Shown here in pieces: positions 1-54,210 of a stretch of DNA of 54,210 bases. The position numbers and the translations under genes were made by a program. The notes under the pieces are model-generated. The model was given only the letters and a program-made list of their open reading frames with translations. It ran no database searches and had not been told where the DNA came from. Every line of letters begins with the position of its first letter. The first letter of the stretch is position 1. The DNA is from Solirubrobacter phytolaccae (GTDB lineage Bacteria; Actinomycetota; Thermoleophilia; Solirubrobacterales; Solirubrobacteraceae): positions 1 to 54,210 of the forward strand of contig NZ_JAPDDP010000049.1 of assembly GCF_027587195.1 (NCBI RefSeq), given 5' to 3'.

Positions 1-2
1 AC

Positions 3-2102
3 GATCCGACTTGCACGGAGGGCTCGTCGGGCGGCGCGCCCGGGGGCGGCACGGAGGGCTCGTCGGGCGGCGCGCCCGGGGGCGGCCCGGAGGGCTCGTC
101 GAGCGGCGCGGGGGCGGCGGTCGGCTCGTCGCCGGTGGTGCCGAGTGCAGGTGCGGCCCGCCTGTCGTCGGGCGGCGCCCCTGCGGCGTCGCCGGTCGCG
201 GCCACGTCGGGCGTGGCCGTGGTGCTGCGCGAGGGGTTCCTGACGTCCGGGACGCTGTTGGCGGGGCTCGCGCTCTTCGTGGCCGCCGTCGGCGTGATCG
301 CGGGCGTGCTCGGCGGGGCGCAGTCGCGTGGGGTGCGGATCGCGCTCGAGGCCGGGTGCGTCGTCGTGCTCGGCGGGCTCGTGTGGCAGGCCGCGTCGCG
401 CGGGAGCGTCGACGCGGGCGCGCTCGCGGGAGGTGGGACCGTCGATCCCCTGTTGGTGCTCGCGCCCGGTGCGGCGGCGCTCGCGTGTGGGTTGCTGGCG
501 CTGCGGCTCGTGCCGCCGCTGCTGCGCTCGCTGGCGCGGGGTGCCGAGCGGCTGCCGGTCGGGCCGTACCTGGCGCTCGTCGCGCTCGCGCGGCAACCCG
601 CGCGGACGGCGGCCGCGGTCGCCGTCGTGGCGGTCAGCGCGGCGGCGGGGACGTTCGCGCTGGGCCACGCGCGGACGCTCCAGCAGGGCGCGCTCGACCA
701 AGCCGCGTACCGAACGGCCGGCGACGTGCGCGGGCTCCGCCCGGCGGCGAGCTCCCGGCCGGACGCGGACCAGACGCCCGTCGTGCGGATCAAGGCCGAG
801 ACGCTCGGGCGACCACTGCCGGTGCAGGTCGTCGGGGTCGGCGCAGAGGCCCTGCCGCGGTTGCCGGGCTGGCGCGAGGACTTCAGCGCGGTGCCGATCG
901 CGCAGCTCGCGAAGCGCCTGGACGGCGATCCGAACGGACTGCAGCTCGGCGGGGTGGAGCTCCCGGTCGACGCACGGCGGCTCGAGCTGCCGTTCACGCT
1001 CACCGGCGCGCGGGCCGTGGTCCAGCTGGCGGTGCAGCGGCCCGACGGCACGTTCGCGCGGCTGTTCGGGGCGGACGAGCTGCCGCCCGGACGGCACCGG
1101 TTGTCCGCGCCGATCGCGCGCAGTGAGCGCGGCGGGCGGATCGTCGCCCTCGAGGTCGCGCTTGGCCCGGGCGGCAGCGGCACGAGCGACCTCGGGGAGG
1201 TGATCCCGGACGCGCTCCGCGTGACGCTCGCCGACGGCCGCCGCGCCGCGCTGACCGACTTCGCCGACTGGATGCCGACCACCGGCGGCAGCTTCACGGG
1301 CGGCACGTTCTCGTATTCGATCGCGGGCGTCGCGGGCTACCTCGGCATCCGCCCGCAGCAGCCCGCGGCGCGCGAGCCGATCCCCGTCCTCGCGACCCCT
1401 GCGCTCGCCGCGCGCGTCCGGGCCGGCGCTAACCTCGTGCTGCGCCTCCCGGGCGGCGGCCAGACCCGCGTGCAGATCGCGGGCACGGTCCGCCACGTGC
1501 CGACGACGGGCGCCGGCGAGGCGATGATCGCCGACGTCGGCCGCCTGTTCGCGGCGCTCAACACCCAGTACCCGGGCCTGGCCGCGGTGTCCGAGCACTG
1601 GCGGATCGGGCCCGCGCCGCCGTCCGGCCCGGAGCTGCGCCGCGCGGACCTCGCGGCGGAGGCGGCGGCGGACCCACTCGCCCGGGGCGTCCTGGGCGCG
1701 CTGCGCGGGCTCGCGGTGCTGGGCGCGCTCGTCGCCCTCGCGGCGGTCGCGCTCGCGGTGGCCTCGACGGCGCGCGACCGCGGCGGCGAGCAGGCCGAGC
1801 TCGAAGCCGTTGGCGTCGCGCCGCGCACGCTGCAGGCGCAGATGGTCGCGGGCGCGGCGGCGACGGCGCTCGTCGGGTTGGTCGCGGGGCTGTGCGGCGG
1901 GGCGCTGTTGACGGGGCGGTTCACCGGGCTCGTCGCGCTCGGGGCGGACGGGCGAAGTCCGCTACCGGAGCTGCTGCCGGCGTTCCCGTGGGTGGTGGCG
2001 GTCGGCGCGGTGGTGGCCGCCGGCGTGGTCGCGGTCGTGGGGGCCGGCGGGCAGGCGCGACGCGCGTTCCGTGGGGACGCGGTGGGGCGGCTCCGTGGGT
2101 AA
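3..2102 (+). CDS. FtsX/MacB-type ABC transporter permease (5' end outside window)
   Basis: The reading frame is open from the first bases of the window, so the start lies upstream. The visible part is about 700 residues. It begins with a Gly/Ser-rich linker built of a 12-residue repeat. Hydrophobic segments follow (one containing LLAGLALFVAAVGVIAGVL and three more), then a long polar domain rich in beta-type sequence, then C-terminal membrane segments around LGALVALAAVALAVAS and LVGLVAGLCGGALL. The cytoplasmic motif ELEAVGVAPRTLQAQM between the last helices is typical of FtsX-like permeases (the ELexlGa/s signature). Such proteins pair with MacB/LolD-type ATPases to move lipids, lipoproteins or peptides, or to act mechanically. 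The ATPase gene starting at 2424 is the obvious partner. The substrate cannot be read from sequence. Confidence 0.8.
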   Translation, partial: DPTCTEGSSGGAPGGGTEGSSGGAPGGGPEGSSSGAGAAVGSSPVVPSAGAARLSSGGAPAASPVAATSGVAVVLREGFLTSGTLLAGLALFVAAVGVIAGVLGGAQSRGVRIALEAGCVVVLGGLVWQAASRGSVDAGALAGGGTVDPLLVLAPGAAALACGLLALRLVPPLLRSLARGAERLPVGPYLALVALARQPARTAAAVAVVAVSAAAGTFALGHARTLQQGALDQAAYRTAGDVRGLRPAASSRPDADQTPVVRIKAETLGRPLPVQVVGVGAEALPRLPGWREDFSAVPIAQLAKRLDGDPNGLQLGGVELPVDARRLELPFTLTGARAVVQLAVQRPDGTFARLFGADELPPGRHRLSAPIARSERGGRIVALEVALGPGGSGTSDLGEVIPDALRVTLADGRRAALTDFADWMPTTGGSFTGGTFSYSIAGVAGYLGIRPQQPAAREPIPVLATPALAARVRAGANLVLRLPGGGQTRVQIAGTVRHVPTTGAGEAMIADVGRLFAALNTQYPGLAAVSEHWRIGPAPPSGPELRRADLAAEAAADPLARGVLGALRGLAVLGALVALAAVALAVASTARDRGGEQAELEAVGVAPRTLQAQMVAGAAATALVGLVAGLCGGALLTGRFTGLVALGADGRSPLPELLPAFPWVVAVGAVVAAGVVAVVGAGGQARRAFRGDAVGRLRG
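15..119 (+). repeat. 36-bp coding tandem repeat, about 3 copies
   Basis: Two perfect 36-bp units lie at 15-50 and 51-86, with a third diverged unit at 87-119. Each encodes the 12-residue unit TEGSSGGAPGGG or a variant. The tract is a low-complexity linker inside the permease and may extend upstream of the window. Confidence 0.85.
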
Positions 2103-2222
2103 GGGCGTGGGGATCTCGGGGCCGCGCGGTGGGGCCAGTGAACGGCCGGCACCGAGGAGGGGCGGGATCGGCCGCGCCGATTGCGCATCGGCCGGGTACG
2201 CGCGCTCGCGGGCTCGGGCTGT

Positions 2223-2273
2223 GGGGGTGTGCCCCGAAAAGTCCGCGGGACGGGAGTTTCCGGACACACCCCT
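2223..2273. repeat. REP-like inverted repeat, copy A
   Basis: The arms at 2223-2239 (GGGGGTGTGCCCCGAAA) and 2257-2273 (TTTCCGGACACACCCCT) form an imperfect 17-bp inverted repeat around a 17-nt loop. A close relative lies 110 bp downstream in the same orientation. The element sits in the 321-bp gap between the permease and the ATPase genes, which holds no convincing ORF. The form resembles bacterial REP elements. Confidence 0.7.
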
Positions 2274-2332
2274 GTGCGATCGCGTGCTGGGCGCAGACGA
2301 TCACGAGCGCGCGTTCGAGGTGGCGCGTTGGT

Positions 2333-2383
2333 GGGGGTGTGTCCCGAAAGTTGCCTGTGAGGAAGGTTTCGGGACACACCCCC
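2333..2383. repeat. REP-like inverted repeat, copy B
   Basis: The arms GGGGGTGTGTCCCGAAA (2333-2349) and TTTCGGGACACACCCCC (2367-2383) are a perfect 17-bp inverted repeat with a 17-nt loop. The element ends 40 bp before the ATPase start, so it will lie in the 5' untranslated region or promoter region of that gene. It is the better conserved of the two copies. Confidence 0.75.
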
Positions 2384-2423
2384 TCGACGGCGGTGTTCGT
2401 TTTGCCTCGCGGAGGAGGACACC

Positions 2424-3956
2424 GTGACTGAGCACGCGATCGAGGCGCGCAAGGTCTTCGTCGTCCACGAAGGGGCGACCGGCAACGTCGTGAGCCTCCA
2501 AGGGGCAACGCTCACCGTCGACCACGGGGAGCTCGTCGCCGTGATGGGGCCGAGCGGGTCGGGGAAGTCCACGCTGCTGAACTGCCTCGCCGGGCTGCAG
2601 CCGATCACGGCCGGGCACCTCTATGCCGCCACGCCCGTCGCCACCGTCGCGCAGGACGCGGCCAAGGCGCTCGGGGACGACCAGCCGATCACCACGCGGA
2701 TCGCGCTCAGGGCCCGCCTCGCCGGAACGCGCAAGCGCGCCGCCACCCGTCGCGCGCACGAGCTGCTCGAACGGCTCGGCCTCCAGCACCGCGGCCACGC
2801 TCGCCGCCAGGAGCTCTCGGGCGGTGAGCAGCAGCGGGCGGCGCTGTGCGTCGCGATCGCGGCGCGGCCGAAGCTCCTGCTGGTGGACGAGGTGACCGGC
2901 CAGCTCGACGCCGCCACCGGCCGCGGCATCCTCGAGCTGCTCGCCGAGCTTGCGCACGAGGGCCACTCGACCGTCGTGCTGGCCACGCACGATCCGCGCG
3001 CGACGGAGGTCGCCGACCGCACGGTGACCATCCGCGACGGCCGGATCACGGGCGCGCTGCACGGGCGCAGCGGCCGCACGTTCGTGTTCGTCGACGACGG
3101 CGGCGTGCTGCGACTCGATCCGGACGACCTCCACGCCGCGGGGATCGCCGCCGAGGCCGAGGTGAGCCTCGCGCCCGGCGCCGTGATCCTGCGGGGCACC
3201 GCCCAACCACGCCTCGCACAAGCACCGACCACCGACGCCCCGAGCGGCGGCCAAGAGCTCGTCCGCCTCGAGCACGTCCGCCGCCGGTTCGCGACCAGGG
3301 CCGAGACCGTCGACGCCGTCGCCGGCGTCAGCCTCGCGTTCAAGGCAGGCGCCTTCCACGCGCTCGTGGGTCCTTCGGGCTGCGGGAAGACGACGCTCCT
3401 GCACCTGATCGCGGGTCTGGACCGCGCCGACCACGGCACCGTGCAGATCGGCGGCACAGACCTCGCCACCCAGACCCGCGCCCAACTCGCGCGGCTGCGG
3501 CGCGAGCACGTCGCCGTCGTCCCGCAGGTCTCCGCGCTGGTCGGCGGCCTGTCCGCGCTCGACAACGTCGCCCTTGCCCTCAGGGCGCGCGGGCAGGACG
3601 CACGCCAAGCGCGCGCCGCCGCCCTCGAAGCGCTCGAGCAGTTCGGCCTGCAGGATCTCGCCCAGCGCGCGGCGCAGGGCCTGTCCGGCGGCGAGCGCCA
3701 GCGCGTCGCTCTCGCCCGCGCGCTCGCGACCAAAGCGCCGCTCATCCTCGCCGACGAGCCGACCGCCAACCTCGACGAGGCCAACGCCATCAAGGTGGCC
3801 GAGATGCTCGCGACCACCGCCCGGCAAGGCGCCTGCGTCGTCTGCGCCACCCACGACGCCTCCGTGACCGCGCGCGCGACGACCGTCATCGCCATGCGCG
3901 ACGGCAAGATCGCCCCCGGAACGGGCGGGGCGATGACGCCTTCGGCGATTGCCTAA
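2424..3956 (+). CDS. ABC transporter ATPase with two nucleotide-binding domains
   Basis: A GTG start follows an excellent ribosome site, GGAGGAGG at 2411-2418. The 510-residue protein contains two complete LolD/MacB-like ATPase domains in tandem. Domain 1 has Walker A GPSGSGKS (residues 42-49), signature LSGGEQQR and Walker B LLLVDEV. Domain 2 has Walker A GPSGCGKT, signature LSGGERQR and Walker B LILADEP followed by the D-loop. A short segment (about residues 215-265) links them. It presumably energises the FtsX-type permease encoded just upstream. Because the two genes are separated by 321 bp carrying the REP-like elements, they may not be strictly co-transcribed. Domain 1 lacks an obvious canonical Q-loop neighbourhood, so the two sites may not be equivalent. 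Confidence 0.88.
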   Translation: MTEHAIEARKVFVVHEGATGNVVSLQGATLTVDHGELVAVMGPSGSGKSTLLNCLAGLQPITAGHLYAATPVATVAQDAAKALGDDQPITTRIALRARLAGTRKRAATRRAHELLERLGLQHRGHARRQELSGGEQQRAALCVAIAARPKLLLVDEVTGQLDAATGRGILELLAELAHEGHSTVVLATHDPRATEVADRTVTIRDGRITGALHGRSGRTFVFVDDGGVLRLDPDDLHAAGIAAEAEVSLAPGAVILRGTAQPRLAQAPTTDAPSGGQELVRLEHVRRRFATRAETVDAVAGVSLAFKAGAFHALVGPSGCGKTTLLHLIAGLDRADHGTVQIGGTDLATQTRAQLARLRREHVAVVPQVSALVGGLSALDNVALALRARGQDARQARAAALEALEQFGLQDLAQRAAQGLSGGERQRVALARALATKAPLILADEPTANLDEANAIKVAEMLATTARQGACVVCATHDASVTARATTVIAMRDGKIAPGTGGAMTPSAIA

Positions 3957-3995
3957 ACAAATCCGAACGCGCCACGTCACTTCGCCAACCCGGCC

Positions 3996-4022
3996 GGTTT
4001 CCTGCCAATTCGCACCGGGCAG
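3996..4022 (+). promoter_or_regulatory. candidate sigma-B/sigma-F type promoter
   Basis: GGTTTC (3996-4001) and GGGCAG (4017-4022) are separated by 15 bp. They lie 10 bp upstream of the ATG of an RsbW-like gene. The arrangement resembles the GTTT-N14-16-GGG(T/A) promoters of the general stress/sporulation sigma factors that RsbW-type proteins control. This is pattern matching only. Confidence 0.3.
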
Positions 4023-4031
4023 GCAAACCCT

Positions 4032-4412
4032 ATGGAGGCCCACACGCTCGAGCTGACGTTCCCGCCCGAGCCAGGGTCCGTAGCCCAGGCGCGGACCCAG
4101 CTGTGCGACGCGATGGCACCGGACCTGCAGGACGAGCAGGTCGAGACCCTACGGCTGCTCGTCTCGGAGCTGGTGACCAACGCCGTCCGCCACGGCGACG
4201 GCGGCGAGTCGGTCGAAGTCAACGCGCACTGGAACGCGGAGGTCCGGATCGAGGTGGTCGACCATGGCCACGGGTTCCAACCCACCCCGCGCTTCGGCCG
4301 CAGCGACGAGCCCGGCGGCTTCGGGCTCTACCTCGTCGGCCGCCTGGCTGACCAGTGGGGCGTCGAGACGACCGACGGCACCACCGTCTGGTTCGTCCTG
4401 CAGCGCCACTGA
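4032..4412 (+). CDS. RsbW-like serine kinase / anti-sigma factor (GHKL ATPase)
   Basis: This 126-residue protein is a single HATPase domain of the RsbW/SpoIIAB type. The N box SELVTNAVRHG carries Glu46 and Asn50. The G1 box is VVDHGHGF with Asp77, and the G2 box is GGFGLYLV. Family members bind a sigma factor or phosphorylate a STAS-domain antagonist on serine. A STAS coding region lies directly downstream in the same reading frame, which fits that pairing. The gene ends at a TGA (4410-4412) that is followed by 34 sense codons leading straight into the STAS domain, so a fusion made by readthrough cannot be excluded (see findings). The start ATG has only a weak ribosome site. Confidence 0.85.
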   Translation: MEAHTLELTFPPEPGSVAQARTQLCDAMAPDLQDEQVETLRLLVSELVTNAVRHGDGGESVEVNAHWNAEVRIEVVDHGHGFQPTPRFGRSDEPGGFGLYLVGRLADQWGVETTDGTTVWFVLQRH

Positions 4413-4490
4413 CCACCGGGTGCGGTAGCTTCCCCCTCTACGAGCACGTACGGGGGCCCAGCAAGCTGGAAGGTCACGGAGGTCGCCGAC

Positions 4491-4769
4491 CTGCGCGGAG
4501 ACCGCACGCTCGTCTTGCACGGCGAGCTGGACATCGCGACGGCGCCGGAGCTCGTGCACCTGCTCACCCGCCTGCGTCACCACGGCCACGCCGTGACGGT
4601 CGATCTCGCCGAGGTCACGTTCATGGACTCGACCGGCCTGACGACGCTGATGGACGCGCACCGGGAGGCGGAGCTGGGCGGTGGGACGTTCGCCGTCCGC
4701 CGGGCCTCGCCGGCCGTCCGGCGCGTCTTCGAGCTCGCGGGCGTGAACGGCGTCCTCGACGACGGGTAG
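4491..4769 (+). CDS. STAS-domain protein (anti-sigma factor antagonist-like)
   Basis: The frame encodes a typical STAS domain: LVLHGELDIATAPEL, then VDLAEVTFMDSTGLTTLM with the serine that RsbW-type kinases phosphorylate in relatives (DSTGL), then FELAGV. The start is uncertain. No ATG or GTG occurs in frame after the preceding TGA at 4410. The first TTG (4515) falls inside the second strand and would delete the domain's beginning. I place the start at CTG 4491 because GGAGGT lies 7 nt upstream (4478-4483). However, the in-frame codons further upstream (WKVTEVAD) look like the first STAS strand, so translation may really begin earlier or come from readthrough. The likely partner is the kinase encoded immediately upstream. 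Confidence 0.7.
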   Translation: MRGDRTLVLHGELDIATAPELVHLLTRLRHHGHAVTVDLAEVTFMDSTGLTTLMDAHREAELGGGTFAVRRASPAVRRVFELAGVNGVLDDG

Positions 4770-4780
4770 GCTCGCCCGAG

Positions 4781-5911
4781 GTGGAGAGCCACACCGTCCC
4801 CCAGCAGCCGACGGTCAGCATCGACGCACTCGAGACGTTCGTCGAGCTGCTGGCGCGCGTCGACGCCGACCCCGCCACGGACGACTTCTACAGCCGCCTG
4901 TGCGAGGCCACCTGCCGCCTCGCGGACATGGATCGCGCGGTCATCTTCCGCTACGACGGCGCACGCAGGCGCGTGCGAGCCGCCGGCGCGTACGGCATCG
5001 ACCTCGACGTGTTCGCCGACGCGCAGGTCAACGTCGAGACGGTCCGCGTGGCGCGCGACTCGCTCGTCGAGGACCGCGTGATCGAGATCAGCTCCTCGTT
5101 GGCCGAGGACGTGCCCGAGGAGTACCGCAGCCTCATCACCGCCTCGAACACGCTCGTGTGCACGCCGATGGCCGCCGCGGGCCGCTGGCTGGGCGTGATC
5201 CTGTCCGACCGCAAGCCGGACCGGCCGCCGCTGAGCGACTCCGAGCGCTACGTGCTGTGGACGCTCGGCAAGACGGCCGCGCTGGCCGCGTTCGCCCGCC
5301 AGGCCACGAACAAGCAGGCCCAGGCCCGCCAGCTCTCGGAGCGGATGGACCTCGCCCGCGAGGTCCACGAGTCGGTCATCCAGCGCCTGTTCGGCATCCA
5401 ACTCGTCTTCAGCTCCCAGGCCGAGCTGTCCCCGGCCGCGCGGCAGCGCATCGCCGCCGAGCTCCAGGCCGCGCTCCACGACCTCCGGCGCGCGCTGCAA
5501 CGTCCGCTCGCCCGCCAGGCGCCGGAGACGAACACGACGGTGCTCGAAGAGGTCGAGCGCCTGCGCCGGGAACACCGCGACCTGCGCCTCGTGCTCACGC
5601 CCGGCAGCGAGGCGGTCGAGATCCCGAAGCCGATCGAGCCGCTCGCGCAGTCCGTGCTCGCCGAGGCCGTCCGCAACGCGCACAAGCACGCCAAGCCGAG
5701 CAAGATCGAGGTCAGCCTGGCGATCAAGGACGCGGACACGCTCGTGCTCGACGTGGTCAACGACGGCATCCGCGGCCGCGCCCGCCACAGCGGCATGGGC
5801 CTCAAGCTGGCGGCGCTCGAAGCGCTGCAGTTCGGAGGCATCGTGGAGTTCGGCGAACGCGATCCCGGCTGGTGGCGCGTCAGACTGGCGGTGCCCCTTG
5901 ACCGGTCCTGA
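4781..5911 (+). CDS. GAF-domain sensor histidine kinase (HisKA_3 type)
   Basis: The GTG at 4781 is 11 bp after the STAS stop and gives 376 residues. A GAF-like sensory domain covers about residues 18-175. The dimerisation/phosphotransfer helix carries AREVHESVIQRLFG with His196, which matches the HisKA_3 class. The C-terminal ATPase domain (about 270-376) has an N box AEAVRNAHKHAKPSK, a G1-like NDG and a G2 GMGLKLA. No membrane segment is visible, so the kinase should be cytoplasmic. The next gene overlaps its 3' end and encodes a NarL-type regulator, so the two form a two-component pair. The signal sensed is unknown; GAF domains can bind heme, nucleotides or small molecules. Confidence 0.85.
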   Translation: MESHTVPQQPTVSIDALETFVELLARVDADPATDDFYSRLCEATCRLADMDRAVIFRYDGARRRVRAAGAYGIDLDVFADAQVNVETVRVARDSLVEDRVIEISSSLAEDVPEEYRSLITASNTLVCTPMAAAGRWLGVILSDRKPDRPPLSDSERYVLWTLGKTAALAAFARQATNKQAQARQLSERMDLAREVHESVIQRLFGIQLVFSSQAELSPAARQRIAAELQAALHDLRRALQRPLARQAPETNTTVLEEVERLRREHRDLRLVLTPGSEAVEIPKPIEPLAQSVLAEAVRNAHKHAKPSKIEVSLAIKDADTLVLDVVNDGIRGRARHSGMGLKLAALEALQFGGIVEFGERDPGWWRVRLAVPLDRS

Positions 5912-6542
5912 CCTGAATCCCTCGCGCATCGCCGCCGGCACGTCCGACCGCAAGCTGCGCGTGCTCGTCGTCGACGACCACGAGGTCGTGCACTGGGGCC
6001 TGCGCCTCATGCTCGGCGAGCAGCCGTGGGTGGAGCGCTGCCTGTCGGCGCGCAACACGCAGGAGGCGCTGGCGCTCGCGCGCCGCTACGACCCGCACGT
6101 CGCGCTCGTGGACCTGTTCGTCGGGCAGGAGTCAGGCGCGGAGATCTGCGCGCAGCTGCTCGCGCTGTCGCCCCGCCTCAACGTCCTGCTGATCTCCGGC
6201 GCCGGCCGCATCTCGCCCAACGCCGCGCGAGCCGCCGGCGCATCCGGCTTCATCTCCAAGGATTGGCCTGCCGCGGACATCGCGGGCGCCGTGCGCATGG
6301 TCGGCTTGGGCATGACGGTCTTCAAGCCGCACGAGGCGCCCGCCGGGCCGCCGCTCTCCGAACGCGAACGCGAAGTCCTGGAAGCCATCGCGGGCGGCGC
6401 GACCAACCGTGAGATCGCGGGTGAACTCTTCCTGTCACCGCACACGGTGAAGGAGCACACGTCCTCCCTGTACCGCAAGCTCAACGTCAGAAACCGCGCC
6501 GAAGCCGTGCAGAAGGCGCAGCGGCTCGGCCTGATCTCGTAA
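5898..6542 (+). CDS. NarL/FixJ-family response regulator
   Basis: This 214-residue protein starts at TTG 5898, overlapping the kinase gene by 14 nt, which implies translational coupling. The receiver domain has the acidic pair Asp26-Asp27 (VVDDHE), the phosphoacceptor Asp72 (VALVDLF), the Ser of LLISGAG and the Lys of ISKDW. The C-terminal LuxR-type helix-turn-helix (about residues 150-210) shows LSEREREVLEAIAGG, TNREIAGELFLSPHTVKEH and YRKLNVRNRAEAV. It should be the DNA-binding output of the upstream histidine kinase. Targets are unknown. Confidence 0.9.
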   Translation: MTGPDLNPSRIAAGTSDRKLRVLVVDDHEVVHWGLRLMLGEQPWVERCLSARNTQEALALARRYDPHVALVDLFVGQESGAEICAQLLALSPRLNVLLISGAGRISPNAARAAGASGFISKDWPAADIAGAVRMVGLGMTVFKPHEAPAGPPLSEREREVLEAIAGGATNREIAGELFLSPHTVKEHTSSLYRKLNVRNRAEAVQKAQRLGLIS

Positions 6543-6546
6543 ACGA

Positions 6547-6568
6547 GTGGGGGTGCGCCACCCCCCAC
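6547..6568 (+). terminator. GC hairpin after the response regulator
   Basis: GTGGGGGTG and CACCCCCCAC face each other across a short CGC loop immediately after the stop codon. No T-tract follows, so termination efficiency is uncertain. Confidence 0.45.
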
Positions 6569-6614
6569 ACAGGGGGTAGGCGGCAAGCGGAGGTGGGACA
6601 CACAACGCCTCTGC

Positions 6615-7655
6615 GTGATGGTGCAGGGCGTGAGCAACGCAACCCTCCCTCCTGAGCTGCATCAGATCGCGCGTGACGCGGCGCGCACCGGGAGGCGACC
6701 CGCACCCCCGCGGACCGCGACGATCCTCGGGCTCGGCCACTACCTGCCCAGCGAGGTCGTCCCCAACGCGGATATCGCCGAACGCATCGGCGTCGACGAT
6801 CACTGGATCATCAAGCGCACGGGCATCAAGGCCCGCCGCCGCGCTGCCGCGAACGAGGGCACGACCGACCTGGCCGTGTTCGCCGCCCGCCGCGCCCTGC
6901 AGGACGCGGGCGTGCAGGCCAAGGACCTGGACTTCGTGATCGTCGCGACCATGAGCGCCGACGAGATCACTCCGAACTGCGCGCCGCTCGTCGCGCACGC
7001 GATCGGCGCCGACCGCGCCGCCGCGTTCGACATCGGCGCCGCGTGCACCGGCTTCCTCGCGGGCCTGTCGCAGGGCGCCGCGCTGGTCGAGGTCGGCCGC
7101 GCGGAGCGCATCCTGCTGATCGGCGCGGAGAAGCTCACCCGCATCACCGACTTCAACGACAAGAAGACCGGCATGCTGTTCGGCGACGGCGCGGGCGCCG
7201 TCGTGCTCGGCCCGTCCGACAGCGGCGCCGGCGTCGGCCCGATCGACCTGCACGCCGACGGCGGGCTGGGCGACACGATCCTGGCCACGCACGAGGACCC
7301 GTACATCCGCATGGACGGGATCTCGACCTTCAAGATCGCCGTCAAGAACCTGTCCGAGTCGACGGTCTACGCGGTCGCCGCGGCCGGCCTCGAGCTCGAC
7401 GAGATCGACCTGTTCGTCTACCACCAGGCCAACAGCCGGATCCTCAAGGCCGTCGGCGAGCGCCTCGAGCTGGACCCCGGCAAGGTCGCGGACTACATCG
7501 CCCAGCTCGGCAACACGTCGGCCGCCTCGATCCCGCTCACGCTCTCGCTCTCCCGCGAGGACGGACGCCTGCGCGCCGGCCAGAAGGTGCTGCTGGGCGC
7601 GATCGGCGCGGGCTTCACCTGGGGCGCCGGCGTGATGGAGTGGACCCTTTCATGA
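6615..7655 (+). CDS. fabH: 3-oxoacyl-ACP synthase III
   Basis: FabH condenses an acyl-CoA primer with malonyl-ACP to start fatty acid synthesis. The 346-residue protein has the full catalytic triad: Cys144 (GAACTG), His270 (VYHQANSRI) and Asn300 (LGNTSAAS). The GDGAGAVVL glycine-rich loop is also present. The start is ambiguous: GTG 6615, ATG 6618 and GTG 6630 are all in frame, and the N-terminus is about 30 residues longer than most FabH proteins. A GGAGG lies about 20 nt before 6615. It is the first gene of a six-gene fatty acid operon and its stop overlaps the fabG start (ATGA). Confidence 0.93.
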   Translation: MMVQGVSNATLPPELHQIARDAARTGRRPAPPRTATILGLGHYLPSEVVPNADIAERIGVDDHWIIKRTGIKARRRAAANEGTTDLAVFAARRALQDAGVQAKDLDFVIVATMSADEITPNCAPLVAHAIGADRAAAFDIGAACTGFLAGLSQGAALVEVGRAERILLIGAEKLTRITDFNDKKTGMLFGDGAGAVVLGPSDSGAGVGPIDLHADGGLGDTILATHEDPYIRMDGISTFKIAVKNLSESTVYAVAAAGLELDEIDLFVYHQANSRILKAVGERLELDPGKVADYIAQLGNTSAASIPLTLSLSREDGRLRAGQKVLLGAIGAGFTWGAGVMEWTLS

Positions 7656-8389
7656 GCCGTCCAGAGAACGCAGTCGCCCTGGTCACCGGTGCCTCCAAGG
7701 GCATCGGCTCCGCGATCGCGAAGAGCCTCGCCGCCGACGGCTGGGCCGTCGCGGTCAACTACCGCTCCGACGAGGCCGGCGCCAACGCGGCCGTCAAGGC
7801 GATCGAGGAGGCCGGCGGCACCGCCAAGGCCATCCACGCCGACGTCACCAGCGGCGACGGCAAGGCGCTCCTCAAGCAGATCGAGGACGACCTCGGCGGG
7901 CCCGTCCTCGCGCTGGTCAACAACGCCGGCGTCGCGCGCGACAACATCGTGCTGCAACTGACGGACGAGGACTGGGACGTCGTCATCGGCACCAACCTCA
8001 CCCCGGCCTTCCGCCTGACGCGCGACGCGCTGCGCCCGATGATCAAGGCGCGCTACGGCCGCGTGATCAACATCGCGTCGGTCGTCGGGCCGCGCGCGAA
8101 CGCCGGGCAGTCCAACTACGCCGCGGCGAAGGCGGGCCTGATCGGCATGACCAAGACGATCGCCGCGGAGGTCGCGCGGCGAGGAGTCACCGTCAACGCG
8201 GTCGCACCTGGTTTCATCGCGACCGACATGACCGCCGACCTGGCGACGGACGAGATCGTGAAGGCGATCCCGGCCCGCCGCCAGGGCACGCCGGAGGAAG
8301 TCGCCGCCGCCGTGCGGTTCCTCGCCTCCGACGACGCCGGGTACGTCACCGGCACGACGTTGTATGTCGACGGCGGCATGTCCGCTTAA
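7652..8389 (+). CDS. fabG: 3-oxoacyl-ACP reductase (SDR)
   Basis: FabG performs the NADPH-dependent reduction of 3-oxoacyl-ACP in the elongation cycle. The 245-residue protein is a classical short-chain dehydrogenase with the TGASKGIG cofactor motif (12-19), NNAG (90-93) and the catalytic Ser143, Tyr156 and Lys160. The C-terminus GTTLYVDGGMSA is typical of FabG. The start ATG overlaps the fabH stop by 4 nt, supporting coupled translation. Its position between fabH and acpP makes the fatty acid role much more likely than another SDR activity. Confidence 0.92.
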   Translation: MSRPENAVALVTGASKGIGSAIAKSLAADGWAVAVNYRSDEAGANAAVKAIEEAGGTAKAIHADVTSGDGKALLKQIEDDLGGPVLALVNNAGVARDNIVLQLTDEDWDVVIGTNLTPAFRLTRDALRPMIKARYGRVINIASVVGPRANAGQSNYAAAKAGLIGMTKTIAAEVARRGVTVNAVAPGFIATDMTADLATDEIVKAIPARRQGTPEEVAAAVRFLASDDAGYVTGTTLYVDGGMSA

Positions 8390-8412
8390 AACCCCAGAAG
8401 GAGATCGATCCC

Positions 8413-8661
8413 ATGGCCAACGCCATCACTGAAGAAGCCGTCCAGAAGACCGTCTACGAGGCGCTGCCGCAGTTCGGCGTCGACGAGGGCGACATCACGC
8501 GCGAGGCTACTTTCGAGGACCTCGACGTCGACTCGCTCGACCTCGCCGAGCTCTCGCAGATCATCGAGGACGAGTACGGCGTGGCCCTCAAGGGCGACGA
8601 CGTCGGCAAGATCAAGACCGTCGGCGACGCCATCGACCTGGTGATCCAAAAGGGTTCATGA
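8413..8661 (+). CDS. acpP: acyl carrier protein
   Basis: This 82-residue acidic four-helix protein carries growing acyl chains on a phosphopantetheine arm attached to Ser41 in the DSL motif (DVDSLDLAEL). The ATG is preceded by AAGGAG (8399-8404) with good spacing. It is the only gene of the operon with a real intergenic gap in front (23 bp) and a strong ribosome site of its own, which fits the high amounts of ACP that cells need. The stop overlaps the fabF start (ATGA). Confidence 0.93.
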   Translation: MANAITEEAVQKTVYEALPQFGVDEGDITREATFEDLDVDSLDLAELSQIIEDEYGVALKGDDVGKIKTVGDAIDLVIQKGS

Positions 8662-9857
8662 GCCGCGAGGTCGTCATCACCGGCGTCGGCGCCGTCACCC
8701 CGCTCGGGGTCGGCGCGCGCACGCTGCATGAGCGCTGGAGCGCCGGCGTCGTCGGCATCACCGACGGCAAGGGCGTCGCGACGGAGTTCGACCCGACCGA
8801 GCACCTGTCCGTCAAGGAGGTGCGCCGCGCGGACCGCTTCACGCAGTTCGCGCTGGTCGCGGGCGACGAGGCCCTCGCCGAGGCCGGCTGGAGCGAAGAG
8901 CTCCCCTACGAGGGCGACAAGATCGCGTCGATCCTCGGCACCGGCATCGGCGGCATCGGCACGCTCGAGCGCGGCAAGGAGATCCTGATCGAGAGCGGGG
9001 CGAAGAAGGTCCCGCCGCTCTCCGTGCCGCTCATGATGAGCAACGCCGCCGCCGCGGCCGTCTCCATGCGCTTCAAGCTGCTTGGCCCGTGCCACGGCAT
9101 CGTCTCCGCCTGCTCCGGCGGCGCGGACGCCATCGGCGCCGCGAAGATGATGATCGAGTCGGGCCTCGTCGACGCCGTCGTCACCGGCGGCTCGGAGGCG
9201 GCGCTCACGCCGCTGTCCAACGCGGCCTTCGGCGCGCTCGACGCGCTGTCCAAGCAGGGCATCTCGCGTCCGTTCGACAAGGACCGCGACGGCTTTGTCA
9301 TGGGCGAGGGCGGCGCGATCCTCATCCTCGAGACGCGCGAGAACGCCGAGAAGCGCGGCGCGAAGATCCTCGGCACTTTGAAGGGCTACGGCGCTTCGGC
9401 CGACGCGTACCACCTGACCGCTCCGGACAAGGACGGCGGCGGACCGTCGCGGGCGATGAAGGCCGCGATGCTCAACGCGGGCATCACGCCGGACGACATC
9501 GTCTACGTCAACGCCCACGGCACCTCGACCGGCCTGAACGACGCGGCCGAGACGAAGGCGCTGAAGATGGCGCTCGGCGACCGCGCGCACGAGATCCCGA
9601 TCTCGTCGCTGAAGTCGTCGATCGGGCACCTGCTCGGCGCCGCCGGCGCCGTGGAGGCGGTGGCGACGATCCTCGCGCTGCGCGACCGGATCGCTCCGCC
9701 GACGCTGGGGCTCGAGAACCCCGACGAGGGGCTCGACCTCGACTACGTCCCCCACCAGGCCAAGCCGCTGGACATCGGCGACAAGCCCGCGATCGCGATC
9801 TCGTCGTCGTTCGGCTTCGGTGGCCACAACGCTGTGCTCGCTCTGGAGGCGGCATGA
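8658..9857 (+). CDS. fabF: 3-oxoacyl-ACP synthase II
   Basis: FabF elongates acyl-ACP with malonyl-ACP. The 399-residue thiolase-fold protein has the Cys-His-His triad: Cys152 (SACSGGADAIG), His287 (NAHGTSTGLND) and His324 (SSIGHLLGAAG). The C-terminal SSSFGFGGHNAVL is also characteristic. The length is normal for the family. It overlaps both acpP upstream and the enoyl reductase gene downstream by ATGA, so it is translated as part of the operon. Confidence 0.93.
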   Translation: MSREVVITGVGAVTPLGVGARTLHERWSAGVVGITDGKGVATEFDPTEHLSVKEVRRADRFTQFALVAGDEALAEAGWSEELPYEGDKIASILGTGIGGIGTLERGKEILIESGAKKVPPLSVPLMMSNAAAAAVSMRFKLLGPCHGIVSACSGGADAIGAAKMMIESGLVDAVVTGGSEAALTPLSNAAFGALDALSKQGISRPFDKDRDGFVMGEGGAILILETRENAEKRGAKILGTLKGYGASADAYHLTAPDKDGGGPSRAMKAAMLNAGITPDDIVYVNAHGTSTGLNDAAETKALKMALGDRAHEIPISSLKSSIGHLLGAAGAVEAVATILALRDRIAPPTLGLENPDEGLDLDYVPHQAKPLDIGDKPAIAISSSFGFGGHNAVLALEAA

Positions 9858-10657
9858 GCTCCCTCGCAGGTAAGAAGCTCCTGATCACGGGCGTCATCAA
9901 CCGCGAGTCGATCGCGTTCGAGGTCGCCCGCCAGGCGCAGGCCGCCGGTGCGGAGATCGTGCTGACGGGCTTCGGCCGTGCCAAGCGCATGACCGACCGC
10001 TCGGCCAACCGGCTCGATCCCGTGCCGGACGTGCTCGAGCTCGACGTCAACAAGCCCGAGGACATCGAGGCCGTCGCGGCGGACCTGAAGGAACGCTGGG
10101 GCCGGGTGGATGGCGTGCTGCACGCGATCGCCTTCGCCCCGGAGGACGCGCTCGGCGGCAACTTCCTCAACACGCCGGCCGAGAGCGCCATCACGGCGTT
10201 CACGACGTCGGCGTTCTCGCTGAAGGCGCTGACCGTCGGCCTGTCCGACCTGTTCCCGGAGGAGGGCGCGGCGATCGTCGGGCTCGACTTCGACGCGCAG
10301 GTCGCCTGGCCGGTGTACGACTGGATGGGCGTCGCGAAGGCCGCGCTGGAGGCCACCGCGCGGTACCTGGCGCGGGACCTCGGTCCCCGTCGCGTGCGCG
10401 TGAACCTGGTGAGCGCCGGTCCGCTGGCGACCCTGGCGGCGCGCGGCATCCCCGGCTTCTCCGACCTGGCCACGGCCTGGGAGAAGCAGGCGCCGCTCCC
10501 CTGGGACGTCGAGGATCCCGCGCCCGTCGCGGAGACGATCAACTTCCTGCTCAGCGACGCCGCCCGTGCGATCACGGCGGAGATCATCCACGTCGACGGC
10601 GGCTTCCACGCGATGGGCACGCAGATCGTGCCGATCCGCGAGGAGGTCGAGGCGTGA
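9854..10657 (+). CDS. fabI: enoyl-ACP reductase, InhA/FabI type
   Basis: This enzyme reduces enoyl-ACP with NADH in the last step of each elongation cycle. The 267-residue protein starts KLLITGVINRESIAFEVA, the divergent SDR cofactor motif of FabI/InhA. It has the catalytic Tyr155 and Lys162 in YDWMGVAKAALEA with the seven-residue spacing of InhA (Tyr158/Lys165). GLDFD, LVSAGPLATLAARGI and IIHVDGGFHAMG also match mycobacterial InhA more closely than E. coli FabI as I recall them. The start overlaps fabF, and its TGA overlaps the GTG of the next gene. By homology it is a candidate for the isoniazid/triclosan target class, which has not been tested here. Confidence 0.9.
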   Translation: MSSLAGKKLLITGVINRESIAFEVARQAQAAGAEIVLTGFGRAKRMTDRSANRLDPVPDVLELDVNKPEDIEAVAADLKERWGRVDGVLHAIAFAPEDALGGNFLNTPAESAITAFTTSAFSLKALTVGLSDLFPEEGAAIVGLDFDAQVAWPVYDWMGVAKAALEATARYLARDLGPRRVRVNLVSAGPLATLAARGIPGFSDLATAWEKQAPLPWDVEDPAPVAETINFLLSDAARAITAEIIHVDGGFHAMGTQIVPIREEVEA

Positions 10658-11760
10658 AGAACCCCGTCTTCCTGACCGGGGCGACCGGCTTCCTCGGCAT
10701 GGAGGTGCTCGCGCGCCTGGTCGAGAAGGGAGACCGGGACGTGGTCGCGCTCGTGCGGGCGGCGGACTCCGCCGCCGCGACCGAGCGCCTCCACGGCGTG
10801 ATGGCCAAGCTCTGGCGCGATCCGACGCCGTACTTCGACCGCGTGCGCGCGGTCGCGGGCGACGTCACCTCGCCGGGGCTGGGCATGGACCGCGCCGAGC
10901 GTGCGGAGATCGCCGAGGAGGTCACCGCGGTCATGCACTGCGCGGCCTCGATCTCGTTCGACCTGCCGCTCGACGAGGCGCGCCAGATCAACGTCGAGGG
11001 CACGCGCGAGATGATCGGCTTCGCCCGCGAGGCGAAGTCGTGCGGGCGCCTGGACCGCTTCGTGCACGTCTCCACGGCGTACGTGGCGGGGATCACCAAG
11101 GGCACGTTCCGCGAGCGTCAGCTCGACGCGGGCCAGGAGTTCCGCAACACGTACGAGCAGACCAAGTGGGAGGCCGAGCACGTCGTCAACGACGCGTCCG
11201 ACCTGGACCCGGTGATCGCCCGCCCGTCGATCGTGATGGGCGAGTCCGACTCGGGCTGGACCCCGGCGTTCAACGTCCTGTACTGGCCGATCCGCGCGTT
11301 CTCGCGCGGGTTGTTCGAGAGCGTCCCGGCCCGGCCGGAGGCGCTGGTCGACGTCGTGCCCGTGGACTACGTCGCCGACGCGCTCGTGCACCTGCTCGAG
11401 GACACGTCGGCCTCGGGCGTCGTGAACCTCGTGAGCGGCCAGGAGGCCTGCTCGGTCGACGACCTGGTCGGGATGACCTCGGCCGCGTTCGGCCGTGAGC
11501 GCCCGCCCGTCGTCGCGCCCGGCTCGACCGGCACCGGCTCCGCCGCGGCTGACGACCACGCCCAGGTGTACTTCCCGTACTTCGACATGGACATGGTCTT
11601 CGACGACTCCCGTGCGCGGGCGTTGCTGGGGCCGGCGGGCATCAAGTGCCCGCACCTGACGGACTACTTCCCGCGGCTCATCGAGTACGCGCAGGAGACC
11701 CGCTGGGGGAAGTCGCCTCAGACGCGCGAAGAGGCTGTCGCCGCGCACGCGGCGGCGTAG
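10654..11760 (+). CDS. NAD(P)-dependent thioester-reductase-like SDR
   Basis: The 368-residue protein is an extended SDR of the NAD-binding_4 (thioester reductase / fatty acyl reductase) type. It has the N-terminal TGATGFLG motif, a central VHVSTAYV with Ser140, and the catalytic Tyr167 and Lys171 in YEQTKWEAE. Relatives reduce carrier- or CoA-bound acyl chains to aldehydes or alcohols. Translational overlap with the enoyl reductase gene suggests that its substrate is an acyl-ACP or acyl-CoA made by this operon, perhaps for wax or fatty alcohol formation; this is inference. Its last 83 bp overlap the 3' end of the opposite-strand membrane protein gene. Confidence 0.75.
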   Translation: MKNPVFLTGATGFLGMEVLARLVEKGDRDVVALVRAADSAAATERLHGVMAKLWRDPTPYFDRVRAVAGDVTSPGLGMDRAERAEIAEEVTAVMHCAASISFDLPLDEARQINVEGTREMIGFAREAKSCGRLDRFVHVSTAYVAGITKGTFRERQLDAGQEFRNTYEQTKWEAEHVVNDASDLDPVIARPSIVMGESDSGWTPAFNVLYWPIRAFSRGLFESVPARPEALVDVVPVDYVADALVHLLEDTSASGVVNLVSGQEACSVDDLVGMTSAAFGRERPPVVAPGSTGTGSAAADDHAQVYFPYFDMDMVFDDSRARALLGPAGIKCPHLTDYFPRLIEYAQETRWGKSPQTREEAVAAHAAA

Positions 11761-13006
11761 CCAGGTACGGGTAAAGGACGATCAGCGCGCCCGTGTAGAG
11801 GGCTCCGGCCACGAGCACGGGCGCGAGATGCAGCGGGTCGGAGTAGCCGACCTCCAGATGGACGATGGTCGTCGCCGCGAAGCCGGGCAGCCCGGCCGCG
11901 GCGAGCGTCCACCACAGGCGCCGCGCGTGCCGGTGGACGCCGCGCAGCGCCACGATCAGCAGGCCCACGCCGGCGGCCGCGAGCGCGCCGCCGAAGCCCG
12001 CGCGGTCGTGCGCGATCAGGCTCGTCAGCTGCGGGTCGATCGCCTCGATCTCGGCTTTCGTCGCGTGCAGGAAGTCCAGGTCGGACGGCACGAACACGCC
12101 GCTGATGCCGATCGTGGCGATGCCCAGGCCGCCGACGGCCACGCCGAACGCGGCGCTGACGAGCAGCAGCTGCCCCGTCTGCGCGCGCAGCCAGGCGGCG
12201 TCGTTGTGCAGGTCCGGCGGCGGCAGCGCCCGCGGCGGGCGGTCCTTGACCGTCAGGAAGAACGTGGGCAGCAGGCCCGCCGTCAGCCCGAAGTGCAGCG
12301 GGTCGAAGTACCCGTAGCCGACGAACAGCAGGAACGAGACGAAGCCGATCGCGGATGAGCTCACCACGGCGGCCCATTCCCAGCGCGTGAGCCCGTCCAT
12401 GGCCAGCCCGGCGTACAGCGCGCCGAGCGCGATCATCACGCCCGCCAGCGTCGCCCGGTCGTGCTCCATGAACGGCACGAGCTGCGCGTTCGCGGCGTTC
12501 AGCTGCTCCTTGCTCAGGCCGACGAACGCCTCGTCGTAGCCGAGCAGCACCGGCCCGCGCGCGACGAGCCACACGATCACGCCGGCGAGCATCATGCTGA
12601 AGCCGAGCGCCTGCGCGGCGCCGCCGCCCGCGTTGGCCGGTGGCGGTCCCACCGCGGCGTTGATCCGGCGCGGGAGGCTCGGGCCCGCTTCACACAGCGC
12701 GGCCGCGTCCACGTACACGCGGTCGCTCGTCTTGAGCTGCTCCAGCGCTTCGGCGGGGCTGCGGACGACCGGCCCGGGTGTCTCCGGTCCGACGTGCACG
12801 CCGGCCGCTCCCAGCCGCTCGAGCACGGGGTGCGGCCGCGTCGCGCGGATCCACACGGGCGACTCCACCCCGGCGGGCGGCTTGGCGTCCCCGACGACCT
12901 CGATCAGCTTCCCGCCGCCGGGCACCCGCGCGACCGCGTCGGCCGCGCCGAGCAGCAGCCGCGGCGGCAGGCGCTTGAGCAGCGGGTGATAGCTCCAATC
13001 GGGCAT
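11678..13006 (-). CDS. polytopic membrane protein with internal duplication
   Basis: I choose the ATG at 13006 (442 residues, MPDWSYHPLLKRLPP...) over the in-frame start at 13054, because the N-terminus then resembles membrane-associated DHODH-like leaders that I recall beginning MPDWSY. About eight hydrophobic segments follow residue 130. The membrane part is a tandem repeat: about 132-253 and 280-416 share the order helix-HDRA-helix-GYxDPLHF/L-helix (HDRA at 182 and 333; DPLH near 235 and 390). I know no function for this family. It is divergent from the small secreted protein gene at 13057 and converges on, and overlaps by 83 bp, the thioester-reductase-like gene. Confidence 0.7.
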   Translation of the reverse strand: MPDWSYHPLLKRLPPRLLLGAADAVARVPGGGKLIEVVGDAKPPAGVESPVWIRATRPHPVLERLGAAGVHVGPETPGPVVRSPAEALEQLKTSDRVYVDAAALCEAGPSLPRRINAAVGPPPANAGGGAAQALGFSMMLAGVIVWLVARGPVLLGYDEAFVGLSKEQLNAANAQLVPFMEHDRATLAGVMIALGALYAGLAMDGLTRWEWAAVVSSSAIGFVSFLLFVGYGYFDPLHFGLTAGLLPTFFLTVKDRPPRALPPPDLHNDAAWLRAQTGQLLLVSAAFGVAVGGLGIATIGISGVFVPSDLDFLHATKAEIEAIDPQLTSLIAHDRAGFGGALAAAGVGLLIVALRGVHRHARRLWWTLAAAGLPGFAATTIVHLEVGYSDPLHLAPVLVAGALYTGALIVLYPYLATPPRARRQPLRASEATSPSGSPARTR

Positions 13007-13056
13007 CGCACCGGAAAGCTTGACAAAGGTGAGCCGACGTTGAGACGGTCGCACAT

Positions 13057-13542
13057 ATGATCACACGCAAGGGACTGCTCACCGGAGGCGCGGCCGCGGG
13101 TGCGGCCGCCCTCGCCACCGCTTCACCGGCGCTGGCCCACGGCGACGACGACGAGCTGGTCGGCTCCTGGTACGGCCGCGTCACCGCCGACGACCCGGCG
13201 CTCGGCAGCTTCGAGGAGCTGATCAGCTTCCACCGCGACGGCATCGTCACCGACGCGCACCGCCTCTACCTCCCGGCCACGCCGTTCGGGCCGCTGCTCG
13301 AGACCTCCGGGCACGGCGCCTGGAAGAGCGTGCGCGGCGGCTACACCGCGTTCTTCCGCTTCCTCCTGCAGCAGGCGCCGCCGTCCGCCGGGGCCGCGGT
13401 GGGCACGGACAACGTGCGCCTGAACTTCCGCGTCCAGCGCGGCCGGATCAGCGGCCGCTTCGAGTCTCAGATCAAGGACACGAGCGGCGCCCTCGTGTTC
13501 ACCGCGACCGGCGCGATCGTGGCGGAGCGGATCACGGCGTAG
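13057..13542 (+). CDS. small secreted protein with N-terminal signal peptide
   Basis: This 161-residue protein has an export signal (TRKGLLTGGAAAGAAALATA then ASPALAHG) with a likely signal peptidase site after ALA. It looks Tat-like but lacks a true twin arginine. The mature part begins with HGDDDELVGSWYGRV and contains a likely all-beta fold with GSFEELISFHRDGIVTDAHR, GHGAWKS, FRVQRGRISGRFE and GALVFTATG. This pattern is common in secreted lipocalin/calycin-like proteins of unknown ligand. The function is not recognised. Its 3' end overlaps the convergent heme oxygenase-like gene by 11 bp. Confidence 0.7.
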   Translation: MITRKGLLTGGAAAGAAALATASPALAHGDDDELVGSWYGRVTADDPALGSFEELISFHRDGIVTDAHRLYLPATPFGPLLETSGHGAWKSVRGGYTAFFRFLLQQAPPSAGAAVGTDNVRLNFRVQRGRISGRFESQIKDTSGALVFTATGAIVAERITA

Positions 13543-13861
13543 CGGGCGTCACCAGCTCGACGACCTCGAACTCCATCACCGCGGACCCGTGCGCGACGGG
13601 CGGGCGCTGGCCCTCGCCGTCGGCGCGCGCCTGCACGTGCCCGCGCGTGAAGGACTCGCTGGAGATCCAGGCCTTGAAGTCCTCGTCGGTCTCCCAGTGG
13701 GTGACGACGAAGTAGCGCGTCTCACCCTTGACGGGGCGCAGCAGCTGGTACCCGAGGAACCCGGGCTGGTTGTCGACTTCGCGAGCGCGCTTCGCGAAGC
13801 GCTCCTCGAGCTCGGGTCCACGGCCTTCGGCGACTTCAATCGCGTTGATCTTCACGACCAT
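13532..13861 (-). CDS. MhuD/IsdG-like heme-degrading monooxygenase
   Basis: The 109-residue protein begins MVVKINAIEV and continues with PGFLGYQLLRPVKG and YFVVTHWETDEDFKAW, which closely follows mycobacterial MhuD as I recall it. Residues expected for heme binding and degradation are present: Asn6, Trp65 and His75. The Trp-to-His spacing of 10 is as in IsdG rather than the 9 of MhuD. The family opens heme to release iron without a dedicated reductase-bound P450 system. The gene overlaps the 3' end of the upstream hydrolase gene by 10 bp, so the two are one transcription unit. An antibiotic-biosynthesis-type monooxygenase is the alternative, less likely because of the conserved triad. Confidence 0.78.
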   Translation of the reverse strand: MVVKINAIEVAEGRGPELEERFAKRAREVDNQPGFLGYQLLRPVKGETRYFVVTHWETDEDFKAWISSESFTRGHVQARADGEGQRPPVAHGSAVMEFEVVELVTPATP

Positions 13862-14694
13862 GGGAGCGAGCGTACTGCGGCGGCGACGTCTCCCGGCCGT
13901 TCCTCGGGCACGAAGTGTCCGCAGCCTTCCAGGAGCATCGTGAAGGCGTCGTCGCCGCGACGGTCCAGACCCTCGGCCAGCCGGGTCCCGATCGGGTCGC
14001 GGCGGCCCTGCAGCAGCCGTGTCGGGATCATCAGCCGCCCGGACGGGCCGCGCAGCAGCTCGTGAGTCAAGAACTGGCGGTAGTACTGGCTCGCGGCCGC
14101 CGCCGTCGTCTTGTAGGGCTCGACGTAGATCGGCTCGGCCGCGCGGTCGTAGGTCTCGCGATCGCCCCAGGCGGCCCGAAGGAACCGCGTGACGACGTGC
14201 GGGATCAGCAGCGGCCCCAGCACCGGGGCGGCGATCGGCGGCTGATAGAGGAACCGCCGGCCCTCGCGCACGAGGTCGGTCGTCGAGTTCCACGGGTGCA
14301 CGATGCCCGTGGCGACGTAGCCCGCGAAGCGCTCCGGGTGGCTCAGGGCGAGATGCCAGCCGACCCACGCGCCCCAGTCGTGGGCGACGAGGATCGCCCG
14401 CTCGATGCCCAGCGCGTCGAGCAGCGCGATCTGGTCGGCCGCGATCGTCGCCTTGCGGTAGTCGCCGTCGGGCGCGGTGCTCGTCCAGCCGAGCCCGCGC
14501 AGGTCGGGGGCGATGATCCGGTGCTCGGGCAGCGCGGAGAAGAGCCGACGCCACTCGTACCAATGCTGCGGAAAGCCGTGCAGCGCGAGCACCGGCGTGC
14601 CGTCGGCCGGGCCGTGCTCGGCCACGTGCACACGCACGCCGTTGGGCAGGTCGACGTAGCTGTGGATGACGCCTTCGAGCTCCGGAGGGTTCAC
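13852..14694 (-). CDS. alpha/beta hydrolase, epoxide hydrolase-like
   Basis: The 280-residue protein starts at GTG 14694; longer in-frame starts would run into the divergent gene. The oxyanion motif HGFP (39-42) is followed by the nucleophile elbow VAHDWGAW with Asp106. An Asp nucleophile, rather than Ser, points to epoxide hydrolases or haloalkane dehalogenases. The cap region holds paired tyrosines (YKTT, SQYYRQF) that could serve as epoxide-activating residues. His260 in GCGHFVPEERP is the catalytic base. It lies upstream of, and overlaps, the MhuD-like gene. Its 5' end is only about 10 bp from the divergent secreted GH15-like gene. The natural substrate is unknown. Confidence 0.82.
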   Translation of the reverse strand: MNPPELEGVIHSYVDLPNGVRVHVAEHGPADGTPVLALHGFPQHWYEWRRLFSALPEHRIIAPDLRGLGWTSTAPDGDYRKATIAADQIALLDALGIERAILVAHDWGAWVGWHLALSHPERFAGYVATGIVHPWNSTTDLVREGRRFLYQPPIAAPVLGPLLIPHVVTRFLRAAWGDRETYDRAAEPIYVEPYKTTAAAASQYYRQFLTHELLRGPSGRLMIPTRLLQGRRDPIGTRLAEGLDRRGDDAFTMLLEGCGHFVPEERPGDVAAAVRSLPWS

Positions 14695-14704
14695 GCAGGT
14701 GATA

Positions 14705-16312
14705 ATGCCCACCGCGATGCGGTATCTCGCACTCGTCTGCGCCGTCTTGATGCTCGCCCCTGTGGCGTCGGCACGTGAACGCGCGCCCGGAGCCCCCGGC
14801 GACAAGGCGACCTGGGCGCAGGCCGAGAAGCTCGGGTTCGGGACGTCGGCGACGCGTGCGAGCCGTGTCTGGTTCACGCTGCGCGAGACCGGGCTGACCG
14901 AGGTCTTCTACCCCGACGTAACGCACCCGTCCGCGCGGGAGCTGACGTTCATGGTCGACGGCCGGCGGGTCACGACGGGCACGGTGGCCAACGACGCGCT
15001 CACCTACACCCACACGACCGAGACGGACGCCTGGCGCCTCATCCGCACCTACGTCAGCGACCCGGAGCGGGCGACGGTGCTGGTCAAGGTCCGGTTCGAG
15101 TCGCGCGACGGGGCCGACCACGACGTCGAGGTCGCGTTCGACCCGCAGCTCTACGGCGACGGTGACGACGACGTGGGCTGGACGCGCGGCCACGCGCTGC
15201 TCGCCCACGACGCGCACATCGCGAGCGCCCTCGTCGCCCGCCCGAGCCTCACCCGCACGAGCTCGGGCTACAAGGGCCGGGAGGAGGGCACGCTGCTCGA
15301 GCACACCTACGACGCCCTGCGGCCCGGGAACGTCGTCCAGCAGGCGCACACGCGGCTCACGGGGCGCGGGGACGACCGCGACCTCGTGCTGGCCCTCGGC
15401 TTCGGCACGCGTGGCAGCGAGGCGCTCGGCGCCGCCCAGGCCTCGCTCAACGCCGGCTGGGACGGCGTCGCCGCCGCGTACCGCCAGGGCTGGCTGGACT
15501 ACCGCAACACGCTGTTCCCGATCCCCGCCGCCGGGCTGCCCGTCCAGGCGGCCTACGAGACGAGCGTGCTGCTCCTGAAGGCCTTCGAGGACAAGGACGA
15601 CCAGGGCGCGTTCATCGCCAGCCCGAGCGCCGAGCACGACGTCGTGCGGGCGCGGGACCTCTACCACGTCGCCACAGGGCTGATCGCCGCGGGGGACAAG
15701 GCGGCCGCGAACCGCGCGCTGGACCAGCTCCTCGACGGCCGCATGGCCGGTGACGGGCTCACGCTCGTGCTCGCCCAGCAGCTCGCCAGCACGGACTGGA
15801 CGCGCGTGCGGCGGATCGCGGACAGCCTCGTCGGGGCCAAGAGCGGGTCGGCCGAGCGGATCGCCGGGCTCATCTGCGCGGCCGACCTCGCCCGTCGCAA
15901 GGGTGCCGTCGCCCGGGCCCGAAAGTACGAGCGGGTCGCCGACGCCTGGCAGCGCTCCGTCGCGGTCACCGAGGACAACGTCCTGGAGCTCGTCCGGCTC
16001 GGCGTCAAGCGCGCCGACGACCCTGCCGTCCTGAGCGTCCTTAGGACGAACCGGAAGGGCCAGTTCCAGCCCGCGAGGGTCGGTGCTCGCGGCGAGTACG
16101 AACTGCTCGCCGGACGCCCCGCGACCACCCAACTCGGCACGCTCGGTTCCGCCGTCAACGATGGCAACATGTTGGGCGAGCGCAACCCCGGCGCAACGCC
16201 TTTCGCCTGGTCACACGCACAGTTGGTCCGGCTCGCCTGGTCGATCGAGACCCGTACTCCGGTCGAGTTGCCCGCGGTCGTCGCCGCGCGCTACACGAGC
16301 GCCGCAAGCTAG
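14705..16312 (+). CDS. secreted GH15 glucodextranase/glucoamylase-like protein, shortened and probably impaired
   Basis: The 535-residue product has a signal peptide (MRYLALVCAVLMLAPVASA). It continues with PGAPGDKATWAQAEKLGFGTS and VWFTLRETGLTEVFYPDV, the characteristic N-terminal beta domain of bacterial glucodextranases and glucoamylases. The C-terminal half contains recognisable pieces of the GH15 (alpha/alpha)6 barrel: FIASPSAE, RARDLYHVATGLIAAGD, GLICAADLARRKG, LELVRLGVKRADDPAVL and PFAWSHAQLVRLAW. Relative to the family as I remember it, large barrel segments are absent. WPRDLY reads VRARDLY, and the region with the general-acid Glu (RWEE) is replaced by a short SGSAERIAG stretch. A Glu in MLGERNPG could be the remaining base. 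I infer a non-catalytic or altered carbohydrate-binding role. The start could also be ATG 14717. Confidence 0.72.
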   Translation: MPTAMRYLALVCAVLMLAPVASARERAPGAPGDKATWAQAEKLGFGTSATRASRVWFTLRETGLTEVFYPDVTHPSARELTFMVDGRRVTTGTVANDALTYTHTTETDAWRLIRTYVSDPERATVLVKVRFESRDGADHDVEVAFDPQLYGDGDDDVGWTRGHALLAHDAHIASALVARPSLTRTSSGYKGREEGTLLEHTYDALRPGNVVQQAHTRLTGRGDDRDLVLALGFGTRGSEALGAAQASLNAGWDGVAAAYRQGWLDYRNTLFPIPAAGLPVQAAYETSVLLLKAFEDKDDQGAFIASPSAEHDVVRARDLYHVATGLIAAGDKAAANRALDQLLDGRMAGDGLTLVLAQQLASTDWTRVRRIADSLVGAKSGSAERIAGLICAADLARRKGAVARARKYERVADAWQRSVAVTEDNVLELVRLGVKRADDPAVLSVLRTNRKGQFQPARVGARGEYELLAGRPATTQLGTLGSAVNDGNMLGERNPGATPFAWSHAQLVRLAWSIETRTPVELPAVVAARYTSAAS

Positions 16313-16335
16313 GCGCTATTCTTCTCTGCCACCTC

Positions 16336-16368
16336 GCACCGGAGCGGGGTTTTCTTCTGCCCCGGTGC
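16336..16368 (+). terminator. hairpin between GH15-like gene and rpmG
   Basis: GCACCGG (16336-16342) pairs with CCGGTGC (16362-16368), with GGGG/CCCC able to pair inside. It lies between the stop of the GH15-like gene and rpmG. It may end the upstream transcript or be part of the rpmG leader. Confidence 0.4.
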
Positions 16369-16402
16369 TTTACGAACCCACGACTCTCGGAGCACGCCGT
16401 CC

Positions 16403-16567
16403 ATGGCCCGCGGAGACGTCCGGATCGCAGTGACCCTCGCATGCGAGGACTGCAAGCGCCGGAACTATCAGACCAAGAAGTCCAAGCGCAATAACCCGGA
16501 TCGCATCACCCTGCGCAAGTACTGCAAGTGGTGCCGGCGTCATACCGGGCATCGCGAGACGCGCTAG
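16403..16567 (+). CDS. rpmG: 50S ribosomal protein L33
   Basis: This short gene encodes 54 residues starting [21 protein letters not shown] and ending [16 protein letters not shown]. The two CxxC pairs (CEDC and CKWC) make this the zinc-binding C+ form of L33. Zinc-dependent L33 often has a C- paralog used under zinc limitation; none is in the window. The position directly before secE-nusG is the usual one in actinobacteria. The ribosome site is weak. The product joins the large subunit near the E site. Confidence 0.95.
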
Positions 16568-16589
16568 CTAAAAGGAACGACCCGGAACG

Positions 16590-17015
16590 ATGGCCACCAA
16601 TCGTCCAGACCGCGACGACGACGACCTCAGCGAGGATCGCGTCCGCGACGACGAGAACGCGCGTGACTTCGGCGAGACCGAGCCGCCGGATCCGCTCGGG
16701 CAGGCAATGCCCGACGTCACGGAGGCGCATATCGCCGAGTCCGGTGGCCCGGTCCGCAAGACGTCCGAGCAGCGCCCCGCGCACGAGGATCATCACGGCC
16801 ACAGCCATGAGGCGGACCGTCCGCGCAAGGGGATCTTCGGCCGCGCCGTCGACTTCCTGCGCGCGTCCTGGGCCGAGCTCAAGCGTGTGCAGTGGCCCGA
16901 CCGCCGTCAGGTGGGTCAGGGCACGGCAGTCACGCTCGGGTTCGTGGTCGTCGCGGGGGCTTACCTGGGCGCGCTCGACGCGCTCTGGAACCCTCTAATT
17001 CAGTGGATTCTCTGA
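16590..17015 (+). CDS. secE: preprotein translocase subunit SecE
   Basis: SecE is the small essential membrane subunit that clamps SecY. The conserved part is the last 60 residues: FGRAVDFLRASWAELKRVQWPDRRQVGQGT, the amphipathic cytoplasmic helix, followed by one transmembrane helix (TAVTLGFVVVAGAYLGALDAL). The first 75 residues are a poorly conserved acidic and His-rich extension (HEDHHGHSHE), longer than in E. coli relatives. AAAGGAACG lies upstream of the ATG. The gene is 23 bp after rpmG and 10 bp before nusG. Confidence 0.93.
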   Translation: MATNRPDRDDDDLSEDRVRDDENARDFGETEPPDPLGQAMPDVTEAHIAESGGPVRKTSEQRPAHEDHHGHSHEADRPRKGIFGRAVDFLRASWAELKRVQWPDRRQVGQGTAVTLGFVVVAGAYLGALDALWNPLIQWIL

Positions 17016-17025
17016 AGAAGGCCCC

Positions 17026-17547
17026 ATGTTTCGCTGGTACGTCATCAACACTTATTCCGGGCACGAGAACAAGGTCAAGCAGAACCTCGAGCACCGAGTC
17101 TCTTCCCTGAACCAGTCGCGCGCTGTGCGACAGGTCGTCGTTCCGACGGAGACCGTTCAGGAGATGAAGGACAACCAGAAGGTCTCGGTCGAGAAGCGGA
17201 CCATGCCCGGCTACGTGCTGGTGAACATGGACCTCAACGAGGACTCCTGGCAGGTCGTGAAGGGCACGCCGGGCGTCACCGGGTTCGTGGGTGCGTCGAA
17301 CGAGCCGATCCCGCTGACCCAAGCCGAGGTCGATCGCCTGCTCCACCGCGAGGTGGCGCAGAAGGTCCCGAGCAGGGCCCAGTTCACGATCGGCGAATCT
17401 GTCAAGGTGATCTCCGGTCCGCTGTCGGACTTCTCGGGTGAGATCTCCGAGATCAACGAGGACGCCTCGAAGCTCAAGGTGCTCGTTTCCATCTTCGGCC
17501 GCGAGACTCCTGTCGAGGTCGGGTACGACCAGGTGAAGAAGATCTAA
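17026..17547 (+). CDS. nusG: transcription termination/antitermination factor NusG
   Basis: NusG binds the RNA polymerase clamp and, through its KOW domain, Rho or ribosomal protein S10. The 173-residue protein has the NGN domain start [17 protein letters not shown], the [11 protein letters not shown] strand and the C-terminal KOW motif with [18 protein letters not shown]. It lacks the long N-terminal extension seen in mycobacterial NusG. The stop TAA overlaps the rplK ATG by one base (TAATG), which couples it to the ribosomal protein genes. Confidence 0.96.
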
Positions 17548-17972
17548 TGGCCAAGAAAGTACTGACGACAATCAAGCTGCAGGCGCCCGGAGGCCAGGCC
17601 TCGCCGGCGCCGCCCGTGGGTCCCGCGCTGGGTCAGCACGGCATCAACATCATGGAGTTCGTGAAGGCGTTCAACGCCCAGACCGCGGGCGACGCGGGGG
17701 TCACCATCCCCGTCGTCATCACGGTCTACGAGGATCGCTCGTTCACGTTCGTCACCAAGACGCCGCCGGCCGCGGTGCTGATTCGCCAGGCGATCGGCAT
17801 CGACAAGGGGTCAGGCGAGCCGAACCGCACCAAGGTCGGCACGATCACCAACGAGCAGGTGCGCGCGATCGCTGAGAAGAAGCTCAACGATCTGAACGCG
17901 CACGACGTCGACCAGGCGGCCAAGATCATCGCGGGCACCGCCCGCTCTATGGGCGTGGAGGTCGTCGCGTAA
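17547..17972 (+). CDS. rplK: 50S ribosomal protein L11
   Basis: The 141-residue protein begins [18 protein letters not shown], with [20 protein letters not shown] as the signature of the N-terminal domain and [11 protein letters not shown] at the RNA-binding C-terminus. L11 forms part of the GTPase-associated centre together with L10 and L7/L12 encoded downstream. It overlaps nusG by one base at the start and rplA by one base at the end. Confidence 0.97.
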
Positions 17973-18697
17973 TGGCGAAGCACGGCAAGACATACGAAGA
18001 GTCCCGCGCGAAGGTGGACCGCAACCGCGAGTACACCCCGCTCGAGGCCGTCAAGCTGATGAAGGACGCCAAGCGCGCGAAGTTCGACGAGTCCGTCGAG
18101 GTTCACATCCGCACGGGTCTGAACGTCCGCCACGCCGACGAGCAGCTCCGCGGCACGATCGCGCTGCCGCACGGCCTCGGCAAGGAAGTCAAGATCGCCG
18201 TCTTCGCGAAGGGCGAGAAGGCCAAGGAGGCCGAGGAGGCCGGCGCGGACATCGTCGGCGCCGACGACCTCGCCGCGAAGATCCAGGAAGGCTTCATGGA
18301 CTTCGACGTCGCCATCGCGACGCCGGACATGATGCCGGTGGTCGGCCGCCTCGGCCGCATCCTCGGTCCGTCGGGCAAGATGCCGAACCCGAAGGTCGGC
18401 ACGGTCACCATGGACGTCGCCAAGGCCGTCCAGGAGTCCAAGTCCGGCAAGGTCGAGTACCGCACGGATCGCACCGCGATCGTGCACATGACCGTCGGCA
18501 AGACCTCCTTCTCTGACGAGCAGCTGCTCGACAACTACCGCGCGGTGATGGAAGAGATCAACCGCGCGAAGCCTTCCGCCGCGAAGGGCAAGTACATCCG
18601 CACCGTGACGCTCGCGTCGACCATGGGCCCCGGCATCAAGGTCGATCCGACGCGTCTTAAGGACTTGGTCGACACGGAGGCCGGCGCTACCGCGTAA
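17972..18697 (+). CDS. rplA: 50S ribosomal protein L1
   Basis: The 241-residue protein starts [16 protein letters not shown] and contains the L1 signatures [42 protein letters not shown] and [20 protein letters not shown]1 builds the mobile L1 stalk at the ribosomal E site and in many bacteria represses its own operon by binding a site in the mRNA. It starts on the last base of the rplK stop codon. Confidence 0.97.
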
Positions 18698-18770
18698 GCG
18701 GTCTGCACACCCGGCCTCTCCCCAGACTCCGGCCGCCCACGAGGCGTAAGACCGGGATAGGAGAAAGCGC
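18698..18770 (+). ncRNA. candidate L10 ribosomal protein leader
   Basis: The 73 nt before rplJ can form two nested stems: CCCGG (18710-18714) with CCGGG (18752-18756), and GCCTC (18714-18718) with GAGGC (18741-18745). In many bacteria the L10-L7/L12 complex binds such a leader and represses rplJL. The position fits that leader. The exact family match was not tested. Confidence 0.45.
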
Positions 18771-19349
18771 TTGAACCGAGAGCAAAAGGCTCAGGTCATC
18801 CAGGAGGTGGCCGGGTCTCTACGTGAATCCCAGGCTGTCTTCGCGGTTGACTACCGCGGCATCTCTGTGGCCCAGGCCGCGGAGCTGCGCACCGCGCTCC
18901 GCGCGAACGACGCCAGCTTCACCGTCGTCAAGAACACGCTCGCCGAGCTCGCTGCCGGCGAGGTCGGTGCTGACGGCCTGAAGCCCCTTCTGAAGGGCCC
19001 GACCGCGATGACCTTCGTCCGTGGCGATGCCGCCGCGGCCGCGAAGGCGCTGCGTGACTTCCGCCGCTCGACGCAGAACACGCTGCTCGAGTTCAAGGGC
19101 GGCTGGATGGACGGTCAGGCGCTCTCGCCCGAGGACGTCGACGCGATCGCCCAGCTCCCGTCGAAGGAGGTCCTCATCGGCCGCCTCGTCGGCATGATCG
19201 CGTCGCCGCTCACCGGCCTCGCGACCGCCCTGAACAACCTGCCGGCCGGGCTCGCCCGCCAGCTGCAGGCGATCGTCGACCAGGGTCTCCTGGGCGGCGA
19301 CGCACCTGCACCCGCACCCGCTTCCGCTTCGACTGACACCGAGGAGTAA
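18771..19349 (+). CDS. rplJ: 50S ribosomal protein L10
   Basis: The TTG at 18771 is preceded by GGATAGGAG, a good ribosome site. The 192-residue protein shows the L10 features: FAVDYRGISVAQAAELRTALR, VVKNTLAELA, LKGPTAMTF and PSKEVLIGRLVGMIASP. The C-terminal tail, rich in Ala/Pro, is the likely region that extends the helix binding L7/L12 dimers. It anchors the stalk on the large subunit. Confidence 0.96.
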   Translation: MNREQKAQVIQEVAGSLRESQAVFAVDYRGISVAQAAELRTALRANDASFTVVKNTLAELAAGEVGADGLKPLLKGPTAMTFVRGDAAAAAKALRDFRRSTQNTLLEFKGGWMDGQALSPEDVDAIAQLPSKEVLIGRLVGMIASPLTGLATALNNLPAGLARQLQAIVDQGLLGGDAPAPAPASASTDTEE

Positions 19350-19355
19350 CAAAAC

Positions 19356-19742
19356 ATGGCTTCCAGCACCCAGGAGTGGATCGACGAGCTCAAGTCGATC
19401 AGCGTTCTCGAGCTTTCCGAGCGCATCAAGGCCCTCGAAGAGGCCTTCGGCGTCTCCGCGGCGGCGGTTGCCGTCGCCGGCCCGGGCGGCGGCGGTGGCG
19501 GCGGCGAGGCTGCCGAGGCCGCCGAGGAGCAGACCGCGTTCGACGTCGTCCTCACGGCCGCCGGCGACAAGAAGATCCAGGTCATCAAGGTCGTCCGCGC
19601 GGCGACCGGCCTGGGCCTGAAGGAGGCCAAGGCGCTCGTCGACGAGGCCCCCAAGCCCGTCAAGGAAGGCGTCGAGAAGGAAGAGGCCGAGAAGCTCAAG
19701 GCCGAGATCGAGGAGGCCGGCGGCTCCGTCGAGATCAAGTAG
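19356..19742 (+). CDS. rplL: 50S ribosomal protein L7/L12
   Basis: The 128-residue protein has the N-terminal dimerisation helices ([19 protein letters not shown]), a Gly/Ala-rich hinge and the conserved C-terminal domain [39 protein letters not shown]. The C-terminal domain recruits translation GTPases. It lies 6 bp after rplJ and is followed by a hairpin and a long structured gap before rpoB. Confidence 0.97.
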
Positions 19743-19773
19743 ATCTCGAGCCGCTAGCGGTTCTTTGCTCGGA

Positions 19774-19792
19774 GGGCGCCCATGTGGCGCCC
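19774..19792 (+). terminator. hairpin after rplL (possible attenuator)
   Basis: GGGCGCC (19774-19780) and GGCGCCC (19786-19792) form a perfect 7-bp stem with a 5-nt loop, followed by TTCGGCGTTT. It lies 32 bp past the rplL stop. It may partly terminate transcription before rpoB, as the E. coli rplL-rpoB attenuator does. Confidence 0.55.
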
Positions 19793-19868
19793 TTCGGCGT
19801 TTAAGGGCCGCGTCGAACGTCAACGGCTGACCACGCCCACGAGCGCCGCGTCAGGGCCGGTTTCCCAC

Positions 19869-19915
19869 GGGTGCCCAACGCCGGCGTCCCCACAGGACCA
19901 TTTCGGTGGGCACCC
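19869..19915. repeat. 9-bp inverted repeat in the rplL-rpoB gap
   Basis: GGGTGCCCA (19869-19877) is perfectly complementary to TGGGCACCC (19907-19915), with a 29-nt loop. It is one of four hairpins in this gap. Confidence 0.4.
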
Positions 19916-19932
19916 CCCTCTCGATCGACGGT

Positions 19933-19957
19933 GTGCTCGCCGTTCGCAGGCGAGCAC
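19933..19957 (+). other. GC-rich hairpin in the rplL-rpoB gap
   Basis: GTGCTCGCC (19933-19941) pairs perfectly with GGCGAGCAC (19949-19957) around a 7-nt loop. There is no T-tract. It may be an RNA processing or pausing structure. Confidence 0.45.
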
Positions 19958-19975
19958 GCGCGAGGGCTTAACGCA

Positions 19976-20002
19976 CGAGAGCGGCCGACGGGGCCGCTCT
20001 CG
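19976..20002 (+). terminator. strong hairpin in the rplL-rpoB gap
   Basis: CGAGAGCGGCC (19976-19986) and GGCCGCTCTCG (19992-20002) form an 11-bp perfect stem with a 5-nt loop, followed by TTGCCGTT. It is the most terminator-like structure in the gap and lies about 430 bp before the rpoB start. Confidence 0.6.
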
Positions 20003-20346
20003 TTGCCGTTCCCTCCAGGGGGTTCGAGCCTATGACGGTGCCGGAAGTGCGCCGGCGAGGGGACATCTGGGGGGCGGTGACGGGCCGCTCTCCAGGTGAT
20101 GGCTCGGGGGGTGTTCGGACTGCTGGGACTTTACGGAGGTACGGGTAGCCGCACCATCCCCCGGAAGTGGTAACCGGAAATTGGTGCGCAGAAGACTCGC
20201 CGGGGCTTGCGTGCGCCGCTATCCTGTGGGCACTCGGCCGATAGTCGCAGCCGTCCACTTTTGCCCTTCCCGCCACATACGGGAGCCGGGCCGGACGGGG
20301 TCCGTGAGCGCCGAGCGCCCCTTGCACGGGGGTGTATGACCCCCTG

Positions 20347-20355
20347 TGCTATCTT
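20347..20355 (+). promoter_or_regulatory. candidate extended -10 promoter for rpoBC
   Basis: TGCTATCTT at 20347-20355 reads as a TGn-extended -10 element. A TTGCAC at 20322 is 22 bp away, too far for a normal -35. The resulting leader would be about 75 nt before the TTG start of rpoB. The 690-bp gap with several terminator-like hairpins makes an independent rpoBC promoter likely. About 300 bp between 20003 and 20321 show no gene. Confidence 0.4.
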
Positions 20356-20434
20356 GGTTGGTCGCGCCCGTATCACTTCGATACGCGTCGTGCGCCTTCC
20401 CCTCGCCCTACGACCCTCCCGAGGAGTCGCCGTC

Positions 20435-28060
<7,626 letters not shown>

Positions 28061-28081
28061 GTCTTAGCTGTGAAGTAGTAC

Positions 28082-28110
28082 GAAGGGCCCGCTTCGGCGG
28101 GCCCTTCTTG
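28082..28110 (+). terminator. strong intrinsic terminator after rpoC
   Basis: GAAGGGCCCGC (28082-28092) and GCGGGCCCTTC (28097-28107) form an 11-bp perfect stem with a TTCG tetraloop, followed by TTGTTTC. It closes the RNA polymerase operon and insulates the accessory genes downstream. Confidence 0.92.
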
Positions 28111-28165
28111 TTTCTGGGGCGCCGCGCGTGTTCTCATTGCCGTCTCAACGCAGACGGAGGGGACC

Positions 28166-31093
28166 TTGAAGATCACAGCCATCGCCGCGGCGCTGCTCGC
28201 GCTCGGCGCATCCGCGCCCGCCTATGCGAGCGACGACCTGCCCGGCGCGGACGCCGCGCTCGTGCAGGTGTTCGTTCCGAACGAGGCCGCGATCGCGGCG
28301 CTCACCGAGCAGTTCGACGTCGCGGAGTACAAGAACGTCGAAGCCGACGGGACGATCATGATCGCCGTCGACGCGACCCCCGCCGAACGGGCCGAGCTCC
28401 GCGCGATGGGCCTGCGGATCGGCGCCACGATCGAGGACGCCGGCACCCGCGCGTCCGTCGCCGAGGCGCGCGACGTCCAGCGCGAGGCGGACGAACGCGC
28501 GTCGGCGTGGGCCGAGAGCGGCGTGCCCAAGAGCCGGGCGGCGGTCGCGCCGCGCGGCGAGACGGTGATCCAGCGCGCCGACCGGTTCACGAACTACGCC
28601 GGCACGTTCCTGTACGTGGAGGCGTTCAACAAGGCGACGGTGTCGACCGGTCCGACGTCGTTCAGCGGGCCTTCGCAGGCGCTGTCGTACGCGGGCGCCG
28701 ACGGCGTCTGGAGTGTGGCGACGGACGTCCCGCGCTACACCGACGGCACGACCACGCCGGACACCTACATGTTCCACCGCCAGCTCGTCCGCCTGACGGG
28801 TCCGGCGGCGCAGATCCCGGTGGACGAGCTGACCGTGCGCGTCGCCTCCAGCTCCGGCGCCGTGGACACGAGCAAGGTGAAGAGCTGGCCGGGCGGCACC
28901 CTGCCGCCGCACGTCGCGGGCTACCAGCAGGGCTTCTTCAACCGCTACCAGGACCCGACGGAGAACCGCGCGCAGCTGGACCGGCTCGCGGCGGAGTTCC
29001 CGAACCTGATCACCGCGGTCAACCTGCCGCACCTGAGCAACGGCTACCAGCGCAAGGCGATGGGCATCGTCGGCCTCAAGACGCCGTACGCCGACCAGGT
29101 CTCGGGCACCGGCAGCCTCGGCAACGTCGGCACGGACACCACGCAGACCGCGGCCATCCGCGCGACGCAGGCGCTCGTGATCAACACGAAGGCCTGGGGC
29201 CACGAGGGCGGCAACAGCGTGTCCGTCGAGCTCAAGGCGCCGACCGCGCCGGACGCGCCGCTGTCGGTCGCCGTCACGGGCTCTGACATCGTCGTCAACC
29301 TCGCCGGAGACGTGGCGGGCGCACCGGCGAGCAAGACCGCCGACGTGGTCGCGGCCCTCAACGCCAGCGCGCCGGCGAGCGCGCTCGTCACGGCCTCGAC
29401 CTTCCGCGCCAACGCGGGCCAGGGCGTCGCGCAGCCGACCGCCAAGACGCTGATGAAGGACTACCTGAACGCACCCGCGCACGTCCAGCGCGGCCCGTTC
29501 CAGCAGCGCGTCTACCGGATCGGCGCGCACCGCGACGGCACCAAGGTCGGCGTGTTCTTCACCTGCCAGACGCACGCCCGCGAGTGGACGACCGGCCTCA
29601 CGTGCGTGGAGACCGCCGAGCGGCTCGCGCGCAACTACGCGACGGACCCGGAGACCAAGAAGCTGCTCGACAACGTGGAGGTGTTCATCCACGCCAACGG
29701 CAACCCCGACGGCGGCCACCTGTCGATGTACGACTTCGCGTCCCAGCGGCGCAACATGACCAACTACTGCCAGTTCACGGACCCGGTCGGGCGCAACCAG
29801 TGGGGCGTGGACCTCAACCGCAACTACACCGAGTACACCCGCTTCGACGGCCCCTGGGTCGGCGCGTCCGCCGACTGCACGGTCGACAGCTTCTCCGGTC
29901 CGGGTGAGGCGTCCGAGCCCGAGACCAAGAACGACATGTGGATCGCGGACACGTACCCAAACATCAAGTTCGCGTCCAACATGCACTCGTTCGGCGGCTA
30001 CTTCATGTGGTCCCCGGGCGCGTACATGGACGACGGCAAGCGCACGCTCTCGCCGGCGCCCAACATCGGCGTCGAGAAGTACTTCTTCCAGGCGGGCGAG
30101 AAGATCCTCGGCCGCATCAAGGAGCACCGCGGCACGGTCATCCTGCCGCAGCGCACGGGCCCGATCGCGGACGTGATCTACTCCGGCGCCGGCTCCTCAG
30201 CCGACGACCACTGGTACCGCAAGGGCATCATCGGCTACGGCTTCGAGACCGGTGCCGACAAGTTCATCTCGACCGAGACCGGCACGGTGCAGATCCAGAC
30301 GGGCTTCCAGCCGCCGTTCGCCGAGGCGACCGGCAGCGCCGACCCGCGGCTCGCCTACGAGGGCCGTGACCAGGCGATGGAGTTCGCCTCGGGCAACTAC
30401 GGGATGATCGAGGCCGCGTACGACTACGCGCAGGACACGACGGCGCCGAAGACCTCGATCGAGTACTCGGCCGCCCAGTCCGACAGCGCGCCGATCACGT
30501 TCAAGTTCAACTGGGACGACGAGGCCGCGGTCATCCGCTACACGACCGACGGCTCGACGCCGACGCTGGCCTCGCCGACCTACAACGCCGAGCGCCCGCG
30601 CGGGCTCGGTGAGCTGCTCACGGTCACCAAGCCCGGGGTCACCGAGGTCAAGTGGTTCGCCACGGACATCAAGGGCAACCAGTCGGCGGTGCAGACGCAG
30701 CGGCTGCAGGTCGGCGAGCAGGGCACGGTCGGCGGCTCGGTGCCGGCGACCCTCGCCCTGACGCTGGGCACGCCGGCGGCGTTCGGCGCGTTCACGCCGG
30801 GCGTCGACAAGGAGTACACGGCGACGACCGAGGCGACGGTCCTCTCCACGGCCGGTGACGCGACCCTCACGGTCGCCGACCCGGACGCGGTCAACCCGGG
30901 CCGGCTGGTCAACGGCACCTTCGCGCTGCCGCAGCCGCTGCAGGGCCTCGGCGTGGTCAAGACGTGGACGGCACCGACGTCGAACGAGAAGGTCCCGGTG
31001 ACCTTCAAGCAGACGATCGGCAGGACCGACGCGCTGCGCACCGGTTCGTACTCGAAGGTGCTGACCTTCACGCTAAGTACGACCTCCCCGTAG
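28166..31093 (+). CDS. secreted M14 zinc carboxypeptidase, multidomain (paralog 1)
   Basis: The TTG at 28166 has GGAGGGG upstream. The 975-residue protein has a signal peptide (MKITAIAAALLALGASAPAYA), then a propeptide-like region with the conserved block GETVIQRADRFTNYAGTFLY (about 131-150). The M14 peptidase fold starts near residue 255 (FFNRYQDPTENRAQLD, GYQRKAMG). It is interrupted at about 305-440 by a beta-rich insert (APLSVAVTGSDIVVNLAGD...ALVTASTF). The zinc ligands are His470 and Glu473 (THARE) and His607 (MHSFGGYF). Arg552 is in DLNRN, and Glu694 (GYGFETGAD) is the catalytic glutamate. A chitobiase/hexosaminidase C-like domain (about 778-848) and a C-terminal domain ending YSKVLTFTLSTTSP follow. 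It probably digests peptides or polymers outside the cell. It is the first of four paralogs. Confidence 0.85.
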   Translation: MKITAIAAALLALGASAPAYASDDLPGADAALVQVFVPNEAAIAALTEQFDVAEYKNVEADGTIMIAVDATPAERAELRAMGLRIGATIEDAGTRASVAEARDVQREADERASAWAESGVPKSRAAVAPRGETVIQRADRFTNYAGTFLYVEAFNKATVSTGPTSFSGPSQALSYAGADGVWSVATDVPRYTDGTTTPDTYMFHRQLVRLTGPAAQIPVDELTVRVASSSGAVDTSKVKSWPGGTLPPHVAGYQQGFFNRYQDPTENRAQLDRLAAEFPNLITAVNLPHLSNGYQRKAMGIVGLKTPYADQVSGTGSLGNVGTDTTQTAAIRATQALVINTKAWGHEGGNSVSVELKAPTAPDAPLSVAVTGSDIVVNLAGDVAGAPASKTADVVAALNASAPASALVTASTFRANAGQGVAQPTAKTLMKDYLNAPAHVQRGPFQQRVYRIGAHRDGTKVGVFFTCQTHAREWTTGLTCVETAERLARNYATDPETKKLLDNVEVFIHANGNPDGGHLSMYDFASQRRNMTNYCQFTDPVGRNQWGVDLNRNYTEYTRFDGPWVGASADCTVDSFSGPGEASEPETKNDMWIADTYPNIKFASNMHSFGGYFMWSPGAYMDDGKRTLSPAPNIGVEKYFFQAGEKILGRIKEHRGTVILPQRTGPIADVIYSGAGSSADDHWYRKGIIGYGFETGADKFISTETGTVQIQTGFQPPFAEATGSADPRLAYEGRDQAMEFASGNYGMIEAAYDYAQDTTAPKTSIEYSAAQSDSAPITFKFNWDDEAAVIRYTTDGSTPTLASPTYNAERPRGLGELLTVTKPGVTEVKWFATDIKGNQSAVQTQRLQVGEQGTVGGSVPATLALTLGTPAAFGAFTPGVDKEYTATTEATVLSTAGDATLTVADPDAVNPGRLVNGTFALPQPLQGLGVVKTWTAPTSNEKVPVTFKQTIGRTDALRTGSYSKVLTFTLSTTSP

Positions 31094-31104
31094 GTCGTGG
31101 GTTT

Positions 31105-31132
31105 GCGGGCGTGGAGGCAACTCCACGCCCGC
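31105..31132 (+). terminator. intrinsic terminator after paralog 1
   Basis: GCGGGCGTGGAG (31105-31116) and CTCCACGCCCGC (31121-31132) pair perfectly over 12 bp around a GCAA tetraloop. The T-tract is weak. Confidence 0.8.
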
Positions 31133-31229
31133 GTGCCCTCCCTTTCCCCTCACTTTCTGCTCATATTGGTCGACTGGCCGTCAGTGGACGACGGCCTTCG
31201 AGGTCATTTCGAACGGAGGGTTCGACCAG

Positions 31230-34193
31230 GTGACTGGAAGAGGGGTTGTGCGGCTGGCCCGAGCGACATTGCTCGGTACCGCCATCATGCTCGGCGCGGG
31301 GTCTGCCGCGTACGCCGACGACACAGAGCGTCGTCTGATCAAGGTCACTCACCCGAGTGAGGAGGCCATCCACGAGCTCGAGTCGACGCACGACGTCGGC
31401 TACGTCGGCGATCACACCGAGGCGGCGGTCTACCTGACGCCCGCCGAGGAGGGCGTCCTGCGTGCCCGCGGCTTCACCATCGGCGCGGTCATCGAGGACA
31501 AAGGCACGCTCGAGGCCCGCAAGGCCGAGATCGCGGCCACGACCAAGAGCGAGGCCCTGGCGGCCGAGTTCGCCGAGAAGGGCGCCGCGAAGGCCAAGGC
31601 GCGCGGCATGGTCCCGCCCGTCGGCGAGACCGTGCTGATCCGCGCGTACACCTTCACGAACTACGCCGGTCGTTTCCTGTACGTCGAGGCGCACAACAAG
31701 GCGCACGAGCCCAACAACACGGGCGGCCCGGCGCTGCAGCTGTCGTACGCCGGCCCTGACGGCCAGTTCACGACCCCGGTCAACGGCACCCGCTTCGCCG
31801 ACGAGGGCAAGTACCTCTACCACCGGTACCTCGTCGCGCTGCGCGGCGCCCACGCCGACGTCCCGACCGCCGACCTGCAGGTCCGCGTCGCCGCGGCCAC
31901 GGGCTCGACCGACTCGGGCGGCGTGACGCAGTGGGCCGGCAGCGCGATCCCGCCGCGCGTGGCCAGCTTCCAGAAGGACTTCATCACCAAGTACATGGAC
32001 CCGACCGAGGTCTACGAGCGGATCGACGCGCTGGTCGCGAACAACTCGGACATCGCCGAGATGGTCCCGCTGCCGCACAAGACTCCGGGCTACCAGCGTC
32101 AGGCGATGGCGATGCTCGCGGGCACGACCGCCCCGGGCAACGCGCCGAGCGGCACGGCGGCCCAGGGCTCCGCGGTGCAGCTGTTCTCGAAGGCGATGGG
32201 TCACCTTGGCGGCAACGAGATCACGGCCGAGTTCGTGGCCCCGACCACGGCGGACGCTCCGCTGGGTGTGACCGTCGACGGCAAGAACATCACGGTGAAC
32301 CTGGGGACCAACGCCACGGGCGCGCTGGCCTCGACGGCCGCGCAGGTGCGTGACGCGATCAACGCGTCACCGGCCGCGAGCGCGCTCGTCACCGCCTACA
32401 CCTACTCGGGCAACGCCGGCGCGGGCATCGCCCCGGCTCGCGCGCGCGTGACGCTGTCGGACTTCCTGGCCGCTCCGGCGCACGTCAAGCGCGGCCCGTT
32501 CGAGCAGCGCATCCTGCGCATCGGCAAGCAGCGCGACGGCTCGAAGGTCGGCGTCTACATCTACTGCCAGCAGCACGCGCGTGAGTGGGTCACGCCGATC
32601 ACGTGCCTCGAGACCGCCGAGCGCCTGATCAAGAACTACGCGACCGACCCGACCACCAAGTCCTACGTCGACAACCTGGACATCTTCATCCTCCCGTCGG
32701 CCAACCCGGACGGCGCGCACTACTCGATGTACGACTTCAACTCCAAGCGCCGCAACATGGCCAACTACTGCCCGCTGGGGTCGTCCGTCGGCAACGTCAA
32801 CAACCGCAACAACTGGGGCGTCGACCTCAACCGCAACGCGACGATCGGCTCGGTCTTCGACGGCTACGACGGCGCCGACATGATCAACCCGTCCGTCCCG
32901 TCGTCGATCAGCGCCTGCACCAGCGACACGTTCGCCGGTCCGTTCGAGGGCTCCGAGCCCGAGATGAAGAACGAGCTGTGGGTGGCGGACACGTTCCCGA
33001 AGATCAAGTTCGCGATCAACATCCACACGCACGGCGGCTACTTCATGTGGGCGCCGGGCGCCTACAAGCCGGGCACGCGCGAGCCGCTGCCGTCGGTGAA
33101 CATCGGCGTCGAGCAGTACTTCTTCCAGGTGTCCGAGACGATCCTGTCGCACATCGCGGACTCGCGCGACACGGTGCTGCTGCCGGAGCGCACGGGCCCG
33201 ATCTCCGAGGTGCTGTACTCGGCCGCCGGCAACTCCGCCGACGACCAGTACTACCGCAAGGGGATCATCTCCTACTCGTTCGAGGCCGGCGCGCAGCGCA
33301 TGACGGTCAACCCGACCACCGGCGCGATCTCGCGCCGTGACGTCGGCTTCCAGCCGTGCTTCGGCGGCCCGGGCACGCACGGTGGCACGAACACCAGCAC
33401 CTCGCTGCAGTGCGGCACGGCCAGCAATCCCGACCCGCTGATGGTCAACGAGGGTCGCCTGTCGACGCAGGAGTTCGCGGACGGCAACTACGGCCTGCTC
33501 CAGGGCGCCCTGGAGTACTCGCAGGACGTGACCGCGCCGGACGTGAGCATCGAGTTCTCGGCGGCGCAGACGTCGGGTGAGGCGATCAACTACCGGTTCA
33601 AGTGGGGCGGCGAGGCGGCCGTGATCCACTACACGACAGACGGCTCGACGCCGACGACCAGCTCGCCGACGTACGAGTCCCAGGGCATCCGCCGTCCCGG
33701 CCAGGTGCTGACGTTCTCCGCGCCCGGCGCCTACACGGTCAAGTGGATCGCGAAGGACATGAAGGGCAACGTCTCGCCGGTCAAGTCCCAGCGCCTGCTG
33801 GTCGCGGCCGACGACGCGGACGGCACGGTCGGCGGTTCGGTGCCGGCCACGCTGGCGCTGACGCTGGGCGCTCCGGCGTCCTTCGCGCCGTTCGTCCCGG
33901 GCGTCGCGCGTGAGTACACGGCGACGACCGAGGCGACGGTGACCTCGACGGCCGGTGACGCGACCCTGACGGTCGCCGACCCGAGCGCGACGAACACCGG
34001 CAAGCTGGTCAACGGCGCGTTCGCGCTGCCGCAGTCGCTGCAGGGCCTCGGCACGGTCAAGACGTGGACCGGTCCGACCTCGTCGGAGAAGGTGCCGGTC
34101 ACCTTCAAGCAGGCGATCGCCGCGACCGACGCCCTCCGCACGGGCACCTACAGCAAGACGCTCACCTTCACGCTGAGCACGAACAACCCGTAG
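31230..34193 (+). CDS. secreted M14 zinc carboxypeptidase, multidomain (paralog 2)
   Basis: The GTG at 31230 is preceded by GGAGGG (31215-31220). The 987-residue protein has a signal sequence ending near AAYADD. It keeps the same order of domains as paralog 1: N-terminal region with FTNYAGRFLYVEAHNKA, split M14 domain, chitobiase C-like domain and LTFTLST domain. Zinc ligands are His449 and Glu452 (QHARE) and His599 (NIHTHGGYF). The catalytic Glu685 is in YSFEAGAQ, and NPDGAHYS and GVDLNRN are intact. The insert in the peptidase fold (about 300-410) has the same APLGVTVDGKNITVNLGTN...ALVTAYTY block and no extra PPC-like domain. It is the most diverged copy at the N-terminus (VGETVLIRAYTF). 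Confidence 0.85.
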   Translation: MTGRGVVRLARATLLGTAIMLGAGSAAYADDTERRLIKVTHPSEEAIHELESTHDVGYVGDHTEAAVYLTPAEEGVLRARGFTIGAVIEDKGTLEARKAEIAATTKSEALAAEFAEKGAAKAKARGMVPPVGETVLIRAYTFTNYAGRFLYVEAHNKAHEPNNTGGPALQLSYAGPDGQFTTPVNGTRFADEGKYLYHRYLVALRGAHADVPTADLQVRVAAATGSTDSGGVTQWAGSAIPPRVASFQKDFITKYMDPTEVYERIDALVANNSDIAEMVPLPHKTPGYQRQAMAMLAGTTAPGNAPSGTAAQGSAVQLFSKAMGHLGGNEITAEFVAPTTADAPLGVTVDGKNITVNLGTNATGALASTAAQVRDAINASPAASALVTAYTYSGNAGAGIAPARARVTLSDFLAAPAHVKRGPFEQRILRIGKQRDGSKVGVYIYCQQHAREWVTPITCLETAERLIKNYATDPTTKSYVDNLDIFILPSANPDGAHYSMYDFNSKRRNMANYCPLGSSVGNVNNRNNWGVDLNRNATIGSVFDGYDGADMINPSVPSSISACTSDTFAGPFEGSEPEMKNELWVADTFPKIKFAINIHTHGGYFMWAPGAYKPGTREPLPSVNIGVEQYFFQVSETILSHIADSRDTVLLPERTGPISEVLYSAAGNSADDQYYRKGIISYSFEAGAQRMTVNPTTGAISRRDVGFQPCFGGPGTHGGTNTSTSLQCGTASNPDPLMVNEGRLSTQEFADGNYGLLQGALEYSQDVTAPDVSIEFSAAQTSGEAINYRFKWGGEAAVIHYTTDGSTPTTSSPTYESQGIRRPGQVLTFSAPGAYTVKWIAKDMKGNVSPVKSQRLLVAADDADGTVGGSVPATLALTLGAPASFAPFVPGVAREYTATTEATVTSTAGDATLTVADPSATNTGKLVNGAFALPQSLQGLGTVKTWTGPTSSEKVPVTFKQAIAATDALRTGTYSKTLTFTLSTNNP

Positions 34194-34203
34194 GAACCGG
34201 GCC

Positions 34204-34234
34204 ACGGGGCCCGCGCCACGCGCGCGGGCCCCGT
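34204..34234 (+). terminator. intrinsic terminator after paralog 2
   Basis: ACGGGGCCCGCGC (34204-34216) and GCGCGGGCCCCGT (34222-34234) form a 13-bp perfect stem with a 5-nt loop, followed by CTCGTC. It lies 20 bp before the GTG of the FHA regulator. Confidence 0.8.
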
Positions 34235-34254
34235 CTCGTCCGTACGCTCTGGGC

Positions 34255-34893
34255 GTGTCCACGCCGCAGGAGGTCAAAGCCCGTCTGGAGGCCGAGCGCG
34301 CGGGCGCACCGTTCCTGCTCTATCGCGACGCCACGGGCACCGAGCACGTGCACACGCTCGACGGCGCGACCACGATCGGCCGCCGTCCCGAGCGTGACGT
34401 CGCGCTGGCGTGGGACGGCGAGGTCAGCCGCCTGCACGCGCAGCTCGAGCCCATCGGCCCGGACTGGACGGTGGTCGACGACGGGCTCTCGCGCAACGGG
34501 ACGTTCGTCAACGGCGAGCGTGTCAACGGCAGGCGACGGCTGCGCGACGGCGACCGCGTGGTGGTCGGGGACACGCCGATCGTCTTCCGCGCGCCCCGCG
34601 ACGTCGCCGACAGCACGGCCGCGATCACGGTCGAGCGGACGGTGGCCCTGACCGAGACGCAGCGCAGGATCCTGATCGCGCTCTGCCGGCCGCTGCAGGC
34701 TTCGGCGTACGCGACACCGGCGACGAACAAGGACATCGCGGCCGAGGTGCACCTGAGCGTCGACGCGGTCAAGGCGCACCTGCGCGCCATTTTCGAGCGG
34801 TTTGGACTCGACGACCTTCCACAGAATCAGAAGCGCGCACGGCTCGCGGCCGTCGCACTGGTCAACAACGTCATCAGAAAACACGAGTTCTGA
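34255..34893 (+). CDS. FHA-domain protein with C-terminal HTH-like domain
   Basis: The 212-residue protein starts at GTG 34255. Residues about 35-120 form an FHA domain with TTIGRRPERDVAL, VSRLHAQLE and LSRNGTFVNGERV, including the Arg, Ser, His and Asn positions used to bind phosphothreonine. The C-terminal part (about 128-212) has LTETQRRILIALCRPL, NKDIAAEVHLSVDAVKAHLRAIFERFG and RARLAAVAL, which reads as a helix-turn-helix of the LuxR-like kind. It could therefore link a Ser/Thr kinase signal to transcription. It sits between M14 paralogs 2 and 3 with terminators on its upstream side, so it may regulate the cluster; that role is inferred from position only. Confidence 0.75.
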   Translation: MSTPQEVKARLEAERAGAPFLLYRDATGTEHVHTLDGATTIGRRPERDVALAWDGEVSRLHAQLEPIGPDWTVVDDGLSRNGTFVNGERVNGRRRLRDGDRVVVGDTPIVFRAPRDVADSTAAITVERTVALTETQRRILIALCRPLQASAYATPATNKDIAAEVHLSVDAVKAHLRAIFERFGLDDLPQNQKRARLAAVALVNNVIRKHEF

Positions 34894-35024
34894 GCGCGAA
34901 TCTCGCCGATGGGCGTAGACATGACCGCGCGATGGATGCAGAATGAGCCTTTGAGGAGGGGTGAGCTCCCGGCTTGAGGGGTGGGGGTTCACCGTTTGGG
35001 TTCCACACACGGAGGGTTCCGCCC

Positions 35025-38000
35025 ATGCTCGGGAGAACATCGCTGGTGGCGTTCGCGGCCTCAGCACTGCTGTTTTCGGGAGGAGGTCTGGCGTACGCCG
35101 ACAACGACTTCCCGGATGCCGACTCATCGCTGATCGAGGTCCACGTCGGCAGCGAGTCGGACATCGACGCGCTCGTGGCCGACGGCTTCGACCTCGCCGA
35201 GTACAAGCGCGTGGAGACCGCGAGCGACATCGTCGTTGCGATCGACGCCGTTCCGCAGGAGATCGGCGAGCTGAAGAAGCGCGGCTTCAAGCTCGGCCGC
35301 ACGATCGAGACCCCGGCGCACCGTGCCGCGATCGCCGCGGCGCGCGATGCCCAGCGCGAGCTCGACAGCCGCACCCGCGACTACGCCGCCGACGGCGTGC
35401 CCAAGAGCCGGTCCGCGGTCGCGGTGCCCGGCGAGACGGTCATCCAGCGCGCGAACAAGTTCACGAACTACGCCGGCACGTTCCTCTACGTCGAGGCGCA
35501 CAACAAGGCCATCAAGCGCGTCGCCGGCAGCAACACCCAGTTCACGGGCCCGACGCTTCAGGTCGCGTACGCGGGCGCCGACGGCGTCTTCGTCCCGGCC
35601 GCCACGGCGATGCCGCGCTTCATCGACACCGACCCGACGCCGGACGAGTACATGTACAACCGTCAGCTCATCCGCCTGACGGGCGCCGCGGCGAGCATCC
35701 CGGCTTCGCAGATGACGGTCCGCGTGGCCGCAAGCACGGGCTCCGTCGACACCTTCAAGGTCACGGAGTGGCTCGGCACCACGCTGCCGCCGCACGTCGC
35801 GGGCTACCAGCAGGGCTTCTTCAGCCGCTACCAGGACCCGACCGAGAACCGCGCCCAGCTGGACGCGCTGGCGGCCAGCTTCCCGAACCTGGTCACGCCG
35901 GTCAACCTGCCGAACCTGACGAACGGCTACCAGCGCAAGTCGCAGGCGATCCTGTCCGGCACGTCGGGCATCGGCGTCGCTCCGCCGGCCGTCTACGGCG
36001 CCCCGATCGTCGAGTCCACGGGCGAGATCACGGCGGCGGCGCCGGTCGCCTCGATCCCGTTCAACGGCACCGCCGGCCAGCGGATCTTTGCGACCGTGGA
36101 CGGCATCCCCGGCGGCTCGACGGACTTCATCTTCACGCTCAAGAGCCCGACCGGCGCCGTCATCGGCGGCCCGATCGACACCGGCACGAGCCCGGAGTTC
36201 ATCACCAACCTGAACCTGCCCACGACCGGCACGTACACGTTCGAGGTCTCCGGCTACGAGGGTGACCTCGGCGACTTCACGTTCAAGGTCCAGCCCGTCC
36301 AGGTCTCGGGCGCCGAGGCTTCGGCCGGCGCGGTTGTCCTGACCACCAAGGACTGGGGCCACCAGGGCGGCGACCAGGTCACGGCGGAAGTCAAGAACCC
36401 GGGCACCGGCAACGCGCCGCTGTCGGTCACCGTGACCGGCAAGGACATCGTCGTCAACCTCGCGACCAACGCCTCGGGCGCAGCCACGAGCACGGCCGCG
36501 CAGGTCGTCGCCGCGATCAACGCCAGCCCGGGCGCCTCGGCGCTCGTCACGGCCACCACGTTCCGCAACAACGCCGGCGCCGCCATCGTGCAGCCGCGGG
36601 CGAAGGTCAACCTGGACGACTTCCTGAACGCGCCCGCGCACGTCGCGCGCGGCCCGTTCCAGCAGCGCGTGTACCGGATCGGCTCCGTCCGTGACGGCTC
36701 CAAGGTCGGAGTGTTCCTCTACTGCCAGCAGCACGCGCGCGAGTGGACCACCGGCCTGAGCTGCGTCGAGACCGCCGAGCGGCTCGTCCGCAACTACGCG
36801 ACCGACCCCGACACGAAGAAGCTGCTGGACCAGGTCGAGGTCTTCGTGCTGCCGAACGTCAACCCGGACGGCGGCCACTACTCGATGTACGACTTCGCGG
36901 CACAGCGCCGCAACATGACCAACCACTGCGCGCCATCCCTCGGGGTCGGCGACCCGGCCGCCCGCAACGCCTGGGGCGTGGACCTCAACCGCAACAACGG
37001 CGAGTACTCGCCGGTCGACGGCTACTTCGGCGCGTCGCCGAGCTGCACCAGCGACGTGTACTCCGGCCCGGGCGAGTACTCCGAGCCCGAGATCAAGAAC
37101 GAGAAGTGGGTCGCGGACACGTTCCCGAACATCAAGTTCGCGAACAACATCCACTCCTTCGGCGGCTACTTCATGTGGGCGCCGGGCGCCTACAAGGACG
37201 ACGGCAAGCGCACCACCGCTCCGGCGCCGAACATCGGCATCGAGAAGTACTTCTTCGAGGCCGGCGAGAAGATCCTCGCGCGCATCAAGGAGCACCGCAA
37301 CACGGTGATCCTGCCGGAGCGCACCGGCCCGATCGCCGACGTGCTCTACTCGGCGGCCGGCAACTCGGCGGACGACCAGTGGTACCGCAAGGGCATCATC
37401 AGCTACTCCTTCGAGACCGGGGCCGATCGCTTCATCTCGACCACGAGCGGCACGGACCAGATCCCGACCGGCTTCCAGCCGTGCTTCGCCGGCCCGGGCA
37501 CCTACGGTGGGGCCAACGTCCAGTTCGGCCACCCGATCTGCGACAACTGGCCGGTGCTGCTCAACGAGGGCCGCGACCAGGCCATGGAGTTCGCCTCCGG
37601 CAACTTCGGCATGGTCGAGTCCGCGTACGACTACGCGATGGACACGACGCCGCCGAAGACCTCGGTCGAGGTGTCGGCCGACGAGGGCACGTTCCCGGTG
37701 CACTTCAAGTTCAACTGGGACACCGAGGCCGCGGTCATCTACTACACGACCGACGGCTCGACGCCGACCCTGGCGTCGACGACGTACAACAGCCAGCGCG
37801 CACGCTCGATCGGCGAGGTGCTGACGATCACCAAGCTCGGCGCGACCGAGATCAAGTGGTTCGCCGTGGACATCAAGGGCAACCAGTCCGCCGTCCAGAC
37901 CAAGCGCGTCCTGGTCGGCGCCAGCGAGGAGACGGGCACCGTCGGCGGCACCGTGCCGGCCACGCTGTCGCTCACGCTCGGCACCCCGGCCACGTTCCCG

Positions 38001-38306
38001 GCGTTCATCCCGGGCGTCGCGCGTGAGTACACGGCGACGACGGAGGCCACCGTGACGTCCACGGCCGGTGACGCGACCCTGACGGTCGCCGACCCGAGCC
38101 CGACCAACACCGGCAAGCTGGTCAACGGCGCGTTCGCGCTGCCCCAGCCGCTGCAGGGCCTCGGCGTCGTCAAGACGTGGACCGGCCCGACGTCCAACGA
38201 GAAGGTGCCGGTCACCTTCAAGCAGCAGATCAACGCGAACGACGCGTTGCGCACGGGCACGTACAGCAAGACGCTCACGTTCACGCTGAGCACGACGAAC
38301 CCGTAG
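35025..38306 (+). CDS. secreted M14 zinc carboxypeptidase, multidomain (paralog 3)
   Basis: I choose ATG 35025 (1093 residues), with GGAGGG at 35011-35016, because it begins a clean signal peptide (LVAFAASALLFSGGGLAYA). The N-terminal block GETVIQRANKFTNYAGTFLY matches paralog 1. The M14 fold begins near residue 260. It is interrupted first by a PPC-like beta domain (about 326-425, with FATVDGIPGGSTDFIFTL and GTYTFEVSGYEGDLGDFTF) and then by the APLSVTVTGKDIVVNLATN block (about 463-520). Zinc ligands are His570, Glu573 and His710; the catalytic Glu is 797. The chitobiase-like domain and the terminal YSKTLTFTLSTTNP domain follow. The gene upstream region (34894-35024) shows no clear promoter. 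Confidence 0.85.
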   Translation: MLGRTSLVAFAASALLFSGGGLAYADNDFPDADSSLIEVHVGSESDIDALVADGFDLAEYKRVETASDIVVAIDAVPQEIGELKKRGFKLGRTIETPAHRAAIAAARDAQRELDSRTRDYAADGVPKSRSAVAVPGETVIQRANKFTNYAGTFLYVEAHNKAIKRVAGSNTQFTGPTLQVAYAGADGVFVPAATAMPRFIDTDPTPDEYMYNRQLIRLTGAAASIPASQMTVRVAASTGSVDTFKVTEWLGTTLPPHVAGYQQGFFSRYQDPTENRAQLDALAASFPNLVTPVNLPNLTNGYQRKSQAILSGTSGIGVAPPAVYGAPIVESTGEITAAAPVASIPFNGTAGQRIFATVDGIPGGSTDFIFTLKSPTGAVIGGPIDTGTSPEFITNLNLPTTGTYTFEVSGYEGDLGDFTFKVQPVQVSGAEASAGAVVLTTKDWGHQGGDQVTAEVKNPGTGNAPLSVTVTGKDIVVNLATNASGAATSTAAQVVAAINASPGASALVTATTFRNNAGAAIVQPRAKVNLDDFLNAPAHVARGPFQQRVYRIGSVRDGSKVGVFLYCQQHAREWTTGLSCVETAERLVRNYATDPDTKKLLDQVEVFVLPNVNPDGGHYSMYDFAAQRRNMTNHCAPSLGVGDPAARNAWGVDLNRNNGEYSPVDGYFGASPSCTSDVYSGPGEYSEPEIKNEKWVADTFPNIKFANNIHSFGGYFMWAPGAYKDDGKRTTAPAPNIGIEKYFFEAGEKILARIKEHRNTVILPERTGPIADVLYSAAGNSADDQWYRKGIISYSFETGADRFISTTSGTDQIPTGFQPCFAGPGTYGGANVQFGHPICDNWPVLLNEGRDQAMEFASGNFGMVESAYDYAMDTTPPKTSVEVSADEGTFPVHFKFNWDTEAAVIYYTTDGSTPTLASTTYNSQRARSIGEVLTITKLGATEIKWFAVDIKGNQSAVQTKRVLVGASEETGTVGGTVPATLSLTLGTPATFPAFIPGVAREYTATTEATVTSTAGDATLTVADPSPTNTGKLVNGAFALPQPLQGLGVVKTWTGPTSNEKVPVTFKQQINANDALRTGTYSKTLTFTLSTTNP

Positions 38307-38322
38307 TCACCGCCTAGCCATT

Positions 38323-38356
38323 GGTCCGGTCGTGGAGTGATCTCCACGGCCGGACC
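38323..38356 (+). terminator. intrinsic terminator after paralog 3
   Basis: GGTCCGGTCGTGGAG (38323-38337) and CTCCACGGCCGGACC (38342-38356) form a 15-bp stem with one G-U pair and a TGAT loop. Confidence 0.78.
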
Positions 38357-38445
38357 TGGCGAGAACCCCCGGTTTCTGGTCAGATACCCGTCGGAGTTCC
38401 ACCGGTTGCACGGGGGACAGGGTCTACATACGGAGGGTTCTGCCC

Positions 38446-41400
38446 ATGGTTGGGAAGACTGCGCTTGCCGCGTTCGCGGCATCGGCGCTGTTGCTGGCGG
38501 GAGGCCAGTCGGCGTTCGCGGCCGACGACGGCGCCCCGTTCCAGAAGCTGCTCGAGGTCACGGTCGATTCGCAGACGGCCGTCGACTCGGTCACGACGAA
38601 GTTCGACGCCGCCGAGTACAAGCGCGTCAACGACGACGGCACGATCACGCTGAACGTGTTCGCGACCGCCGACGAAGAGGCCGCGCTCAAGGGCAAGGGC
38701 TACACGATCGGCGCCACGATCGAGGACTCCAACACCGGCAAGCAGCGGATGAAGGAGCGCCAGGAGATCCTGGACCAGGAGGCGCTCGCCAAGACCGTCG
38801 CCGAACAGGGCCTGAAGGGCACCAAGTTCGAGGGCCGCTCGGTCGTCGCGGTCCCCGGTGACACCGTCATCCAGCGCGCGAACACCTTCACCGACATCGT
38901 CGGCCCGTCGGGTGCCACGACCACGGCGCGCTTCCTCTACGTCGAGGCGTTCAACAAGTCGACCGGCTTCGCGGCCAACGGCTCGGCCACCGGCCCGACG
39001 CTCGCCCTGTCGTACGCGGGCGCCGACGGCGTCTACGTCCCCGCCCAGAACATCAGCCGCTTCAACGACACCGACACGACGCCGGTGACGTACATGTACC
39101 ACCGGCAGCTGTTCCGCCTGCCCGCCAACGCCCCCGCGGACATCAAGACCGTGCGCGTTGCCACCACGGCGACCACGGGTGGCGCGGCCGCGAGCGTCGA
39201 GACCTTCCCGGTCACGGAGTGGCTCGGCAAGGACCTCCCGCCGCACGTCGCCGGCTTCAAGAACCAGCCGTTCTTCACGCACTACATGGATCCGACCGAG
39301 AACCGCGCGGACCTGGACGCCCTCGCGGCGGCCCATCCCGAGCTGGTGTCGGTCGAGAACATGCCCGAGCTGTCGTCGGGCTACCAGCGCAAGTCGATGG
39401 CCAACATGAACGGCACAGTCGCCATCACGTCGGCTCCGGCCGCCACCCTCGGCGCGACGCTGGCGGAGATCCCCGTGTCGGAGATGACGGCGGCGCAGCC
39501 GGTCGTCAAGATCCCGTTCAACGCGATCCAGGGTCAGACGATCCGCGCGACCGTGGACGGCATCCCGGCCCGCTCGACCGATCTCGTCATCGCCCTCAAG
39601 GACCCGTCCGGCAAGACGCTGCAGACGATCGACACCGGCACCAGCCCGGAGGTCCTGACCCAGACGCCGCGCATCTCCGGCACCTACACGTTCGAGGTCT
39701 CCGGCTACCAGGGCGAGCTCGGCGACTTCTCGTACAGGGTCCAGGAAGTCACGGGCCCGTGGACGCAGACGGTCACGCTCACGTCCAAGGACTGGGGCCA
39801 TCAGGGTGGGGACCAGGTCCAGGCCGAGTTCCTGAACCCGGGCGCCGCCAACTCGCCGCTCGGCGTCACCGTGACCGACAAGCTCATCTCGGTCTCCCTC
39901 GCGACCGGCGCCGACGGCGCCCTCACGTCGACGGCCGGGCAGGTCGTCGCCGCGATCAACGAGAAGGCGTCCGCGCTCGTGACCGCCGCGACGTTCCGCG
40001 GTGACCGCGGGGCCGGCATCGTCCAGCCGCGCGCGAAGGTCAACCTGGACGACTTCCTGAACGCGCCCGCGAGCGTCGCCCGCGGCCCGTTCCAGCAGCA
40101 CCTGTACCGCATCGGCACCAAGCGCGACGGCAGCAAGCCGGGCGTCTTCCTGTTCTGCCAGCAGCACGCGCGCGAGTGGGCCACGGGCCTCACCTGCGTG
40201 CAGACGGCGCACGAGCTCGTCGAGAACTACGCGACCGACCCACAGACCAAGCAGCTGCTGGACAACGTCGAGGTGTTCATCTCGCCGAACTCCAACCCGG
40301 ACGGCGCGCACTACTCGATGTACGACTCCAACGTCCAGCGCAAGACGCTCGCGAACCGTTGTGACCCGATCTACGGTCCGTCGGACATCTCGCAGCGCAA
40401 CGTGTGGGGCGTCGACATGAACCGCAACAGCGGCGAGTACTCGCTGTTCGACGGGTACGCGGGTGCGTCCGAGGACTGCACCAACGAGACCTACGCCGGT
40501 CCCAGCGAGTACTCCGAGCCGGAGACGCGCAACGAAGGCTGGGTCGTCGATCACTTCCCGAACATCAAGTTCATGAACAACATCCACTCGTACGGTGGGT
40601 ACTTCATGTGGGCGCCGGGCGCCTACAAGAACGACGGGATGCGCACCACGACTCCCGCGCCGAACATCGGCATCGAGAAGTACTTCTTCGAGGCCGGCGA
40701 GAAGATCCTGCGCCGCATCAAGGACTCGCGCGGCACCGTGATCCTCCCGCAGCGCACCGGCCCGATCGCCGACGTGCTCTACTCCGCCGCCGGCAACTCC
40801 GCCGACGACGGCTATTACCGCAAGGGCATCATCGCCTACTCGTTCGAGACCGGCGCTGACCGGATGCTGAACACCACCACCGGCATCCAGCCGACGACCG
40901 TCGGCTTCCAGCCGTGCTTCGGCGCGGTCGGCACGGGCGGCAACCAGGGCGCCTGCCCGCAGAACGGCTCGCTCGTGAACGAGGGTCGTGACGAGGCGCT
41001 CGAGTTCGCGGCCGGCAACTTCGGCCTGGTCGAGTCGGCTTACGACTACGGCAAGGACGTCACGGCGCCCACCACGGCGATCGAGGTCTCGGCCGACAAG
41101 ACGTCGGGCGCGCCGGTGAACTACACGTTCAACTGGCTCGACGAGGCGGCGGTCATCCACTACACGACCGACGGCTCGACCCCGACGCTGTCCTCGACGA
41201 AGTACAACAGCCAGCGCGCCCGCAGCGTCGGCGAGGTGCTGACGCTCAGCACGCCCGGCAAGCACACGGTCAAGTGGTTCGCGGTCGACATCAAGGGCAA
41301 CCAGTCCGCGGTGCAGTCCAAGACCGTCTCGGTCGGCGAGACCGTCGACGGCCCCGTCGGCGGCACCGTGCCGGCGACGCTGGCCCTGACGCTGGGCACG

Positions 41401-41721
41401 CCGGCCACGTTCGGCGCGTTCACCCCAGGCGTCGCCAAGGAGTACACGGCGACCACCGAGGCGACGGTCATCTCGACCGCCGGTGACGCGGCCCTCTCGG
41501 TCGCCGACCCGAGCCCGACCAACACGGGCTACCTGGTCAACGGCACGTTCGCGCTGGCGAAGCCGCTCCAGGGCCTCGGCACCATCAAGACGTGGTCCGC
41601 CCCGACGTCCAACGAGAAGGTCACCGTGACCTTCAAGCAGGCGATCGGCGACAAGGACCCGCTGCGCACGGGCACGTACAGCAAGACGCTCACGTTCACG
41701 TTGAGCACGACGAACCCGTAG
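38446..41721 (+). CDS. secreted M14 zinc carboxypeptidase, multidomain (paralog 4)
   Basis: The ATG follows ACGGAGGGTTCTGCCC, nearly the same leader as paralog 3. The 1091-residue protein has a signal peptide (ALAAFAASALLLAGGQSAFA). It has the same order as paralog 3: an N-terminal region with GDTVIQRANTFTD, a split M14 domain with a PPC-like insert (about 345-436, ATVDGIPARSTDLVIAL and GTYTFEVSGYQGELGDF) and the APLGVTVTDK-like block (written SPLGVTVTDK here), a chitobiase-like domain, and the LTFTLSTTNP end. Zinc ligands are His574, Glu577 and His714; the catalytic Glu is 801. Paralog 4 deviates at some otherwise shared positions: QRKTLAN replaces QRRNMTN and GVDMNRN replaces GVDLNRN. This hints at altered specificity. 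Confidence 0.85.
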   Translation: MVGKTALAAFAASALLLAGGQSAFAADDGAPFQKLLEVTVDSQTAVDSVTTKFDAAEYKRVNDDGTITLNVFATADEEAALKGKGYTIGATIEDSNTGKQRMKERQEILDQEALAKTVAEQGLKGTKFEGRSVVAVPGDTVIQRANTFTDIVGPSGATTTARFLYVEAFNKSTGFAANGSATGPTLALSYAGADGVYVPAQNISRFNDTDTTPVTYMYHRQLFRLPANAPADIKTVRVATTATTGGAAASVETFPVTEWLGKDLPPHVAGFKNQPFFTHYMDPTENRADLDALAAAHPELVSVENMPELSSGYQRKSMANMNGTVAITSAPAATLGATLAEIPVSEMTAAQPVVKIPFNAIQGQTIRATVDGIPARSTDLVIALKDPSGKTLQTIDTGTSPEVLTQTPRISGTYTFEVSGYQGELGDFSYRVQEVTGPWTQTVTLTSKDWGHQGGDQVQAEFLNPGAANSPLGVTVTDKLISVSLATGADGALTSTAGQVVAAINEKASALVTAATFRGDRGAGIVQPRAKVNLDDFLNAPASVARGPFQQHLYRIGTKRDGSKPGVFLFCQQHAREWATGLTCVQTAHELVENYATDPQTKQLLDNVEVFISPNSNPDGAHYSMYDSNVQRKTLANRCDPIYGPSDISQRNVWGVDMNRNSGEYSLFDGYAGASEDCTNETYAGPSEYSEPETRNEGWVVDHFPNIKFMNNIHSYGGYFMWAPGAYKNDGMRTTTPAPNIGIEKYFFEAGEKILRRIKDSRGTVILPQRTGPIADVLYSAAGNSADDGYYRKGIIAYSFETGADRMLNTTTGIQPTTVGFQPCFGAVGTGGNQGACPQNGSLVNEGRDEALEFAAGNFGLVESAYDYGKDVTAPTTAIEVSADKTSGAPVNYTFNWLDEAAVIHYTTDGSTPTLSSTKYNSQRARSVGEVLTLSTPGKHTVKWFAVDIKGNQSAVQSKTVSVGETVDGPVGGTVPATLALTLGTPATFGAFTPGVAKEYTATTEATVISTAGDAALSVADPSPTNTGYLVNGTFALAKPLQGLGTIKTWSAPTSNEKVTVTFKQAIGDKDPLRTGTYSKTLTFTLSTTNP

Positions 41722-41746
41722 TCGCCGGCACCACCGCGTTGACCTA

Positions 41747-41778
41747 GAGCCCGTTCGGCCAATGTGCCGGGCGGGCTC
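41747..41778 (+). terminator. intrinsic terminator after paralog 4
   Basis: GAGCCCG (41747-41753) pairs with CGGGCTC (41772-41778), and CGGC/GCCG can pair inside. TTCGTCGTT follows. It ends the M14 cluster. Confidence 0.7.
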
Positions 41779-41839
41779 TTCGTCGTTCAGGGTTTCACCC
41801 TTGACTTCAACTGCGCTCACCGCGACAGTTGCATCGACC

Positions 41840-41909
41840 GGCGAGGGCCCAGTCGGGCGGTCAACAAACACAGCGGAGGGTGTTGCATGTTCCGACGTAC
41901 CGGAAGGGT
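41840..41909 (+). promoter_or_regulatory. leader shared with the 42667 gene, copy 1
   Basis: The segment contains ACCGGCG, GTCAACAAACAC and CGGAGGGTG before the ATG, then an identical 23-nt stretch from the ATG (41887-41909). A TTGACT (41799-41804) lies at the same distance upstream as in the second gene. It may hold a common promoter and ribosome-binding region or reflect a recent duplication. Confidence 0.55.
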
Positions 41910-42441
41910 CTTGGGCTGCCTGGTGGGCGTACTCGGGGTGCTGGCGCTGGCGGCGCCGGCGTCGCAGGCTGGGACGGTGAACATCCCGTCCAACCTCGAG
42001 TGCAACTACGACGACCGGCAGACGGTGCCGTACCTGTGTGAGCCTGAGCAGCTCGTCGTCGGCATCGACGGCACGGACGCGGTGTGGCGGTATTGGGCGC
42101 AGCTGGGGTTCGACGTGGCCGGCAACCTGCCGAGCGGCGCGACCGTGACGTCGGCGAAGCTGTACCTGTACGGGCTCTCGGACCCCGGTTTCAGCGCTTC
42201 GCTGATCGTGGGCGATCCGTACGCCCCTGAGGACGAGGTCGAGTTCTCCTCGGCGCCGGGCTGGGTCGACTTCGACGTCACGGCCTCGGCTCAGGCCGCG
42301 GCCGGCACGGCGTCGGACGCGGTCCTGGACGTCTGGCCCGCGCTGGACACGCCGTTGCTCCCCTTGAGCTGGGAGTTCGTCGGGTCCGCGTCCTCGAGCA
42401 CGTCGTTGCGGCCGTACCTGCAGGTCGACTACACGCTCTAG
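41887..42441 (+). CDS. secreted DNRLRE-like beta-domain protein
   Basis: I choose ATG 41887 (184 residues), with GGAGGG 6 nt upstream, because it starts a clean signal peptide (MFRRTGRVLGCLVGVLGVLALAAPASQA). The in-frame start at 41764 would extend it with non-homologous sequence. The mature part is all-beta: TVNIPSNLECNYDDRQ, WAQLGFDVAGNLPSGATVTSAKLYLYGL and WVDFDVTASAQ. This order (FD...LP.GA.V.SAkLyLy) is that of DNRLRE domains, found in secreted proteins as adhesion or carbohydrate-contact modules. No catalytic domain is attached. The next gene carries the same signal peptide and the same type of domain fused to an oxidase. Confidence 0.72.
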   Translation: MFRRTGRVLGCLVGVLGVLALAAPASQAGTVNIPSNLECNYDDRQTVPYLCEPEQLVVGIDGTDAVWRYWAQLGFDVAGNLPSGATVTSAKLYLYGLSDPGFSASLIVGDPYAPEDEVEFSSAPGWVDFDVTASAQAAAGTASDAVLDVWPALDTPLLPLSWEFVGSASSSTSLRPYLQVDYTL

Positions 42442-42457
42442 CGTCGAGCTCGAGCTC

Positions 42458-42494
42458 GAGCCCGTCCCGACGCCGCGTGTGCCGGGGCGGGCTC
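42458..42494 (+). terminator. intrinsic terminator after the DNRLRE-like gene
   Basis: GAGCCCG (42458-42464) pairs with CGGGCTC (42488-42494), with CCCG/CGGG inside. GTCGTGTTT follows. Confidence 0.7.
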
Positions 42495-42535
42495 GTCGTG
42501 TTTAACCGCTTTCCCATTAACTTAGACATCCCTCA

Positions 42536-42564
42536 TTGGGCTGTCAGAGTGCCAACACTTAATC
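42536..42564 (+). promoter_or_regulatory. candidate sigma-70 type promoter of the haloperoxidase gene
   Basis: TTGGGC (42536-42541) and TTAATC (42559-42564) are 17 bp apart in the only clearly AT-richer stretch of this region (about 42500-42580). A small hairpin TCGCT-TTAT-AGCGA follows at 42563-42576. The match to consensus is moderate. Confidence 0.35.
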
Positions 42565-42616
42565 GCTTTATAGCGACGCCGGCTTGACTCAGGACACGCT
42601 CATAGAAAGGCTGAGC

Positions 42617-42689
42617 GCCACCGGCGGGGCCCCACCGGAGCAGTCAACGAACACGGAGGGTGGTTGATGTTCCGACGTACCGGAAGGGT
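42617..42689 (+). promoter_or_regulatory. leader shared with the 41887 gene, copy 2
   Basis: The segment contains ACCGGCG, AGTCAACGAACAC and CGGAGGGTG, and the 23 nt from the ATG (42667-42689) are identical to the first gene. TTGACT at 42583-42588 has the same spacing to ACCGGCG as in copy 1. Confidence 0.55.
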
Positions 42690-44745
42690 TGTTTGCGGTC
42701 TGCTGGGCGTATTGGGGGCCTCGGCGGCGCTGGCCGCGCCGGGAGAGGCGAGCACGGTCGACATCGGCGCCGAGCTCGATTGCACCATCGGGTATTACGG
42801 GGGAGGGGACAACGACTGCGAGTCGACCGAGCTGCTCGCGGGCCGGCGGCTGGCCCACGACACGCACGCGTGGCAGGCGTTGTTGCAGTTCGACGTCGAG
42901 GCGGAGCTGCCGCCAGGCGCGGTCGTCACCTCGGCCACCCTGCGGCTCAACGGCGGGTTGGCGGATGTCCCCGCACAGGGCGCGGCGGGCGCGTGGGATG
43001 ACGCCGTCACGTGGGGCTCGTTCCCGGGCATCGGCCCGGTCGAGGACACCGCGACGCTCGACGGGGCGTGGAGCGAGTGGGACGTCACCCGCCTCGTGAG
43101 CGCGTGGGCCGCCGGCACCGAGGCCAACTACGGCATCTCGGTCGGCGAGGACCCACTCGTCTGGCAGGAGGTTCCGGACGGGGACGTCGAGGCGACCTAC
43201 GCCGCGACCGAGGCGGGCTCGAGCGTGGCGCCGGAGCTCGTGGTCGAGTACACGGTCACCGCGTGTCCATCGGACCCGTACGCGGCGGCGCAGGTCACGT
43301 CCGAGGACTCGGTCTACTACTGGAACGAGGTGCTGCTCGACGTCGTGCGCGCGCACACCCCGACGACGCCACCGACGCCGCCCACCCGCATGTCCCGCGC
43401 CGCGGCCATGCTGCACACGGCGATCTTCGACACCATGAACTCGGCCTTCTTCGCCGAGCTCGAGGATGGGGCGACCGGTTCCCCGTCCGCCGCCGCCCAG
43501 TGCGGTTGGAAGCCGTTCGTCGTCCTTGCCGACGCCGAGCCGAACATCGACGTGGACCTCGCGGTCGGCGTGGCCGCGCGTGACGTGCTGCTCAACACCT
43601 ACCCCCTGTTCGCGACGCAGATCAACGCCGCGTTCACCACGCGCAACGGCAGCGACAACGATGACGACGCCGAGGACCTCGGCGAGTTCGTCGCGGACGA
43701 AGTGATCGCTTCGCGCACGGGCGATGGCTCCGCCGCGTCGATGTCCTACACGTCCGACCCGCTGACCGCAGGCGCGTGGCGTCCGACGCCCACGCTCTCC
43801 GTCGAGGCGCCCTGCAACACCGACAGCGACGTCGTGACCCCCGGCTGGGGCAACGTCGCGCCGTTCACCCTGACCGGCGGCAGCCAGTACCGGCAGGCGG
43901 CGGGGGACAGCTTCGCCAGCTTCCTCGGGTTGCTCCCGCACAGCCGCTATACGGCGATCTACAACGAGGTCAAGGACCTCGGCAATCGCGACGACAACGT
44001 CTCCAGCCGCACGAGCGACCAGACGGAGGCCGCGTTCTTCTGGGCCAACGACCTGGTGGGGACCTACAAGCCACCCGGACAGCTGCTCGAGCACACGCGC
44101 CTCGTGGCGCTCACGCAGCCCGCCGCGATCACCAGCGGCACACCGGGTGACTTCCGCGGCGAATGGTCACGTCAGGGCATCCGGGTCGCTCGCCTGTTCG
44201 CGCTGGTCTCGATCGGGATGGGGGACGCGGCGATCGCGGCCTGGGACACGAAGTTCCTGACGCCCTTCGACCTCTGGCGGCCGGTCTCCGCCATCCACAA
44301 CGCCGCCTCGGACGGCAACTCGAGCACGACGGCCGACGCGACCTGGCAGCCGCTGTCGCAGGACCGCAACGGCGTCTCGTTCAGCCCGTGCTTCTCCGCG
44401 TGGGTGTCGGGCCACGCGACGTTCGGCGGCGTCTGGAGCCGCGTGCTGGAGAACGAGTTCGACGCCACGGAGCACGATGACCCGTTCCCGCTGACGCTCA
44501 CCACCGAAGACCCGCACGCCACGCTGCCTTCGCCGGCCGTGGGCTTCGTCACGCGCGACTTCGACAGCTTCAGCGACGCTGCCGAGGAGAACGCGTCGAG
44601 CCGCATCTGGCTCGGCGTGCACTACCGGATCGACCGGGACGGCGGTCTCGGCGTCGGCCGCACCGTCGGGACGCACGTGAGCGCCAACGCGCTCCGCTGG
44701 ACCCAGGGCTGCGCCGCCTGGAGCTGCGGGGAGACGATCCCGTAG
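42667..44745 (+). CDS. secreted DNRLRE domain - vanadium-dependent haloperoxidase fusion
   Basis: The ATG at 42667 (692 residues) matches the start of the preceding paralogous signal peptide. After the signal (MFRRTGRVVCGLLGVLGASAALA), a DNRLRE-type domain (about 30-198) shows LQFDVEAELPPGAVVTSATLRL and WSEWDVTRLVSAWAAG. From about 205 the protein is a PAP2/vanadium haloperoxidase domain. Expected vanadate ligands are Lys529 and Arg538 (KFLTPFDLWRPV), Ser581-Gly-His583 (WVSGHATFGGVW), and Arg646 and His652 (SRIWLGVHYRID). Such enzymes oxidise chloride or bromide with hydrogen peroxide. A phosphatase role is the alternative, because the two activities share this fold. A 15-bp terminator follows. 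Confidence 0.85.
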   Translation: MFRRTGRVVCGLLGVLGASAALAAPGEASTVDIGAELDCTIGYYGGGDNDCESTELLAGRRLAHDTHAWQALLQFDVEAELPPGAVVTSATLRLNGGLADVPAQGAAGAWDDAVTWGSFPGIGPVEDTATLDGAWSEWDVTRLVSAWAAGTEANYGISVGEDPLVWQEVPDGDVEATYAATEAGSSVAPELVVEYTVTACPSDPYAAAQVTSEDSVYYWNEVLLDVVRAHTPTTPPTPPTRMSRAAAMLHTAIFDTMNSAFFAELEDGATGSPSAAAQCGWKPFVVLADAEPNIDVDLAVGVAARDVLLNTYPLFATQINAAFTTRNGSDNDDDAEDLGEFVADEVIASRTGDGSAASMSYTSDPLTAGAWRPTPTLSVEAPCNTDSDVVTPGWGNVAPFTLTGGSQYRQAAGDSFASFLGLLPHSRYTAIYNEVKDLGNRDDNVSSRTSDQTEAAFFWANDLVGTYKPPGQLLEHTRLVALTQPAAITSGTPGDFRGEWSRQGIRVARLFALVSIGMGDAAIAAWDTKFLTPFDLWRPVSAIHNAASDGNSSTTADATWQPLSQDRNGVSFSPCFSAWVSGHATFGGVWSRVLENEFDATEHDDPFPLTLTTEDPHATLPSPAVGFVTRDFDSFSDAAEENASSRIWLGVHYRIDRDGGLGVGRTVGTHVSANALRWTQGCAAWSCGETIP

Positions 44746-44770
44746 GCGGGTACCGCGAGTAGGCCGTGGC

Positions 44771-44804
44771 GGGCCGCTCTCCCCCACCGGGGGGAGGGCG
44801 GCCC
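44771..44804 (+). terminator. intrinsic terminator after the haloperoxidase gene
   Basis: GGGCCGCTCTCCCCC (44771-44785) and GGGGGAGGGCGGCCC (44790-44804) form a 15-bp stem with one U-G pair and an ACCG loop. Confidence 0.75.
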
Positions 44805-45082
44805 GGCCCGCGGGCGGACGCTGTCAAGGGCCGCGGACGCACTCGAAGGTCTGCGAGCGATCCTGCAAGATCTCCGGGCGGCGGACCGGCCGGTCCCATT
44901 CGAACCTCGGCAGAAGCGCCGCAAATCGCGCATGTCCGAATTGGGACTGCGCCCCGCGTGCGTCAATCAGCGGCGGCGATCCGGGACCCCGCTCGTGCCC
45001 CCATTTCGGGGAGGATCCCGAAGTTCTTGAAGCAATCTTCAGATCAGGCAGTACGCTGCCAAAAGCTCGAAAGGGTCTAAAG
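44805..45082. other. intergenic stretch without a supported gene
   Basis: No ORF here has convincing composition or homology. A weak promoter-like pair, TTGAAG (45027-45032) and TACGCT (45052-45057) with 19 bp between, is the only signal seen. It would drive the DMT transporter and its structured leader. Confidence 0.4.
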
Positions 45083-45159
45083 CCCCTCGAGTGGGGAACC
45101 GATGTAAGTGGAGACCGCGCCGGGGACATCGCTTGCGAGCGATGGGTGTGGAATCTCTA
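45083..45159 (+). ncRNA. structured leader of unknown type before the DMT transporter
   Basis: CCCC (45083-45086) can pair with GGGG (45093-45096). GTGGAGA (45108-45114) pairs with TCTCTAC (45153-45159) with one G-U. Inside this stem CATCGCT (45127-45133) and AGCGATG (45138-45144) form a hairpin with a TGCG loop. The leader precedes a transporter gene, a common place for riboswitches. I do not recognise the class. Confidence 0.4.
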
Positions 45160-45182
45160 CTCAATCGACGTACGAGGACACG

Positions 45183-46052
45183 TTGTCGCTGAATCTGGGC
45201 ATTCTGCTCGCGCTCGTCTGCGCGATCGCTACGCAGCTGGGCTTTCTCTACAAGCACAAGGGCGCCAATGAGGCCCCCACGGTCGACATCCGTCGCCCGT
45301 TCCGTACGGCGAAGCAGCTGTACTCGTGCAAGTGGTTCGCGATCGGCATGGCCATCGCGGCCGGCGCGTGGATCTTCCACGTCGCCGCGCTCGCGTTCGC
45401 CCCGCTGTCGGTCGTGCAGGCCGTGCTCTCCACGGGCGTCGTGATCCTGGCCGTGATGGCGGAGCGCATCTTCGGCTTCAAGGTCGGCTTCCGCCAGTGG
45501 GTGGGCGTCGCGATGACCGCCCTCGGCCTCGTCCTCCTCGTCATCACGCTGCCGGCCACGCACGGCGCGCACTCGGCCTACTCGCTCGCCGGCATGATCG
45601 CCTTCGAGGGCGCGATGCTCGCGATCGGCGCCGTCCTCATCGGCGGCAAGAAGCTCGGCGTGCCGGACCACCACCACGGGATCATGCTCGGCGCGGCCGC
45701 CGGCGTCCTGTTCGGCGTCTCGGACATCGCCATCAAGGCCCTCACCGGCGTGGGCGGCATCACGTCCATCATCGGCTCGCCCTGGCTCGCCGTGACGATC
45801 ATGGCCTCGGTCATCGCCTTCTACGCCAGCGCCCGCGGCATGCAGCAGGGCGAGGCCGTCCCGGTCATCGCCGCCACCTCCACCGCCGCCAACGTCTCCT
45901 GCATCCTCGGCGGCATCATCGTCTTCGGCGACCCGATGCCCTCCGACACCGTCGGCATCTGCGTCCAGGCCTTCGCCTTCGTCCTCGTCGTCGTGGCCGC
46001 GATCCTCACCCCGCCGCCGGTCCGCGCCGCCGCGGCCAACGCGCACGCTTAG
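45183..46052 (+). CDS. DMT-superfamily membrane transporter (EamA/NIPA-like)
   Basis: I place the start at TTG 45183 (289 residues), with GAGGA 4 nt upstream, because the first helix begins there (LNLGILLALVCAIATQLGFLY). A GTG at 45108 would add 25 polar residues and cover the structured leader. About nine to ten helices are visible, in two similar halves, for example GMAIAAGAWIFHVAALAFAP with VVQAVLSTGVVILAVMAERI, and later AAGVLFGVSDIAIKAL with PVIAATSTAANVSCILGGIIVFGDP. The layout is that of drug/metabolite transporters. The substrate is unknown. A hairpin terminator separates it from the PucR gene. Confidence 0.75.
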   Translation: MSLNLGILLALVCAIATQLGFLYKHKGANEAPTVDIRRPFRTAKQLYSCKWFAIGMAIAAGAWIFHVAALAFAPLSVVQAVLSTGVVILAVMAERIFGFKVGFRQWVGVAMTALGLVLLVITLPATHGAHSAYSLAGMIAFEGAMLAIGAVLIGGKKLGVPDHHHGIMLGAAAGVLFGVSDIAIKALTGVGGITSIIGSPWLAVTIMASVIAFYASARGMQQGEAVPVIAATSTAANVSCILGGIIVFGDPMPSDTVGICVQAFAFVLVVVAAILTPPPVRAAAANAHA

Positions 46053-46077
46053 TCCTCCACACGTTTCCCCGCGTCAC

Positions 46078-46107
46078 GAACGCCGTCGGTGCCCACCGGC
46101 GGCGTTC
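46078..46107 (+). terminator. hairpin terminator after the DMT transporter
   Basis: GAACGCCG (46078-46085) pairs with CGGCGTTC (46100-46107) and GGTG with CACC inside. GCCGTTTAA follows. Confidence 0.7.
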
Positions 46108-46126
46108 GCCGTTTAAGGTGGCCCTC

Positions 46127-47698
46127 GTGCTGCCCCTACGGGAACTGCTGCGTGAGCTGGAGCTGGAGGTCGTCGCCGGTGAAGCCGGGCTCGACCGCGC
46201 ATTGCGCTGGGTGCACATCTCCGAGCTGGAGGACCCGACGCCGTGGCTCTCCGGCGGCGAGCTGCTGCTGACGACCGGGCTGGGGCTCGGGGACGCGGCA
46301 CACCAGAGGGCCTACCTGGAGCGGCTGGCCCGGCACGAGCTCGCGGGGCTCGGGTTCGGCACCGGCTTCACGCACGCGCGCGTGCCCGAGGCGCTGCGGG
46401 AAGCAGCCGCCGAGCTGGGCTTCCCGCTGTTCGAGGTGCCGTACGCGACGCCGTTCATCGCGATCACCGAGCGCGCGGCCTCCCAGCTGGTCAACGAGCA
46501 GTACGCGGTGCTGCGCCGGGCGCTGTCCGCCCACGAGCGGCTCGAGCAGATCGTCCTGTCCGAGCGCGGCCTCGACGGGGTCGTGAGTGCCCTGGGGGCG
46601 ATGATCGGCGGACCCGCGCTGATCCTCGACGCGCGCGGGGACGTGCTGGCCCGCCGCTCCGGGCGCGCCGCGCTGGACCCGGCGCCGGTCGTTGCGGAGC
46701 TGCGCGAGCGGCTGGCGGGCGGCGCGCGGCGCGGGTACGTGCCGGGTGCGGACGGCTTTCCCGCCGGTGCGCTGGCGCTCCCGGTCGCGCGCGGGGACGC
46801 GGCGCTGCCGGAGGCGTGGCTGATCGCCGCGCGCGAAAGCGGACCGCTGAACGAGCTGGACCGGCTGACGCTCCACCAGGCCGTCACGATCGTGGCGCTG
46901 GAGCTGCTCCGGCGGCGCGTCGTGGACGACACGGAGCGGCGCCTGGCCGGGGACGTGCTGAGCGCGCTGGTCGCGGGCGACCTCGCCGGTGCGGAGCTGG
47001 CGCGACGGCTGGAGCCGTTCGGCGTGCGCGAGCGCGCGGGCGTGCTCGTGCTCGCGCCGCCGCGCGGGGTGCGCGCCGTCACCGAGGAGGCGCTGGCGCG
47101 GGCGGTGCGCGAGGAGGCCGGCGGCGGGCTCGTGGCCGGCTCCGGGCAGCTGGTGTGCGCGCTGATCCCGGCGAGCGGCGACGACGAGCTGTTCGCGCTC
47201 GCGGGACGGCTGCTCGCCCGGGTCGAGCGCGAGGCGGACACGGCGCTGGCGGCGGGGGCGGGACGCTGCGTGGCGCCCGGCGAGCTGCGGCGCGGGTTCC
47301 ACGAGGCGCGCTGCGCGCTGGAGGCACGCGCGCTGGCGGTCAACGGGAGCGGGCCGGGCACCGGCCTGGCGACCTACCGCGACCTCGGCTCCTTCCAGCT
47401 GCTGCTGTCGCTGCAGGACGACGACGCGCTGCGGCTGTTCTGCGACTCGATCCTCGCGCCGATCGAAGACTCCGAGGGCGCGTACGGCGGCGAGCTCATG
47501 CGCTCGCTGGAGGCGTTCATCGAGTGCAACGGCCAGTGGGAGCGTGCGGCGAAGGCGCTCTTCTGTCACCGTCACACGCTGCGCTACCGGATCCGGCGCG
47601 TCGAGGAGTTGACCGGGCGATCATTGGACTCCGCCCGCGACCGGATCGACTTCTGGCTCGCGCTGCGCGGCCGCGAACTTGTTCAACCGGAGAGGTAA
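46127..47698 (+). CDS. PucR-family transcriptional regulator
   Basis: The GTG at 46127 gives 523 residues starting LPLRELLRELELEVVAGEAG, the normal beginning of PucR proteins; GTG 46118 is an alternative. The N-terminal PucR domain shows VHISELEDPTPWLSGGELLLTTG. The middle resembles a GAF/CdaR-like region. The C-terminal PucR helix-turn-helix shows LEAFIECNGQWERAAKALFCHRHTLRYRIRRVEELTGRSL. The alanine dehydrogenase gene starts 6 bp after the stop. In Bacillus the PucR-type AdeR activates ald, so this protein is a good candidate ald regulator, encoded here in the same operon. Confidence 0.85.
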   Translation: MLPLRELLRELELEVVAGEAGLDRALRWVHISELEDPTPWLSGGELLLTTGLGLGDAAHQRAYLERLARHELAGLGFGTGFTHARVPEALREAAAELGFPLFEVPYATPFIAITERAASQLVNEQYAVLRRALSAHERLEQIVLSERGLDGVVSALGAMIGGPALILDARGDVLARRSGRAALDPAPVVAELRERLAGGARRGYVPGADGFPAGALALPVARGDAALPEAWLIAARESGPLNELDRLTLHQAVTIVALELLRRRVVDDTERRLAGDVLSALVAGDLAGAELARRLEPFGVRERAGVLVLAPPRGVRAVTEEALARAVREEAGGGLVAGSGQLVCALIPASGDDELFALAGRLLARVEREADTALAAGAGRCVAPGELRRGFHEARCALEARALAVNGSGPGTGLATYRDLGSFQLLLSLQDDDALRLFCDSILAPIEDSEGAYGGELMRSLEAFIECNGQWERAAKALFCHRHTLRYRIRRVEELTGRSLDSARDRIDFWLALRGRELVQPER

Positions 47699-47704
47699 CG
47701 AGAG

Positions 47705-48823
47705 ATGAAGGTCGGCTGCCCCACTGAGATCAAGACGGACGAGTACCGGGTGGCGCTGACGCCCGCCGGCGTCCGCGAGCTGGTCGAGCACGGTCACGAG
47801 GTCGTCATCCAGGCCGGGGCCGGTGAAGGCTCGGCGATCACCGACGCCGAGTACGTATCCCAGGGCGCCTCGATCCTGCCCGACGCCGCGGCGGTCTTCG
47901 CCGCCTCGGACATGATCGTCAAGGTCAAGGAGCCGCAGGCGGTCGAGGTGGCGCTGCTCGAGCCGCGCCACACGCTCTTCACCTACCTGCACCTCGCGCC
48001 GGACCCCGAGCTGACGAAGGGCCTCGTCGCGTCGGGCGCGACCTGCGTGGCCTACGAGACCGTCGAGGACGCGCGCGGTCGGCTCCCGCTGCTGGCGCCG
48101 ATGAGCGAGGTCGCGGGCAAGATCGCCACGCAGGCCGGCGCGTTCATGCTCGAGAAGCCGCTCGGCGGCCGCGGCATCCTGCTCGGCGGCGTGCCGGGCG
48201 TGGCCGCCGCGAAGGTGATGATCATCGGCGGCGGCGTGGTCGGCATGAACGCGGCCTTCATCGCGTTGGGGATGGAGGCGACGGTCTACGTCTACGACCG
48301 CAACATCGACCGCCTGCGCGAGCTCGACATCGCCTTCGGGGGCCGGGCCGACACGTGTTACGCGTCGACCCTGGACATCGAGCAGCGGCTGCCGGAGGTC
48401 GATCTGGTCATCGGCGCGGTGCTCGTCGCGGGCGCGAAGGCGCCGTACGTGATCCGGCGCGACCAGCTGGCGCTGATGAAGCCCAGCGCGGTGCTCGTGG
48501 ACGTCTCGATCGACCAGGGCGGCTGCTTCGAGACCTCGCGCGCGACCACCCACAGCGACCCGACCTACGAGGTCGACGGCGTCCTGCACTACTGCGTGGC
48601 CAACATGCCGGGCGCGGTGCCGATCACGTCCACGCGCGCGCTCACGAACGCGACGATGCCGTACGTGATCGACGTGGCCACCAAGGGCGTCGAGCGCGCC
48701 GCGCGTGAGAACCCGGGCCTGGCCAAGGGCATCAACGTCGTCGGCGGCAAGGTGACCTACGCGCCGGTGGCCGAGGCGACGGGGCTCCCGTACGTCGACG
48801 CCTTCGAGGCCTTGGCGGCCTAG
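47705..48823 (+). CDS. ald: alanine dehydrogenase
   Basis: The enzyme interconverts L-alanine and pyruvate plus ammonia with NAD. The 372-residue protein shows [20 protein letters not shown] at the N-terminus, the catalytic-site segments VKVKEP and [12 protein letters not shown] (substrate His), the nucleotide-binding [20 protein letters not shown] and the C-terminal [26 protein letters not shown]. Length and motifs match Ald rather than the related transhydrogenase alpha subunit. A ribosome site (GAGAGGTAACGAGAG) precedes the ATG. The gene is followed after 4 bp by the oxidoreductase gene. Confidence 0.95.
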
Positions 48824-48827
48824 GACC

Positions 48828-50318
48828 GTGTACGACGCCGTCATCGTCGGCGGTGGCCACAACGGGCTGGTGGCGGCGACGCTGCTGGCCCGGGCGGGCC
48901 GCTCGGTGCTCGTGCTCGAGCGGCGCGACCACGTCGGTGGCGCCGCGGTGTCCGAGCGCCCGTGGGCGGGCGTCGACGCGCGCATCTCGCGCTACTCGTA
49001 CCTGGTCTCGCTGATGCCGGCGGCGCTGCGGGAGCAGCTGGGCGTGCGGACCGAGATGCGCCGGCGGTCGGTGTCCTCGTACTCGCCGCGGCTGGACGGC
49101 ACCGGGTTGCTCGTGCGCGCGGGGGAGCCGCCCGGGGCGAACTGGGCGGCGTTCGAGGAGCTGACGGGGCGCGTGGCCGCCGCCGTGTTCCCGACCTTGA
49201 CGGAGCCGCTGCGCCCGCGGGCCGAGCTGCGCGCGCGGGTGGGCGACCTGGCCGCGTGGCAGGCGCTGTTCGAGCGCCCGCTCGGTGAGGTGCTGCGCAA
49301 GTACTTCGAGGACGACTTCGAGCGCGGGATCGTCGCCACGGACGCGCTGATCGGGACCTTCGCGGGGCTCGACGACGAGTCGCTGCGCCAGAACCGCTGC
49401 TTCGTCTACCACGTGATCGGCAACGGCACGGGCCACTGGGACGTGCCGGTCGGCGGGATGGGCGCGCTGACCGAGGAGCTCGCGTCGCTCGCGTGGGCGG
49501 CGGGCGCGGAGGTCCGGCTCAACTGCGAGGTCACCTCGATCGAGACGGACGGCGTGGGGGCGGAGGTGCACTTCGACGGCGGCTCGGTGCCGGCGCGGCG
49601 GGTGCTCGCCAACGTGGCGCCGGCGGTGCTGGCGCGGCTGCTCGGCGAGCCGGCGCCCGACGATCCCGCGCCCGAGGGCGCGCAGCTCAAGCTCAACATG
49701 CTCCTACGGCGGCTGCCCAAGCTGCGCGACTCGTCGCTCGATCCGCACGAGGCGTTCGCGGGGACGTTCCACGTCAACGAGAGCGCGACGCAGCTCGCGG
49801 TGGCCTACGCGAGCGCGCAGCGGGGCGTCGTGCCCGAGCTCGCGCCGTGCGAGATCTACTGCCACTCGCTCACCGACCCGACGATCCTCGGGGAGGAGCT
49901 GCGGGCCTCGGGTGCCCAGACCCTGACGTGCTTCGGCCTGCACATGCCGGCCCGCCTGTTCGGCGGCGACCACGCGCAGGCCAAGGCGGCGGCGATCAAG
50001 GCGACGCTGTCGTCGCTGAACAGCGTGCTCGCCGAGCCGATCGAGGACTGCCTCTACATGACGCCGGGCGGCGAGCCGTGCCTGGAGGCCAAGACGCCCG
50101 TGGAGCTCGAGCACGAGCTCGGGCTGCCGGGCGGCAACATCTTCCATCGCGATCTGGCGTGGCCGTTCGCCGAGGACGAGGCGTCCGTCGGCACCTGGGG
50201 CGTGGAGACGGAGTGGGACAACGTCCTGCTCTGCGGCGCGGGCGCGCGCAGAGGGGGTGGCGTGAGCGGCATTCCTGGGCATAATGCGGCCATGAAGGTC
50301 CTCTCAGCGAGGTCCTGA
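48828..50318 (+). CDS. phytoene desaturase-like FAD-dependent oxidoreductase
   Basis: The GTG at 48828 lies 4 bp past the ald stop. The 496-residue protein begins [22 protein letters not shown], the dinucleotide-binding motif, followed by [17 protein letters not shown]. The central [22 protein letters not shown] and C-terminal [25 protein letters not shown] match the CrtI/PYROXD2-like amine oxidase superfamily. No carotenoid genes are nearby. Co-transcription with pucR-ald suggests a role in amine or amino-acid-linked oxidation, but the substrate is unknown. Confidence 0.8.
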
Positions 50319-50349
50319 CGCCGTTCGCCGGGAATGCTGCTACGTGCGT

Positions 50350-50358
50350 TGCTACTAT
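50350..50358 (+). promoter_or_regulatory. rpsL: candidate extended -10 promoter, rpsL start region
   Basis: TGCTACTAT at 50350-50358 fits a TGn-extended -10 element and ends 10 bp before the rpsL ATG. Transcription would begin within a few bases of the ATG. No Shine-Dalgarno is visible in front of rpsL, so the transcript may be leaderless. Confidence 0.4.
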
Positions 50359-50368
50359 CCAGCGCCGT

Positions 50369-50764
50369 ATGCCGACGACGTCCCAGCTGGTCCGTAAGGG
50401 CCGCAACCCTAAGACGAAGAAGCTCGCTACCCCTGGCTTGAAGTCCGGTAAGGGCCGCAAGAAGAAGGTGGCCGCTCCCCAGCGTCGCGGGGTTTGCACG
50501 CGCGTCTACACCACCACGCCCAAGAAGCCGAACTCGGCTCTGCGCAAGGTGGCTCGTGTGCGCCTGACGAACTCGATGGAAGTCACGGTCTACATCCCCG
50601 GCGAAGGCCACAACCTGCAGGAGCACTCCGTCGTGCTCGTGCGTGGCGGCCGCGTCAAGGACCTTCCGGGCGTGCGGTACAAGGTCGTCCGCGGCACGCT
50701 TGACGCCGCCGGCGTGTCTGACCGTAAGAAGGCCCGTTCCCAGTACGGAGTGAAAGCTAAGTAA
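50369..50764 (+). CDS. rpsL: 30S ribosomal protein S12
   Basis: The 131-residue protein has [56 protein letters not shown] and a C-terminus [10 protein letters not shown]. The decoding-centre lysines (in TPKKPNS and GRVKDLP) are the usual streptomycin-sensitive type. A Lys-rich stretch of about 8 extra residues ([12 protein letters not shown]) precedes QRRGVC, making it the longer S12 form seen in some phyla. The stop overlaps the rpsG ATG by one base. Confidence 0.97.
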
Positions 50765-51234
50765 TGCCTCGTCGCGCCGCCGCAGGGCGCCGGACCATCG
50801 ATCCGGACCCCGTTCACCGCTCCAAGCTCGTCCAGCAGGTCATCAATCGTGTGATGCTGGACGGCAAGAAGTCGACCGCCGAGCGCATCGTGTACGACGC
50901 GCTGGCGATCCTGTCGGAGCGCACGGGCAAGGAGCCGGTCGAGGCTCTGGAGACCTCCATCAAGGCGCTCACGCCGGTGCTCGAGGTCCGCTCCCGCCGC
51001 GTCGGTGGTGCGACCTACCAGGTCCCCGTCGAGGTTCCGGCGCCGCGTGCCCGCACGCTCGCCGTCCGCTGGCTGGTCGAGTTCTCGCGCAACCGTCGCG
51101 AGAAGTCGATGGCGCAGCGCCTCGCCAACGAGCTGCTGGACGCGCAGTCCCAGCAGGGCGGCGCCTACAAGCGCAAGGACGACATCTTCCGCATGGCGCA
51201 GGCCAACAAGGCCTTCGCGCACTACCGCTGGTAG
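50764..51234 (+). CDS. rpsG: 30S ribosomal protein S7
   Basis: The 156-residue protein starts [47 protein letters not shown], with [17 protein letters not shown] and the C-terminal [26 protein letters not shown]7 organises the head of the small subunit and in many bacteria autoregulates the str operon. A perfect intrinsic terminator follows, so fusA and tuf are not part of this operon within the window. Confidence 0.97.
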
Positions 51235-51259
51235 TCGCAACCGCGCTTTGAGCTTTGCC

Positions 51260-51290
51260 GAACGGCCCGGGTCTCCCGGGCCGTTCGTCT
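51260..51290 (+). terminator. intrinsic terminator after rpsG
   Basis: GAACGGCCCGGG (51260-51271) and CCCGGGCCGTTC (51275-51286) form a 12-bp stem with a 3-nt loop, followed by GTCTTTAA. It also lies next to the 3' end of the convergent gene and could serve both strands. Confidence 0.88.
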
Positions 51291-52034
51291 TTAACCGGCC
51301 AGGTCGTCGACGGCCTGGTAGCTCGGGAGCTTCGCGCCGGCCAGGGCGTCGCCGGCGCGGATGGCGGCGGCCGCGGCCACGGCGGCCTGCAAAGCGGCGC
51401 GGAACAGCAGCGAGCCCGTGCTGATGCGCGCGGCGCCCCGGGCGGCGAGGTCCGCGACCGTGTGCCCGGGTTGGAACAGCACGTTCAGCGGCGCGTCGAC
51501 CGCGCCGGTGAAGGGGGCGATGTCGTCGAGTGGGAGCCCGGGCACGAAGACGCCGTCGGCGCCGGCGTGCACGTAGCGCTCGGCGCGTTCGATCGCGTCC
51601 TGCAGCTCTCCCTCACGCAGCCAGTGCGTGTCGGTGCGCGCGTTGACGAACAGGTCCTGGCTGCGCGCCTTGACGGCGGCGATCACCGCGGCGAGGTGGG
51701 CCGGGTCGCCGTGCTGGTCCTCGACATTGATGCCCGCGACGCCGCCGAGCTGCGCGACCCGCTCGGCGACCGCGTCCGGCTCCTCGCCGAACCCGTGCTC
51801 CAGGTCGACGGTCACGTGGCAGTCGAGCCGGCTGAGGACGCGTACGAGCGTGCGCGTCTCCTCCCAGGCGGCGCCGACCCCGTCGCGCTTGCCGGCGGCG
51901 GCCGCGACCCCGAGGCTCGTCGTCCCGATCGCCTTGAACCCGGCGGCGACGAGCGCCGCCCCGGACGCCGCATCCCACGCGTTCGGCAGGATCAGCGGGT
52001 CCCCGGGCCGGTGCAGCTCGGCGAAGCCGGTCAT
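51291..52034 (-). CDS. isocitrate lyase / PEP mutase-family protein
   Basis: I choose ATG 52034 (247 residues, MTGFAELHRPGDPLILPNAWD), which overlaps the stop of the preceding gene by ATGA. The TIM-barrel superfamily motifs are present: LPNAWDAASGAALVAAGFKAIGTTS, VTVDLEHGFGE with a metal-binding acidic pair, GINVEDQHG, VNARTDTHW and GADGVFVPGL. These proteins include oxaloacetate decarboxylases and phosphonate-linked mutases and lyases. The usual KKCGH catalytic motif of isocitrate lyase is absent, so true isocitrate lyase is unlikely. It is the second gene of an operon with the miniature P450-like protein. Confidence 0.82.
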   Translation of the reverse strand: MTGFAELHRPGDPLILPNAWDAASGAALVAAGFKAIGTTSLGVAAAAGKRDGVGAAWEETRTLVRVLSRLDCHVTVDLEHGFGEEPDAVAERVAQLGGVAGINVEDQHGDPAHLAAVIAAVKARSQDLFVNARTDTHWLREGELQDAIERAERYVHAGADGVFVPGLPLDDIAPFTGAVDAPLNVLFQPGHTVADLAARGAARISTGSLLFRAALQAAVAAAAAIRAGDALAGAKLPSYQAVDDLAG

Positions 52035-52684
52035 CGCAGCGCCTCCGCGAGCGCGCGGGCATGCCATTCGCCGGGGCAGCGCCGCGGCCCCTCACCGAAC
52101 GGCCGGCCGGTCAAGTCGACGGCGACGACGGTCCCGTCCGCGGCAACGCGCTTCGTGGCCTTCACGGGCAGAGTGTCCCCCCTGATCAGTCCTGCAGTCG
52201 CCTCACAGGCCTGCACGAGCAGCGCGACGTGCTGCGCGAGCGCCTCCGGCTCGCCCGCGGGAAGCAGGTCGACCAGCTCGGCGAGCGCGCCGTCAGCCCC
52301 GGGCGCGTCGGTCCCGGGGTGGTACGCGGCCGCGACGACCCGCGTGTGCGTGATGGCGGCGACAGGGTCAGCGACGCCGGTGGCCGCCGCGAGTACCGCG
52401 ACGGGGAGATACGCGACCGGCACGCCGGGGAACGCGTCTCCCGCGACGGCGAGGCCGCGCGGCGCGGCGCTGGGGTCGTGCGGCGCGGCGTCCGCGGTGG
52501 CCTTCGCGCGGCTTGCGGCCGCAGCCAGCTCGGCCGGGTCGAGCGTGGCCAGGCGTGCTTCGGCCAGGGCGCGGCGGCGGGCGTGCGTCTCAGCGTTGGC
52601 GAAGCGGGAGACGGTCGCGCGCAGCCAGGGCATCGTCGCGAACGGGCCGGGCGGGCCCGGGTCTGGGACGGGGAGGTCGAGCAT
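52031..52684 (-). CDS. miniature cytochrome P450-like protein
   Basis: The 217-residue protein starts at ATG 52684, inside the divergent regulatory gap. The C-terminus reads RPFGEGPRRCPGEWHARALAEAL, an excellent P450 heme-thiolate motif with Cys203 as the expected heme ligand. The N-terminal MPWLRATVSRFANAETHARRRAL resembles the P450 C-helix with its heme-propionate His/Arg pair. Normal P450s have about 400 residues. Here the B region, most of F-I helices and the ExxR K-helix are not evident, and the middle is Ala-rich helical sequence. It may be a compact heme protein derived from a P450. The downstream PEP mutase-like gene overlaps it by 4 nt. Confidence 0.65.
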   Translation of the reverse strand: MLDLPVPDPGPPGPFATMPWLRATVSRFANAETHARRRALAEARLATLDPAELAAAASRAKATADAAPHDPSAAPRGLAVAGDAFPGVPVAYLPVAVLAAATGVADPVAAITHTRVVAAAYHPGTDAPGADGALAELVDLLPAGEPEALAQHVALLVQACEATAGLIRGDTLPVKATKRVAADGTVVAVDLTGRPFGEGPRRCPGEWHARALAEALR

Positions 52685-52693
52685 CGTCTGACG

Positions 52694-52739
52694 GTACGCC
52701 CGGGACGTTTCGGTGCCCACCGAAACGTCGCGGGCGTAC
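52694..52739. promoter_or_regulatory. 46-bp near-perfect palindrome, likely operator
   Basis: The two 22-bp arms (52694-52715 and 52718-52739) match at 21 of 22 positions around a 2-bp centre. The core is GTTTCGGTG-CC-CACCGAAAC. It lies 9 bp from both divergent starts (52684 and 52749), so it must cover both promoters. The obvious binding protein is the ArsR-type regulator encoded beside it. Confidence 0.8.
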
Positions 52740-52748
52740 GCTGGGCGC

Positions 52749-53408
52749 ATGTCCGAGCTCGCCGACGTCGCCGCGTTGCTCGCCGACCGCACGCGGGCGC
52801 GGATCCTCGAGGAGCTGCTCGGCGGGCCGGCGCTCCCTGCGGGTGCGCTGGCGGTGCGGGTCGGCGTTGCGCCGTCGACGGTCAGCGGCCACCTCGCCAA
52901 GCTCGAGGCGGCGGGCCTCATCGTCGTGCGCCGGCGCGGTCGTCGGCGCGAGGCGGAGCTCGCGCGCCCCGAGGTCGCGGAGGCGCTCGAGGCGCTGTCG
53001 CGGCTCGCGCCCGGCGACGCGCGGCCGATCGGGTTGCGCGCCGTGAACGGGCACGCCGCGTTGCGCGAGGCGCGGTCGTGTTACGACCACCTCGCGGGAC
53101 GCATCGGTGTCGCGCTCGCCGATGATCTCGTGGCGCGCGGGGCGCTCGGTCTTGAAGGCGGGGCGTTCGTCGTGCGGGACAGTGCGCACTTCTTGGAGAT
53201 GTACGGGATCGACCTTGCTGGTCTGCCGCGACGCCGTGCGGTGGTGCGCGCGTGCGCGGACTGGACCGAGCGGCGCCCGCACGTGGCCGGGGCTCTGGGC
53301 GCCGCGCTGCTGGAGGTCGCGCTGGCGCGCGACTGGGTGCGGCGGCGGGACGACGGGCGGGCGCTCACTGTCACTGAGCTCGGCCGTGCTGCGCTGCCGG
53401 CCGCGTGA
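52749..53408 (+). CDS. ArsR-family winged-helix transcriptional regulator
   Basis: The ATG at 52749 gives 219 residues. The N-terminal winged helix is clear: LADVAALLADRTRARILEELLGG, LPAGALAVRVGVAPSTVSGHLAKLEAAGLIVVRRRGRRREAEL. The longer C-terminal domain (about 90-219) includes SCYDHLAGRIGVALADDLVARG and RRPHVAGALGAALLEVALARDWV and is of the type found in two-domain ArsR relatives. No CxC metal site is visible, so it probably senses an organic ligand. It is transcribed away from the P450-like operon across the 46-bp palindrome, which suggests autoregulation and control of that operon. An in-frame GTG at 52713 lies inside the palindrome and is rejected. Confidence 0.87.
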   Translation: MSELADVAALLADRTRARILEELLGGPALPAGALAVRVGVAPSTVSGHLAKLEAAGLIVVRRRGRRREAELARPEVAEALEALSRLAPGDARPIGLRAVNGHAALREARSCYDHLAGRIGVALADDLVARGALGLEGGAFVVRDSAHFLEMYGIDLAGLPRRRAVVRACADWTERRPHVAGALGAALLEVALARDWVRRRDDGRALTVTELGRAALPAA

Positions 53409-53521
53409 ACGGCGAGCACACCCGCGGCCGCTGCGTCAAGCAAGTCGCGCTTCGCGGCGACCAGCTTGATCCGTCGGGGCGGGCGCGCTCTTGTGCAAGT
53501 GAGGTTCGGTTCCCGGACTGT

Positions 53522-53540
53522 GGGAACGCTGTGCGTTCCC
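53522..53540 (+). terminator. hairpin downstream of the ArsR gene
   Basis: GGGAACGC (53522-53529) and GCGTTCCC (53533-53540) form a perfect 8-bp stem with a 3-nt loop. It lies about 110 bp past the stop codon. Confidence 0.5.
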
Positions 53541-53613
53541 CCGTTCGTATGGCTTAGGGCCGGTTCGCGAGGGGGTGACGCAATGGCCCGCCGAGGGGTG
53601 GCGCCGCATTGCG

Positions 53614-53641
53614 GCACCCCCTGGCTCGCAATCGGGGGTGC
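53614..53641. repeat. inverted repeat in the 53409-53694 gap
   Basis: GCACCCCC (53614-53621) and GGGGGTGC (53634-53641) pair perfectly with a 12-nt loop. GGGGTG at 53595 can compete for the same arm. The gap otherwise shows no gene. The hairpin may end transcription from the minus-strand gene at 53695. Confidence 0.4.
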
Positions 53642-53694
53642 GGCGCCCAGGTTTCGCTCAGCGGAAGCTCCCTGCGGCACCCCCACCGCGCGGG

Positions 53695-54030
53695 CTAGAG
53701 CACGCGGACGACGCGGCCGTCAGGGTCGATCGTGCGGACCTGCAGGCGGCCGCGCGGGACGGTGAGCACGCGCGCCTGGCCACGCCGCACGTTCGCGGTG
53801 ACGGTGCGGCCGCCCGCGCTCGCGCGCACGCGACACGCGCGCGCGGGAGCGTTGATGCAGGCGACCCGCAGCCGCGGCGTCGCTCCGCGCAGCGGTTCGG
53901 CCGCCACCTCCGTACGTGCGCACGGGCCCGCCGGGAGCGTCGCGCCCGAGCCCGAGGCCACGTACAGGCAGGACGGCGTCGAGAACGCGAGCCACGCGCC
54001 GTCGAAGGACAGCGAGGTCACGTCGTACAC
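53695..54030 (-). CDS. small hypothetical protein, possibly a gene remnant
   Basis: From GTG 54030 the frame encodes 111 residues: a beta-propeller-like blade (VTSLSFDGAWLAFSTPSCLYVA), then LRVACINAPARACRVRASAGG and GQARVLTVPRGRLQVRTIDPDGRVVRVL. It looks like the C-terminal part of a secreted TolB/WD40-like protein, since one lone blade is not a fold. The frame stays open to 54180, but that part is antisense to the ppx/gppA start. It is either a short gene or a truncated remnant. Function unknown. Confidence 0.4.
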   Translation of the reverse strand: MYDVTSLSFDGAWLAFSTPSCLYVASGSGATLPAGPCARTEVAAEPLRGATPRLRVACINAPARACRVRASAGGRTVTANVRRGQARVLTVPRGRLQVRTIDPDGRVVRVL

Positions 54031-54073
54031 AGCGGGCCCGCGCAGGACCTCGCCGCGCGCGCTCGGCGTGCCG

Positions 54074-54154
54074 GCCGCGCCCGTGGCGCCGCGCGGTGAG
54101 GTCGCGGTGGTCGGCTCGGCCGCGCCCGTGGCGCCGCGCGGTGAGGTCGCGGTG
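54074..54154 (+). repeat. 36-bp perfect direct repeat at the ppx/gppA start
   Basis: Copies at 54074-54109 and 54119-54154 are identical and are separated by 9 bp (45-bp period). In the ppx/gppA frame each encodes AAPVAPRGEVAV. The duplication obscures which GTG is the true start. Confidence 0.8.
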
Positions 54155-54210
54155 ATCGACGTCGGCACGAACTCGGTCAAGCTCCACGTCGCGGAGCGCT
54201 CCGCGGATGG
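54083..54210 (+). CDS. Ppx/GppA phosphatase family protein (3' end outside window)
   Basis: The last codons of the window read EVAVIDVGTNSVKLHVAERSADG, the N-terminal phosphate-binding motif of exopolyphosphatase / guanosine pentaphosphatase (actin-like ATPase fold). The start is uncertain. GTG codons at 54083, 54107, 54128 and 54152 are all in frame, and most relatives begin just before VAVIDIGTNS. I give the GTG at 54083 as the outer bound. Only about 40 residues are visible, so Ppx and GppA cannot be told apart. Confidence 0.7.
   Translation, partial: MAPRGEVAVVGSAAPVAPRGEVAVIDVGTNSVKLHVAERSAD

What the first reader, a model, noticed from the sequence alone, without database searches (positions are those of the whole stretch)
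28166..41721. Four tandem giant secreted M14 carboxypeptidases in 13.6 kb
Four paralogs of 975-1093 residues stand in direct orientation, all with intact zinc ligands and catalytic Glu, signal peptides and the same domain order. Copies 3 and 4 are closest to each other in leader and architecture. Each copy is followed by its own strong hairpin terminator, so they appear to be separately controlled. Such amplification suggests selection for dosage or for diverged specificity in extracellular peptide or polymer degradation.
Basis: partly seen in the sequence, partly recalled or inferred. Interest (0 to 1): 0.72.

Follow-up and report, generated by a model that had tools for sequence, protein, structure and literature searches.

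The report
Carboxypeptidase array with shared surface tag
Four neighbouring genes of a soil bacterium (Solirubrobacter) encode large secreted peptide-trimming enzymes, and each ends in an unnamed domain that the same genome also carries at the tail of about 140 other proteins, nearly all apparently secreted, probably to hold them on the cell surface.

Summary
The four tandem M14 carboxypeptidases are real, with intact active sites. They are not an assembly duplication or a recent dosage amplification. Each copy groups with orthologs from other species, and the array follows rpoC in S. deserti and S. taibaiensis too. An FHA-HTH gene lies between copies 2 and 3. Strong hairpins without T runs follow each copy.

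The larger finding is the last ~120 residues of each copy. No Pfam or NCBIfam model names this domain. At least 147 matches lie in this genome; all 7 sampled genus genomes have 69 or more, against 0-3 found in sampled genomes of other genera. In 144 of 144 copies examined the protein ends with the domain, Tyr at -14 and Pro last. Cargo is a diverse set rich in secreted hydrolases. The end resembles the published WxL distal motif, with Phe for Trp and one extra residue. The predicted fold resembles chaperone-usher pilins, weakly. In 5 of 7 genus genomes a WxLIP-like membrane-protein gene adjoins a domain gene.

Best reading: exo-carboxypeptidases displayed on the cell wall by a divergent WxL-like domain. 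Anchoring is inferred, not shown. Canonical WxL membership fails on both tryptophans and on the profile.

The parts
28166..31093 (+). copy 1: M14 carboxypeptidase with signal-like N-terminus, 975 aa
   Evidence: ortholog 79.5% in S. deserti CPCC 204708, first gene after rpoC
31230..34193 (+). copy 2: M14 carboxypeptidase, 987 aa
   Evidence: ortholog 83% in S. taibaiensis, first M14 after rpoC
34255..34893 (+). FHA domain plus HTH protein, 212 aa, inside the array; relatives inside the arrays of S. taibaiensis (83%) and S. deserti (77%)
35025..38306 (+). copy 3: M14 carboxypeptidase, 1093 aa from ATG 35025 (ORF opens with TTG 34974)
   Evidence: ortholog 86% in S. taibaiensis
38446..41721 (+). 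copy 4: M14 carboxypeptidase, 1091 aa
   Evidence: ortholog 75% in S. taibaiensis; AF2 model, M14 part Z 28.7 to CPA4
29510..30316 (+). copy 1 M14 catalytic core as matched by Pfam
32508..33299 (+). copy 2 M14 catalytic core as matched by Pfam
36678..37436 (+). copy 3 M14 catalytic core as matched by Pfam
40108..40896 (+). copy 4 M14 catalytic core as matched by Pfam
39412..40113 (+). approximate insertion inside the copy 4 M14 fold, before the HAREW strand (limits read from the model, approximate)
   Evidence: AF2 model residues about 297-530; the M14 match spans model 247-845 (599 residues) for about 293 aligned
36057..36254 (+). PPC-like segment in the copy 3 insertion (E 0.0088, below cut-off); copy 4 has an alignable segment, copies 1 and 2 do not
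30722..31090 (+). copy 1 C-terminal domain
33822..34190 (+). copy 2 C-terminal domain
37935..38303 (+). copy 3 C-terminal domain
41350..41718 (+). copy 4 C-terminal domain
   Evidence: AF2 model pLDDT 87
28082..28107 (+). hairpin with T-rich tail after rpoC (intrinsic terminator-like)
31099..31138 (+). hairpin after copy 1, -36.1 kcal/mol, no T run
34198..34242 (+). hairpin after copy 2, -38.2 kcal/mol, no T run
38317..38360 (+). hairpin after copy 3, -36.9 kcal/mol, no T run
41741..41784 (+). hairpin after copy 4, -31.2 kcal/mol, no T run
24002..28060 (+). rpoC, upstream neighbour (rpoB before it, ORF 20207-24001)
   Evidence: recognised by eye from translations (no family search run); 95% and 93% identical proteins upstream of the arrays of S. 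deserti and S. taibaiensis

Best explanation
An old, rpoC-linked array of secreted zinc exo-carboxypeptidases. They trim C-terminal residues from peptides at the cell surface and are part of a genus-wide set of surface or secreted proteins rich in hydrolases. Each copy has a signal peptide, an N-terminal alpha-beta region, a beta-rich region, an M14 domain interrupted by an inserted region, an Fn3-like domain and the shared C-terminal domain. That ~120-residue domain is most likely a divergent WxL-like wall-attachment module with an incomplete-Ig, pilin-like fold. It holds its cargo non-covalently at the cell wall, in some cases with a membrane-anchored WxLIP-like partner that could donate a strand. 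Shown here: the genes, the active-site residues, the synteny, the old orthologous copies, and the amplification and strict C-terminal position of the domain. Inferred: carboxypeptidase activity (from the family), secretion (from signal-like N-termini), wall attachment (from the WxL-like motif and the linkage to a WxLIP-like gene), strand donation (from the predicted fold and published WxLIP models).
For: Active-site residues in 25 of 25 rows; M14 fold at Z 28.7, rmsd 3.1, 293 aligned. Array after rpoC in two named species; each copy grouped with orthologs. Domain: 147 matches in the own genome, two of them short fragments; 7 of 7 genus genomes with 69-108 scored matches, against 2 of 18 other family genomes with one each and 0 of 16 from other families of the order; 3 of 396 phylum-wide. 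140 of 140 fetched copies end at the stop codon with Pro last; Tyr at -14 and final Pro in 144 of 144; Yxxx[LIV]T[FYW]xLxxxxP in 122 of 144 against 0 of 28,800 composition shuffles. 130 of 140 have a signal-like N-terminus by a simple heuristic. M14 homologs in Jiangella, Nakamurella, Actinomadura and Haloactinopolyspora end after the Fn3-like part and gave no match to the domain. Cargo rich in hydrolases. Published WxL distal motif YXXX(L/I/V)TWXLXXXP (PMC5817068 section 14). A C-terminal-domain gene lies beside the WxLIP-like gene in each locus found, and the WxLIP-like start codon is 4 nt after the domain gene's stop in 4 of 5 same-strand cases. Small secreted proteins with a Trp at motif 1 align with the domain: hhalign probability 97%, E 7e-11.
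Against: The WxL profile PF13731 does not detect the domain in the own genome. Both tryptophans are absent: the distal position is F 129, L 7, Y 5, V 3 of 144, and motif 1 has A, S, T, G or P in the 131 of 140 copies where the pattern located it. The distal spacing has one extra residue. hhalign to the genome's one WxL-like protein aligns 13 residues only, and the bridging small proteins lack the final xxxxP. The WxLIP-like gene was not found in 2 of 7 genus genomes that have 105 scored domain copies each, so it cannot be an obligate partner. Its PF06030 scores are below cut-off (19.3 and 13.0 against 27.3 bits), other Ig-type models score as well or better (FixG_C 21.1, fn3_5 21.0 and 19.2 bits), and PF06030 at E <= 10 also rings in 9 of 14 control genomes. 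Foldseek's top rows for the domain are GH3-type glycosidases (34 of 50 rows) with 14 of 50 pilins, all at E 0.01 or worse; VIA-align puts pilins first but only at Z 8.3, near the tool's stated background of 7-8. No wall-binding data exist.
Confidence: 0.52

Rival explanations
1. The C-terminal domain is a sorting signal read by a dedicated export or processing machine (as T9SS C-terminal domains or PEP-CTERM are, recalled) and is cut off or exchanged after delivery.
For: Strict C-terminal position, invariant end, one domain on about 140 diverse proteins, lineage-restricted amplification.
Against: Nothing follows the domain, so no transmembrane or basic tail after it. A folded ~120-residue domain (pLDDT 87) with a WxL-like end and a WxLIP-like neighbour fits binding better. 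One sortase gene was found; no other sorting machine was searched for, so its absence is not shown.
Confidence: 0.19
2. The domain is a substrate- or polymer-binding module of released enzymes, not an anchor to the own cell wall.
For: Cargo includes many polymer-degrading enzymes with CBM and PKD modules; Foldseek's top rows are parts of GH3-type glycosidases.
Against: Cargo also includes peptidases, amidases, phosphatases and GDPD without an evident common substrate; strictly last position and linkage to a WxLIP-like gene with a C-terminal hydrophobic helix.
Confidence: 0.18
3. One reading: recent amplification for dosage, or an assembly duplication.
For: Four copies in 13.6 kb in one orientation; copy number varies between genomes, and in G003 the three relatives lie on three contigs with no tandem seen.
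Against: Each copy has its own orthologs in other species; catalytic identity is higher between the ortholog pairs compared (83-91%) than between paralogs (60-75%); four copies on one contig of a 4-contig genome.
Confidence: 0.03
4. The M14 enzymes remodel the cell's own peptidoglycan peptides rather than environmental peptides.
For: Probable wall location. A Campylobacter peptidoglycan-modifying enzyme (Pgp1) came up in the listing of a search for M14 papers (listing only).
Against: Nearest sequence and fold matches are digestive-type carboxypeptidases A, B and T, and the other domain-bearing proteins look degradative.
Confidence: 0.1

Closest known systems
M14 funnelin carboxypeptidases (CPA, CPB, CPT)
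   Same: Fold, Zn ligands, catalytic Glu and Arg127/Asn144/Arg145/Tyr248 equivalents
   Different: M14 fold interrupted by an inserted region (with an extra segment in copies 3 and 4), extra N- and C-terminal domains, 253 Asn/Ser and 255 Ala in the four copies
WxL domain proteins and their WxLIP (DUF916-DUF3324) partner, published mainly from Lactobacillales and Bacillales
   Same: Last domain of secreted proteins; distal frame Y-xxx-L-T-aromatic-x-L; cargo-bearing and domain-only forms (L265, L269); neighbouring WxLIP-like gene
   Different: No tryptophans at either motif where located, one extra residue before the final Pro, not found by PF13731, about 140 copies in one genome, cargo rich in enzymes, partner gene not found in 2 of 7 genomes
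Chaperone-usher pilins (CsuA/B, MyfA, FimA, PapG pilin domain)
   Same: Top rows of the VIA-align second look: 45 of 50 by entry title, best Z 8.3; last strand near the chain end
   Different: 8-17% identity, modest match strength, Foldseek itself ranks GH3-type glycosidases equally high; no pilus role implied
PEP-CTERM, T9SS C-terminal domain and similar tails (recalled, not tested)
   Same: One C-terminal module on many different secreted proteins of one lineage
   Different: Here a whole beta domain with nothing after it

Membership tests
Peptidase family M14 (PF00246) | Profile match over the curated cut-off | tested here: met
   107.8-136.8 bits against 21.6
Peptidase family M14 (PF00246) | HxxE and distal His zinc ligands, catalytic Glu | tested here: met
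   25 of 25 rows
Peptidase family M14 (PF00246) | Carboxypeptidase fold | tested here: met
   AF2 model of copy 4, Z 28.7 to 2boa_A, 293 aligned, rmsd 3.1; copies 1-3 not modelled
Peptidase family M14 (PF00246) | Carboxypeptidase activity | not testable with these tools
   needs protein
WxL domain (PF13731) | Match to the WxL profile | tested here: not met
   one sub-cut-off hit in the genome, in another gene; no hit for the 21 or 20 domain sequences scanned
WxL domain (PF13731) | Two Trp-x-Leu motifs | tested here: not met
   distal W position F, L, Y or V in 144 of 144; motif-1 position A, S, T, G or P in 131 of 140, not located in 9
WxL domain (PF13731) | Distal motif frame YXXX(L/I/V)TWXLXXXP at the C-terminus | tested here: inconclusive
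   exact published motif 0 of 144; Yxxx[LIV]T[FYW]xLxxxxP at the chain end 122 of 144
WxL domain (PF13731) | C-terminal domain of secreted proteins | tested here: met
   140 of 140 end at the stop; 130 of 140 signal-like N-termini by heuristic
WxL domain (PF13731) | Gene cluster with a WxLIP (DUF916-DUF3324) partner | tested here: inconclusive
   WxLIP-like genes beside domain genes in 5 of 7 genus genomes; PF06030 below cut-off and not the best-scoring model
WxL domain (PF13731) | Non-covalent binding to peptidoglycan | not testable with these tools
   needs protein
SCPU domain (PF05229) | Profile match | tested here: not met
   best 10.6 bits elsewhere in the genome, cut-off 22.4
Chaperone-usher pilin fold | Incomplete Ig fold with the last strand at the C-terminus | tested here: inconclusive
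   45 of 50 VIA rows but Z at most 8.3; 14 of 50 Foldseek rows; missing strand not inspected
Chaperone-usher pilin fold | Donor-strand completion by a partner | not testable with these tools

The most novel reading that the evidence does not exclude
Solirubrobacter has turned one WxL/pilin-like incomplete-Ig domain into a general C-terminal surface adaptor. About 140 diverse proteins per genome, many of them exoenzymes and the M14 array among them, are plugged onto a common wall receptor by strand donation, as an actinobacterial counterpart of the cellulosome, WxL and T9SS solutions.
Probability: 0.24. Interest if true: 0.82.

Novelty: new variant of a known kind. Interest (0 to 1): 0.6.

Why it matters
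If right, a soil genus displays much of its exo-degradome with one domain that has no name in the two general family libraries searched. It would give a handle (a last-120-residue module ending in Tyr-x12-Pro) to predict its surface proteome, a candidate display tag for actinobacteria, and a test of how WxL-like wall domains and pilin folds are related. The M14 array itself is an old, conserved set of probable surface carboxypeptidases beside rpoC.

Tried and rejected
Assembly duplication and recent amplification: rejected by synteny and tree.

Gene conversion of the C-terminal domain: paralogs in the window share 78-88% in the domain against 60-75% in the core, while the four ortholog pairs share 58-85% against 83-91%, which looked like homogenisation. 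Identical-codon rates at conserved residues do not differ (0.72-0.82 domain, 0.76-0.84 core), so conversion is not shown; shared constraint is enough. Some exact shared runs of 45-60 nt between copies stay unexplained.

WxL and SCPU membership by profile: not met. Sortase-type sorting: one sortase gene, not followed. Viral fold library: no match better than E 0.013. PDB sequences: nothing below E 0.41. Pfam and NCBIfam on the domain: best E 0.038 to 0.17, to unrelated families. No WxL structure appears in the rows shown by the fold searches; absence there excludes nothing. Fetching Firmicutes WxL sequences for a profile comparison failed and was not pursued.

Literature: nine searches (terms in those calls) listed no paper that by title or abstract start treats this domain or array; two searches listed only 15 of 43 and 12 of 46 papers. 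I saw passages of PMC9772566, PMC10599100 and PMC5817068, and section 14 of the last; all others only as search listings.

Rows dropped or capped: of the 147 matches, four are in the window, 140 were fetched, two are short fragments left out (C111:5327, C1:23083), and C66:109858 was read separately (L265) and is not in the 144. One search scored 150 of 197 candidates, at most 108 for a genome, 11 and 10 for a genome, so these counts are lower bounds. One search's model A7 contains the two outgroup copies L080 and L081, so those two hits are by construction; of its 18 of 399 genomes, 6 are weak partial hits (E 0.0018-0.008). The tree used 33 of 55 extracted segments (identical or short ones left out). 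In the cargo scans only the 25 commonest families of each group were shown.


Full report
Observation. The four ORFs are present as described and each matches Pfam Peptidase_M14 well over its cut-off. The genome has 20 M14 matches in 7.7 Mb, 6 of them in tandem groups (four here, two on contig C84). Aligned with 21 homologous rows, the zinc ligands and the catalytic residues checked are kept in 25 of 25 rows. phmmer of copy 4 against the PDB finds carboxypeptidases A, B and T. An AF2 model of copy 4 (mean pLDDT 76) matches human CPA4 at Z 28.7 with 293 residues aligned across model residues 247-845, so the M14 fold is interrupted by some 230-300 residues. Copies 3 and 4 have an extra ~110-residue segment there, PPC-like below cut-off in copy 3.

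Surroundings. Upstream are rpoB and rpoC (recognised by eye). Between copies 2 and 3 lies an FHA-HTH gene (34255-34893; FHA 58.9 bits, over its cut-off; GerE HTH 22.3 against 23.5), with relatives of 83% and 77% inside the arrays of S. taibaiensis and S. deserti. Downstream are a small protein with a weak CBM96 match and a DNRLRE protein with sub-cut-off vanadium-chloroperoxidase and PAP2 matches. Hairpins of -29 to -40 kcal/mol follow 16 of 16 array genes examined in four genomes, 0-19 nt after the stop; 0 of 400 dinucleotide shuffles reach the real values. By the tails printed they lack a T run, so they may be T-less terminators or mRNA 3' ends that slow decay; this is inference.

History of the array. 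The search for related loci gave 13 loci. S. deserti CPCC 204708 (two records of one strain), S. taibaiensis and S. soli hold arrays. In the first two rpoB and rpoC lie directly upstream; the S. soli stretch does not reach that far. S. taibaiensis has six copies in a row on one contig. At E <= 1e-40 all 7 genus genomes have M14 relatives, 3 to 10 each, with a second tandem group of five in G005 and a pair in the own genome; in G003 the three lie on three contigs, with no tandem seen. The tree of 33 catalytic cores puts copies 1, 2, 3 and 4 each with orthologs from other species (100/100, 98/92, 100/98, and a 100/99 clade for copy 4). All array rows, with one S. taibaiensis copy from another contig, form one 100/98 clade, and homologs from other actinobacteria fall outside. 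Hence the duplications predate the species compared. Catalytic dN/dS between the four ortholog pairs is 0.27-0.43 (from dN and dS), as under purifying selection.

The C-terminal domain. A search with copy 4 showed its last ~125 residues all over the genome. A profile of 21 copies (A2) finds 147 matches, four of them in the window. I fetched 140 of the other 143. In 140 of 140 the chain ends at the domain and the last residue is Pro, and 130 of 140 have a signal-like N-terminus by a simple hydropathy rule. With the four window copies, Tyr at -14 and final Pro are found in 144 of 144, and Yxxx[LIV]T[FYW]xLxxxxP in 122 of 144. Pfam and NCBIfam give no name. All 140 cargo parts were scanned in Pfam in groups of 53, 66 and 21. 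Families among the commonest shown: alpha-L-rhamnosidase domains, peptidases S15, S8, S9, M14, M1, M6, M36 and M64 (and reprolysin-type in one), ThuA, amidase, GSDH, 3-keto-disaccharide hydrolase, GH10, GDPD, calcineurin-type phosphoesterase, with CBM and PKD modules.

Distribution. Genus: 7 of 7 genomes, 69-108 scored matches each. Other genera of the family: 2 of 18 genomes, one match each. Other families of the order: 0 of 16. Phylum sample: 3 of 396, the own genome included. A broader model finds 18 of 399 class genomes: 4 in the genus (own included), 7 in other genera of the family (1-3 matches), 1 in another family of the order, and 6 weak partial hits. Outside the genus the domain is on HtaA-like proteins (named by eye) and on small proteins with little else; the own genome has such a small one too (L265). 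M14 homologs in Jiangella, Nakamurella, Actinomadura and Haloactinopolyspora end after the Fn3-like part and showed no domain match, so the domain was added in Solirubrobacter or lost elsewhere as a module.

What the domain is like. The isolated model (127 residues, pLDDT 87) is all beta. Foldseek against the PDB gives only weak matches (E 0.013 and worse): 34 of 50 rows are GH3-type glycosidases, 14 are chaperone-usher pilins, which have the higher TM-scores (up to 0.62). The VIA-align second look puts CsuA/B pilin first (Z 8.3, rmsd 2.6, 109 aligned) and 45 of 50 rows are chaperone-usher subunits by title. The tool notes that models without a clear match often reach Z 7-8, so this is a lead. 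The published WxL distal motif is YXXX(L/I/V)TWXLXXXP (PMC5817068 section 14); our domain has the same frame with Phe for Trp and one more residue before Pro. Three small proteins with signal-like N-termini, from genomes of the same family or order, have a Trp at the first motif (SWTLSV, SWTLSI, LWTLSI) and align along the domain (hhalign probability 97%, E 7e-11), though they lack the final xxxxP. PF13731 and PF05229 do not detect the domain in the genome.

A partner. Published work proposes that WxLIP (DUF916-DUF3324 and a membrane helix) inserts a hairpin strand into a gap of WxL to complete its beta sandwich (PMC10599100, passages). PF06030 gives three weak hits in the genome (at that threshold it also rings in 9 of 14 control genomes). 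Two of them are genes that read as signal peptide, Ig-like regions and C-terminal membrane helix (by eye); other Ig-type models score as well or better on them; the third (C99) was not followed. A two-row profile finds this kind in 5 of 7 genus genomes, and a C-terminal-domain gene lies beside it in 7 of 7 loci returned, which are six genes. In five genomes it is upstream on the same strand, with the WxLIP-like start codon 4 nt after its stop in four and 94 nt in one. The five are probably one inherited gene pair, so they are not independent. In the own genome that domain gene encodes a purple-acid-phosphatase-like protein; the second WxLIP-like gene follows a WxL-like small gene (21.8 bits, cut-off 25) and faces a GH10 domain gene. 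Against this, G001 and G006 have no such match but 105 scored domain copies each.

Conclusion. The array is an ordinary enzyme family in an unusual setting. The best-supported mechanism is surface-displayed exo-carboxypeptidases attached by a divergent WxL-like domain that the genus uses on a large, hydrolase-rich set of proteins. Enzyme chemistry is inferred from the family; anchoring is inferred from motif, fold and gene linkage; nothing here measures binding.

Noticed in passing
34255-34893: FHA-HTH gene inside the array, with relatives inside the arrays of two other species; possible regulator.
   Followed up: partly
41887-42441 and 42664-44745: Two successive genes share the leader MFRRTGRV: a small protein with a weak CBM96 match and a DNRLRE protein with sub-cut-off haloperoxidase and PAP2 matches; a 51% relative of the second sits between array copies in S. 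deserti.
   Followed up: partly
31099-31138, 34198-34242, 38317-38360, 41741-41784: Strong T-less hairpins right after each array gene, several with a CGTGGAG...CTCCACG core also seen in other species.
   Followed up: partly
L272 (G000 C136:95066-96977): Possible small WxL plus WxLIP-like gene pair in an actinobacterium, both below Pfam cut-offs but adjacent.
   Followed up: partly
L080, L081 and class scan: Outside the genus the domain is on HtaA-like proteins (by eye) and on small proteins with little else: possible older forms of the amplified domain.
   Followed up: partly
G005 C5:219778-233271: Second tandem group of five M14 relatives in one genus genome.
   Followed up: no
L144/L146 (neighbouring genes), L083/copy 3 (different contigs) and others: Exact shared DNA runs of 45-60 nt between C-terminal domains; cause unknown.
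   Followed up: no
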